From: Sulfurimonas sp. | Lineage (GTDB): Bacteria; Campylobacterota; Campylobacteria; Campylobacterales; Sulfurimonadaceae | Direction: 5' to 3' | NCBI GenBank assembly: GCA_027013295.1 | Contig: JALUXP010000113.1 | Location: forward strand, 1 to 35,471 | DNA: 35,471 nucleotides | Shown here: positions 1 to 35,471 of the stretch, one piece after another | Position numbering within the stretch: position 1 is the first letter of the stretch | How the letters are laid out: the number at the start of each line of letters is the position of its first letter | Program-made: the position numbers and the translations under genes | The notes under the pieces: generated by a model | Seen by the model: the letters and a program-made list of their open reading frames with translations, nothing else | Databases searched by the model: none | What the model was told of the DNA's origin: nothing

Positions 1-666
1 TTCATGCCCTATCGGCTCACAATACACTGTTTCTTTGCCATTTCTAGCTGTAAGCATAGTGATTTCATAATCAAAATCTACAAAAGCTTCTACGATAAGC
101 TCACTTGCATCCCCTCTTGCTTCTTTGGCTTCCTCCCAAGATGCAGGGATGTCTGCTTCACCTTTTGCAATAGACTGTCCATGTCCAGATGAACTCATGA
201 CAGGTTTAATCACCACTGGAAAACCAAGTTCACACCCAGCTTTAAGCATATCCTCTTGTGTTGTTACAAATCTGTACGCTCCTGTTTTTAAGCCTAACTC
301 TTCTGCTGCAAAGGTACGAATATTTTTACGGTTCATCGTTTTACTTACTGCATCAGCATTTGGGATAACATTAAATCCCTCTGCTTGGGCTTCAAAGAGT
401 GCATCTATGGCAATAGCCTCTATTTCGGGGAGGATATAGTGGGGTTTTTCTCTACGGATAATTTCAAGAAGAGCATCTTTATCCTGCATGTTGATAACAT
501 AAGAACGGTGTGCGACATGATGTGCTGGGGCATTATCATAGCGATCAACCGCAATAGTCTCAAGACCTAAGCGTTGTGCTTCGATGATCACTTCTTTTCC
601 TAACTCACCTGAGCCAAGTAGCATAATTTTTTTAGAATTTGATTTGAGAGGGGCTGAAAATTGCAT
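1..666 (-). CDS. purT: PurT, formate-dependent phosphoribosylglycinamide formyltransferase (5' part, cut by window edge)
   Basis: The minus strand is open from an ATG at 664-666 to base 1 (222 codons, no stop), so the C-terminal part lies outside the window. PurT is the ATP-grasp enzyme that uses formate and ATP to make formyl-GAR in purine synthesis. The N-terminus reads [20 protein letters not shown] followed by [15 protein letters not shown], the PurT dinucleotide-like loop. It continues with [29 protein letters not shown], and the ATP-grasp entry region around [16 protein letters not shown] palindrome (685-728) separates it from flgE, so it is probably its own transcription unit. Confidence 0.93.
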
Positions 667-684
667 CTTAATAATTCCTTATAT

Positions 685-728
685 TGTCACTCTCGTTCCC
701 AAGCTACTGCTTGGGAACGAGAGTGACA
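685..728. repeat. Perfect 20-bp-arm palindrome, REP-like
   Basis: Left arm 685-704 and right arm 709-728 are exact reverse complements around the loop TACT. The core TTCCCAAG/CTTGGGAA recurs in the two smaller hairpins at 12123-12180. It lies between the 3' end of flgE and the start of purT. It could act as a bidirectional terminator or be a dispersed REP/RAYT-type element. The length and perfection of the stem, and recurrence of the core, favour a repeat element. Confidence 0.85.
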
Positions 729-768
729 TAATCCCTTTTTAGGGGAATTATATCAAAATAGAATTAAT

Positions 769-2901
769 CTAACGCTTGAGTTGAATCAATGTTTGGAGCA
801 ATTGATCCGAAGTGGTGATAGTTTTCGCATTGGCTTGAAAACCACGCTGGATGATGATCAGTTGTGTTAAGGCACTTGAAAGGTCAACATTTGATGATTC
901 TAGTGATGAGGACTGGATAAACCCGCGTCCAGCTGTTGCCGCTGTTCCGATGATAGGATCTCCTGAGTTGGCAGTTTGACCAAAAACATTGCCACCTTCA
1001 CCCGATAAACCTTCATTGTTTGTAAACTTTGCCATAGCAATTTGTGCCAATCCAAAAGAATGACCATTTGAAAATGAACCAATTAAAGTACCAGACTGAT
1101 CGATTCTAATACCAACCAAGTCGCCACCAGTAAAACCATCTTGAGAGATTCCTGATGTTGTTGACTTACTATCGAAGCTTGTCATACCATCAAATGAATT
1201 TGGTGCACCAAAGGATAAGTTAATCTGTTGGTCTGGAGCAGAACCATTGTTTCCTGAAAATGAGAGATTTGGTGGGTTATAAGTTGCTAAAGAACCATCA
1301 TTGTTAAACTTTACAGATCCAACTTTTTCATTTGTTGGTGCTACGGTATCAATAGTAGCTGGCTCTGGAGCAGTTACTACCATATCCCATGTTGAGCCTG
1401 TGTTTATATCAAGAGCAACTTTCCTAAACTCCATTCTCAATGTATGTTTTGAGCCCAAAGAGTCAAAAATATCTATGGAACTAGAGCTTGTCGCTGCATT
1501 AAAACTTTGTGAAAATGCCTTACCACCACTCGCCACAGGAAGCACTGCGTTGAGTGCTGTCATATTTTGTGTAAAGCGGGTATTTTCAGTAGTTCCAGGT
1601 TCTACAATGGAAGTTACTTGTAAATTTAGATCTTGATCTTGATCACTCCCCCCAGGGTTAGAAATCTCAAATTTTCCAGATGCATTAACTTTTATCGTAA
1701 CGCTGCCTTTAACACCATCCGCATTGCCATCTTGTGCTTGATTTTCCAGAGCTTCTCTAAGATCAGCGAGAGTTGTAAATGTTTTGTCAGCACCAACTAC
1801 TGCCGCTGCACCAGTTGGATCGTAACGATACCTATAGGCTGTCTCTTCAAGCCCTTTAGTCAATGTCGTTGTAAGTCCACTCCCTCCAGCTACAGCTGTT
1901 AAACGAATATTATGCGATGCACCAGATGCTGAGTTTGTATTGATAAGATTGATTTTATTGGTAACAGCATCATAGGTAGCTGTTATCCCAGTTATGGAGA
2001 CTTGTGCATTGATAGCAGATACATATCTTGCTGCATTTTGTTGTGAAGTATTTGATGCTAACCCACCTGTAGTTGTTATCTGCTTTGTACTTCCATCATC
2101 AAGAGTAAAAGTAACATTAAGCTCTGCAGCCCCTGCTGCTACTGCTCCCCCATCTGTCTTTGTAGAACTTTGAAATGCTACCCATACCCCTTGACCTTTT
2201 TGTAGTGAGAATGCTTCACCAGCGCCATTAAACATGACACCAAGATTACCAGAAGCGACAGGGTTACCATTTTTATCAAGTGCTGGTAAAGTTGGTAGGG
2301 CTGGTGCTGGACCACTTGGTACTTCGTATGCTGCAGAATAGCTCTTCACAACTGGACCAGAGTTAAGATTTGCTTTAAGCACAACTGTTGAGGAAGCTTG
2401 GGCAGGAGTTGTAAGTCCCGGAGATATCTTCAAGTCTGTTATTGGTGCCGTTGAATCTACTTTGCCAGTAGCAGCATCTCGTGTCCAACCTTGAACAACC
2501 AAACCACTATTGTTTACAAAGTTACCATTTGCATCAAATTTAAAATCCCCATCACGAGTATATTTGTAAGTAGTCCCATTATCTGGAGATACAATATAAA
2601 AACCATCCCCTTGGATAGCGACATCAGTATTTTTATCAGTATTTTTGACAGAACCCTGTGAAAATATTTTTGTCGTAGAGTTTATCTGCACACCAAGCCC
2701 AACTTGAATAGAATTTTTACCACCAAGTTTACCTTGTGGAGCTGTCGCTATTGATTTGGTTTCGGATAAAAGGTCTGAAAAGTTAGCACGAGAGTACTTA
2801 AAACCTATGGTGTTAACATTTGCAATATTATTTGATACTACATCCATCGCAACTTGATGAGATTGTAATCCTGAAACACCAGCAGAAAGTGATTTTAACA
2901 T
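769..2901 (-). CDS. flgE: Flagellar hook protein FlgE
   Basis: 710 residues; it polymerises into the flagellar hook outside the cell. The N-terminus (MLKSLSAGVSGLQSHQVAMD, then VSNNIANVNTIGFKYSRANF) is the conserved rod/hook coiled-coil start. The C-terminus (ESSNVDLSSALTQLIIIQRG, then FQANAKTITTSDQLLQTL) is the matching end. The long, Ser/Thr/Ala/Gly-rich middle is the surface-exposed part, as in large Campylobacterota FlgE proteins. A good ribosome site (AAAGGA) sits just before the ATG. It is the last gene of the fliK-flgD-flgE2-flgE block, but a strong sigma-54-type site directly upstream (2959-2972) suggests extra transcription of its own, fitting the high demand for hook subunits. Confidence 0.95.
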   Translation of the reverse strand: MLKSLSAGVSGLQSHQVAMDVVSNNIANVNTIGFKYSRANFSDLLSETKSIATAPQGKLGGKNSIQVGLGVQINSTTKIFSQGSVKNTDKNTDVAIQGDGFYIVSPDNGTTYKYTRDGDFKFDANGNFVNNSGLVVQGWTRDAATGKVDSTAPITDLKISPGLTTPAQASSTVVLKANLNSGPVVKSYSAAYEVPSGPAPALPTLPALDKNGNPVASGNLGVMFNGAGEAFSLQKGQGVWVAFQSSTKTDGGAVAAGAAELNVTFTLDDGSTKQITTTGGLASNTSQQNAARYVSAINAQVSITGITATYDAVTNKINLINTNSASGASHNIRLTAVAGGSGLTTTLTKGLEETAYRYRYDPTGAAAVVGADKTFTTLADLREALENQAQDGNADGVKGSVTIKVNASGKFEISNPGGSDQDQDLNLQVTSIVEPGTTENTRFTQNMTALNAVLPVASGGKAFSQSFNAATSSSSIDIFDSLGSKHTLRMEFRKVALDINTGSTWDMVVTAPEPATIDTVAPTNEKVGSVKFNNDGSLATYNPPNLSFSGNNGSAPDQQINLSFGAPNSFDGMTSFDSKSTTSGISQDGFTGGDLVGIRIDQSGTLIGSFSNGHSFGLAQIAMAKFTNNEGLSGEGGNVFGQTANSGDPIIGTAATAGRGFIQSSSLESSNVDLSSALTQLIIIQRGFQANAKTITTSDQLLQTLIQLKR

Positions 2902-2956
2902 TTTAAATCCTTTGTCTATTCACTTCAAGAGAGTAAATTTAATTAGTAAGTTATAG

Positions 2957-2976
2957 AAGCATTAAGTGTGCCAACT
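2957..2976 (-). promoter_or_regulatory. Sigma-54 (RpoN) type promoter for flgE
   Basis: On the minus strand the site reads TTGGCACACTTAATGCTT: GG (complement of 2971-2972), exactly 10 bases, then GC (complement of 2959-2960). This is the diagnostic -24/-12 layout, and TTGGCAC fits the consensus -24 box. A transcription start near 2947 would leave about 45 bases before the flgE ATG. It starts right at the flgE2 stop codon. RpoN control of flgE is established in Helicobacter and Campylobacter; here it is inferred from the motif and spacing. Confidence 0.85.
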
Positions 2977-4238
2977 TATTTACTCATCTGAAGAGCTTTT
3001 TGCATCATCTCATTTGCAGTAGATACAGATTTGGAGTTCGCATTATAGGAGCGTTGGAATATAATCATATCCGTTAAAGCTGCACTCAGACCAACATTTG
3101 ATCCTTCCAATCTATGGTTTAATACCCTAGCACCATTATGGTTCTCACCATTTTTATCTTGAAAAAACATTGGGCTTCCACTGTTGGAACTTGCTTTAAA
3201 AGTTGAACCTGATGCTCTCTCTAGTCCTTGCTGATTTCTGAAATGAAAAACTGCAATTTTTCCTACACTTGTTTGCTGTCCATTTGTAAAAGTTGCGATG
3301 ACCTCTGCCTTTGCATTGATACTATAGCTCTTTAACTCTCCACCTAGCTTCCCATCTGATTTACTTGAAGGACTGATAGATACACCTGTAGCAGAAGTAA
3401 CCCCTCCAGATAACTTATTCCCAAGGTCTAACTGGACAATCTGACCATTGTTATCGATGCTTTTTAAAGTGCTCGATATAAGTGATCCACTAGCATCAAA
3501 ATTCGCTTTTGCCTTTTGTGTATCATAAATAGTCGCACCATCTAAGCTTCTTGCTGTTGCCACTATATCCCACTGTGTTCCAGGTGATACTTGTGGCTTT
3601 GATTGTGTAAATGAAAGTTTGATTTGATTTTTATTGTTTTTTGGGTCAATAACAGTTGCACTCATTGTTCTTGTGACATCATCTCGCCCTAAGTTCCCAA
3701 AAAATTGACTTTTTGTAGTTGGCACAACAAGATACTTTAATTCACTCGGAAAGGAGAGCTTAGTTTGTGTGGCAACACCACCTAACTTAACTGAATCTAA
3801 AACTTTACTTACAACACCATCTTTTATATTGTTACCCATTGTTCCAAGTACATAATGACCATTAGTTGTTACAAGAGAGCCCTCTTTGTCAAAGTTAAAA
3901 TTACCCGCTCTTGTATAGAGAGGTTCACTCTCACCCTGTATACCAAACCAGCCATTGCCAGCTATGGCTAGATCTGTAACTTTATCTGAGAGTGCAATAC
4001 TACCAGCTTTAGTGTCCATAGTTGAAGCACCTAAAGTTGAACCCAATCCAACCGTATTGTCTGTTGTTGATGTTTGTGCAGGAGTATGTAGCTCTTGTTC
4101 AAGAAGAGAATTAAACTCTGAACTATATCCTTTAAACCCCACTGTATTTATATTTGCAATATTGTTTGCTACTACATCAATGGCAGTTTGATTGGACTTG
4201 AGACCTGAGATGCCTGTATAAAACGCTTGAGTCATCAT
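2976..4238 (-). CDS. flgE2: FlgE2-like flagellar hook-family protein
   Basis: 420 residues, a second FlgE/FlgF/FlgG-type protein. The N-terminus (MMTQAFYTGISGLKSNQTAI, then VANNIANINTVGFKGYSSEF) and C-terminus (EGSNVGLSAALTDMIIFQRS, then YNANSKSVSTANEMMQKALQ) carry the family's terminal coiled-coil motifs. The middle is shorter than in the neighbouring FlgE. Campylobacterota commonly carry such a second hook-like protein beside flgD. AGGAG lies seven bases before the first of two ATGs. It starts 12 bases after the flgD stop, so the two are co-transcribed. Its exact structural role (hook variant or distal rod) is not settled by sequence. Confidence 0.88.
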   Translation of the reverse strand: MMTQAFYTGISGLKSNQTAIDVVANNIANINTVGFKGYSSEFNSLLEQELHTPAQTSTTDNTVGLGSTLGASTMDTKAGSIALSDKVTDLAIAGNGWFGIQGESEPLYTRAGNFNFDKEGSLVTTNGHYVLGTMGNNIKDGVVSKVLDSVKLGGVATQTKLSFPSELKYLVVPTTKSQFFGNLGRDDVTRTMSATVIDPKNNKNQIKLSFTQSKPQVSPGTQWDIVATARSLDGATIYDTQKAKANFDASGSLISSTLKSIDNNGQIVQLDLGNKLSGGVTSATGVSISPSSKSDGKLGGELKSYSINAKAEVIATFTNGQQTSVGKIAVFHFRNQQGLERASGSTFKASSNSGSPMFFQDKNGENHNGARVLNHRLEGSNVGLSAALTDMIIFQRSYNANSKSVSTANEMMQKALQMSK

Positions 4239-4249
4239 AAAAATGCTCC

Positions 4250-4936
4250 TTAATAAACTTCTTTTACTTTTCCTATTGGAACATAATTAGAACCAAGTTT
4301 TAAAAGTGAAGTTCCTTTGTCAAAACGAACTGCTTCTATGGGGTAAGTTCCAAGTTTTGTTGTTTTAGCAACTCCATTTGTATCTGTATAGTTTGATGTG
4401 ATGTGATATATCCCACTCCCTGCGGTGGTACGATCAGAGCCTACACCATTCCAAGAAAATTGATGCACACCAGCATCTTTTTTCCCAAGAGTTTTATCAA
4501 TAGCTATATTTAAAGTTGCGACAACTTTGTTATTGCTATCAAGAATATTGACTGTACCATTTTTAATGTCGTTTGGATAATATATTTCAAATTTTGATGC
4601 ACTTCCCTTAGTATGAGAAATAGTATCACTGCCTGTATCTGCCGTCTTTCCAATCGCAGCAATTGTCGAAAACTCTTTAGAACTTGAGATTGACTTAGTC
4701 AAACCTTTCAAAGCCTTATTGGTGTTTGAAGATGCTTCTAAGCCAGCTAGTTGTGAGGTTTGACTTAAAATCTTTTCAGAGTCCATCGGTTCGGTTGGGT
4801 CTTGATGCTGAAGTTCTACAAGTAAAAGTTTCATAAAGTCATCTTTTCCCAAAGCAGTTTTATTTTTAACTTGGTGGGTAGCAGTTGGTGTTGCACCATT
4901 TGTAGCGATATTGTTTCCATAAGCATTGATAGCCAT
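4250..4936 (-). CDS. flgD: Flagellar hook assembly scaffold FlgD
   Basis: 228 residues. FlgD forms the cap under which hook subunits assemble. The N-terminal region has the family signature LGKDDFMKLLLVELQHQDPT followed by EPMDSEKILSQTSQLAGLEA. The C-terminal half carries the Ig/tudor-like pattern (FSWNGVGSDRTTAGSGIYHI). The leading 25 residues are low-complexity Asn/Thr/Ala, typical of an export signal. It sits 20 bases downstream of fliK and 11 bases upstream of flgE2, within one operon. Confidence 0.94.
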   Translation of the reverse strand: MAINAYGNNIATNGATPTATHQVKNKTALGKDDFMKLLLVELQHQDPTEPMDSEKILSQTSQLAGLEASSNTNKALKGLTKSISSSKEFSTIAAIGKTADTGSDTISHTKGSASKFEIYYPNDIKNGTVNILDSNNKVVATLNIAIDKTLGKKDAGVHQFSWNGVGSDRTTAGSGIYHITSNYTDTNGVAKTTKLGTYPIEAVRFDKGTSLLKLGSNYVPIGKVKEVY

Positions 4937-4956
4937 GATATTCTCCTTAAATTATA

Positions 4957-6408
4957 TTATGCATAGTTGGGAACTACTATCTCTAGGGAGTTCAAAATCT
5001 CTTCATTTTCATCTTGAGCTTCAAAATAGTTATATTCCTTACCTGCTTGTCGTTGGTTCTGGTGATTTTGTTGTGAATTTTGACTTTGTGCATCACTATT
5101 TGAACCACCATTAAAATTAAATGTAGCATTATTTATTCCATTGTTACCTAACTGTGTTTTGAGATCATTGATATTCATTGCCAAAGCGTTGATAGCTATA
5201 TTGTTTGAGCCTATATTTACATGAAGATTTTTACCACGAGAGACTATGGTGAGATCAACTTCTCCAAGGTTTTGAGGATTTAACTGAACTTTCAACCTCG
5301 TAAATGGAGACTTATAATCATCAATAGCTGTTTTTATATCTTGTGAGAGATTTTGTACCATCTGTTTAGCTTCGTTGAGCTTTACAGAAAGAGTATCGGG
5401 CTTTTGCATCTTTAAGCCATCAAGATTAAAACTCTTATCATCTGTATTTTGTAAGAGTGATTCAAATGACTTTGAGATATCTTTACTCGCCTGAGGAGCG
5501 ATTACTCTTGAACTTGCCACTGAAAAGTCTGCTGTTAAACCTGTAGTTAAATTCTGCTTTGGCTTTTCCCCACGCAACAACAACTTCAGCGTTTCATCTG
5601 CTTTTTGTTTTATTGTTTTTGAACCTTGATGGTTATCTTTTGCATTGAGATGTTGCTTAATATTGACAATGTTTTGTGTCAAAACTTTTTGAGGTATTTG
5701 GACTACATCTCTAAAAAGAGGCACAGAAGCTTTGACTTCATCTTTTAGATCTTTGTTTTTATGGTTACTCTCTACTTGAAGAGTTTTTTGTTGTAGTTTT
5801 GATGGCTCTTGAAACTCTAGTTTACTTAGTGCGGGAGCTGACTTTTGTTCTTGCTTCTTCGGAATCTCTTTTAGCTCTTTTTGAGTTGCAAATTTTCCAC
5901 CTACTTTCAGATGGGTTTGTTTACTTAGACGGGCTTTGTCTGTAAGAGTAAGTTTTGTTGGTTGTACATCTTCTAAAGTGATTTTTTTTATATCTATGCC
6001 AAGTTTATTTGCAACTGCTACTAAACCTTTTAAAGTTTTTGGGAGTTTTTTTGCTTCACTCAGTTTAAAAGCATCACTTTGAATTATTTTAGTTTTGAGG
6101 TAGCTTTTTCCATCAAGGATTAACCGTTTTAAATCTTTAGGTGTTATATCTTTAACGAGTATTGGGTTTAGTTCTACGCTGAGTGTTTGAGGAAGGTGTG
6201 TCTCTTTTTTAAGCTCTTTAAGTGCAAGTGTCTTTTTGAGAGGGATTGACTTTAGAGCTTCATCTTTTGGTTTAAGTTTTACACCATTTAAAAGTTCTAA
6301 GAAAGAGAGTTTGTGCTTGCCCTTTTTATCTACTTCTGAACCTGAAAGAGATAAAAGACTGGATTTTTTACTCTGAGAAGTTTCAGCCTTTGCATCTAAT
6401 GAGATCAT
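4957..6408 (-). CDS. fliK: Flagellar hook-length control protein FliK
   Basis: 483 residues. FliK measures hook length and switches the export apparatus to filament substrates. The long N-terminal and middle region is Lys/Leu/Gln-rich and poorly conserved, as expected for the ruler part. The C-terminal Flg_hook domain is clear at about residues 375-435: LKVQLNPQNLGEVDLTIVSR, then NLHVNIGSNN and the INDLKTQLGNNGI helix. After it comes a Gln/Asn/Ser-rich tail. The call rests on the C-terminal domain and the position immediately before flgD. A sigma-54-like site lies just upstream (6455-6468). Confidence 0.88.
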   Translation of the reverse strand: MISLDAKAETSQSKKSSLLSLSGSEVDKKGKHKLSFLELLNGVKLKPKDEALKSIPLKKTLALKELKKETHLPQTLSVELNPILVKDITPKDLKRLILDGKSYLKTKIIQSDAFKLSEAKKLPKTLKGLVAVANKLGIDIKKITLEDVQPTKLTLTDKARLSKQTHLKVGGKFATQKELKEIPKKQEQKSAPALSKLEFQEPSKLQQKTLQVESNHKNKDLKDEVKASVPLFRDVVQIPQKVLTQNIVNIKQHLNAKDNHQGSKTIKQKADETLKLLLRGEKPKQNLTTGLTADFSVASSRVIAPQASKDISKSFESLLQNTDDKSFNLDGLKMQKPDTLSVKLNEAKQMVQNLSQDIKTAIDDYKSPFTRLKVQLNPQNLGEVDLTIVSRGKNLHVNIGSNNIAINALAMNINDLKTQLGNNGINNATFNFNGGSNSDAQSQNSQQNHQNQRQAGKEYNYFEAQDENEEILNSLEIVVPNYA

Positions 6409-6452
6409 CTAAAATTCCTATTTTACCTACTAGAAGAGGTTTTTTAGGATTA

Positions 6453-6470
6453 AAGCATTATCTATACCAA
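6453..6470 (-). promoter_or_regulatory. Sigma-54-type promoter upstream of fliK
   Basis: The minus strand reads TTGGTATAGATAATGCTTTA: GG (complement of 6467-6468), exactly 10 bases, GC (complement of 6455-6456). The -24 box is weaker than in the flgE site (TTGGTAT rather than TTGGCAC), but spacing and the TGCTT -12 box match. Start of transcription would be near 6443, about 35 bases before the fliK ATG. Confidence 0.7.
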
Positions 6471-6476
6471 AGTATT

Positions 6477-6923
6477 TTAAAAATCATTGTAGTTGAGATT
6501 TATCTCCATCTCAACTTCACATAAACCCTCTTTAAAAGTTGTCTCGATAACTGTTGCATTTTTGACCAATGCTCTTACTTGTGTATTTACTATTGAGCTT
6601 TTTACCATCATGTTTTTGATAGTACCTTTACCTTCGATTTTAACACCTTTTATTCTCTCAGCGATAAGTCTATAAGCATCAGCTGTAGCTGCACGCTTAG
6701 CTAGAGCAGAAGCTTGGGCAGGGGAGCTGGCAAAAGAGGGTGCTACGCCTTGCCCGACAACAGTGATAGACATACTAGAATTTTCTATCAGGGTATCGTT
6801 ACATTGTTGTTTGTTTGTAGGCTGTTGTTCAGCATATTCTTTTATAATAGGCTCACTAGGAAAACTATTTTGTGCGTTTAATAAACCACCCAATAAAACC
6901 AAAATAACTAAAATACTTTTCAT
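6477..6923 (-). CDS. LPP20/FlgP-like secreted protein
   Basis: 148 residues. A signal peptide is evident (MKSILVILVLLGGLLNAQNS), but there is no lipobox cysteine, so it is probably a soluble periplasmic protein rather than the lipoprotein typical of the family. The middle (SITVVGQGVAPSFASSPAQA, then ALAKRAATADAYRLIAERIK) and end (TTFKEGLCEVEMEINLNY) match the LPP20/FlgP pattern. FlgP proteins support flagellar outer structures in Campylobacter and Vibrio. Its place at the head of the hook operon, under a sigma-54-like promoter, supports a flagellar role. AGGAG precedes the ATG. Identity as FlgP itself is only likely. Confidence 0.7.
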   Translation of the reverse strand: MKSILVILVLLGGLLNAQNSFPSEPIIKEYAEQQPTNKQQCNDTLIENSSMSITVVGQGVAPSFASSPAQASALAKRAATADAYRLIAERIKGVKIEGKGTIKNMMVKSSIVNTQVRALVKNATVIETTFKEGLCEVEMEINLNYNDF

Positions 6924-6983
6924 GTATTCTCCTAAAATTTATATTTAAAACTCAATTTAGTACCAGATGTCTTAAAAACGACA

Positions 6984-7001
6984 ATGCATTAATATTGCCA
7001 A
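6984..7001 (-). promoter_or_regulatory. Sigma-54-type promoter of the hook operon
   Basis: The minus strand reads TTGGCAATATTAATGCATTG: GG (complement of 6998-6999), exactly 10 bases, GC (complement of 6986-6987). It lies about 60 bases before the ATG of the FlgP-like gene, giving a predicted start near 6974. It probably drives the whole fliK-flgD-flgE2-flgE block as well. Confidence 0.8.
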
Positions 7002-7118
7002 GTATTATGAAATTATACCTATTGTACCTAAAACTAAAATATAGTTAAAGGATAAATTCATTTAATAGATAATTGTACTTAGGCGGATTCGACTCATAAA
7101 ACAATTCTAGCAAAAACC

Positions 7119-7188
7119 ATTCCTCTATTGTTGTAGAGGCACTTAATCGTGTGGGAATGGGAAGATATTACACAATGAATAGAGGAAT
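7119..7188. repeat. 11-bp inverted repeat with overlapping small hairpin
   Basis: ATTCCTCTATT (7119-7129) is the exact reverse complement of AATAGAGGAAT (7178-7188). The left arm also takes part in a shorter hairpin with 7134-7139, so the two structures exclude each other. No function is assigned; it may be part of the 5' control region of the following chemoreceptor or a degraded repeat element. Confidence 0.55.
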
Positions 7189-7189
7189 A

Positions 7190-7197
7190 GGGGGGGG
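7190..7197 (+). repeat. G8 homopolymer tract
   Basis: Eight consecutive G in an AT-rich intergenic region, about 30 bases upstream of the predicted -35 box of the CZB chemoreceptor. Poly-G tracts of this length are known slippage sites in Campylobacter and Helicobacter. A regulatory effect here is only a possibility. Confidence 0.75.
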
Positions 7198-7225
7198 TAG
7201 AGGATAAGAGCAATCTTATGTGTAT

Positions 7226-7254
7226 TTGAGTACAATATGAATAATTGTTATAAT
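7226..7254 (+). promoter_or_regulatory. Predicted sigma-70 promoter of the CZB chemoreceptor
   Basis: A perfect -10 TATAAT (7249-7254) is preceded at 17 bp by TTGAGT (7226-7231). Transcription would start near 7261, leaving about 30 bases of leader with AAAGG before the ATG at 7291. Confidence 0.6.
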
Positions 7255-7290
7255 TATTGCCATCTTATAGTAAATTTTAAAGGTCTTTAA

Positions 7291-8409
7291 ATGTTTTTTA
7301 ACAACAACCATCATTCAGAGAATGAAATTAAAAAGTATCAATTAGAGATTGAAACTTTAAAGCAACAAGTAGAGGATTTAACTTCTAAAAATAATGAGTT
7401 AGAAAAGCAAGCAGGGTATGCTGATAGCAATCAAATTATGAATGATTTAATCAAGGCATTAACACATGGTTTAACAGATGGATGCGATAGAGACTTAAAG
7501 CTTCTTCAAGGCGACCTAGGCAGTAATCTTGGTGCACTTGAAGATATAGATACTAAAAATCAAGAAAATAATGAGCATACAAACTCATGTTCTGTTGGTA
7601 TTGAAACTCTTTCTGATACTATGGGTTCATTACTAGAGCATATTTCAAATACATACGAAGAGGTCAACACATTAAATAATAATGTTGAAAGTATATCTGA
7701 TGTTATTAACTTGATCAAAGATATCTCTGACCAAACAAATCTCCTTGCTTTAAATGCTGCTATAGAAGCAGCAAGAGCAGGGGAACATGGTAGAGGATTT
7801 GCAGTTGTTGCAGATGAAGTAAGAAAGTTAGCCGAGAGAACTCAAAAAGCAACAAGTGAAGTAGAGATTTCAGTTTCATCTTTAAAACAAAACACCAGTG
7901 AGATTTATGAGCATTCTAAATCTATGGAAGAGTTATCACAAAGCTCAAATGAGCAGATGGATGAGTTCCAATCAAAGATGGAAATTTTAAGAGAAAACTC
8001 ACAAATGATTTCTCAAGAGAACAAAGATATAACTTATGCTGTTTTTATGGTGTTAGTGAAACTTGATCATCTTCTTTTTAAAGCAAATGGTTACAAAACT
8101 GTCTTTAATGGTAAGATAACTGGAACTTTTGCAGCTGATGATGAATGCCGACTTGGTAAGTGGTATCTTGAGGGGATTGGTAAAGATAAATTTGGTCAAT
8201 GTGCAAGTTATGGCAAAATGGCAGCACCACATAAAGAGGTTCATGACAATATTAAAAAAGCAGTTGAGTGTGTTGAAGCTGGAACATGTACTGAGCACTC
8301 TCAAAATGTGATGACATATTTTGATTCGGCAGAAAAAGCATCCATGAAAGTTATAGAATACCTAAATAATATGTTAGAAGAGGAAAAATCTTTGAGACAT
8401 AGCAAATAA
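7291..8409 (+). CDS. Soluble methyl-accepting chemotaxis protein with C-terminal CZB zinc-binding domain (TlpD-like)
   Basis: 372 residues with no membrane segment or signal peptide, so a cytoplasmic receptor. Residues about 8-45 form a coiled coil. The MCP signalling tip is about 140-182 ([20 protein letters not shown], then [20 protein letters not shown]). Residues about 255-340 form a chemoreceptor zinc-binding (CZB) domain with the ligands visible: His260 (VKLDHLLFK), Cys286 (CRLGKWY), His314 and His318 (PHKEVH). Architecture and size resemble Helicobacter TlpD, linked to reactive oxygen, hypochlorite and energy responses. It is transcribed away from the hook operon and is followed 10 bases later by an mnmC-type gene. 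Confidence 0.92.
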
Positions 8410-8419
8410 GATAAACTCT

Positions 8420-9193
8420 TTGGTAAAAAAATTTGATGATGCACTTCACTCCCTGACACTCAGTGAAGATGGCTCATATACAGCCTATTCAAAAGAGTAT
8501 GATGAGCATTATCACTCTACAAAAGATGGGGCTTTGCATGAATCATTACTCAAACATGTGATCCCCGCTTTAGAGTTAAAAAAAGAGTTCGTGGAGATAA
8601 ACATACTCGATATCTGTTTTGGCTTAGGTTTCAATACCCTTGCAACACTCTACTATGCACACAAAAAAAAGATACAAACTAAGATAAATATATACTCTCC
8701 AGAGCTAGATGCACAGCTAGTAAACTCACTTGTACATTTTACTTATCCAAAAGAGTTTAACCACTTGAGAGTTGTTATGGAGAGTTTAGTTGAAAAAGGG
8801 AGCTATGAAGATTCATCTATATCTATAGAGCTTTATCTTGGCGATGCACGAGTTTATCTAAAAAAGTTAATGGAGAAGCAGATAAAGTTTGACATAGTCT
8901 ATCAAGATGCTTTTTCCCCCTCAACAAATCCTATACTGTGGACTAAAGAGTATTTTAAAGATATAGCCTCACTCGTAAAAGAGGATGGTGTTGTAACAAC
9001 TTATTCTATCGCTTTTAAAACCCGTCTCGCTCTTTATGAAAATGGTTTTCATCTCTATATCAATAGTGCAGAGGAGATGAGAGATGCTACAGTTGCCTCA
9101 AAAACTCAATTGGTAGATTTTGAACTGGTTGATATGCCTCATAAGATCAAATGCAACAAGGGCATAGTTGCACTGAGTGATGCTACTATCTAG
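8420..9193 (+). CDS. mnmD: MnmC/MnmD-type tRNA (mnm5s2U34) methyltransferase
   Basis: 257 residues beginning at a TTG codon (TTGGTAAAA); no ATG is suitably placed. The family is the SAM-dependent methyltransferase domain (DUF752) that finishes mnm5U34 in tRNA wobble positions. Visible motifs: the SAM loop [19 protein letters not shown], the substrate-site acid run [20 protein letters not shown], and the [20 protein letters not shown] segment. It lacks the FAD oxidase domain of bimodular MnmC, so it is a stand-alone MnmD type. MnmG, which makes the cmnm5 precursor, is encoded elsewhere in the window. Its stop codon overlaps the 3' end of the convergent rhodanese-MCP gene by 8 bases. Confidence 0.85.
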
Positions 9194-11402
9194 TTTTAAA
9201 CTTATCAAGTTGCCCTTTAAGGGTTTGAGATATTTCATAAACTTCATTAGCACTATTTGAGATATTGAGAGCATTGTCTTTATTTTGCTTAACGATGTTG
9301 TCTATCACTTCAATATTATTGATGATAAGCTCTGCATTTTTTTGAACCTCTTCGGTGCTTGTTAGCGATGAGTTTGCTAAACCAGCTGTGCTTGTTATGA
9401 TACTTTTTGTCTCTTGAAGTTTCTTTTTCATAAGTTCAGAGTTATCACTAAGCATTTTTGTTTTTTGCACATTGTCATTCATATTTGTACTCGCATCTAT
9501 GATAGATTGGACAATGACGCTTACATTGCTATGGATCTCACCGATAGCCTTTTGTGTACTTTCAGCCAGTTTTCTTACTTCATCTGCAACTACCGCAAAG
9601 CCTCTTCCATGTTCACCTGCACGAGCAGCTTCTATGGCAGCATTGAGTGCTAGTAGATTGGTTTTGTCAGCAATATCTTCTATGATACTCAGGACATCTG
9701 TAATCTTTTGTGCATCATCAGTAAGTTGGTTGAGTTTTGCTGAGATATCTTCTTCCCTGTAAGCGTTTTCTTGGATTTGATTTACAATTTGTATCACATT
9801 TTTTTGAAGTTCTTCAAGATTGTTTTGAGCCTGTGTGGTTTCCTCTTGTGTCTTTTGTACATTTGATGAAGTGACAGAGAGTGTTCCTTTCATCTCATCA
9901 CTCATGCTTTTTGTTGTGTTTACTAACTCAAATTCTTGTGAAGCTCCATTGCTGATCGCTTCTGCACTATTTTTCATCTCTAAAGTATTTTGTGCATTGT
10001 TTTGAGAAGAATCCTTAGCATCATGAAGAACCTCTCCCACTTTTTCTATAAGATGGGCAAATGCTTTGTAGATCTCACCTAGCTCATCCCTTTTGTAGTC
10101 AACAAATTTTCGTGAAAGATCAAGCGTATCAAGCATTGAGACCATATTGTTCCTGATGCCAAGGATGGAGGACTTCATAAAGATATATAAAATAGTGTTG
10201 AGTGTTGCAGAGACAAAGATAAAAAAGACTATAAGGATGAGTACATCATAAAATGTTTTTTTGAGGTTTAGTGTACTTTGGTTATAGATCTCTCTTATTT
10301 TTATATTGACTTTTTGCTCAATAATATTGAACTGTTTATTGATGATAGCACTTGAGAGTGCCCACTCGTTTGATGCGAGATTTACTAACACCTTTTTATC
10401 CTCTTTGAGATAAGCCTGTTGGAGTGCATCTAAGAGATGCTCTGAATCTTTATACTCTTTTATGATGATATCAAAAGAGTTTTTTATTTGTGCATCTTTG
10501 TAAAATTCACTTTGCATCACATTGGAGATGATATTTTTCATCTTTTTTCTTGTATCTATGAGGGCGATCCTTGCCCCCTCAAATGCTACCAAACCTGTAA
10601 GAGAGTAGGAAAGATTATTTTGAATAGAATTAAAGTTATTGATTGCGTGGAGGAGTTCATTTTGTGGTTTAAAGTTATCTTCATAGATATGATTTATAGC
10701 TATCTGTCCATCTTTTGAGGAGTTAAGAGAAAAATACCCAATAATACCCATACTTAAAACGATGATAAAGATATTGCTAAGGAGTTTTGTGGAGATAAGA
10801 TAAGATTTTTTCATAATAATATGTTTAAACGCAAAAAACAAGATGATAGCCATCACAATGCCAATGATAACACCTACTGTAACATGAAAATTAAAATCAT
10901 TTTTTATGACTTTTGTATCCATTTTTCCTACAATGTTAACTCCATCAACCTCATAACCTGCTTTGGCATACTTACCTATACCCTCTCTTAACCAATATAC
11001 ATTAGTGTAACCTTCCTTGGCGGTTGTTACTGCAGCTTTGTAAGATTTCCAACATTTAATACCGTTGCAGTAAAAAATAAGCTCTTTTGATTTATCTGGA
11101 GATATGCGTGCATCATGGTAGATATCTTTAGAATTATCAAAATCAACTATTTTATTTGCATTGCCACCTTTTTCATCGTAAAAAGCAGAGATAGCACCTT
11201 TGATATGTTCAATAGAATACTCAGGAACTTTTCTAGTATCTACAAATACAGCACCATTTTTATATTTTTCATTGGCAGTTTTAGAGTCAACAACTCTAAC
11301 ATGAAACTTTGAGGCTATCTCAGAAGATGGGGTATCTGGTTTTGCGTAAAGGTTCGTAAAAAGGAGGGTTGTTGCAAAAAGTAAAGTTATTACAGATTTC
11401 AT
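9186..11402 (-). CDS. Membrane chemoreceptor with an N-terminal periplasmic rhodanese domain
   Basis: 738 residues. Residues 1-20 are a signal peptide. Residues about 33-155 form a rhodanese domain ([20 protein letters not shown]) with two cysteines in the active loop, C112-NGIK-C117-W. Hydrophobic spans follow at about 173-193 and 207-225, joined by a short Lys-rich loop that should be cytoplasmic. Residues about 228-385 look like a periplasmic four-helix sensor, followed by a third span (387-408), a HAMP-like linker, and the MCP hairpin ([20 protein letters not shown], then [16 protein letters not shown]). Predicted topology puts rhodanese and helical sensor both in the periplasm. A role in sensing sulfur species is an inference from domain content. 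Upstream is ribE; SD GGA lies before the ATG. Confidence 0.9.
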
Positions 11403-11484
11403 AATTTAAGTCCAATGATAATTTTATATACAATAGTATAACGAATATTTATAAAATAAACTGTAAAATATTCTAATTTATTTT

Positions 11485-12102
11485 TTAGTATCTTGCACTT
11501 ATACTATCAACATCATCCCAAGTCAAATGAGTAGATTTTGTTTGATGATTGATGATATGGGCTACATACCTTGCAAACATATCAGTTTCTACATTGACTT
11601 TTGAGCCTTTTTTGTAGCTTTTGAAAAGTGTCTCTTTCATCGTATGTGGGATGATAGTAAGTCTAAGAGAGTCCTCTTCTACATCATTGACAGTCAGACT
11701 GATGCCATCTATGGTGATAGAACCTTTTGGGATGACATAAGCGATAAACTTTTTTGGAAGTTTGACAAACACATCAAAAGAGTTTCCATTGTTTTTAATC
11801 TCTTTTATCTCTCCGATGCAGTCAACATGCCCTTGGACAATATGTCCCTCAAATCTATCGCCCATCATCATAGCAGGTTCTATGTGCACCTCACCTTTGT
11901 AGTTCTCTATAGCTAAGAGTTTTTGACTCTCAGGTGAGAGCTCAACACTAAAACCATCACTCGTTACTTTGACAACTGTTAAACATGCTCCATTGATCGC
12001 TATGGAGTCACCAAGTTTTGCTTGATGTTTTGCACGGATAGTGAGTGTTGAACCTACAAAACTTTTAACAGTAGCTATCTCTCTAATTAATCCCGTAAAC
12101 AA
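11485..12102 (-). CDS. ribE: Riboflavin synthase, alpha chain
   Basis: 205 residues, the normal length. The enzyme dismutates two 6,7-dimethyl-8-ribityllumazine molecules to riboflavin. It starts with the hallmark MFTGLI and has two tandem lumazine-binding barrels: residues about 1-95 (KLGDSIAINGACLTVVKV, MMGDRFEGHIVQGHVDCIG) and 96-190 (YVIPKGSITIDGISLTVNDV, IPHTMKETLF). No other riboflavin genes are adjacent. A pair of REP-like hairpins lies upstream. Confidence 0.96.
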   Translation of the reverse strand: MFTGLIREIATVKSFVGSTLTIRAKHQAKLGDSIAINGACLTVVKVTSDGFSVELSPESQKLLAIENYKGEVHIEPAMMMGDRFEGHIVQGHVDCIGEIKEIKNNGNSFDVFVKLPKKFIAYVIPKGSITIDGISLTVNDVEEDSLRLTIIPHTMKETLFKSYKKGSKVNVETDMFARYVAHIINHQTKSTHLTWDDVDSISARY

Positions 12103-12122
12103 GTTTTTTCCTTTCTACCTCG

Positions 12123-12143
12123 CTCCCAAGTTGTACTTGGGAG
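12123..12143. repeat. REP-like hairpin A
   Basis: CTCCCAAGT (12123-12131) and ACTTGGGAG (12135-12143) pair perfectly around a TGT loop. The core is the same as in the long palindrome at 685-728. Confidence 0.75.
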
Positions 12144-12159
12144 TGTATATTTGTATGAA

Positions 12160-12180
12160 TTCCCAAGTAGAACTTGGGAA
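12160..12180. repeat. REP-like hairpin B
   Basis: TTCCCAAGT (12160-12168) and ACTTGGGAA (12172-12180) pair perfectly around AGA. It lies 16 bases from hairpin A, so the two form a tandem REP pair between ribE and the Sel1-repeat gene. Confidence 0.75.
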
Positions 12181-12196
12181 CTAGTTAGTGGTTAGT

Positions 12197-12877
12197 TCAA
12201 AAGACAATTTTGCCATCTTCTTGAAGACCTTGAATGATTTGTTTTGCTTTCTCGTGACCTTTATAAGCTGCTTTTCTACAATAATCAAGTGCTATGTCAT
12301 GATCTAGTTCACAGCCGACACCTTGGTCATAAAGTTGACCGAGATTGTAAAGACCCTCTGCTAAGCCAACTTCTGCCGCTTTGCTAAAACAGATAAAACA
12401 TCTGCCTTCATCCTGAGATACACCATGCCCCTCTTTGTAAAGAACGCCAAGATTGTTATAAGATTCTGCGTGACCTCTTTTTGCTCCCTCTTCGTACCAA
12501 AAAGCAGCTTCACTATAGTTTTGCATGCATCCTAAACCACGCTCGAGCATCAATGCTACTTCATACATAGCAGGAACAACTTCAAGAGTTGCTGCCTCAA
12601 GATGCAGGGCATGTGCTTTAAACTGGTCATGTTCAATACCATCTAAACCATTCATATATAAAATAGCAAGATTAAAAAGAGCGTAAGGTTGCTTCTGCTC
12701 TGCCGCTTTAGAGTAAAGCTCAAATGCTTTAAGTGTATCTTTTTCGCAACCTTGAGCATTTTGGTACATAAATGCAAGGGAAGTTTGTGCCTCTGCATCA
12801 TCACTCAGTTGTGAGTAGAGTTCAAATGCTTTTGTATAGTCTTTTTCGTTGTATGCATCATGTGCTTGTTTTAACAT
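12197..12877 (-). CDS. Sel1-like (tetratricopeptide-type) repeat protein
   Basis: 226 residues from the chosen ATG (MLKQAHDAYNEKDYTKAFEL), preceded by TGGAA; an in-frame ATG 33 bases upstream lacks a ribosome site. About six repeats of roughly 36 residues follow the Sel1 pattern, for example AQTSLAFMYQNAQGCEKDTL, YNNLGVLYKEGHGVSQDEGR and LYNLGQLYDQGVGCELDHDI. Several repeats carry a Cys after the Gly pair, reminiscent of Helicobacter cysteine-rich Sel1 proteins, but no signal peptide is present, so it is probably cytoplasmic. Such proteins mediate protein contacts; the partner is unknown. Confidence 0.85.
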   Translation of the reverse strand: MLKQAHDAYNEKDYTKAFELYSQLSDDAEAQTSLAFMYQNAQGCEKDTLKAFELYSKAAEQKQPYALFNLAILYMNGLDGIEHDQFKAHALHLEAATLEVVPAMYEVALMLERGLGCMQNYSEAAFWYEEGAKRGHAESYNNLGVLYKEGHGVSQDEGRCFICFSKAAEVGLAEGLYNLGQLYDQGVGCELDHDIALDYCRKAAYKGHEKAKQIIQGLQEDGKIVF

Positions 12878-13144
12878 AAAAATTCCAAATTTATTAAAAA
12901 TATGATACAATTGTGTCCATGGTTGTAGAGGCGTTAAAACCTCTACATAACCGTTCTGCTAAAACGATTAAAACCATAAACACAATGAAAAACTTCACCG
13001 GTGTATCCTCCTCTTTGGAGATACCCAACTTTCCCCAACTCCCTAAAAAACACCCAAGCAGAAGAATTCAACATCAGTTGTATCAAATGAATTGTAGCAT
13101 AAATTATGCTAAAATTCGGCTAATTAAATGAACGGAAAGATAAT
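12878..13144. other. Intergenic region between the Sel1-repeat gene and mnmG
   Basis: It contains a hairpin GTAGAGG (12925-12931)/CCTCTAC (12940-12946) with an 8-base loop, and a second imperfect hairpin near 13002-13027 (GTATCCTCC with GGAGATAC). A small ORF (12913-13131) spans these but has no recognisable product and is not accepted as a gene. The last 60 bases are AT-rich and probably hold the mnmG promoter, with GGAAAGA as ribosome site. Confidence 0.55.
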
Positions 13145-15034
13145 ATGAACTATGACATTATAGTAGTAGGTGGTGGTCACGCTGGTGTGGAAGCATCTCT
13201 GGCAACTGCACGAATGGGTAACAAAACATTACTTGTCTCTATGCTCGCTGAAAATGTAGGGGCTACTAGCTGCAACCCTGCTGTGGGTGGCTTGGCTAAA
13301 GGGCATCTTGTGCGTGAGCTAGATGCACTTGGTGGAGAGATGGGACTCATCACCGATGAGGCTGGGATCCAGTTTCGCATCCTCAACCAAACAAAAGGAC
13401 CTGCTGTGCGTGGAAGTCGTGCACAAATAGATATGGACAGATACAGAGTGATAGCAAGAAATACTATCTTAGGTACGCCAAATTTGCATTTAGCCCAAGA
13501 AACAGTAGAATCACTACTCATAGAAGATGCAAAGGTGCTAGGTGTAAAAACAGATCTCCTCAATGAGTATAGAGCATCTAAAGTTATCATCACCTCTGGA
13601 ACATTTTTAAACGGCATCATCCATGTGGGAGAGGTACAAAAAAAAGGTGGTCGTTACGGGGAAGAACGAAGTGAGGGTCTATCTTCTTCACTGAAAAATG
13701 ATGCAAAACTCAATCTCTCTCGTCTCAAAACAGGGACATGTGCCCGTATAGATAGTTCTACTATTGATTTTTCTGTGATGGAGGAGCAAGATGGAGATGC
13801 ACTACCAAACCCTTTCTCCTTTCGTACCAACAGAGATGAATTTCGTCAAACAAAAAAGCAACTTCCATGTTTCATAGCGTACACAAATGAAACAACCCAC
13901 AAGATTATCTCTTCAAACTTTTACCGTGCTCCACTTTTTACGGGGCAGATTGAGGGTAAATCTCCTCGTTACTGCCCCTCTATAGAGGACAAAGTGAGTC
14001 AATTTGCAGACAAAGATAGACACCACCTTTTCATAGAGCCACAAACTATGGACAATACGGAGTGTTATATCAATGGTCTTTCTACTTCTTTGCCACCAGA
14101 GGTACAACGAGATATGATCCGCTCAGTCAAAGGGTTAGAAGATGCAAAGATAGTGCGTTATGGGTATGCCATAGAGTATGACTTTGTTGACCCTCGTGAA
14201 CTCAAACACTCTCTGGAGACAAAAAAAGTGAGTGGACTCTACTGTGCTGGACAGATCAATGGCACAACTGGGTATGAGGAAGCTGCAGCTCAGGGTCTTA
14301 TGGCTGGCATCAATGCCTCACTGAGTTTGCAAGAAAAAGAGCCACTTATCTTACGCCGTGATGAGGCATACATCGGTGTACTCATAGATGACCTTGTGAC
14401 AAAGGGGACAAATGAGCCATATAGGATGTTTACCTCAAGAGCTGAGTATAGACTTCTGCTGCGTGAGGAGAGTGCAGACACAAGACTCTCTCACTATGGA
14501 AATGAACTTGGACTCATAGATGATGCTACTTATACACGAGTGAAAAAGAAACATGAGCAGATACTCCATGGTTTAAAGCTTCTCAATGAAACAAGTTTCA
14601 CGCCAAACAAAGAGTTTAATGCACTTTTAGAATCTATGGATGAGGAGTGCATCAAAGATCTACAAACCGCACAACAGTTAGTAGCGCGTAAAACTTTTGA
14701 CATAAAGAAGATGCTTAGACTTGTTCCAGAGTTAGCACAGTATGATGCGTATATACAAGAGGAGATTTTAGTAGAGGGTAAATACTACCGTTACATACTC
14801 AAGCAAGAAGAGGAGATACAAAAGATGAAAAAATATCTTAAGATCAGTATCCCACAAAATTTTAATTTTAAGAGCATCAGTGGTTTAAGTAAAGAGATAG
14901 TAGAAAAACTAGAAAGCTTTAACCCACCTACACTCCAAGCAGCTTCGCAGATAAGTGGCATAACTCCAGCAGCGATAGAGATACTCCATATATACATAAA
15001 AATGGCTGCAAAAGGCAAGAAAGTAGGGATCTAA
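13145..15034 (+). CDS. mnmG: MnmG (GidA), tRNA U34 carboxymethylaminomethyl synthase subunit
   Basis: 629 residues, normal length. With MnmE it installs cmnm5 on U34 of tRNAs using FAD and methylene-THF. The FAD-binding loop GGGHAGVEA is at residues 9-17, followed by [20 protein letters not shown], the MnmG signature [10 protein letters not shown], and [16 protein letters not shown] near the FAD site. The C-terminal helical domain ([20 protein letters not shown], then [17 protein letters not shown]) contacts MnmE and tRNA. A good ribosome site lies seven bases before ATG. The product feeds the methylation step assigned to the gene at 8420. Confidence 0.97.
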
Positions 15035-15101
15035 TCTGCGTGTCCAGTTTCATTAAGTATAAAAGTAACAAATCATTAGCTACATTTAGCTAAAATATCT
15101 T

Positions 15102-15791
15102 ATGAATATCTCCAAACTCCATATTAGCTTAAAAGAGAACACTTTAGTTGATGTAAATTTTCTTATTAACAAATCCTTAGCCCTTGTTGGCCAGAGTGGA
15201 AGTGGGAAGTCTTTGAGCATCAAAGCATTGCTTGGGATGTTGCCTCGTGAGATGCAGTGTGATTTAGAAATCGATGCAGATTTTGAGTTAAAAGCTGGGG
15301 AGAGTGTAGCGTTTGTCCCCCAAAACCCTTTTACAGCACTTTCCCCTTTGACTAAGATAAGAAAACAATTTTTTGTAGATGAGGTTAGGATGGCTGAGTT
15401 GTTCGACTATGTAGATCTGGATATGTCACTTTTAGATAGATTTGCTCCAGAGCTTTCAGGGGGACAACTCCAACGCGTTGTTATTGCGATGGCACTCTCA
15501 TCAAATCCAAAGTTATTGATGCTCGATGAACCGACAACCGCACTTGACCCAACTACAAGAGTGATGATACTAGATCTCCTTAAAAGATTACAAGATGCAT
15601 ACCATTTTAAGATACTTTTTGTAACTCACGATATGAACTCTGCAAAGAGTGTATGTGAAGATATCTGTGTCATCAAAGATGGGAATGTGGTTGAATATGG
15701 TAAAATGCAAGATATTTTAGCAAATCCAAGTGCAGCTTATACAAAAAGACTCATAGAAGCGAACTTTGCAAATAGGAATTTTAGGCAATGA
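15102..15791 (+). CDS. ABC transporter ATP-binding protein (oligopeptide/nickel class)
   Basis: 229 residues with all nucleotide-binding motifs: Walker A GQSGSGKS (30-37), Q-loop Gln74 (VPQNPF), signature LSGGQLQR (118-125), Walker B LLMLDE (138-143) and His176 switch (THD). The Q-loop context QNPFTALSPL and the late region YTKRLIEA are typical of DppD/OppD/NikD-like ATPases. It is shorter than most members (about 260 or more) and lacks neighbouring permease or binding-protein genes, so its transporter is encoded elsewhere or has been lost. Its stop overlaps the PBP gene start by 4 bases (ATGA), implying translational coupling. Confidence 0.88.
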   Translation: MNISKLHISLKENTLVDVNFLINKSLALVGQSGSGKSLSIKALLGMLPREMQCDLEIDADFELKAGESVAFVPQNPFTALSPLTKIRKQFFVDEVRMAELFDYVDLDMSLLDRFAPELSGGQLQRVVIAMALSSNPKLLMLDEPTTALDPTTRVMILDLLKRLQDAYHFKILFVTHDMNSAKSVCEDICVIKDGNVVEYGKMQDILANPSAAYTKRLIEANFANRNFRQ

Positions 15792-17788
15792 TAAAGATAA
15801 AAAATATCATCTTCTCTCTTTTTATAATTGGCGTTTTATCTCCATTTCTTATAGTGGGTTATTTTTTACTAACGCATAACTTTGATATATCAACACTTGT
15901 AAATTACCATCCAAGTCAAACAACAAGAATCTATGACCGAGATGGTAAAAAAATTGCAAATATTTTTGATAAAAAGCATAGATATTATGCCTCGTTTGAT
16001 GAGATACCTCCAAAAGTTATTGAAGCTTTAGTTGCCATAGAAGATACTACATTTTTTGAGCATCCTGGTATCAACATCGATGCAATATTTCGTGCAGCTA
16101 TCAAAGTTATCAAAGCGGGAAGTGCAGTCGAGGGTGCAAGTACCATTACACAACAGTTAGTGAAAAATGTGCTTTTAACGAGGGAGAAAAAATTATCTCG
16201 TAAAGTCAAAGAAGCGATCTATGCACTTAAACTAGAACATGCCCTTACAAAAGAACAGATCCTTGAGCGTTATCTCAATGAGATATATTATGGACACGGA
16301 TATTACGGTATCAAAACAGCTGCTGATGGTTATTTTCACAAGCGTTTAGAAGATTTGACTCTTAAAGAGATTGCTGTATTGGTAGGGCTTCCAAAAGCTC
16401 CTAGTACCTATGCACCGACAAAAAACTACGATATATCGATGGGAAGAGCAAATCGCGTTTTAGCTCGTATGCGAACGCTTGGGTGGATTGATGAGGTGCA
16501 GTATGAGCAGAGCGTTGCCGAGAGTCCTGAGGTTTTTAACACAACGCTTACTCAAAATAAAGCACCCTTTATAGTAGATGAAGTTGTGAGACGGATGCGT
16601 ACTTTAGGGATAGATGATATAAAAACAGGTGGTTATGAGATCTACACTAGCATAGATTTACGACTTCAAACTGTCGCGCGTGATGCTCTCAAAGAAGCCT
16701 ACCGTATGTCATTGAAACGCATAGAAGCCTACAAGATAAAAGACCAAGAGATCCTTTTAAAAGACCCTATGTGGGATGTTGCAGATGATGTCAATACTTC
16801 ACTTTTAAATGGGGCTTTAGTCTCTCTTGAAGCAAAAACAGGTGATATCTTAGCGATGGTTGGAAGTATAGACTACAAAAAAAGCTCATACAACAGAGCT
16901 ACACAGGGGCGTCGCCAACCAGGAAGTGCTTTTAAACCTTTTATCTATCAGGTTGGGGTTGACTTAGGCTTTAGTGGAGCTACAAAGCTTGTCGATGTGT
17001 CTCGTTCGTATAAGTATGAAAAAGATGGAGAGAAGATGCTGTGGCAACCTCAAAATTATGAAAAAAATTACAAGGGACTGATCTCTCTTAGAGAAGCACT
17101 TGTTCATTCAAGAAATCTTGCAACGATAAATCTTGTCAATGAGATAGGTTTAAAACAGCTTCTCTCGCAGTTAGACAAATTTGGTATTAAAAATCTTCCT
17201 CATGATTTATCAATCGCTTTAGGGACTATTTCGCTCTCTCCTCTTGAACTTGCAAAGTATTATACTTCATTTGCGAACAAGGGTATTCAGGTTGAACCGA
17301 CACTTATAAGTTCGATAGAAAAAAATTCAAATGTTATCTATGAAAAGCAGATTAAAGAAAAATTTATCACACAACCAACTCAAGCATTTATTATGACAAC
17401 GATATTGCGTGATGTTGTCAAACGGGGGACTGGTCGTCGTGCTAAAGCTTGGGGGATAGAACTAGCGGGAAAAACTGGAACTACAAATAACAATGTTGAT
17501 GGATGGTTCGCAGGGTACTCACCAACGATAGAAACTATTGTCTGGTTTGGAAATGACGATAACACACCGATGCATAGATGGGAGACTGGTGGAAAGATAG
17601 CTGGACCTGCATTTAAGTATTATTATGATCACCTTATAAAACTTTATCCTGAGATACCTAGAAAGTTTGAAGTTCCAGAGGAGATCATCGAGGTAAAAGT
17701 TGGTAAAAGAAAAGAGTACTTTTCCCCTACCTCTAAGCCACCTATGGTTGAAAATGAGATCAACCCCAATGAGGAGTTGCTCTTCTAA
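15788..17788 (+). CDS. mrcA: Penicillin-binding protein 1A, bifunctional transglycosylase/transpeptidase
   Basis: 666 residues. It polymerises and crosslinks peptidoglycan from an N-terminal membrane anchor (residues about 7-28). The GT51 domain has EDTTFFEHPG (Glu85 catalytic), GASTITQQLVKN and LERYLNEIYYGHGYYGI. The transpeptidase has the SxxK serine in PGSAFKPF (Ser380), SRN (441-443) and KTGTT (562-566). It overlaps the ABC ATPase start-to-stop by 4 bases, and its stop overlaps the stop of convergent leuA by 4 bases. Confidence 0.96.
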   Translation: MIKIKNIIFSLFIIGVLSPFLIVGYFLLTHNFDISTLVNYHPSQTTRIYDRDGKKIANIFDKKHRYYASFDEIPPKVIEALVAIEDTTFFEHPGINIDAIFRAAIKVIKAGSAVEGASTITQQLVKNVLLTREKKLSRKVKEAIYALKLEHALTKEQILERYLNEIYYGHGYYGIKTAADGYFHKRLEDLTLKEIAVLVGLPKAPSTYAPTKNYDISMGRANRVLARMRTLGWIDEVQYEQSVAESPEVFNTTLTQNKAPFIVDEVVRRMRTLGIDDIKTGGYEIYTSIDLRLQTVARDALKEAYRMSLKRIEAYKIKDQEILLKDPMWDVADDVNTSLLNGALVSLEAKTGDILAMVGSIDYKKSSYNRATQGRRQPGSAFKPFIYQVGVDLGFSGATKLVDVSRSYKYEKDGEKMLWQPQNYEKNYKGLISLREALVHSRNLATINLVNEIGLKQLLSQLDKFGIKNLPHDLSIALGTISLSPLELAKYYTSFANKGIQVEPTLISSIEKNSNVIYEKQIKEKFITQPTQAFIMTTILRDVVKRGTGRRAKAWGIELAGKTGTTNNNVDGWFAGYSPTIETIVWFGNDDNTPMHRWETGGKIAGPAFKYYYDHLIKLYPEIPRKFEVPEEIIEVKVGKRKEYFSPTSKPPMVENEINPNEELLF

Positions 17789-19446
17789 TCTTTAAAAGCT
17801 CGGTTAATAGCACAAAAAAGTGCTTTTACAGAAGCATTTGAGATGTCACTATCTGCTCCAACACCAAAACATGAGAGTGTTGTGGCGTTTTGAATCTCTA
17901 TGTAGGCTATGGCTGTAGCTGTACTTTTTTCTCCCCAAGAATGTTCAGAATATGATTTGAGTGTAAACTCGTTTTTATACTCTTTAAGAAGTGCTTTTCT
18001 GCAGGCATCTACTGGACCATTGCCTTCACCCTCTGCTACGATTTTCTTGTCGTTATGCGTGTATGTAAGGGTGCATTTTGAGATGCCCTTTACGGAGGTT
18101 ACTGTAAAGTCTATCAAAGAGATATGTTCTTTTACTTCAAAGTAAGTCTCTTTAAATGTTTGTAAAATCTCCTCCGATTTGAGAACTCTACCCTTGGCAT
18201 CAGTTATAGCTTGAACTATCTTACCTATCTCTGGATGCATAGCTTTTGGTAGGATGTAACCATAGTTCTTTTCCAGTATAAAGGCTACACCACCTTTTCC
18301 AGATTGGGAATTGATACGGATGATATCTTCATATGTTCGACCAACATCATTTGGATCCATGGGAAGATAGGGAACTTCCCATAAAGCATCATCTTTAGCT
18401 TTTTGATGTGCCATACCTTTGTTGATAGCATCTTGGTGTGAACCTGAAAAAGCAGTATAAACTAACTCACCTACATAAGGATGGCGAACATGGGTATCGA
18501 TCTCTGTACATTTTTCAACAACCTCTAAGACCTCATTGACATCACTAAAATCAAGTGTCGAGTCTATCCCTTGCGTTGTCATATTGAGAGCTAGAGTGAT
18601 GATATCGACATTTCCTGTTCTTTCACCATTACTTAGTAAAGTACCTTCTACTCTGTCGGCTCCTGCTAAAAGTGCTAGTTCAGTTGCAGCGACACTTGTT
18701 CCTCGGTCATTGTGTGTATGGGTAGAGATGATGATGTTTTCTCTGTTGTCAAGATGCCCTATCATCCATTCTATCTGATCTGCATAGATATTTGGGGTAG
18801 CCATTTCTACTGTTGATGGTAAATTGATAATCACTTTACGAGTATCAGAGATACCCCATCTTGCTGTTACAGCGTTACAGATTTTTGCAGCAAAGTCTAA
18901 CTCTGTCCCTGTAAAACTCTCAGGGCTATACTCTAAACATATCTCTCCATCGTGATTTTTTTCATATTTTTTGATGATGTCAACACCCTCTAGTGCTAAT
19001 GCTAAAATCTCATCTTGAGTTTTGCTAAATACTATTTTTCTTTGTGCAGTTGATGTTGAATTGTAAAGATGCACAGTCGCTTTCTTGACACCTTTTAAGG
19101 CTTCAAAACTTTTTGCTATGAGATGCTCTCTGGCTTGTACAAGTACCTGAACCGTTACATCATCAGGGATGAGTGCATCATCTACTAAGCGGCGTAAAAA
19201 ATCAAATTCTACTTTAGAAGCGGAAGGAAAACCTACCTCTATCTCTTTAAATCCGAGTTTGAGTAAGAGTGCAAATAATTCAAGTTTTTTCTCCATTGAC
19301 ATAGGGTTGATAAGAGCTTGATTACCATCTCTTAAGTCAACACTACACCAAGCAGGAGCGTGTGTTATAGTTTTTGTAGGCCAGATTCTATCTGGCAAAT
19401 CTATCTGTGGAAATGGGCGGTATTTGCCCTTTGTTACATTATTCAT
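17785..19446 (-). CDS. leuA: 2-isopropylmalate synthase (LeuA type 2)
   Basis: 553 residues. It condenses acetyl-CoA with 2-oxoisovalerate, the first step of leucine synthesis. The DRE-TIM motif is in CSVDLRDGNQALINPM, the metal-binding HTHNDRGTSVA is present, and GNVDIITLALNM follows. The extended N-terminus (YRPFPQIDLPDRIWPTKTIT) marks the longer, yeast/actinobacterial-like type 2 enzyme. The C-terminal regulatory domain (about 430-553) is complete, ending VGADSDISNASVKALFCAIN, so leucine feedback is likely. No other leu genes adjoin it. Confidence 0.95.
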   Translation of the reverse strand: MNNVTKGKYRPFPQIDLPDRIWPTKTITHAPAWCSVDLRDGNQALINPMSMEKKLELFALLLKLGFKEIEVGFPSASKVEFDFLRRLVDDALIPDDVTVQVLVQAREHLIAKSFEALKGVKKATVHLYNSTSTAQRKIVFSKTQDEILALALEGVDIIKKYEKNHDGEICLEYSPESFTGTELDFAAKICNAVTARWGISDTRKVIINLPSTVEMATPNIYADQIEWMIGHLDNRENIIISTHTHNDRGTSVAATELALLAGADRVEGTLLSNGERTGNVDIITLALNMTTQGIDSTLDFSDVNEVLEVVEKCTEIDTHVRHPYVGELVYTAFSGSHQDAINKGMAHQKAKDDALWEVPYLPMDPNDVGRTYEDIIRINSQSGKGGVAFILEKNYGYILPKAMHPEIGKIVQAITDAKGRVLKSEEILQTFKETYFEVKEHISLIDFTVTSVKGISKCTLTYTHNDKKIVAEGEGNGPVDACRKALLKEYKNEFTLKSYSEHSWGEKSTATAIAYIEIQNATTLSCFGVGADSDISNASVKALFCAINRAFKD

Positions 19447-19549
19447 AATGAACCTTTACTTGAATTATCAATAATAGCACTCTTATATGTATTATTAAGT
19501 ATGGAATTATAGCGAATTTATATTTATTTGGTGGCTTGAAGAAGAGGGT

Positions 19550-19571
19550 ACTTCCACAGGAAAGTGGAAGT
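19550..19571 (-). terminator. Possible terminator hairpin after glnA
   Basis: ACTTCCAC (19550-19557) and GTGGAAGT (19564-19571) pair perfectly around six bases, 14 bases beyond the glnA stop. The following minus-strand sequence has only short T runs, so termination strength is uncertain. Confidence 0.5.
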
Positions 19572-19584
19572 AAAGTTTAGTGTC

Positions 19585-21015
19585 TTAACACTGATAAGTT
19601 GTTTTAAACTCATAAGCAGTTGGGCGACCTTCATCTGGATAGATGTCACGCTCAAATCTGTAGTGTTGATAAGTGTCTATCATATCATCAGTAAATACTG
19701 GTTTTAAGAACTCATTATCACCAATAAGACCTTCAATAGCTTCACGCAATGTATGTGGCATCTGTGGGATCCCTTTTTCACGAATCTCATCTAAAGAGAG
19801 TTCAAAAAGATCTTCATCCATTGGACCAACAGGTACAGTTTTTTCTTTGATACCATCAAGACCAGCCATCATCAGTACAGCAAATGCAAGGTAAGGACAA
19901 GCAGTAGAATCTGGGAAACGCATCTCAAGACGAGTAGCACCTTCGCCAGCTCCATAAGGGATACGACAAGCCGCGGAACGGTTTTGCGAAGAGTAAGTTA
20001 AGATGCTTGGTGCTTCAAAACCTGGTACAAGTCTTTTGTATGAGTTAGTTGATGCATTTGTAAATGCAGAAACAGCAGCAGCATGTTTGAAGATACCACC
20101 AGCATAGTTGATAGCCATCTCTGAAAGGTTACCATAATTACCCTCTTTGTAGAAAAGGTTTTTACCATTTTTCCATAAAGATTGGTGAACATGCATACCA
20201 TTACCATTGTCACCATAAAGTGGTTTAGGCATAAATGTACAAGTCTTACCATTGAGGTGAGCGATCATTTTACAAACATATTTGTACTTTTGAACATTGT
20301 CAGATGCCCCGATGATGTCAGAGTAAACGATGCCAATTTCACCTTGACCTTGTGCAACTTCGTGGTGACCAAGAATAACTTCAAGACCAACTTGTTCTAG
20401 CACTAACATCATCTCAGCACGCAAATCTACCATGGAGTCAGTAGGTTGAACTGGGAAGTAACCACCCTTCGTTCCTGGACGGTGTGCAGTGTTGTACATA
20501 TCTTCATAATCAGTGTTTGAATTCCAATCACCCTCTTCAGTATCTACTTTGTAGCCAGATTCGTTGATGTTGTCAACAAATTTAACATTATCAAAGATGA
20601 AAAACTCATTTTCAGGTCCAAAGTATGCAGCATCGGCTATACCAATCTCTTCAGCATGTTTAAGAGCTGCTTTAGCGATAGAACGAGGACATTTTTCATA
20701 TGCTTGACCTTTGTAAATATCAAAAATATCACAAATGACAATAATAGTTGGATCAGCGGTAAATGGATCTAAAAATGCAGTGCCAACATCAGCTTTTAAA
20801 AGCATGTCTGACTTATTGATAGGTTGCCATGCTTCAATGGATGAACCATCAAATGGAAAACCAGCTTCTAAGTTTCCAGCATTTACAGCACTCATTCTAT
20901 AAGTTAAGTGATGCCACGCACCTTTAATATCTGTAAATCTTAAATCTACAAATTGAACATCATTCTCTTCACAATATGCAAGAAATTCTTCTATGTTATT
21001 AACAAATTTACCCAT
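19585..21015 (-). CDS. glnA: Glutamine synthetase type I
   Basis: 476 residues; it makes glutamine from glutamate, ammonia and ATP. Family signatures are present: [50 protein letters not shown] and [11 protein letters not shown]. The adenylylation loop, NLYDLP in enterobacteria, reads DLFELS here with Phe404 in place of the modified tyrosine (codon at 19804-19806). A phenylalanine at this site is reported for H. pylori GlnA, so GlnE-type control should be absent. A strong CAGGAGAAA ribosome site precedes the ATG. It stands alone without glnB or ntr genes nearby. Confidence 0.97.
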
Positions 21016-21107
21016 TTGTTTCTCCTGAAATTAAAATTGTCACCATTTTATCGTATTTACAATTAATGTTTTCCTAATGATGTCTAAAATTTCTTAATTG
21101 GGGTTCT

Positions 21108-21905
21108 TTATGAGTAGGTAGTTATTTGGGGAGAGGCACTCAAAATAATCTCATAACACTCTAAAAGTTCTTGAAATTTTTTTGTATGAAGTGCTACAAG
21201 CTCTTTATCTTCACTTGATACTTTATCTGGATGTAACTCTTTTGCTAGGTATTTATACTGTTTCTTAACTCGTTTTATATCATCAGTAGGATTCATTTTT
21301 AAAACTACATATGCACTACTAAGTGGAGAAAATATTTTTATCTCTTGCTTTTCTTCTTCAGGCTCATGAAAAAACTCATCTATTTCTTGCTTATTATAAA
21401 TATGTTTATGTGGCACATTTATGATTTCTCGTGAATTTAAAAGCTTTTGAAGTCTTGCTTTTTCACTGAAAGTCTCCAATTTTATTTCCAGATATATTGG
21501 AAATATTGTCATCTTAACTTGTAAAAAAGTTTTTATTTTTAAAGCAATCTGAGCGTTTTGCGGCGTGATGGCTAGATGAAGTGTTTCGTTGTTTACAACT
21601 TTATATCTTATTGAATGAATAATTTTTTGAGGTAATGTTATTTTAATAGCTTTATGGTATCTTTGCAAAAGTGACTCTTTGAGTTCAGGCATGGGTTTGT
21701 TTTTTTTACTATACAGAGAGTAAAGCCATTTAAGTAAAAAGGTACGATGATAAAGATTTGCTTTAGAAGCAGGAATGTTTATACTATTTTTAACTATCGT
21801 TCGAGAGTTGAAGTGGGTACTGATGTAATGTTGAATATACTCTATATTCATAGATTTGGAGTTTATTTTAACGATAGTTTCATGGACACCAAATAATATT
21901 TGCAT
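21108..21905 (-). CDS. J-domain (DnaJ-like) protein with a novel N-terminal region
   Basis: 265 residues. The last 65 or so residues form a J domain: DDIKRVKKQYKYLAKELHPD with the HPD motif at 225-227, then ELVALHTKKFQELLECYEII. J domains stimulate the ATPase of DnaK. The first 200 residues are not recognised; they are basic, with no zinc-finger or Gly/Phe region and no membrane segment. This reversed layout (J domain at the C-terminus) resembles DjlA-like or specialised co-chaperones common in Campylobacterota. It is transcribed divergently from the Rpn-family gene. Confidence 0.8.
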   Translation of the reverse strand: MQILFGVHETIVKINSKSMNIEYIQHYISTHFNSRTIVKNSINIPASKANLYHRTFLLKWLYSLYSKKNKPMPELKESLLQRYHKAIKITLPQKIIHSIRYKVVNNETLHLAITPQNAQIALKIKTFLQVKMTIFPIYLEIKLETFSEKARLQKLLNSREIINVPHKHIYNKQEIDEFFHEPEEEKQEIKIFSPLSSAYVVLKMNPTDDIKRVKKQYKYLAKELHPDKVSSEDKELVALHTKKFQELLECYEIILSASPQITTYS

Positions 21906-21978
21906 AAAAATATGATAGCAATTACTATTCCTAAGAAGCTATATGCTATAATAAACTACAAAAATATGAGGATTACAA

Positions 21979-22884
21979 ATGCAATTTTTAGATGTAAAAA
22001 CGGATTATGCTTTTAAAAAAGTGTTTGGAAGTGAAAACAGTAAAGATAAACTCATAAGTTTTCTCAATGCGTTGGTGTATGAGAACAAATCTACTAAAAT
22101 AAAAGACCTCACCATAGTAGATCCTTACAATATTCCACTTCTTGATGGTATGAAGAATAGCTTTGTTGATGTAAAAGCGGTTCTTGATGATAATACTAAA
22201 GTGATAATAGAGATGCAGATTTTAAATCATGAAGGGTTTGAAAAAAGAGTTTTATATAACCTCGCTAAAAATTATTCTGTTCAGCTTAATAAATCAGAAG
22301 ATTATTATCTTTTAAATCCAGTTATTGCTTTAAATATAGTTGATTTTACAATGTTTAAAGATAGTAAGAAAACTATAACAAATTTTAAACTACTTGAAAA
22401 AGAGGAGTTTATAGACTATAGCGATGATATAGAACTCATCTTTATAGAACTCCCTAAATTTAAAAAGAGTTTAGATGAGCTTGAAAACTTAAGAGATGAG
22501 TGGATATACTTCATAAAAAATGCTGGAAGTTTAGAGTATATACCAACAGAACTAAATCACACTATACAAAACTCTTTTGATATGCTCAATGAAGCAAATC
22601 TAAGTAAAGATGAATTAGAAACACAACACAAAAGAAAAGAGTTTATCTCCATACAAAAATTAGCCATCTTAAAAGCTACTAATGATGGTTTAAAGCAAGG
22701 TCTTGAAGAAGGTCTCGAGCAAGGTCTTGAAGAAGGTCTTGAGCAAGGGAGAGAGCAAGGTCTTGAGCAAGGAATGGAAGAAAAGTCCATCGAAATAGCA
22801 AAGAACCTGCTTGATATTTTAGATGATGAAACTATCTCATCTAAAACTGGGTTATCTATAGAGATTATTCAAAGTCTAAGATAA
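21979..22884 (+). CDS. Rpn-family recombination-promoting nuclease / PD-(D/E)XK transposase-like protein
   Basis: 301 residues. The N-terminus (LDVKTDYAFKKVFGSENSKD, then KLISFLNALV) is the hallmark of the Rpn/PDDEXK_2 family. The nuclease core has Asp64 (SFVDVKAVL) and Glu78-x-Gln80 (KVIIEMQI). Residues 237-268 are Gly-Leu-Glu-Gln/Glu repeats from 12-bp DNA units. The end has the family's small helical motif (EIAKNLLDILDDETISSKTG, then LSIEIIQSL). Related E. coli Rpn proteins are RecA-independent DNA nucleases that promote recombination; others are phage-defence related. It lies directly upstream of the chemosensory operon, from which a hairpin separates it. Confidence 0.88.
   Translation: MQFLDVKTDYAFKKVFGSENSKDKLISFLNALVYENKSTKIKDLTIVDPYNIPLLDGMKNSFVDVKAVLDDNTKVIIEMQILNHEGFEKRVLYNLAKNYSVQLNKSEDYYLLNPVIALNIVDFTMFKDSKKTITNFKLLEKEEFIDYSDDIELIFIELPKFKKSLDELENLRDEWIYFIKNAGSLEYIPTELNHTIQNSFDMLNEANLSKDELETQHKRKEFISIQKLAILKATNDGLKQGLEEGLEQGLEEGLEQGREQGLEQGMEEKSIEIAKNLLDILDDETISSKTGLSIEIIQSLR
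22687..22782 (+). repeat. Eight tandem 12-bp units inside the Rpn-family gene
   Basis: Units of the form GGTCTTGAGCAA or GGTCTTGAAGAA, each encoding Gly-Leu-Glu-Gln/Glu, run without gaps; units 1, 6 and 8 are diverged. Gain or loss of whole units keeps the frame, so the linker can change length. Confidence 0.9.
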
Positions 22885-22903
22885 GTGCCTCTCCATAACT
22901 AAC

Positions 22904-22923
22904 TCCCATCGTCTCCGATGGGA
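22904..22923. repeat. Hairpin between the Rpn-family gene and cheY
   Basis: TCCCATCG (22904-22911) and CGATGGGA (22916-22923) pair perfectly around TCTC. It lies 20 bases past the Rpn stop and may terminate that gene; the CCCA/TGGG core also recalls the REP-like palindromes elsewhere in the window. Confidence 0.6.
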
Positions 22924-23047
22924 ATGTGATTATTTTTCATGTAAAATACTAATTTTTGTTATTTAATACTTGTATTCTCCCTCTCATTTAAGTTTATATT
23001 AAATGGGATAGAGATATTATTGTACAATATTATTTTTTGGAGAAGAT

Positions 23048-23410
23048 ATGGGAAAAATACTGATAGTGGATGATTCTAGTCTTATTCGTTCTGTTGCTGC
23101 AGGTGCTGCAACAGAAGCTGGACATGAACCGATAGTCGCAGAGAATGGGCAAGAGGGTTTGGATATTTTAACAAGAGAGAAGATTGACCTAATATTTTCT
23201 GATGTAAATATGCCTGTTATGGGTGGACTGGAGATGGTAGAGAACATTAAGCAAAATGATGCTTATAAATATATACCTATCATAATGCTCACAACAGAGT
23301 CAAATCCTGAGCTTAAAGCAAAAGGACAAGCACTTGGCGTAAAAGCTTGGATGCTAAAGCCATTTAATAAAAAGAAGTTTTTTATGGTTGTTAAAAAGCT
23401 TCTAGCCTAA
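23048..23410 (+). CDS. cheY: CheY-like single-domain response regulator
   Basis: 120 residues, one receiver domain. Acidic pair Asp8-Asp9 (VDDSS), phospho-acceptor Asp52 (FSDVNMP), Thr82/Thr83 and Lys104 (LKPF) are all present, so it should be phosphorylated by the CheA two genes downstream. Position 101 is Trp where CheY proteins usually have Tyr or Phe. GGAGAAG precedes the ATG. It is the first gene of the chemosensory operon. Whether it binds the flagellar switch or serves as a phosphate sink cannot be told from sequence. Confidence 0.92.
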   Translation: MGKILIVDDSSLIRSVAAGAATEAGHEPIVAENGQEGLDILTREKIDLIFSDVNMPVMGGLEMVENIKQNDAYKYIPIIMLTTESNPELKAKGQALGVKAWMLKPFNKKKFFMVVKKLLA

Positions 23411-23420
23411 TGAGACTCAG

Positions 23421-23687
23421 ATGAAAATAGATAAAGATGAGCTTACCATTTATGAAGTAGAGGCTTTTTACGAAGAGTTGTTAGCTGAATTTGACAAAGG
23501 TGATATTGCTGTAGATATTAGCAGTCTCAACAAGATAGACATGAGTGTTATCCAGCTTTTGTTAAGTGCAAAAAAAAGTTGCCAAGAATCTTCTAAAGCT
23601 TTTCAAATCATAGGTGCAAACAGCGAAGTAACAAAAATATTTCAAGAGTCTGGATGCCAAACACTACTAGGAGTTACGGATGAATGA
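23421..23687 (+). CDS. STAS-domain protein
   Basis: 88 residues, one anti-sigma-antagonist-like STAS fold: IAVDISSLNKIDMSVIQLLL followed by SAKKSCQESSKAFQIIGANS. The Ser in DMSVIQ occupies the position phosphorylated in SpoIIAA-like proteins. It overlaps cheA by 8 bases, so it is translationally coupled. Similar small STAS proteins occur in non-canonical chemosensory operons, where their job is unclear. No anti-sigma kinase is nearby. Confidence 0.82.
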   Translation: MKIDKDELTIYEVEAFYEELLAEFDKGDIAVDISSLNKIDMSVIQLLLSAKKSCQESSKAFQIIGANSEVTKIFQESGCQTLLGVTDE

Positions 23688-25752
23688 AGAACTTGAACTC
23701 TTTGTAGAAGATGTTGACGAACAGTTGACATTTATGGAAAATGCTCTTGTAGCTATGCAAGAGAATGGTGTAGATGATGAGAGTCTAGGTGCTCTCTTTC
23801 GTGCGATGCACACCATCAAAGGTACTGCTGGTATGTTCGGCTTTGATGATGTTGTGGGGTTTGCTCATGTTGCTGAAAATCTTTTAAGTGATGTAAGAGA
23901 TGGCAAAGTTGAGTTAAATGAGGAGATGATAGAGACTTTTTTGCAGTCTAAAGATCACACACAAACTCTTGTTGATTTAGCAGTGGATGGTGAGGTACTT
24001 GATGCGAAAACACAAGCTAAAAATGACCATCTTTTAGCCATACTTAAGTCGATGCTCCCAGATGCTAAAAAAGAACCTCTAAAGATAGATGCAGAGACTT
24101 TAGAAGATGAAGAGGGCGGTGAAAAACTTTGGCATATCTCTTTGAGACTCAAGCCACATTTCTTTGCGAGTGGTATGGACATCATAAACATATTGAACTT
24201 TTTTAACATACTTGGAGAGGTAAAAAAACTTTTATGTATAGATACAAATATTCCTACACTTAAAGATATGAACCCTACTGAGGCTTATATAGGGTATGAG
24301 ATACTTTTTTTGAGTGATGCTAGTTATGCTGAGATAGAAGAGGTTTTTGAGTTTGTTATGGATGATGTTGTGCTTGAGATATTTGAGGCAACAGATATGG
24401 ATATGTTGCAAGCTTTATGTGATAATGAAGAGGGACTCAGAGAAGAACTTGTTTTTGCTGGCTTTGATAATGCTTCAAGAGTAAGAAGCACAGATGCAAG
24501 AGAAGAAGAGGTTCAAAAAACAGAAGTTAAAGAGATCTCAAAAGAACCATCTTCAAAAAAAGAGATAAAAAAAGAGACAAAGAAAGAGACAAAGAAAAGT
24601 TTCTCTTTGCGTGTTGACTCGAGCAAAATAGACTCTCTCATAAACCAAATCTCAGAGATGGTAATAGCCAATGCTAAAGTAACTCAAAGAGCTGATGCTC
24701 TTGATGATAATGAGCTAAGTGAATCAGCAACTATACTTAGTGATATGTTAGAAGAGATACGAACAGGCATTATGAACATCCGTATGGTACAAGTTGGCGA
24801 TAGTTTCAACAAGTTTAAGCGAATCGTGAATGATGTAGCTAAAAAAGTAGACAAAGAGATAGATTTTGAGATAGTTGGTGGCGAGACTGAACTTGATAAA
24901 ATGGTGGTAGAGAAGATCTCTGACCCACTGATGCACATGCTTAGGAACTCTATAGATCATGGAGTAGAAACACCACAAGAGAGAAAAGCAGTAGGAAAAA
25001 GTCCCAAAGGACATGTAAGACTTAAAACTTACCCAGATGCAGGTACTATTGTTATAGAGATAAGTGATGATGGGCGAGGTCTTCCAAGAGATAAGATTTT
25101 AGCAAAAGCGATCGCAAATGGCTTGGTTGAAGAGAACAATAATCTCAGCGACAAAGAGATTTACAATCTTATCTTTGCAGCAGGTCTCTCAACAGCTGAA
25201 AAGGTCTCAGATATCTCTGGTCGTGGTGTTGGGATGGATGTTGTCAAAAGAAACATAGAGGCTTTGCGTGGAACAGTAGAGATAGACTCTAAATCTGGTG
25301 AGGGAAGTCTCTTTACTATACGACTTCCACTTACTCTTGCTATCATTGACGGTTTTCTCATACAGTCAGGAAATACTAAATATATCATCCCTTTAGAGAT
25401 GATTCAAGAGTGCATAGAACTTGATGCACATTACAAAAAAGAGATGGATGGAAATGAGTTTATCAACCTTCGTGACTCGATGCTTCCTCTCTTAGATGTT
25501 CGTAGCTATTTTAACGAGCAAGAGACACAGAGTGAACGAGAAAATATCGTAGTGGTTCGTTTTGGAGAGTACAAGGTGGGAATGATGGTAGATGAACTCT
25601 TTGGAGAGTTTCAAACAGTTATAAAACCTCTTGGAGAGGTGTTTAGTAATGTTGTAGGTGTTAGTGGAGGAACTATTTTAGGAAGTGGCGAGATAGCTCT
25701 TATATTTGATATTCCAAAACTTATGGAACACAAGATCAGAGAATCTCTGTAG
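23680..25752 (+). CDS. cheA: Chemotaxis histidine kinase CheA
   Basis: 690 residues. HPt domain about 1-105 with His44 (RAMHTIKGTAGMFGF); a P2-like region about 148-235 starting KLWHISLRLKPHFFASGMDI; Lys/Glu-rich linker 275-306; dimerisation region about 307-375; ATPase domain with N box LRNSIDHGVE (421-430), G1 DDGRGLP (463-469) and G2 GRGVGMD (514-520); CheW-like domain about 550-690. All catalytic features are intact. Codons from about 620 to the stop are copied 1296 bp downstream in a near-identical direct repeat, but this upstream copy is the complete gene. Confidence 0.97.
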   Translation: MNEELELFVEDVDEQLTFMENALVAMQENGVDDESLGALFRAMHTIKGTAGMFGFDDVVGFAHVAENLLSDVRDGKVELNEEMIETFLQSKDHTQTLVDLAVDGEVLDAKTQAKNDHLLAILKSMLPDAKKEPLKIDAETLEDEEGGEKLWHISLRLKPHFFASGMDIINILNFFNILGEVKKLLCIDTNIPTLKDMNPTEAYIGYEILFLSDASYAEIEEVFEFVMDDVVLEIFEATDMDMLQALCDNEEGLREELVFAGFDNASRVRSTDAREEEVQKTEVKEISKEPSSKKEIKKETKKETKKSFSLRVDSSKIDSLINQISEMVIANAKVTQRADALDDNELSESATILSDMLEEIRTGIMNIRMVQVGDSFNKFKRIVNDVAKKVDKEIDFEIVGGETELDKMVVEKISDPLMHMLRNSIDHGVETPQERKAVGKSPKGHVRLKTYPDAGTIVIEISDDGRGLPRDKILAKAIANGLVEENNNLSDKEIYNLIFAAGLSTAEKVSDISGRGVGMDVVKRNIEALRGTVEIDSKSGEGSLFTIRLPLTLAIIDGFLIQSGNTKYIIPLEMIQECIELDAHYKKEMDGNEFINLRDSMLPLLDVRSYFNEQETQSERENIVVVRFGEYKVGMMVDELFGEFQTVIKPLGEVFSNVVGVSGGTILGSGEIALIFDIPKLMEHKIRESL

Positions 25753-25839
25753 ATGAAGTATGATATTGCCTATTTTCAAAGAGGAGGAAGAGATGTACAA
25801 GGTAGATATAGAAAGATTACCATCTTTCATGATAGGTGA
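25538..25839 (+). repeat. Direct repeat copy 1 (302 bp): cheA 3' end and following bases
   Basis: Identical to 26834-27135 except at 25819 (A/G) and 25828 (C/T), with no indels (constant offset 1296). It covers the last 71 codons of cheA, the stop, an RBS-like GAGGAGGAAGAG, and the first 15 or so codons of the small Rpn-like ORF. Sequence flanking the two copies is unrelated on both sides. Confidence 0.97.
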
Positions 25840-26005
25840 AGAAAGAGGTTTAGAGCAAGGTTTAGAGCAAGGTGTTTATAAACAGAATATAAAAGTTGCA
25901 AAAGCACTGTTATCAAAAAATAGTGACATTACTTTTATAGTGGATATTACTGGTTTAAGTGTTGTCGAGGTTCAAAAGCTTCAGAGTTGTGAAGAGAAAA
26001 ACTAG
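25793..26005 (+). pseudogene. C-terminal remnant of an Rpn/PD-(D/E)XK family gene
   Basis: 70 codons from the ATG that follows GAGGAGGAAGAG (an upstream ATG at 25760 is also in frame). The product, including GEERGLEQGLEQGVY and the end DITFIVDITGLSVVEVQKLQ, matches the Gly-Leu-Glu-Gln linker and terminal helical motif of Rpn-family proteins such as the one at 21979, but the whole nuclease domain is missing. The stop abuts the ATG of the MNT gene. It could still be translated as a small protein, but it most likely represents a truncated gene. Confidence 0.75.
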
Positions 26006-26353
26006 ATGTTAGAGATGAGTATAGAAACATTGAAAAAAGAGATAGTCAGTAGACTAAAACCTTTAGAGTTGCAACAAATAACACTATTTGGTTCATTTGC
26101 TTACGGGAAGCCAAATGAAGATAGTGACATAGATTTATATGTTGTTACTTCAGATGACTTTATACCAAAAAGTTATGCTCAGAGTATGTCTATCAGATTA
26201 AAAGTTGCTAATGCTTTAGAGGAGTTACAAGCGATTATTCCTATAGATATAGTGACACATACAAAAAAAATGTATGAAAAATTTGTTGAACAAAATAGTA
26301 GTTTTTCAAAAGAAATTTTACAAAAGGGGGAGTTGTTATGGGGACATCACTAG
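26006..26353 (+). CDS. MNT-type minimal nucleotidyltransferase (probable antitoxin partner of HEPN)
   Basis: 115 residues. It shows the polymerase-beta nucleotidyltransferase motif: Gly29-Ser30 (LFGSFAYGK), then Asp41-x-Asp43 (EDSDIDLYVV), with a third acid at Asp81 (IPIDIVTHTK), so catalysis looks possible. Small enzymes of this family next to HEPN proteins form toxin-antitoxin or defence pairs. The gene overlaps the HEPN gene by 16 bases, indicating a tightly coupled unit. The start ATG abuts the previous stop; a second ATG is at codon 4. Confidence 0.88.
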   Translation: MLEMSIETLKKEIVSRLKPLELQQITLFGSFAYGKPNEDSDIDLYVVTSDDFIPKSYAQSMSIRLKVANALEELQAIIPIDIVTHTKKMYEKFVEQNSSFSKEILQKGELLWGHH

Positions 26354-26727
26354 CTTTAGATTGGTTGCAATCTGCAAATGATGACCTTGAAGTTATTAGA
26401 AAAATAATTAATGATGAAAGATTAACTCATATCGTTGCTTTTCATGCTCAGCAGTCGATAGAAAAATCTTTTAAAGCAGTTATGGAGTATAAAAATATAA
26501 GTGTACCAAAAGTACATAAACTACAATTTCTGATAGCTAAAATTGATTTGAAAATAGAAATGGAAGAGAGTATATTAAAAGTCTTAGATGAACTCTATAT
26601 AGACTCAAGATACCCTGGTAATTTAGGTTTATTGCCCTATGGTAAACCAACACTGAGTGATGCTGATTTATTTTTTAAACAAGCATTAAATATTTATTTA
26701 AAAATAGAAAACAAAATAAAAGGATAA
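26338..26727 (+). CDS. HEPN-domain protein (PF05168-like), partner of MNT
   Basis: 129 residues, an all-helical HEPN protein: WLQSANDDLEVIRKIINDER, then IVAFHAQQSIEKSFKAVMEY, then VPKVHKLQFLIAKID and LYIDSRYPG. HxAQQxxEKxxKA and the Y..xRYP ending are signatures of the HEPN family paired with nucleotidyltransferases. The RX4-6H RNase motif of toxic HepT-type proteins is not evident, so toxicity is not assured. A nucleotide-binding or RNA-targeting role with MNT is the usual suggestion. GGGGGAG precedes the ATG inside the MNT gene. Confidence 0.87.
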   Translation: MGTSLALDWLQSANDDLEVIRKIINDERLTHIVAFHAQQSIEKSFKAVMEYKNISVPKVHKLQFLIAKIDLKIEMEESILKVLDELYIDSRYPGNLGLLPYGKPTLSDADLFFKQALNIYLKIENKIKG

Positions 26728-26730
26728 AAA

Positions 26731-27048
26731 ATGGCAGAAAAAAACTTAGAGAAAGATTGTTAAAAACTTAAAAAAGAGAATAAGCAGTTAAAAGTAAACT
26801 TTAAACAGTTAGTAGATGAGATAGGACTTCTTAGAGAAAATATCGTAGTGGTTCGTTTTGGAGAGTACAAGGTGGGAATGATGGTAGATGAACTCTTTGG
26901 AGAGTTTCAAACAGTTATAAAACCTCTTGGAGAGGTGTTTAGTAATGTTGTAGGTGTTAGTGGAGGAACTATTTTAGGAAGTGGCGAGATAGCTCTTATA
27001 TTTGATATTCCAAAACTTATGGAACACAAGATCAGAGAATCTCTGTAG
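26731..27048 (+). pseudogene. Broken coiled-coil ORF fused in frame to a duplicated CheA C-terminus
   Basis: An ATG four bases after the HEPN stop opens a frame (MAEKNLEKDC) that hits TAA at 26761-26763 and then continues in the same frame as KLKKENKQLKVNFKQLVDEI and GLLRE. At 26834 it passes without a shift into ENIVVVRFGEYKVGMMVDEL, the CheA C-terminus, ending at the CheA stop. So one nonsense codon splits an otherwise continuous hybrid of a Lys/Glu-rich coiled coil and the last 70 CheA residues. Internal GTG (26848) could start a 66-residue piece, but no ribosome site supports it. The coiled-coil part is not recognised. Confidence 0.75.
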
Positions 27049-27135
27049 ATGAAGTATGATATTGCCTATTTTCAAAGAGGAGGAAGAGATGTACAAGGTA
27101 GATATAGAAAGATTGCCATCTTTTATGATAGGTGA
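26834..27135 (+). repeat. Direct repeat copy 2 (302 bp)
   Basis: The second copy of 25538-25839, with differences only at 27115 and 27124. After the copied cheA stop (27046-27048) it repeats the RBS-like GAGGAGGAAGAG and MYKVDIERLPSFMIGE, then diverges to GEVKGTQK and a TGA that overlaps the start of the PAS gene. Confidence 0.97.
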
Positions 27136-27153
27136 GGTGAAAGGAACTCAAAA

Positions 27154-27993
27154 ATGAATAGTTTAGAGAAAGAAGTTAATGTTAAAGAGGGTGATGTTTT
27201 AGTGAGTATGACCGATGTAAAGGGTAACATAACCTATGCAAATGATATATTTTGTCAAACGGCTGGATATACAAGAGAGGAGATACTAGGAAAACCTCAC
27301 AATATTGTAAGACATCCAGATATGCCAAAGGTTGTTTTTAAAGTTTTGTGGGATGCTGTTCTTGATGGAAAGTCAGTAAGTGCCTTTGTAAAGAACAAAG
27401 TAAATGGTGGTGGATTTTACTGGGTAAGAGCTTTTGTAGCTCCTGTTATGGTAAATGGAACTATATCGCATATTATCTCCTATAGACGACGCATTGAAGA
27501 TTCTCAAAAAGAGGTTCTTAACTCTTTGTATGGGACTTTAGTGGATTACGAGAGGAGACACAGTGTTAAAGAGTCTTATCAGTTCTTTATGGATTTTTTA
27601 GATAAAAGGAAGTTAAACTACCGAGAGTTTCTAAATCGTATTAGTGAAAATAAACAGGTTACAAATGTAGATGCTCTCAATATTGACTTAACGCATGCTA
27701 AAGTTGATCACCTTATCTTTAGTATAAATATTGAGGAGAGAGTAAAGCGTGGAGAAAAAAACTTTGAAGTAACAAAACCGTGTTGTTGCAGAGTTGGAAA
27801 GTGGATAGAGTCTCTCTCTGGGACCGCTATGGCTCACTCTAGGGAGTGGAAAGATTTTGTAAGTTCTCATAGTGTTTTTCATAACAATATGCAACTATAT
27901 GCAAATGGACAAAGTTCTATATTGGCTCAAGCAAAAGAGGATGAACTCAAAATATATGAGAGTTTACAAAAAGTTATAGATACTACAAAATAA
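27154..27993 (+). CDS. Aer-type PAS protein with C-terminal CZB domain
   Basis: 279 residues, soluble. PAS domain about 13-112 closely follows E. coli Aer: ITYANDIFCQTAGYTREEIL, then PHNIVRHPDMPKVVFKVLWD and GFYWVRAFVAPV; the VRHPDMP stretch is part of the Aer flavin site, so FAD binding and redox/energy sensing are likely. Residues about 178-255 form a CZB zinc domain with His186 (VDHLIF), Cys212 (CRVGKW), His239 and His243 (HSVFH). There is no MCP hairpin, so it probably signals through the adjacent poly-HAMP receptor, much as CetB works with CetA in Campylobacter. GTGAAAGGAAC lies before the ATG. Confidence 0.9.
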   Translation: MNSLEKEVNVKEGDVLVSMTDVKGNITYANDIFCQTAGYTREEILGKPHNIVRHPDMPKVVFKVLWDAVLDGKSVSAFVKNKVNGGGFYWVRAFVAPVMVNGTISHIISYRRRIEDSQKEVLNSLYGTLVDYERRHSVKESYQFFMDFLDKRKLNYREFLNRISENKQVTNVDALNIDLTHAKVDHLIFSINIEERVKRGEKNFEVTKPCCCRVGKWIESLSGTAMAHSREWKDFVSSHSVFHNNMQLYANGQSSILAQAKEDELKIYESLQKVIDTTK

Positions 27994-28008
27994 ACAAAGG
28001 AAAAAAAA

Positions 28009-29958
28009 ATGGCAAAGATAAAAGAAAAAAAAAGCAGTAGTGAAAAAGATGTTGCAGTTATGGTAGATGCTCTACAAGCATTGGTAAATGGTGATTTTAA
28101 CTGTATGTTAAAGACAAAGAACTCTAAACTATCTGATGTTTACAACAAGCTTTGTACGCAACTTAGTAATCTTCATGATGATTCTATGATGATGCACAAG
28201 GCATCTCAAGAGGGACAACTTGATGTTCGTATAGATACTACAAAATACAATGGTACCTTTTCAGGCATTACAGATGGCATAAACTCCACTATGGACTTAA
28301 CTGTTGGAAACTTAAGAATAGTTGGTTCGGCGATAAGTGACTTAGGACAGGGAGAATTTAGTGCCCAAGTAAGTGAGCATATGAGCGGTGATTTTGCTGT
28401 TTTAAAAGATGGAGTCAATAACTTAAGTGCAAACCTATCTAACCTTATTGAAGATGCAAATATTTTATCAGCCGCTGTTGGAAATGGGGAGACTAAAATA
28501 AGAATCCAAACAGGAAAATATGAAAATGATTTTCTAACATTAACAAATAGTCTCAATACAACGATTGAAACATTTGATAAAGCTTTTGCAGATGCCATTT
28601 TTGGTTTTAACGCTTTGCAAAATGGAAAGTTTGATGCAAGAATAGAGACAGAATACCAAGGGGACTTTGATGTAGTTAAACAAGCAGCCAACAATGCAGC
28701 GGCACAACTTGAAAAACTACTTAAAAATTATAATGATGGATATGCTGAGATAGAGAAAGGGAATATATCAGCTAGAGTTGAAACAGAGGGCTTTACAAAT
28801 GACTACTTAAAAATAATCGGTGTTGTTAATGATACTTTATCAGTTGTTCAAAATGCTTTTGCAGATACAATATTTGGTTTGAATGCACTTCAAAACGGAG
28901 AGCTTGATAAAAGAATTACAACAGAATATCAAGGTGATTTTGATGTAGTAAAACAAGCTGTGAACAATACAGCATCAACACTCCAAGATATTATTAAGGA
29001 AACAGGGACTGTTCTCTCGTGTATGGCAGATGGTGATATGACAGTTACAATAAAAAGTAATTTTGTTGGAGATACAGAGGCTATTAAAACTGCAACAAAT
29101 ACAATGGCTGAAAAACTTCAAACTATTGTTGGTCGTATTAACAGTGGAGTAACAGAGATAGCATCAGCTTCTACACAAGTAAGTGCATCTTCGCAGTCTC
29201 TTTCTCAAGGTGCAACTGAACAAGCAAGTTCACTAGAAGAGACAAGTGCAGCTCTTGAAGAGATGAGTGGAAGTGTCGCAGAGTCTGCAAAAAATGCACA
29301 AAAAACAAATGACTTAGCAGAAGAGGCATCTGTTATGGCTATAGATGGTGGAGAAGCCGTTACGAAAACTGTAGATGCTATGGTTCTCATCAGTGAAAAA
29401 ATCTCTATCATCGAAGATATAGTTTACCAAACAAACCTCTTAGCACTCAATGCCGCCATCGAAGCAGCAAGAGCAGGGGAGCATGGTAAAGGTTTTGCAG
29501 TAGTTGCTGCAGAGGTGCGAAAACTAGCAAAACGCTCACAAGTAGCAGCACAAGAGATAAGTACCATCACAACTGATAGTGTGAAGATAAGTGAAAAAGC
29601 AGGTAGTCTCATAAGTAGTGTTGTACCAAAGATTCAAGAAACAGCAGAACTTATCAAAGATATAGCAAATGCAGCAAAAGAGCAAGATATAGGTCTAGGT
29701 CAGATAAACACTGCCATGACACAACTAGACCAAGTGACACAAACAAACGCAGCATCTTCTCAAGAGATGGCAAGTGCTAGTGAAGAGCTTAACGGACAAG
29801 CAAACTCACTCAACCAAATGATGAGTTTCTTTAAAGTAGCAGAGGGAGATATGTTTAGCACTCCAGCCCCTCTAGCAGCACCGCAAGCACGCCAGACTGC
29901 ACAAACACCAGAGACCTCTAACGGTGGTTTAGATCTTCGCCAATTCGATAGATACTAA
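28009..29958 (+). CDS. Soluble poly-HAMP methyl-accepting chemotaxis protein
   Basis: 649 residues with no signal peptide or membrane span. Residues about 20-374 are a chain of about eight HAMP-like units of some 45 residues (near 20-56, 60-102, 103-147, 148-193, 194-238, 239-284, 285-329, 330-374). Units 5 and 7 are nearly the same ([20 protein letters not shown] against [20 protein letters not shown]). The MCP hairpin follows with [20 protein letters not shown] then [21 protein letters not shown] Pro/Ala-rich tail ends LDLRQFDRY, which could be a CheR/CheB tether, though it does not match the classic NWETF. It has no input domain of its own, so the PAS-CZB protein upstream is the likely sensor. 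Confidence 0.93.
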
Positions 29959-29968
29959 AGAGTTAAAG

Positions 29969-30466
29969 GTGAGCCGTAAAAATAATGAACTAGAGAGTGA
30001 AGTCGCAAATAATCAAAACCAGTATCTTCTTTTTTTGGTTGGCGGTGTTCTCTATGGCGTAGAAGCTTTAAAAGCACAAGAGATAGTGGAATATAGTAGC
30101 ATTACAAAAGTACCTACTATGAAGAGTTTTGTAAAAGGTGTGACAAATATACGAGGAAATATCGTTCCTGTTATTGATCTGCTCGATAGATTTGGGCTTG
30201 GTCAAACTAGCATAGCCGATAAAACATCTATAGTAGTTGTCAATCATGAAAAAGATGAAGGTATTATGTCAATAGGCATCATAATTGATGAAGTGTATGA
30301 AGTAGATAGCATAGATGTTGAAGACCTTACAAAAGCACCTGAGTTTGGCTCAAAGATTGATGCAAAGTATATCCTTCATATGGGAAAATACAACAAAGAG
30401 TATATCGCTATTTTAAATACTAATACTATTTTAAATATTGGTGAACTCTCACAACTAGCACTATAA
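29969..30466 (+). CDS. cheW: Chemotaxis adaptor CheW
   Basis: 165 residues from a GTG start (no nearby ATG fits; AAAGAG lies upstream). A single CheW domain spans about 18-160: YLLFLVGGVLYGVEALKAQE, TNIRGNIVPVIDLLDRFGL and IGIIIDEVYEVDSIDVEDL are typical. It couples the soluble receptor to CheA. It follows the receptor gene by 10 bases and precedes the CheV-like gene by 10 bases. Confidence 0.93.
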   Translation: MSRKNNELESEVANNQNQYLLFLVGGVLYGVEALKAQEIVEYSSITKVPTMKSFVKGVTNIRGNIVPVIDLLDRFGLGQTSIADKTSIVVVNHEKDEGIMSIGIIIDEVYEVDSIDVEDLTKAPEFGSKIDAKYILHMGKYNKEYIAILNTNTILNIGELSQLAL

Positions 30467-30476
30467 AAGAGTAAAT

Positions 30477-31427
30477 ATGCAAGAGTATGATGAAGAAACA
30501 GAAAATATAGACAATCTTATGGATGATGATGACGATGAGTTAGACCTTGTTGCACTTGTCAGTGCAAATGCAAATGATACAAGCCAGTACCTCGTTTTTG
30601 AAGGGAGTGATGGGCAGTATTATGCAAAAAATGTCTCTAAGATAGAAGAACTTTTAGTCTATAAAGATATTGACATCGCCAAAACTAACAATGAAGGACT
30701 TATCGAAGGAACTGCCGATATTCGTGGAAATATGACAACGATTATCAACTTTGATAAGTGGTTTGGCAATGAGGTTCTTGATGAAAGTAAGTATGAGCTT
30801 ATTATCTTAGCTCATTATGGTGGACATAGACTCGGCATCGTGGTAAAGCGTGTAGAGTACATAGTAAATATTCCTCCAGAGACTATGACAGACAACTCTC
30901 AAAATGATGAAAAAACATCTTTTATAACTCGGGTAAACATAGGGCAAAAGAGCCAGATGTGTCTCATCTTTGACAGTGATAAGATGCTTTTAGATGTCTT
31001 TGACACCATAGACACGAAGGCGATGGAAGATACGAAGCAGATTGAAAAGGTTAAAAATGACAGGCTCATCCTTTTTGCAGATGATAGTAGGTTTATCCGT
31101 AAAATGGCAGAGTCCCTTTTTAATAAAATGGGCTTAAAGTACAGAATGTATGAAAATGGACAGCTTTTACTTGAGGATTTGAAATATGTCTCGCCTGAGG
31201 AGATATCCCTTTTTATCACTGACTTAGAGATGCCTGTTCTTGGTGGAAGAGATGTTATTGATAACATAAGAAAAGAGAAAAAGTATGATGGTATAAATAT
31301 CATAGTGCATACAAATATGTCAAATGACAATATGGCAGAATCCCTTCTCGATGCTGGTGCACAAGATATTATTGGAAAGGTCAATATGCTCGCTCTTAGT
31401 GAAGCTATGCAAAAGTATATGGTGTAG
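30477..31427 (+). CDS. cheV: CheV-like adaptor (CheW domain fused to receiver)
   Basis: 316 residues. A very acidic N-terminus (residues 2-23) precedes a CheW-like domain (about 30-178, with ADIRGNMTTIINFDKWFG). A receiver domain follows at about 194-316: acidic pair Asp202-Asp203 (ADDSRF), phospho-acceptor Asp249 (FITDLEMP) and a Lys in the DIIGKVNM segment (Lys301). Such proteins adjust receptor-kinase coupling by phosphorylation. A 2-base gap separates it from cheR. The acidic leader is unusual for CheV. Confidence 0.9.
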   Translation: MQEYDEETENIDNLMDDDDDELDLVALVSANANDTSQYLVFEGSDGQYYAKNVSKIEELLVYKDIDIAKTNNEGLIEGTADIRGNMTTIINFDKWFGNEVLDESKYELIILAHYGGHRLGIVVKRVEYIVNIPPETMTDNSQNDEKTSFITRVNIGQKSQMCLIFDSDKMLLDVFDTIDTKAMEDTKQIEKVKNDRLILFADDSRFIRKMAESLFNKMGLKYRMYENGQLLLEDLKYVSPEEISLFITDLEMPVLGGRDVIDNIRKEKKYDGINIIVHTNMSNDNMAESLLDAGAQDIIGKVNMLALSEAMQKYMV

Positions 31428-31429
31428 AG

Positions 31430-32233
31430 ATGGCAATAATCTTAGCTGACAATGAATTTATAACTGTTCAAAAGTTGATATTTGCAGAGGTGGGGATTGA
31501 CTTACAATCTTCTAAAAAACTACTTGTACAGAGCCGACTTCTTAAGAGGTTACTTTTTTATAAATTTGATAACTATCTCGACTATATCCGTCTTGTGCAA
31601 GTCAATGCCAAAGAACGAATAGAGATGATAAATCTCATCACTACAAATGAGACCTATTTTTTTAGAGAGATTGACCACTATGAGTATCTCCAAAAAGAGA
31701 TACTTCCAAAACACCCTTTTAAAGCAAAGTTTCGCTTTTGGAGTGCCGCCGCATCTGTAGGAGCGGAGGCTTATTCTATAGCTATGCTACTAGATAAAAG
31801 TATGGCTAGGAGTGATTGGAAAATAGTAGGTACAGATATAAACACAGATGTTATCAAAAAAGCTCGTATCGGACTTTACCCAGCAAAATGGGCAGACAAG
31901 ATTCCCCTAGAGTTAAAAAGAGAGTATTGTCTAAAAGGACGAGGTCGCCATGAGGGGCAGTTTCTTATGGACAGAGGGCTTGTGGAAAATATGGAGTTTA
32001 GTGTAGGAAATCTTATGAAATACAATGGTGAAGTTGGAAAATTTGATGTTATATGGCTCAGAAATGTACTTATCTACTTTGATGACGACACGAAACAGTT
32101 GGTTGTAGATAATGTTCTTAAAAACCTTAAAGTGGGTGGATACTTTTTCATCTCACTTACTGAAAACCTCAATATGATTAACACTGCATCCCTAGAGAGT
32201 GTAGCAACCTCTGTATATAAGAAGATAAAATGA
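31430..32233 (+). CDS. cheR: Chemoreceptor methyltransferase CheR
   Basis: 267 residues. It methylates glutamates of the receptor using SAM. Motifs: MINLITTNETYFFREIDHYE, the SAM loop FWSAAASVGAEAYSIAMLL, GTDINTDVIKKARIGLY and FDVIWLRNVLIYFD. The SAM loop reads SVGAEAYS where most CheR proteins have STGEEPYS, three changes in a conserved turn, though the remaining motifs are intact. The stop overlaps the start of the ParA-like gene by 4 bases (ATGA). Confidence 0.94.
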   Translation: MAIILADNEFITVQKLIFAEVGIDLQSSKKLLVQSRLLKRLLFYKFDNYLDYIRLVQVNAKERIEMINLITTNETYFFREIDHYEYLQKEILPKHPFKAKFRFWSAAASVGAEAYSIAMLLDKSMARSDWKIVGTDINTDVIKKARIGLYPAKWADKIPLELKREYCLKGRGRHEGQFLMDRGLVENMEFSVGNLMKYNGEVGKFDVIWLRNVLIYFDDDTKQLVVDNVLKNLKVGGYFFISLTENLNMINTASLESVATSVYKKIK

Positions 32234-33060
32234 GAGAAAAAAATCTGAAAGTTGCTGTGATCTCAAGTAAGGGTGGCGTTGGGAAAAGTACAGTTTCTAT
32301 GCAACTTGTAGTACCTTTTCTTTTTGAGCGATGTGGTAAAAACATCGTTCGACACTATGAGTTTGATGATGAAAACAACGATAGCTCTAGTTTTGGAGCA
32401 AGTGTTTTAAGTGTCAGAGAACAGGTCAGCGTATCTTCTCCACTGCTACGAGAAGAGTTAGCTGAGATATTTGCAAAAGATGGGGCATTGTGTTTAGATA
32501 TAGGGGCTAACAAAACAACAATGACTCTCATAGATGCACTGAGTGACAGTGGGATGATCAACTTTTTGGATTTTGTTGTTATACCCATACTCGATGGTGA
32601 GCAAGATGCGATAAATGCTAGTTTTATCTACAGTGTGCTTAAGGGTTATAATGGAAATCTTAAATTTATCTTTGTGCTTAATCGTGTCAAAAATTTGGAG
32701 TATGCTCATTATCAGTTTGAGAACTATTTTGGAGACTCTCGTGGCATCTTTAAAAATATAAATGCAGTAGTTGATAATCTTTTTGAAGAAGATAAAGATA
32801 ATTATCTTCTTATGCTAGATGATGAGATAATCAAATATAGTCGAAGATTTGGTTTGACTATTTATGAGATAGAGCAACAGAAAAAAGATTTCATTAAAGC
32901 ACTTGAGAGTTCATTTACAAATCTCTCTACAAAAGAGGAGATAAAGCTTCTTAGTTTTAAAAACTATATATCTAAAAGTGCAAAAATCTATATGAATGAT
33001 GTGCTTTTAGTAGCATTTAAAAAAATAGACACAATCTTAGAAGGAAAAAGTTATGAGTAA
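32230..33060 (+). CDS. ParA/MinD-like ATPase in the chemosensory operon
   Basis: 276 residues. A deviant Walker A, KGGVGKST (14-21), is typical of ParA/MinD/SIMIBI ATPases; a Walker A'-like segment reads LCLDIGANKTTMTLIDAL and a strand FVVIPILDGEQDA follows, somewhat like the plasmid StbB-type branch. The C-terminal 90 residues are not recognised. ParA-like proteins in chemotaxis operons (for example ParC of Vibrio and PpfA of Rhodobacter) position receptor clusters. Lying between cheR and cheB, this one is a candidate for that role. No ParB or centromere is nearby. Confidence 0.82.
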   Translation: MREKNLKVAVISSKGGVGKSTVSMQLVVPFLFERCGKNIVRHYEFDDENNDSSSFGASVLSVREQVSVSSPLLREELAEIFAKDGALCLDIGANKTTMTLIDALSDSGMINFLDFVVIPILDGEQDAINASFIYSVLKGYNGNLKFIFVLNRVKNLEYAHYQFENYFGDSRGIFKNINAVVDNLFEEDKDNYLLMLDDEIIKYSRRFGLTIYEIEQQKKDFIKALESSFTNLSTKEEIKLLSFKNYISKSAKIYMNDVLLVAFKKIDTILEGKSYE

Positions 33061-33958
33061 AGATTATGGTAAATATTTACAATTTTTAGCATCAGAGTAC
33101 AATATACTCTATGTTGGGAAAGATTCACAAGAGATATATGATGAGACATCTGAGTACTTTTTATCTGCTTCAAAAGTAGATATCAATGCCCAAATTCTTG
33201 ATAAAATAGATACGATTTTAACAAAAAGGCATGTAAATGTAGTAGTTTTTGATGCTCAAGATAACAATCCCTTGATTGGAGACTTTTTTAAGGCAATAAA
33301 CTCTTTCAGTAAAGATATTATGACTCTTCTAATGTTTGAACCAAAAGAGTATAAAAAACTTTTTGATATTGTTCCCTATGTAGATATGAACATATCTTAC
33401 CCTATAGAAAAAGAGAGATTTCAAAAGAAGCTTTTTACCCTCTTAAGTCGTTCCTATGCTCTTAACTCTATAGGTCGAAGAGAGATCATCTTGAAACAGG
33501 GGAGTGTAAGTGAGGACTCTATAGATAAGTTCTTTGATACTTATGAGGGGAGTGCTATGTTTTTAGCAGATGATTTGATGGATGTTGTTAAAAATCTTAA
33601 CGATGGCAACCTTTCGCATCAATTTTTTGCAAATATAGCAGATAAGCTTGATGAAGTTGCATCTATCTTTTCTAAAGCACAACAAACTCAAAGTGTCACA
33701 CCTGTTTATGAAGATATAGCTTCTTACTTAAGAAGTATGAAATTTGAAGAGATTGAGCCACAAAACTTAGCTGCTTTTAACTACCTTTCTGAGATACTGA
33801 GTGATGTAAGTATATACTTGATGGATATGTTTGTAGATAGAATATTTAAAGATGTATATATATTTAAAGACTCTTTAGATAACAATATGCAGTTTATGAA
33901 AAGTAAACTTGAAGGAAAAAGTGAAGATGAAGATGATAGCGAATTGGATTTTTTTTAA
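33053..33958 (+). CDS. Unrecognised protein with degenerate receiver-like N-terminus
   Basis: 301 residues, soluble. Residues about 14-135 have the strand/helix rhythm of a receiver: YNILYVGKDSQEIYDETSEY, VNVVVFDAQDNNPLIGDFFK, IMTLLMFEPKEY and ISYPIEKERFQKKLFTLLSR. Asp67 sits where the phospho-acceptor would be, but the N-terminal acidic pair (VGKDS) and the conserved lysine (SYP instead of xKP) are missing, so phosphorylation is unlikely. The remainder is helical with an acidic tail ending SELDFF. It overlaps the ParA-like gene by 8 bases and abuts cheB, so it is tied to the chemosensory system, possibly as partner of the ATPase. The function is unknown. Confidence 0.7.
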   Translation: MSKDYGKYLQFLASEYNILYVGKDSQEIYDETSEYFLSASKVDINAQILDKIDTILTKRHVNVVVFDAQDNNPLIGDFFKAINSFSKDIMTLLMFEPKEYKKLFDIVPYVDMNISYPIEKERFQKKLFTLLSRSYALNSIGRREIILKQGSVSEDSIDKFFDTYEGSAMFLADDLMDVVKNLNDGNLSHQFFANIADKLDEVASIFSKAQQTQSVTPVYEDIASYLRSMKFEEIEPQNLAAFNYLSEILSDVSIYLMDMFVDRIFKDVYIFKDSLDNNMQFMKSKLEGKSEDEDDSELDFF

Positions 33959-35023
33959 ATGATTAAGGTATTTATAATAGATGACTCAGCACTTGTTAGG
34001 AATGAATTTAAGAAAATTTTTGCACCTATCAATGATATAGAGATTATAGGGAGTTCAGCTAATCCCGTTGATGCATTTGAAGTATTTAAAAGAACTGGAT
34101 TACCTGATGTTTTCATACTCGACATAGAGATGCCAAAGATGGATGGACTGACATTTTTAGAGATGATAGGTAAGCAAAAACCCATCCCTACCATCATCTG
34201 TTCAACACTTGTCACAAGAGGAAGCTCTTCTGCTATAGATGCCATGCGTATGGGTGCTGTTGATATTGTCCTTAAACCTACAACCAACATAGATCAGTTT
34301 TTTGGAGACAAGAGCGGAGAATTTGTCTCTAAGGTAAGAATTGCGGCAGCCTCTCGTGCTACATATATTCAAAACATAAGAAGAACTAGTACAAGTAAAA
34401 TACTCGATGCCAAACAGGTGTCGAGTAGTATAAAAGCTGCAAGTTCTCTCCCTCCATCTAAAAAGATCATTGCCATTGGTGCTTCAACGGGTGGTGTGCA
34501 GATTTTAGAAGAGTTACTTTTGCAACTTGAACCAAACCATCCACCTATTGTGATAACACAACATATGCCAGCTGGTTTTACAGCATCATTTGCACAGAGG
34601 CTTGACCAGATACTTCCCTCCTCTCGTGTCAAAGAGGCACAAGATGGTGATGCTCTGATGCATGGTCGCATACTCATAGCCCCAGGAGATATGCACATGG
34701 AGGTACACAAAAATGGATTTCAATACAAAGTGGCTTTAAAAAATTACCCTAAAGTAAACTCACATAAGCCAAGTGTCAATGTTCTCTTTCGATCAATGAG
34801 CAAAGAAGTGGGCATCTTTGGTGTTGGGTTCATTTTAACAGGTATGGGAGATGATGGAGCAACTGGACTCTTAGAGATGAAAAATGCGGGTGCTGCTACC
34901 TATGCTCAAGATGAAAAAAGTTGTATCGTCTATGGTATGCCAAAAAAAGCAGTTGATCTCGGTGCTGCGAAACAAAGTCTCTCCCTTAAAGAGATAGCAA
35001 ATATTATAAATACAGTGAGATAA
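33959..35023 (+). CDS. cheB: Protein-glutamate methylesterase CheB
   Basis: 354 residues. Receiver domain about 1-120 with Asp8-Asp9 (IDDSA), phospho-acceptor Asp55 (ILDIEMPKMDG), Thr/Ser81-82 and Lys106 (LKP). Linker about 120-168. Methylesterase domain about 168-354 with catalytic Ser176 (IGASTGG), His202 (TQHMPAGFTASFAQRL) and Asp299 (GMGDDGATG). It demethylates or deamidates receptors when phosphorylated by CheA. It starts directly after the preceding stop. Confidence 0.96.
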   Translation: MIKVFIIDDSALVRNEFKKIFAPINDIEIIGSSANPVDAFEVFKRTGLPDVFILDIEMPKMDGLTFLEMIGKQKPIPTIICSTLVTRGSSSAIDAMRMGAVDIVLKPTTNIDQFFGDKSGEFVSKVRIAAASRATYIQNIRRTSTSKILDAKQVSSSIKAASSLPPSKKIIAIGASTGGVQILEELLLQLEPNHPPIVITQHMPAGFTASFAQRLDQILPSSRVKEAQDGDALMHGRILIAPGDMHMEVHKNGFQYKVALKNYPKVNSHKPSVNVLFRSMSKEVGIFGVGFILTGMGDDGATGLLEMKNAGAATYAQDEKSCIVYGMPKKAVDLGAAKQSLSLKEIANIINTVR

Positions 35024-35471
35024 AATGAAAACAATCATTAAACTAACAAATGAATATGCATCAAATCTTAAAGTGCTTTTTTTTAATTTCAATACAGAGT
35101 TAGCATCCTATTATGATATGTTTGATTTTATCTTTCAAGAGTGTATCTTGTCAGATGAACAAGATATTGCAAAGTATGAGTACTCTAAAACCATAGATAT
35201 AATATTTATAAAAATAGATAACAATATAAAAATTAAAGAATATGAAGATGTAAAAATATTTATACAATCCTTACGAAATAAAAGAGAATTACTTCCTATA
35301 TATCTTATAGAAGATAATATAACAGACCCGAAGACTCTTGAGATGATTGATAAATGTTACCGTATCGATGGTGTCTTGCCAACTCCTTTTGATAGAGATA
35401 AAGTGTATAAGTATTTATATAGAGTTTTAAAAAGATCGAGTGCGGTAAAAGAGTTACATAATTATGTGGAC
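35024..35471 (+). CDS. Receiver-like protein, 5' part (runs off the window end)
   Basis: Open from an ATG abutting the cheB stop to the window end (149 codons, no stop). The translation begins MKTIIKLTNEYASNLKVLFF and shows receiver-type alternation: VLFFNFNTELASYYDMFDFI, TIDIIFIKIDNN, LLPIYLIEDN and GVLPTPFDRDKVYKYLYRVL. Acidic-pair residues are replaced by Phe/Asn and the conserved Lys by Thr (PTPF), so it is probably a pseudo-receiver or diverged input domain of a larger protein whose output is outside the window. It resembles the degenerate receiver at 33053 in style, but relation is unproven. Confidence 0.65.

Follow-up and report, generated by a model that had tools for sequence, protein, structure and literature searches.

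Transmembrane chemoreceptors of the Tar/Tsr/PcaY type are built on a four-helix layout, and the receptor described here shows this same layout with a rhodanese domain and one more helix placed in front of it. A bare receptor of 541 aa (L082), the closest bare relative compared, which comes from another family of the same order, also consists of a transmembrane (TM) helix, a four-helix domain, a second TM helix, a HAMP-like linker and an MCP domain, and the fusion differs from it by 196 extra residues at its front, which hold the signal peptide, the periplasmic rhodanese and one TM helix more.

Concerning the rhodanese part, the closest described proteins are found among membrane-anchored and secreted enzymes. 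Profile and fold searches matched the membrane-anchored YgaP of Escherichia coli, and the fold search also matched the periplasmic polysulfide-sulfur transferase Sud of Wolinella succinogenes; both have the rhodanese fold but lack a chemoreceptor domain; moreover, the alignment shows that the YgaP loop, unlike that of the fused rhodanese, is missing the second cysteine. The free-standing periplasmic rhodaneses of Campylobacteria likewise present a signal peptide, a rhodanese domain and a C-x-G-x-x-C loop, but they are not anchored to a receptor and share about 30-44% identity with the fused domain. Among NCBIfam models, those closest to the rhodanese part are the TsoB rhodanese/DsbD fusion-like selenoprotein (NF045694, E 2e-16), whose partner domain is DsbD instead of MCP, and the PQQ-associated CXXCW protein (TIGR03865, PQQ_CXXCW, E 8e-10), both far below their cut-offs (59.2 bits versus 805 and 38.8 bits versus 128, respectively).

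Judged by titles and abstracts, no description of a rhodanese-chemoreceptor fusion was found in the open literature (subscription papers and domain-architecture databases lie outside this scope), and the only genome paper that looked relevant deals with a different sulfur enzyme and not with a receptor. The word "rhodanese" is also absent from a survey of the chemosensory systems of Campylobacterota (PMC9321776). The fusion is real, and it is apparently an undescribed receptor design in a transmembrane chemoreceptor of an otherwise known kind.

Domain layout and topology

The gene is located in a stretch of 35,471 nucleotides from Sulfurimonas sp., called the window below. The gene and its domains, the topology (by hydropathy), the joint, the conservation of both cysteines and both periplasmic modules, and the distribution were all computed. 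The features are the following:

8420..9193, forward strand: MnmC2-like tRNA methyltransferase, convergent neighbour overlapping the receptor gene by 8 bp (Pfam and NCBIfam matches)
9186..11402, reverse strand: rhodanese-chemoreceptor fusion gene, 738 aa, ATG start (Pfam Rhodanese and MCPsignal; nine intact orthologues in the genus)
9189..9992, reverse strand: cytoplasmic signalling domain, residues 471-738 (PF00015)
10023..10184, reverse strand: HAMP-like linker, residues ~407-460 (from sequence; DELGE motif in all orthologues)
10188..10244, reverse strand: TM3, residues 387-405 (Kyte-Doolittle 2.65)
10248..10724, reverse strand: second periplasmic module, predicted four-helix bundle, residues 227-385 (AF2 helices, Foldseek matches)
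10728..10784, reverse strand: TM2, residues 207-225, equivalent to TM1 of an ordinary receptor (hydropathy)
10812..10814, reverse strand: fusion joint, residue 197, aligned with Met1 of the ordinary 541-aa four-helix receptor
10827..10883, reverse strand: TM1, residues 174-192 (Kyte-Doolittle 2.9; in all orthologues)
10938..11315, reverse strand: periplasmic rhodanese domain, residues 30-155 (Pfam PF00581, AF2 model, fold matches)
11049..11069, reverse strand: active-site loop C112-NGIK-C117-W118, with the second cysteine at loop position 6
11343..11402, reverse strand: signal peptide, residues 1-20 (hydrophobic core; predicted cleavage after A20)
11485..12102, reverse strand: ribE, riboflavin synthase, upstream neighbour (NCBIfam match above cut-off)

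The signal peptide was called from hydropathy and orthologue conservation, since A20-K21-P22 is invariant in the ten orthologues and a small or aliphatic residue is found at position -3. With the leader cleaved, the rhodanese is predicted to be periplasmic. From there, hydropathy predicts that TM1 runs inward to a short, positively charged cytoplasmic loop, TM2 runs outward to the second periplasmic module, and TM3 runs inward again to the cytoplasmic linker and signalling domain; TM2 and TM3 thus bracket a periplasmic ligand domain with predicted helices between them. The initial annotation had proposed a signal peptide and a two-cysteine rhodanese joined through a membrane hairpin to a receptor, and this architecture, its topology and the cysteine pair were confirmed and found to be conserved.

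The rhodanese was recognized by Pfam (PF00581, residues 46-147, E 3.3e-15, 56.8 bits versus a cut-off of 22.2). The AlphaFold2 (AF2) model of residues 1-410 showed poor confidence over this part; folded alone, the domain gave a pLDDT of 78.6 and a pTM of 0.79. The lists of structural matches to this model were dominated by rhodaneses, both in Foldseek (E down to 6e-5) and in VIA-align (Z 9-12, up to 12.3), with GlpE at Z 11.7 over 102 residues and an rmsd of 2.5. Solved structures among the matches include YgaP, CoA-disulfide/persulfide reductases (CoADR-RHD), a persulfide dioxygenase-rhodanese and the Wolinella polysulfide-sulfur transferase (Sud). The absence of a rhodanese fold in the prediction, which had been named as grounds for dropping the whole proposal, is therefore not what was found.

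Regarding the second module, the helices of the 410-residue model (residues ~240-370) have a pLDDT mostly between 66 and 88, and Foldseek matched them to the ligand domains of Tar, Tsr, Vc1313 and PcaY with a probability of ~1.00 in many rows and a TM-score by target of 0.6-0.77, yet with E values of only 0.03-0.3. The model indicates a four-helix bundle resembling Tar/Tsr, as does the homology to bare receptors over their full length. The description of this part as a standard four-helix receptor holds by fold, although at E <= 1e-3 neither the Pfam 4HB_MCP model was reported for the module nor the HAMP model for the linker, which has the right length and the DELGE motif. The signalling domain is well defined (MCPsignal PF00015, residues 552-703, E 3.5e-32, 112 bits versus a cut-off of 34.6), and its hairpin tip, residues 599-614, is invariant in the orthologues. 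The tip sits 139 residues before the C-terminus, a distance that fits a 40H-type receptor, the class to which Sulfurimonas receptors mainly belong (PMC9321776).

Several other genes of the window are related to motility. A chemotaxis cluster encoding CheY-like, CheA, PAS-CZB, HAMP-MCP, CheV-like, CheR and CheB proteins occupies positions 23048-35023, flagellar hook genes lie within 2976-6408, and a CZB receptor with no obvious periplasmic domain is encoded at 7291-8409. Inside the chemotaxis cluster, between the CheA and PAS-CZB genes, there is a nucleotidyltransferase/HEPN gene pair of the MNT-HEPN toxin-antitoxin type (26006-26727), and a PD-(D/E)XK family transposase (PF12784, 21979-22884) is located just upstream of the cluster. 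A promoter scan gave no more sites than were obtained in shuffled sequences.

Conservation, distribution and origin of the fusion

Across 135 Sulfurimonas genomes, nine further intact, full-length copies free of stops were found, with identities to the window protein of 93, 76 and then 60-63%. These copies refute the reading of a frame error or a chimeric assembly, in which two genes would have been joined through a sequencing or assembly error. The joint is the same in ten independently assembled genomes, including one that consists of a single contig, none of the ten shows the frame error or the stop near residue 160 that had been raised as a possibility, and dN/dS is low on both sides of the joint, so that the probability left to an artefact is negligible.

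The whole-protein dN/dS was 0.061 against the nearest relative and 0.06-0.11 in other pairs, and values of 0.03-0.13 were obtained for the rhodanese, four-helix and signalling domains where they could be computed. These values point to strong purifying selection on the fusion protein. Mean pairwise identity is 0.68 for the rhodanese, 0.67 for the four-helix module and 0.75 for the signalling domain, and the leader (0.39) and the TM1/linker region (0.44) have drifted.

A scan of GTDB genome contigs, made only with patterns of this fusion family, returned nine loci, all from metagenome-assembled genomes (MAGs) named Sulfurimonas or, once, Helicobacteraceae. The rhodanese-receptor fusion was not found outside Sulfurimonas among the Campylobacteria genomes searched, viral contigs contained no relatives, and the plasmid search gave only weak rhodanese matches. 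The suggestion that three membrane spans with two periplasmic modules are an uncommon layout is borne out, as this layout was found only in Sulfurimonas. Other families of the order gave rhodanese matches of ~690 aa that at first resembled fusions to signalling domains, but those that were read are rhodanese-multihaem cytochrome proteins, not receptors. In three of them (L102 2007-4001, L103 393-2450 and L106 1728-3932) a periplasmic rhodanese is fused to multihaem cytochrome c and to a cytochrome b membrane part; L103 keeps the active-site cysteine (CLNRMC), and L102 and L106 have lost it (YGLNRF).

In most carriers the fusion gene adjoins ribE, with the convergent mnmC2 on the other side, and its neighbours are housekeeping genes (ribE, mnmC2, luxS and mnmG). 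The MnmC2-like flanking gene is also present in relatives that do not have the fusion receptor. Three near-complete genomes that lack it (G133, G115 and G116) have ribE directly next to mnmC2, which indicates a clean insertion or loss of a single gene. The gap between mnmC2 and ribE varies between relatives (loci L142, L143, L144, L145, L146, L147 and L148), being empty or containing a RecQ-like helicase plus a receptor, receptor/regulator clusters or a response regulator, and receptor genes of Sulfurimonas seem to favour this site. In one carrier (G112) the fusion gene is found at a different locus (L069 2854-5067), suggesting that it was relocated or transferred; the mnmC2 neighbourhood of this genome contains another receptor. 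On the MnmC2 tree, about 4-7 gains or losses are needed to explain the pattern, so the receptor has been patchily kept, with transfer being possible.

A broken copy was also detected in the NORP87 Sulfurimonas MAG (G029; L107 9151-10770, also L072 8052-9671). It occupies the same ribE/mnmC2 site, contains several stops and has lost C117, and it is either a decaying gene or an assembly problem.

Beyond the genus, the searches of the family and the class gave partial relatives of three main kinds: bare four-helix receptors of ~545 aa, whose alignment begins only at TM2; single, free-standing rhodaneses of ~170 aa with the loop CYGE[ST]CA; and tandem rhodaneses of ~305-345 aa with the loop CMGxNCWKSYK. 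In BLASTP, residues 197-736 of the query align with residues 1-540 of the bare receptor L082 (30% identity, E 7e-64). As residue 197 falls on Met1 of that receptor, the protein is an entire receptor that has a module of a secreted rhodanese and one TM helix in front of it, and the extra helix returns the chain to the cytoplasmic side, which preserves the receptor topology. An internal start at M197 giving a second product was discarded, since M197 is not conserved among the orthologues. In the rhodanese tree the fused domains fall into a clade of their own (90/98 support, recovered in 84% of bootstrap trees), and this grouping fits a single fusion event.

The rhodanese could also be no more than a sulfurtransferase attached to the receptor array, or an enzyme retained at the membrane, with the four-helix domain alone acting as the sensor. 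The existence of ordinary receptors of this kind without a rhodanese, the good conservation of the four-helix domain and the resemblance of its fold to receptors that bind amino acids and aromatic acids are in agreement with this. Nevertheless, the fusion apparently has one origin and is kept in every intact copy found, and the N-terminal query matched no bare version of this receptor in the genus, so we regard a merely tethered enzyme as quite improbable.

The cysteine pair and the periplasmic loop

The active-site cysteine of the rhodanese opens a six-residue loop, and the D-x-R motif (D55, R57) is kept. C112, C117, D55, R57 and W118 are invariant in ten of ten orthologues, where the loop follows the pattern C112-N-G-x-x-C117-W. 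The protein has no cysteines besides C112 and C117, and none other is found in the mature periplasmic region of any orthologue; any sulfur or redox chemistry must therefore use these two. This excludes a relay to a cysteine of the four-helix domain. Typical rhodaneses carry Arg, Thr or Ser at loop position 6, and another rhodanese of the same genome has the loop C-R-R-G-G-R. The C-x4-C spacing is common to the aligned free-standing rhodanese relatives; hence, it is probably older than the fusion and would not be an adaptation specific to sensing.

Two invariant cysteines at a spacing suited to a disulfide, with no other periplasmic cysteine, are also what a generic thiol-redox sensor would show. 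Its C112-C117 disulfide would follow the periplasmic redox state, with oxygen, nitrite or NO stress and reductant supply as inputs, and would guide the cell along redox gradients, without sulfane sulfur as its specific ligand. The fact that the best-scoring NCBIfam neighbour is TsoB, although far below its cut-off, hints at thiol-disulfide exchange in this subfamily of rhodaneses, and the distribution of the receptor does not follow that of sox genes. However, the conserved full rhodanese fold, the D-x-R motif and the active-site cysteine exceed the needs of a disulfide switch, and this possibility is considered unlikely, albeit one to be taken seriously.

Another conserved element is the segment of residues 72-95 (11118-11189, reverse strand), SAxYDEKGGxxNKIxxFDxSxD, which hardly varies among the fused rhodaneses and is different in the free-standing ones. 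It is predicted at low confidence in the model and could be a contact to the four-helix domain. Its first part, SAxYDEKGGxxNKI (residues 72-85), almost invariant, specific to the fused form with respect to the free-standing relatives and interface-like, would also be consistent with the rhodanese being a docking module for a periplasmic protein partner, for instance a binding protein, sulfur-carrying or not, the chemistry of the rhodanese itself being secondary. Some chemoreceptors do receive their signals via periplasmic proteins. Yet docking alone does not need the invariant catalytic cysteine nor the second one, which makes this explanation improbable.

Sulfane sulfur as the putative signal

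Sensing of sulfane sulfur through C112 and C117 by a transmembrane receptor of flagellar chemotaxis is the best explanation for these features, although we hold it tentatively, at a little under an even chance. Sensing of thiosulfate, polysulfide or persulfide, as the initial annotation proposed, is plausible because the D-x-R motif, the active-site cysteine and the second cysteine are kept and the organism is a Sulfurimonas. The nearest solved rhodanese relatives include persulfide-handling enzymes, which supports sulfane sulfur as the signal, and the intact MCP domain, the conserved periplasmic modules, the joint at the start of a bare receptor and the che cluster in the window were also counted in its favour. 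Counted against it were the absence of adjoining sulfur genes, none being found next to the receptor when the neighbourhoods of the carriers were compared, the detection of SoxB in fewer than half of the intact carriers, and the C-x4-C loop shared with the free-standing rhodaneses. The neighbouring genes themselves, a housekeeping set only, were discarded as a functional clue.

For a mechanism based on sulfane sulfur, we infer the persulfide chemistry, the disulfide resolution, the direction of the signal and the ligand. Periplasmic sulfane sulfur (polysulfide, persulfide or a protein-bound sulfur carrier and, less likely, free thiosulfate) would form a persulfide on C112, and C117, which closes the six-residue loop, would resolve it into a C112-C117 disulfide with release of sulfide. 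The change in the loop or in the docking of the rhodanese could then be sensed by the conserved four-helix domain next to it, and the signal would pass through TM3 and HAMP to CheA. Sensing would in that case be covalent, the C112 persulfide giving way to the disulfide, and taxis would report the flux of polysulfide or persulfide instead of reversible ligand binding; this more specific proposal is possible but rather doubtful.

Gene content was also compared with the presence of the receptor. Thiosulfate oxidation in the periplasm requires SoxB, which was detected in 4 of the 10 intact carriers versus 10 of 15 non-carriers, two of the carriers without it being only 74% and 87% complete, and it was not found in the genome with the broken copy. 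A gene-content link to thiosulfate oxidation was discarded as unsupported, and thiosulfate is, because of this pattern, the least supported part of the proposal. NrfD/PsrC-type proteins, used to look for a link to polysulfide reductase, were present in all 26 genomes tested and did not discriminate. No co-occurrence of the receptor with a particular sulfur pathway was found in the genomes tested on the basis of SoxB and NrfD/PsrC.

Sulfur-oxidising Campylobacterota inhabit steep gradients of sulfide, polysulfide and oxidants, and no description of a dedicated sulfane-sulfur receptor was found in the open literature searched. An enzyme domain with intact active-site residues as the outer module of a chemoreceptor is a defined candidate, consisting of one gene and two cysteines. 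Moreover, it illustrates how a new sensor can evolve in a simple way, a secreted enzyme and one helix being welded onto a working receptor with its topology undisturbed. The most likely role of the fusion receptor of Sulfurimonas is the sensing of reactive sulfur.

Follow-up and report, generated by a model that had tools for sequence, protein, structure and literature searches.

A repeat-flanked MNT-HEPN block and a fragment of a variant receptor gene in the che operon of an uncultured Sulfurimonas bacterium

In the che operon of an uncultured Sulfurimonas bacterium, two nearly identical direct repeats enclose a small accessory block directly after cheA. How did this block come to lie there, how recently, and is the arrangement a dedicated device or a trace of recombination? 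The locus was analyzed within a window of 35,471 nucleotides (the whole stretch of DNA considered), and its features are listed in Table 1.

Table 1. Features of the cheA region, with positions in the window
Feature	Position	Strand	Evidence
cheA, intact, 690 aa, preceded by RR and STAS in the operon	23680..25752	+	domain search; 93% aa identity to G123
Repeat copy 1 (cheA codons 620-690 and stop, 7 bp, start of Rpn C-terminal fragment)	25538..25839	+	sequence comparison
RpnS-like ORF, 70 aa, an Rpn tail that lacks the nuclease domain	25793..26005	+	profile search, alignment, structure model
MNT, minimal nucleotidyltransferase, GSX10DXD present	26006..26353	+	profile search, motif check
HEPN protein, PF05168 (HEPN-T) type	26338..26727	+	profile search, motif check
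First ~35 codons of MCP' with their ribosome-binding site, TAA at codon 11	26712..26833	+	96/122 bases match G023 without gaps
Joint of MCP' with cheA codon 620, illegitimate, in frame, abrupt, little shared sequence	26833..26834	.	
Repeat copy 2 (end of cheA lacking the front part, followed by a truncated Rpn tail)	26834..27135	+	sequence comparison
Rpn stub ORF, 22 codons, AGGAGG-ATG as in RpnS-like ORF; TGA overlaps PAS start (ATGA)	27089..27157	+	
PAS-CZB gene, follows cheA natively in G123 and G059	27154..27993	+	domain search, relatives
Native MCP (three HAMP_2 and MCPsignal)	28009..29958	+	domain search

Content of the repeats and of the enclosed block

The repeats are 302 bp long and spaced by 1296 bp, with 300 identical positions and no indels, and immediately beyond them identity is no higher than expected by chance (7/20 bases on the left and 8/20 on the right). 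The earlier note had reported two such copies with sharp breakpoints, and this was confirmed; in the genome (134 contigs, 2.06 Mb), the repeat is present in these two copies only. Both mismatches, 25819/27115 (A/G) and 25828/27124 (C/T), were found in the last 21 bases, as had been claimed, so that 0/281 mismatches are followed by 2/21. They are synonymous in the Rpn frame, and the chance that two random mutations in 302 bp would both fall within the final 21 is about 0.5%. The cluster plausibly marks the edge of a conversion tract, while an allelic difference fits it equally well.

The repeat had been described as the 3' end of cheA, which holds for its codons 620-690 but not for its full extent, as both copies finish with ~73-80 bp of Rpn (PDDEXK_2) gene tail. 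Because this tail is included in both copies, the fusion of cheA with Rpn is older than the duplication. Both ends of the repeat lie mid-gene, one in cheA and the other in Rpn. Copy 1 continues into the RpnS-like ORF, whereas copy 2 is truncated next to the PAS-CZB gene. An Rpn remnant had been placed between the repeats; a remnant it is, but it starts inside the repeat.

The RpnS-like ORF starts 5 nt downstream of an AGGAGG, and a similar AGGAGG-ATG occurs internally in the full-length Rpn gene of G080. Its four-residue repeats (GLEQGLEQ) begin at residue 19, 18 residues after the Met, and its structure model (pLDDT 80.8) consists of three helices, of which the first is long. The top PDB match by Foldseek was RpnA-S 7th0, with a weak E value of 0.74, a probability of 0.95, and a TM score by target of 0.80. 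The match to TIGR01784 covered residues 223-273 only and stayed below the cut-off, and no PDDEXK nuclease domain was detected with Pfam PDDEXK_2. The strong Shine-Dalgarno before the Met, the four-residue repeats, which lie 8-20 residues after the Met in RpnS proteins (PMC10327210), and, more tentatively, the three helices with a long first one resemble the RpnL/RpnS gene-within-gene toxin-antitoxin system. The nuclease-coding part is absent here, however, and only the antitoxin-like half remains. An intact Rpn gene at 21979-22884 was rejected as the template of the tail, being only 38% identical and differing in the number of four-residue repeats; by the repeat-number rule, the RpnS-like ORF would not be expected to neutralize this Rpn.

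The MNT and HEPN genes are both intact, with MNT upstream and a 16-bp overlap. The MNT motif GSX10DXD reads GSFAYGKPNEDSDID and is kept in homologues, while the score against the NCBIfam MntA antitoxin was 38.9 bits, under the curated cut-off of 60. HEPN does not carry the canonical RX4-6H ribonuclease motif, and the conserved block at that place is SRYPGN; in the HEPN-T family PF05168, the H is often replaced (PMC3710099). Gene order, overlap, and the MNT motif thus resemble type VII HepT/MntA pairs, whereas the HEPN type with SRYPGN and the low MntA score set the pair apart. The earlier suggestion that the two genes act as a toxin-antitoxin pair stabilizing the che operon is not supported, HEPN being of the non-canonical HEPN-T kind.

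The reported “broken ORF” (26731-26833) is indeed broken and could be identified as the 5' end of an MCP gene, referred to as MCP'. It is 79% identical to G023 over 122 bp including the ribosome-binding-site region, and this similarity ends at the joint. The start of MCP' matches six sister operons in which the gene lies directly after cheA, while the only further matches in the own genome were stretches of paralogous MCPs. Because the broken ORF is the start of a gene that follows cheA in sister Sulfurimonas, the block is, judged by sequence, a piece from a variant operon with the order cheA-[RpnS-MNT-HEPN]-MCP'.

Around the block, the operon is complete. The upstream cheA was found to be whole, as claimed, with Hpt, H-kinase_dim, HATPase_c, and CheW domains in the profile search, and the operon genes continue downstream from PAS-CZB and the native MCP to CheW, CheV, and CheR. 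Promoter-like sites within the cargo did not exceed those in shuffled sequences (12 vs 10.6), no terminator was found on the + strand, and no RNA element was matched in Rfam. Given the lack of a terminator and of a promoter excess, the RpnS-like ORF, MNT, and HEPN are likely co-transcribed with the che operon.

Insert-free relatives and the age of the duplication

Comparison of the cheA junction bore out the earlier view of an insertion scar that is not ancient, as at least 16 related operons have a PAS-CZB or MCP gene directly after cheA, across a short junction. G123 and G059, which are the closest relatives with PAS, carry cheA-PAS-MCP without the insert, and the insert is likewise missing from at least 14 other operons. 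All genes up- and downstream of the block are orthologous to the Sulfurimonas operon alleles cheA-PAS-MCP and cheA-MCP'; compared with both, this locus alone among those seen combines pieces of the two with an accessory block after cheA. The GC content of the insert is 25-33% compared with 36% for the contig. This HEPN occurred in 22 of 135 Sulfurimonas but near cheA in none of the others, and no other genome seen carried MNT-HEPN beside cheA.

DNA identity to G123 was 88-89%. Since the identity between G000 and G123 is ~89% in cheA and in PAS-MCP alike, PAS-MCP appears native and the MCP' piece imported. An old duplication was rejected, as the arrangement is absent from every relative seen and 281 bp are identical. 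The divergence of 0/281 followed by 2/21 dates the duplication late: it would postdate by far the split from the nearest relative, which differs by about 11% in DNA, unless the copies were homogenized by gene conversion. The last 87 bp form the stretch most divergent from G123 (18/87 vs 10% elsewhere; Fisher p 0.004, post hoc), while the AU test did not reject a G000+G123 clade (p 0.265). It is suggestive only that the cheA 3' end may be donor-derived in both copies.

Routes to the repeat-flanked arrangement

The scar probably, if by a slender balance of judgement, reflects the import of a variant-operon segment that was anchored on cheA homology and left an illegitimate MCP'/cheA joint. The starting point would be several sister Sulfurimonas with the alternative receptor gene MCP' after cheA, in an unsampled one of which an RpnS-like ORF, MNT, and HEPN would have landed between the two genes. 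DNA reaching from the cheA end through RpnS-MNT-HEPN to the MCP' start would then have entered a cell with a cheA-PAS-MCP operon and been anchored by RecA pairing across the cheA end. For the far end in MCP', an illegitimate joint to cheA codon 620 would have formed, the simplest way being circularization of the fragment and one crossover in the shared 302 bp, leaving repeat, cargo, and repeat with PAS and MCP intact downstream. The direction of transfer, the circularization with a single crossover, and a same-species source of the final event are what we infer from the arrangement. The earlier note had proposed a donor with the cheA end plus cargo, which is a good description given that the insert holds the MCP' piece of another operon. 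With 281 bp identical, however, the divergent cheA of another species is unlikely to have been the direct source of one copy.

In E. coli, linear DNA is documented to circularize and integrate by a single crossover that duplicates the homologous end, and homology-facilitated illegitimate recombination is known from S. pneumoniae, A. baylyi, P. stutzeri, and E. coli (PMC3240628). The locus shares with them one homologous end that is duplicated and another that appears joined with little or no homology. In contrast to the typical insertion with deletion, a duplication occurred here and no operon gene was lost, and copy 2 bears an additional Rpn scar that needs another step. Families of ComEC and DprA are present in the genome, although their presence does not prove competence. 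Weighing against import is the Rpn tail in both copies, as the recipient must already have held an Rpn stub before PAS, which requires a prior event. The donor arrangement cheA-RpnS-MNT-HEPN-MCP' was found in no genome.

The earlier note had named two routes, a single crossover and a duplication that trapped the cargo, and both remain candidates. The identical cheA-Rpn fusion in both copies is accounted for if the changes took place in situ, a possible but rather doubtful course. An imported or resident cheA-RpnS-MNT-HEPN-MCP' would have undergone tandem duplication of a 1,296-bp unit (cheA codon 620 to MCP' codon 35), followed by a deletion that began within the Rpn tail, removed the second cargo together with the remainder of MCP', and reached the ribosome-binding site of PAS. 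Such a deletion explains why copy 2 ends inside the Rpn tail with a GGTGA/GGTGA joint, and the perfect identity of 281 bp needs no second strain. However, PAS-MCP must have been retained behind MCP', an order that none of the relatives shows, and both mismatches in the last 21 bp are left unexplained. These mismatches lie within read length of the diverging flank, as expected if two strains share a collapsed repeat, and the assembly of 134 contigs has 2.5% contamination. The locus could accordingly be a partial assembly mosaic of strains with cheA-RpnS-MNT-HEPN, perhaps as a tandem array, and strains with cheA-Rpn stub-PAS, joined via the 281-bp identical stretch. We consider this improbable, as the MCP'/cheA joint is in frame, abrupt, and not explained by k-mer overlap; the longest exact match between the insert and the upstream cheA is 12 bp and lies elsewhere.

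Cargo flanked by direct repeats, together with Rpn proteins that have been called transposase-like, could also point to a self-moving mobile element or toxin-antitoxin cassette whose attachment sites or target-site duplications would be the 302-bp repeats. This is extremely unlikely: the insert contains no recombinase, its Rpn has no nuclease domain, and the repeats end within genes. Furthermore, for the other MNT-HEPN pairs across the genus, the flanking 1.5 kb or so contain neither Rpn nor che sequence, HEPN had no match in plasmids or phages, and MNT had none in viral contigs.

Possible consequences for the operon

The duplication is real in the assembly, and it has the look of an ordinary, recent scar of recombination rather than a special device. 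Through RecA, the repeats could recombine and the 1,296-bp unit be lost; the product, cheA-Rpn stub-PAS, would differ from the ancestral empty site of G123 and G059, in which the Rpn stub is absent. It is very unlikely, though, that the repeats serve as a reversible switch, in which recombination would delete or amplify the RpnS-like half, MNT, and HEPN and thereby alter downstream receptor expression and defense state, with these genes forming a combined module for immunity or regulation that is linked to chemotaxis. By itself, the locus demonstrates no new mechanism or function. It is a datable snapshot of accessory toxin-antitoxin-like genes entering a conserved signaling operon, in which an Rpn gene stripped down to the antitoxin half offers a testable case, and it points to hitch-hiking on the exchange of operon alleles, rather than mobility of their own, as a route by which such genes may enter.

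The repeat pair and its age

Recomputation returned the repeat coordinates and the 300/302 identity without indels that the earlier note had claimed, with a spacing of 1296 bp, and its sharp breakpoints were confirmed by flanks at chance level (7/20 identical bases on the left, 8/20 on the right). A genome-wide search (134 contigs, 2.06 Mb) found only these two copies, and the window covers contig JALUXP010000113.1 entirely. The repeat had been described as the 3' end of cheA, which holds for its larger part, while the last ~80 bp, common to both copies, already belong to an Rpn tail. The tail frame encodes PIFKEEEEMYKVDIERLPSFMIGEERGLEQG..., which full-length Rpn proteins of other Campylobacterota match at 42-45% in their C-terminal part; the later section of the tail aligns with positions 223-273 of TIGR01784. 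In copy 2, the tail reads ...SFMIGE at the repeat end and then VKGTQK*, with a TGA overlapping the PAS-CZB start codon. Because the Rpn tail is present in both copies, the cheA-Rpn fusion is older than the doubling of the repeat.

Coordinates of features in the window
Position	Feature	Observation
7291-11402	two more chemoreceptors	CZB zinc-binding domain in one, rhodanese domain in the other; near flagellar hook genes
21979-22884	intact Rpn (PDDEXK_2) gene	between a dnaJ-like gene and RR, the first che operon gene
25538-25839	repeat copy 1	302 bp
25538-25752	cheA codons 620-690 and stop	
25538-25655	part of the cheA end	groups as G123-like (support 87/83)
25656-25752	last ~90 bp of cheA	unusually unlike the nearest relative and closer to other lineages
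from ~25760	Rpn-tail frame	in copy 1 extends to the natural Rpn end, 26005
25793	ATG of RpnS-like ORF	AGGAGG 5 nt before it
26712-26833	start of MCP'	ribosome-binding site and first ~35 codons
26834-27135	repeat copy 2	302 bp
27078-27157	22-codon ORF in copy 2	strong Shine-Dalgarno; stop overlaps the PAS start codon
28387-28997	MCP gene	273-bp in-gene repeats are HAMP_2 units, 69-75% alike

Over 281 bp the copies show 0 differences (upper 95% bound about 1.1%), whereas divergence from G123, the nearest relative by cheA (~88-89% DNA identity; PAS 93% in amino acids), is roughly 11%; this makes the duplication recent, unless the copies have been homogenised by gene conversion. Both mismatches are synonymous in the Rpn frame and lie within the last 21 of the 302 bp; two chance mutations would both fall there with a probability of about 0.5%, which makes later mutation a less likely source than an unconverted edge or an allelic difference. 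No stretch of cheA differs more from G123 than its last 87 bp (18/87 versus 198/1958 differences; Fisher p 0.004, region chosen post hoc), and the AU test on the last 90 bp did not reject a grouping of this genome with G123 (p 0.265). A small imported tract at the cheA 3' end is possible from these comparisons.

Cargo genes and their expression

The Rpn fragment is RpnS-like. AGGAGG followed by ATG occurs twice in the window, once per copy; a similar arrangement lies at the corresponding place of a full-length Rpn gene of G080, and GAGGAG precedes an ATG in one of G065. At L064 1516-1530, in a Campylobacterota genome other than this one, AGGAGG precedes an internal ATG of a full-length Rpn gene, as expected for RpnL/RpnS genes. 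GLEQ four-residue repeats start 18 residues past the Met, within the published range of 8-20 for RpnS proteins (PMC10327210). The AlphaFold2 model has three helices, the first one long (pLDDT 80.8), and among PDB entries it most resembles E. coli RpnA-S (7th0; TM by target 0.80, prob 0.95, E only 0.74). Compared with E. coli Rpn, the remaining ORF is the antitoxin-equivalent part, without the nuclease. G123 seems to carry a broken Rpn between its dnaJ-like gene and che operon, and in G168 an Rpn seems to lie on the opposite side of the dnaJ-like gene.

MNT begins right at the Rpn stop and overlaps HEPN by 16 bp, both being open reading frames. MNT carries GSX10DXD and is conserved against 11 homologues, and HEPN belongs to PF05168, in which the block (S/A)RYP and FH(A/S)QQ are invariant. 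The published classification (PMC3710099) assigns PF05168 to HEPN-T, a group whose RX4-6H motif often has another residue in place of H. Given this class and an MNT score under the NCBIfam MntA cut-off, the genes are labelled an MNT-HEPN pair and not a type VII toxin-antitoxin. HEPN had matches in 22 of 135 Sulfurimonas genomes, beside cheA in none of the 22; searches of plasmids and phages with HEPN and of viral contigs with MNT gave no match.

Cargo and che operon genes are all co-directional, no terminator-like site was found on the + strand, and promoter-like sites occur at the level of shuffled sequence; co-transcription of the cargo with the operon is likely on this layout. Stabilisation of the operon by the pair and excision through the repeats, both suggested in the earlier note, are speculative. 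PAS translation may be coupled by the scar to the 22-codon ORF of copy 2.

Empty sites and origin of the locus

The broken ORF (AATAAAAGGATAAAAAATGGCAGAAAAAAAC...) is the start of MCP', an alternative chemoreceptor gene directly behind cheA in the relatives G023, G035, G131, G144, G168 and G169. G023 matches it gap-free in 96/122 bases, with similarity gone at 26834, where the MCP' frame enters cheA codon 620 in phase. The G035 MCP' query recovers the same stretch with one TAA in it; codon 11 is TAA here and AAA in G023. The cheA of G168 (L097, 2940-4974) aligns as two pieces, residues 1-289 and 307-684; possible causes are linker variation, a frame break and a sequencing error.

At the cheA-PAS junction, the comparison proposed earlier, G123 and G059 show the order cheA-PAS-MCP, their junction being short and free of any insert or Rpn stub (the truncated tail before PAS-CZB). 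In at least 14 further operons, cheA is followed immediately by PAS-CZB or an MCP gene. Since identity with G123 is about 89% in cheA and likewise in PAS-MCP, the inherited part is PAS-MCP and the foreign one the MCP' piece. The insertion reading of the earlier note thus gains an empty site and a foreign piece, with its anatomy corrected for the Rpn tail inside the repeat.

The locus runs repeat-cargo-repeat, with one joint between MCP' and cheA codon 620 and one older joint between Rpn tail and PAS leader. A fragment carrying cheA end, RpnS, MNT, HEPN and MCP' start would have circularised and integrated by one crossover into a cheA-Rpn stub-PAS chromosome, which would yield exactly the observed order and would also link the two mismatches to the flank following each copy, as seen here. 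Precedents exist for circularised linear DNA that integrates through a single crossover and so duplicates the homologous end (PMC3240628), and for merodiploids generated by transformation (PMC3784515). ComEC and DprA were found in the genome; this is compatible with DNA uptake and no proof of it. In an alternative, the 1,296-bp unit (cheA codon 620 to MCP' codon 35) would have been duplicated in tandem and the second cargo deleted later. A short-read assembler could also have bridged two strains at the identical 281 bp, so copy number and linkage are those of the assembly. Overlap leaves the MCP'/cheA joint itself unexplained: insert and upstream cheA share no exact match longer than 12 bp, and that one lies elsewhere in the sequences. 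The interpretation of the earlier note is partly supported, and the locus is best read as a recent scar of operon exchange in which the MNT-HEPN block would have hitch-hiked.

Follow-up and report, generated by a model that had tools for sequence, protein, structure and literature searches.

In Campylobacter jejuni, the CetA/CetB pair divides a chemoreceptor between neighboring genes, with an Aer-like PAS domain on a small soluble protein (CetB) and a single HAMP domain plus signaling hairpin on a membrane-anchored partner (CetA), and a contact from PAS to HAMP has been proposed (PMC2628428). Aer2/McpB of Pseudomonas aeruginosa, by comparison, is a soluble poly-HAMP receptor encoded in its own che operon (class F7), with a built-in heme PAS domain, a 36H hairpin, and a C-terminal CheR tether of the form x-[HFYW]-xx-[HFYW], the motif defined in PMC7184735. 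In TlpD and other CZB chemoreceptors, which have a 3His/1Cys CZB domain, all parts are carried on one MCP, and Helicobacter pylori TlpD additionally has an N-terminal PAS domain without a ligand pocket (PMC12871147). A survey of CZB proteins describes the reactive cysteine as sensing oxidants and forming a lid over the zinc core, and none of the seven architecture groups named there is a PAS-CZB protein without output (PMC8262984). Finally, the F8 class, as represented by PSPTO_0912 of Pseudomonas syringae, brings together a 34H receptor with a transmembrane region, a C-terminal pentapeptide, and a loop-bearing CheR in one cluster, for which the available part of the published description mentions no PAS-CZB protein.

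The locus described here, from a Sulfurimonas sp., consists of known parts in an uncommon arrangement, and is best read as a variant of the bipartite energy-taxis receptor placed in a dedicated pathway. Like CetB, its sensor is a small soluble protein with an Aer-type PAS domain and FAD-site residues of the same type, followed by a neighbor gene with HAMP units and a hairpin; unlike CetA, this neighbor has many HAMP units and no membrane span, and unlike CetB, the sensor has a CZB domain and is encoded within a complete che operon. The receptor shares with Aer2 its solubility, its own che operon, the C-terminal tether, and HAMP units related in sequence, whereas the PAS domain is of the flavin type and on a separate protein, and the hairpin is 34H-like. 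Compared with TlpD, the PAS-CZB protein lacks a hairpin, and its zinc-site cysteine lies within a CCC motif. We consider it moderately probable that the PAS-CZB protein and the poly-HAMP MCP form the dedicated two-input sensor unit of a second, self-contained chemosensory pathway.

Locus and genomes analyzed

The window—the whole stretch of DNA analyzed—comprises positions 1–35,471 of the forward strand of contig JALUXP010000113.1 (assembly GCA_027013295.1); its features are listed in Table 1. Orthologs of the PAS-CZB protein were sought in 135 genomes of the same genus and 397 genomes of the phylum (Campylobacterota), most of which are drafts, with contig ends concealing the operon slot in several relatives.

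Table 1. Features of the second che operon and its sensor pair, with positions in the window.
Feature	Coordinates	Strand	Basis
cheY	23048..23410	+	sequence; conserved gene order in 13 genomes
Small STAS-like protein, conserved in operon	23421..23687	+	synteny; STAS assigned by eye
cheA (Hpt, dimerization, ATPase, and CheW domains)	23680..25752	+	Pfam
PAS-CZB sensor, 279 aa, without output domain	27154..27993	+	Pfam, PDB, model
Aer-type PAS domain, aa 12–128	27187..27537	+	alignment to Aer, constant offset 4
CZB domain (Pfam aa 186–247); predicted zinc ligands H186, C212, H239, H243	27709..27894	+	
CCC motif C210–C212; last Cys is predicted zinc ligand	27781..27789	+	
Soluble poly-HAMP MCP, 649 aa	28009..29958	+	Pfam; no membrane span
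Eight HAMP units, aa 13–375	28045..29133	+	repeat alignment, leave-one-out, Aer2 HAMP match
MCP signaling hairpin, 34H-like	29308..29793	+	Pfam; alignment to Tsr
C-terminal pentapeptide QFDRY, fits x-[HFYW]-xx-[HFYW]	29941..29955	+	
cheW	29969..30466	+	Pfam
cheV (CheW and receiver)	30477..31427	+	Pfam
cheR with loop insertion	31430..32233	+	Pfam; comparison with genome's other CheR
ParA/MinD-like ATPase	32230..33060	+	weak Pfam ParA/CbiA; synteny across genomes
Operon-specific 301-aa protein	33053..33958	+	no significant Pfam match; conserved in operon across genomes
cheB	33959..35023	+	Pfam

An Aer-type PAS protein and a soluble poly-HAMP receptor

Both open reading frames of the pair were found at the coordinates given in the initial annotation, which had described the first as a PAS protein with an Aer-type flavin site and no signaling hairpin. 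Pfam recognizes a PAS domain (PAS_3, E 1e-12) and a CZB domain in it and no output domain. The best solved relative of the PAS half in a PDB sequence search was the Escherichia coli Aer PAS domain (8dik, E 1e-29), on which the structure model of the protein (pLDDT 87) superposed with a Z-score of 19.2 and an rmsd of 1.2 over 127 residues. All seven Aer FAD-site residues compared are identical, with H49, R53, H54, D56, W66, N81, and R111 corresponding to Aer H53, R57, H58, D60, W70, N85, and R115 (H53, R57, W70, N85, and R115 are listed in PMC9668731, and R57, H58, and D60 in PMC2628428). Furthermore, the protein naturally carries G24, V61, and V95 at the positions of Aer G28, V65, and V99, residues that let the PAS domain hold FAD without HAMP and that occur naturally in CetB (PMC2628428). 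Judged from these residues, the PAS domain is predicted to bind FAD.

The account of the second gene as an MCP with about eight HAMP-like units and a hairpin, lacking a membrane span and an input domain, also held. Pfam detected HAMP_2 in four stretches, together with MCPsignal, while repeat alignment resolved eight units of 44–46 aa each, of which units 2–7 scored well and units 1 and 8 weakly against leave-one-out profiles. The HAMP nature of these repeats had been named beforehand as a point on which the reading could fall, and at the sequence level it is upheld by the HAMP_2 matches and by the similarity of a profile of the units to the HAMP domains of P. aeruginosa Aer2 (3vol, E 5e-9); the structure model of the receptor, built from three usable sequences only, reached a pLDDT of 42. 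No membrane span was found in the protein (highest 19-residue hydropathy mean 1.18), nor did Pfam find any input domain or built-in PAS. Since seven residues are absent from each arm relative to the 36H receptor Tsr—a symmetrical 7+7 residue deletion in one alignment—we call the hairpin 34H-like. Receptors of the same operon in other genomes have 2 to 9 recognizable HAMP units, and most end in D-L-R-x-F-[DE]-R-[YF], which fits the CheR tether motif. One of them (G130; L194, 243–2120) has its own, different Cys-rich PAS domain between HAMP units.

The CZB domain and its predicted zinc site

The CZB domain of the PAS-CZB protein scored 27.1 bits in a Pfam hmmscan, slightly below the cut-off of 29.4, and 30.0 bits in a six-frame search, and that of an ortholog (L008) reached 31.9 bits. 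Homology was established by a profile-profile match (hhalign) between this half of the protein and canonical CZB domains (probability 98.2, E 5e-14), in agreement with the annotation of a CZB domain with all four zinc ligands, here a 3His/1Cys set of H186, C212, H239, and H243. A profile of the same half searched against the PDB reached the DgcZ structure 3t9o at E 0.31 only, on a par with unrelated chains. CZB fragments of neighboring MCPs, which had misaligned onto the PAS domain, were excluded from the alignment used for prediction of the PAS-CZB structure, in which the C-terminal half was modeled as a helical bundle with fair confidence. The fold-search matches listed for the model were all PAS domains; as these filled the lists, no CZB structure was among them, which is not evidence against a CZB fold.

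The four ligand positions are invariant in all 11 aligned orthologs, and on this pattern the domain is predicted to bind zinc. The zinc-site cysteine is part of a CCC motif in 11 of 12 PAS-CZB proteins and in 0 of the 57 other CZB domains recognized in the fetched loci, and the motif may have a redox role. However, one further ortholog (G507) retains the CZB domain with a degenerate zinc site, two or more of its four ligand positions being changed; therefore, zinc is not required everywhere. This protein favors an alternative in which the CZB domain serves mainly for dimerization or docking, zinc being structural where present and sensing proceeding through the PAS flavin only. The first helix of canonical CZB domains makes up much of their dimer interface (PMC8262984), and one relative (G006) has a PAS domain without CZB in the same operon slot, both in line with this alternative. 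Nonetheless, invariance of the ligands over long distances in the other 11 orthologs, and conservation of the CCC motif specifically in PAS-CZB proteins, argue against it, and we regard a mainly structural role as unlikely.

The combination of flavin redox sensing with a zinc/cysteine switch in one small protein had been judged unusual, which applies to the polypeptide rather than to the pairing. In nine fetched loci, a PAS-only gene is followed by an overlapping MCP-CZB gene, an arrangement common across the phylum and also present in this genome; therefore, pairing of an Aer-type PAS domain with CZB is not unusual, and we rejected the notion that the pairing itself is rare. The pair in this genome (contig C73; L101, G000, 707–2580) consists of a PAS-only gene and, immediately downstream, a gene for a soluble MCP that bears CZB at its C-terminus, the same modules divided the opposite way. 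Though likewise combining an Aer-type PAS domain and CZB within one gene pair, these pairs differ in carrying CZB on the MCP and in having a PAS domain from a different clade. The rare element is thus a CZB domain carried on a detachable, output-less sensor, CZB being usually found on the receptor in the phylum. A soluble TlpD-like MCP-CZB is also encoded in the window (7291–8409).

A complete second chemosensory operon

The PAS-CZB protein and the poly-HAMP MCP are part of a complete, dedicated second che operon, ordered cheY-STAS-cheA-PASCZB-MCP-cheW-cheV-cheR-(parA-like)-unknown-cheB. The tip sequence of the MCP differs from those of all 17 other MCP regions of the genome, and the CheR of the operon has a loop insertion that the only other CheR of the genome lacks. 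Together with the tether motif, the distinct receptor tip and loop-bearing CheR suggest that this pathway and the main array are insulated from each other. A loop insertion is also reported in CheR from the F8 system of P. syringae (PMC11253619), and 34H receptors have been associated with F8 systems (PMC9321776; PMC11253619); the operon probably belongs to class F8.

The output of this array may be gene regulation or second-messenger control rather than flagellar taxis, with inputs the same as those we propose. F3 is taken as the main motility class in the phylum, extra classes having one or two receptors each (PMC9321776), and the operon includes STAS-like and ParA-like proteins. No output gene was identified, however, and there are a cheY in the operon and a flagellar hook gene in the window (769–2901), such that we rate a non-taxis output as a serious contender somewhat short of probable.

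Distribution and history of the operon slot

Orthologs of the PAS-CZB protein (frames of about 280–305 aa) occur in 10 of the 135 same-genus genomes and, elsewhere in the phylum, in three others (G190, G507, and G048), and a fusion peculiar to this genome was accordingly rejected. In all 13 genomes, from four families, the gene directly precedes the poly-HAMP MCP within cheY-STAS-cheA-PASCZB-MCP, with the remaining order retained where the contig continues. Co-occurrence of the two genes in relatives, on which the annotation had made its case depend, is thereby confirmed. One of these operons (G507; L160, 6646–8154) has cheW and cheV fused as one gene. Among the matches in the 135 same-genus and 397 phylum genomes, no PAS-CZB protein lay outside the operon; other CZB frames of roughly 140–370 aa from the genome searches were MCP-CZB or CZB-only proteins, none being PAS-CZB, and no plasmid record covered 80% of the PAS-CZB protein in one place.

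In three relatives (G081, G152, and G153), the slot retains the MCP with no adjacent PAS gene, which indicates that the MCP is not strictly dependent on PAS, and in four (G001, G019, G095, and G147), it holds neither. The description of the pair as a two-piece cytoplasmic version of Aer2/CetAB thus stands as regards domain content, gene order in 13 genomes, Aer2-like HAMP units, and C-terminal tether, and is corrected in that the pair belongs to a whole che operon and the MCP exists without PAS in a few relatives. These relatives, as well as the 13 matches to Aer-type PAS domains that this genome contains, would suit a reading in which the two proteins are neighbors and not partners, the PAS-CZB protein addressing another receptor or CheW/CheV, and the MCP hearing another Aer-type PAS protein or setting array gain. 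We consider this improbable, as adjacency is unbroken, a single PAS lineage is bound to the slot, and the MCP in the operon of the PAS-CZB protein is the only one of the genome with its tip sequence.

In a tree of PAS domains, with long branches in several rows, all PAS-CZB proteins and the PAS domain from the slot in G006 formed one clade (99/89). On the CheA tree, PAS-CZB proteins are scattered over deep branches, with at least three changes needed, a pattern in keeping with an old fusion followed by losses.

Proposed signaling by the pair

In the two-input sensor unit that we favor, the PAS-CZB protein would act as a soluble CetB-like sensor, its PAS domain binding FAD and tracking cellular redox state, and its CZB domain binding zinc through the four ligands and providing a second input, in the form of zinc occupancy or of an oxidized zinc thiolate. 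This zinc/thiol input would probably be tuned by the other two cysteines of the CCC motif. A dimer of the sensor is proposed to dock onto the adjacent MCP at its HAMP array, the units of which would relay the change to the hairpin and on to the operon's own CheA, CheW, and CheV; adaptation would be provided by the CheR of the operon, tethered at the C-terminal pentapeptide, and by CheB. Docking, signal direction, and output are inferred in this scheme. More tentatively, the PAS-CZB protein may be a two-input redox integrator, in which flavin redox state is combined with oxidants or free zinc sensed by the CCC zinc thiolate and passed through the poly-HAMP relay to a private array.

If the proposed partnership is correct, this is a natural, fully soluble system with sensor and HAMP relay as separate molecules, which would permit in vitro reconstitution and titration of sensor-to-HAMP signaling, a process still mostly inferred in the case of Aer and CetAB. 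The one operon slot offers a natural series—PAS-CZB, PAS alone, no PAS, and zinc site lost—in which the contribution of CZB can be compared, and the CCC motif predicts thiol/zinc chemistry undescribed for other CZB domains in the cited literature.

Other features of the window

Upstream of the PAS-CZB gene, a segment (25538–27096) is bounded by an exact 263-bp duplicate of the cheA 3′ end (25538–25800 and 26834–27096), which encloses a fragment resembling Rpn and a pair of MNT/HEPN toxin-antitoxin-like genes (26006–26727, named by eye). A promoter scan around the segment found sites no more numerous than expected by chance. The PAS-CZB gene follows cheA directly in a close relative (G091), and the segment is either a recent insertion or an assembly artifact. 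Elsewhere in the window, the minus strand encodes an MCP with an N-terminal rhodanese-like domain (9186–11402), possibly a sulfur-linked receptor.
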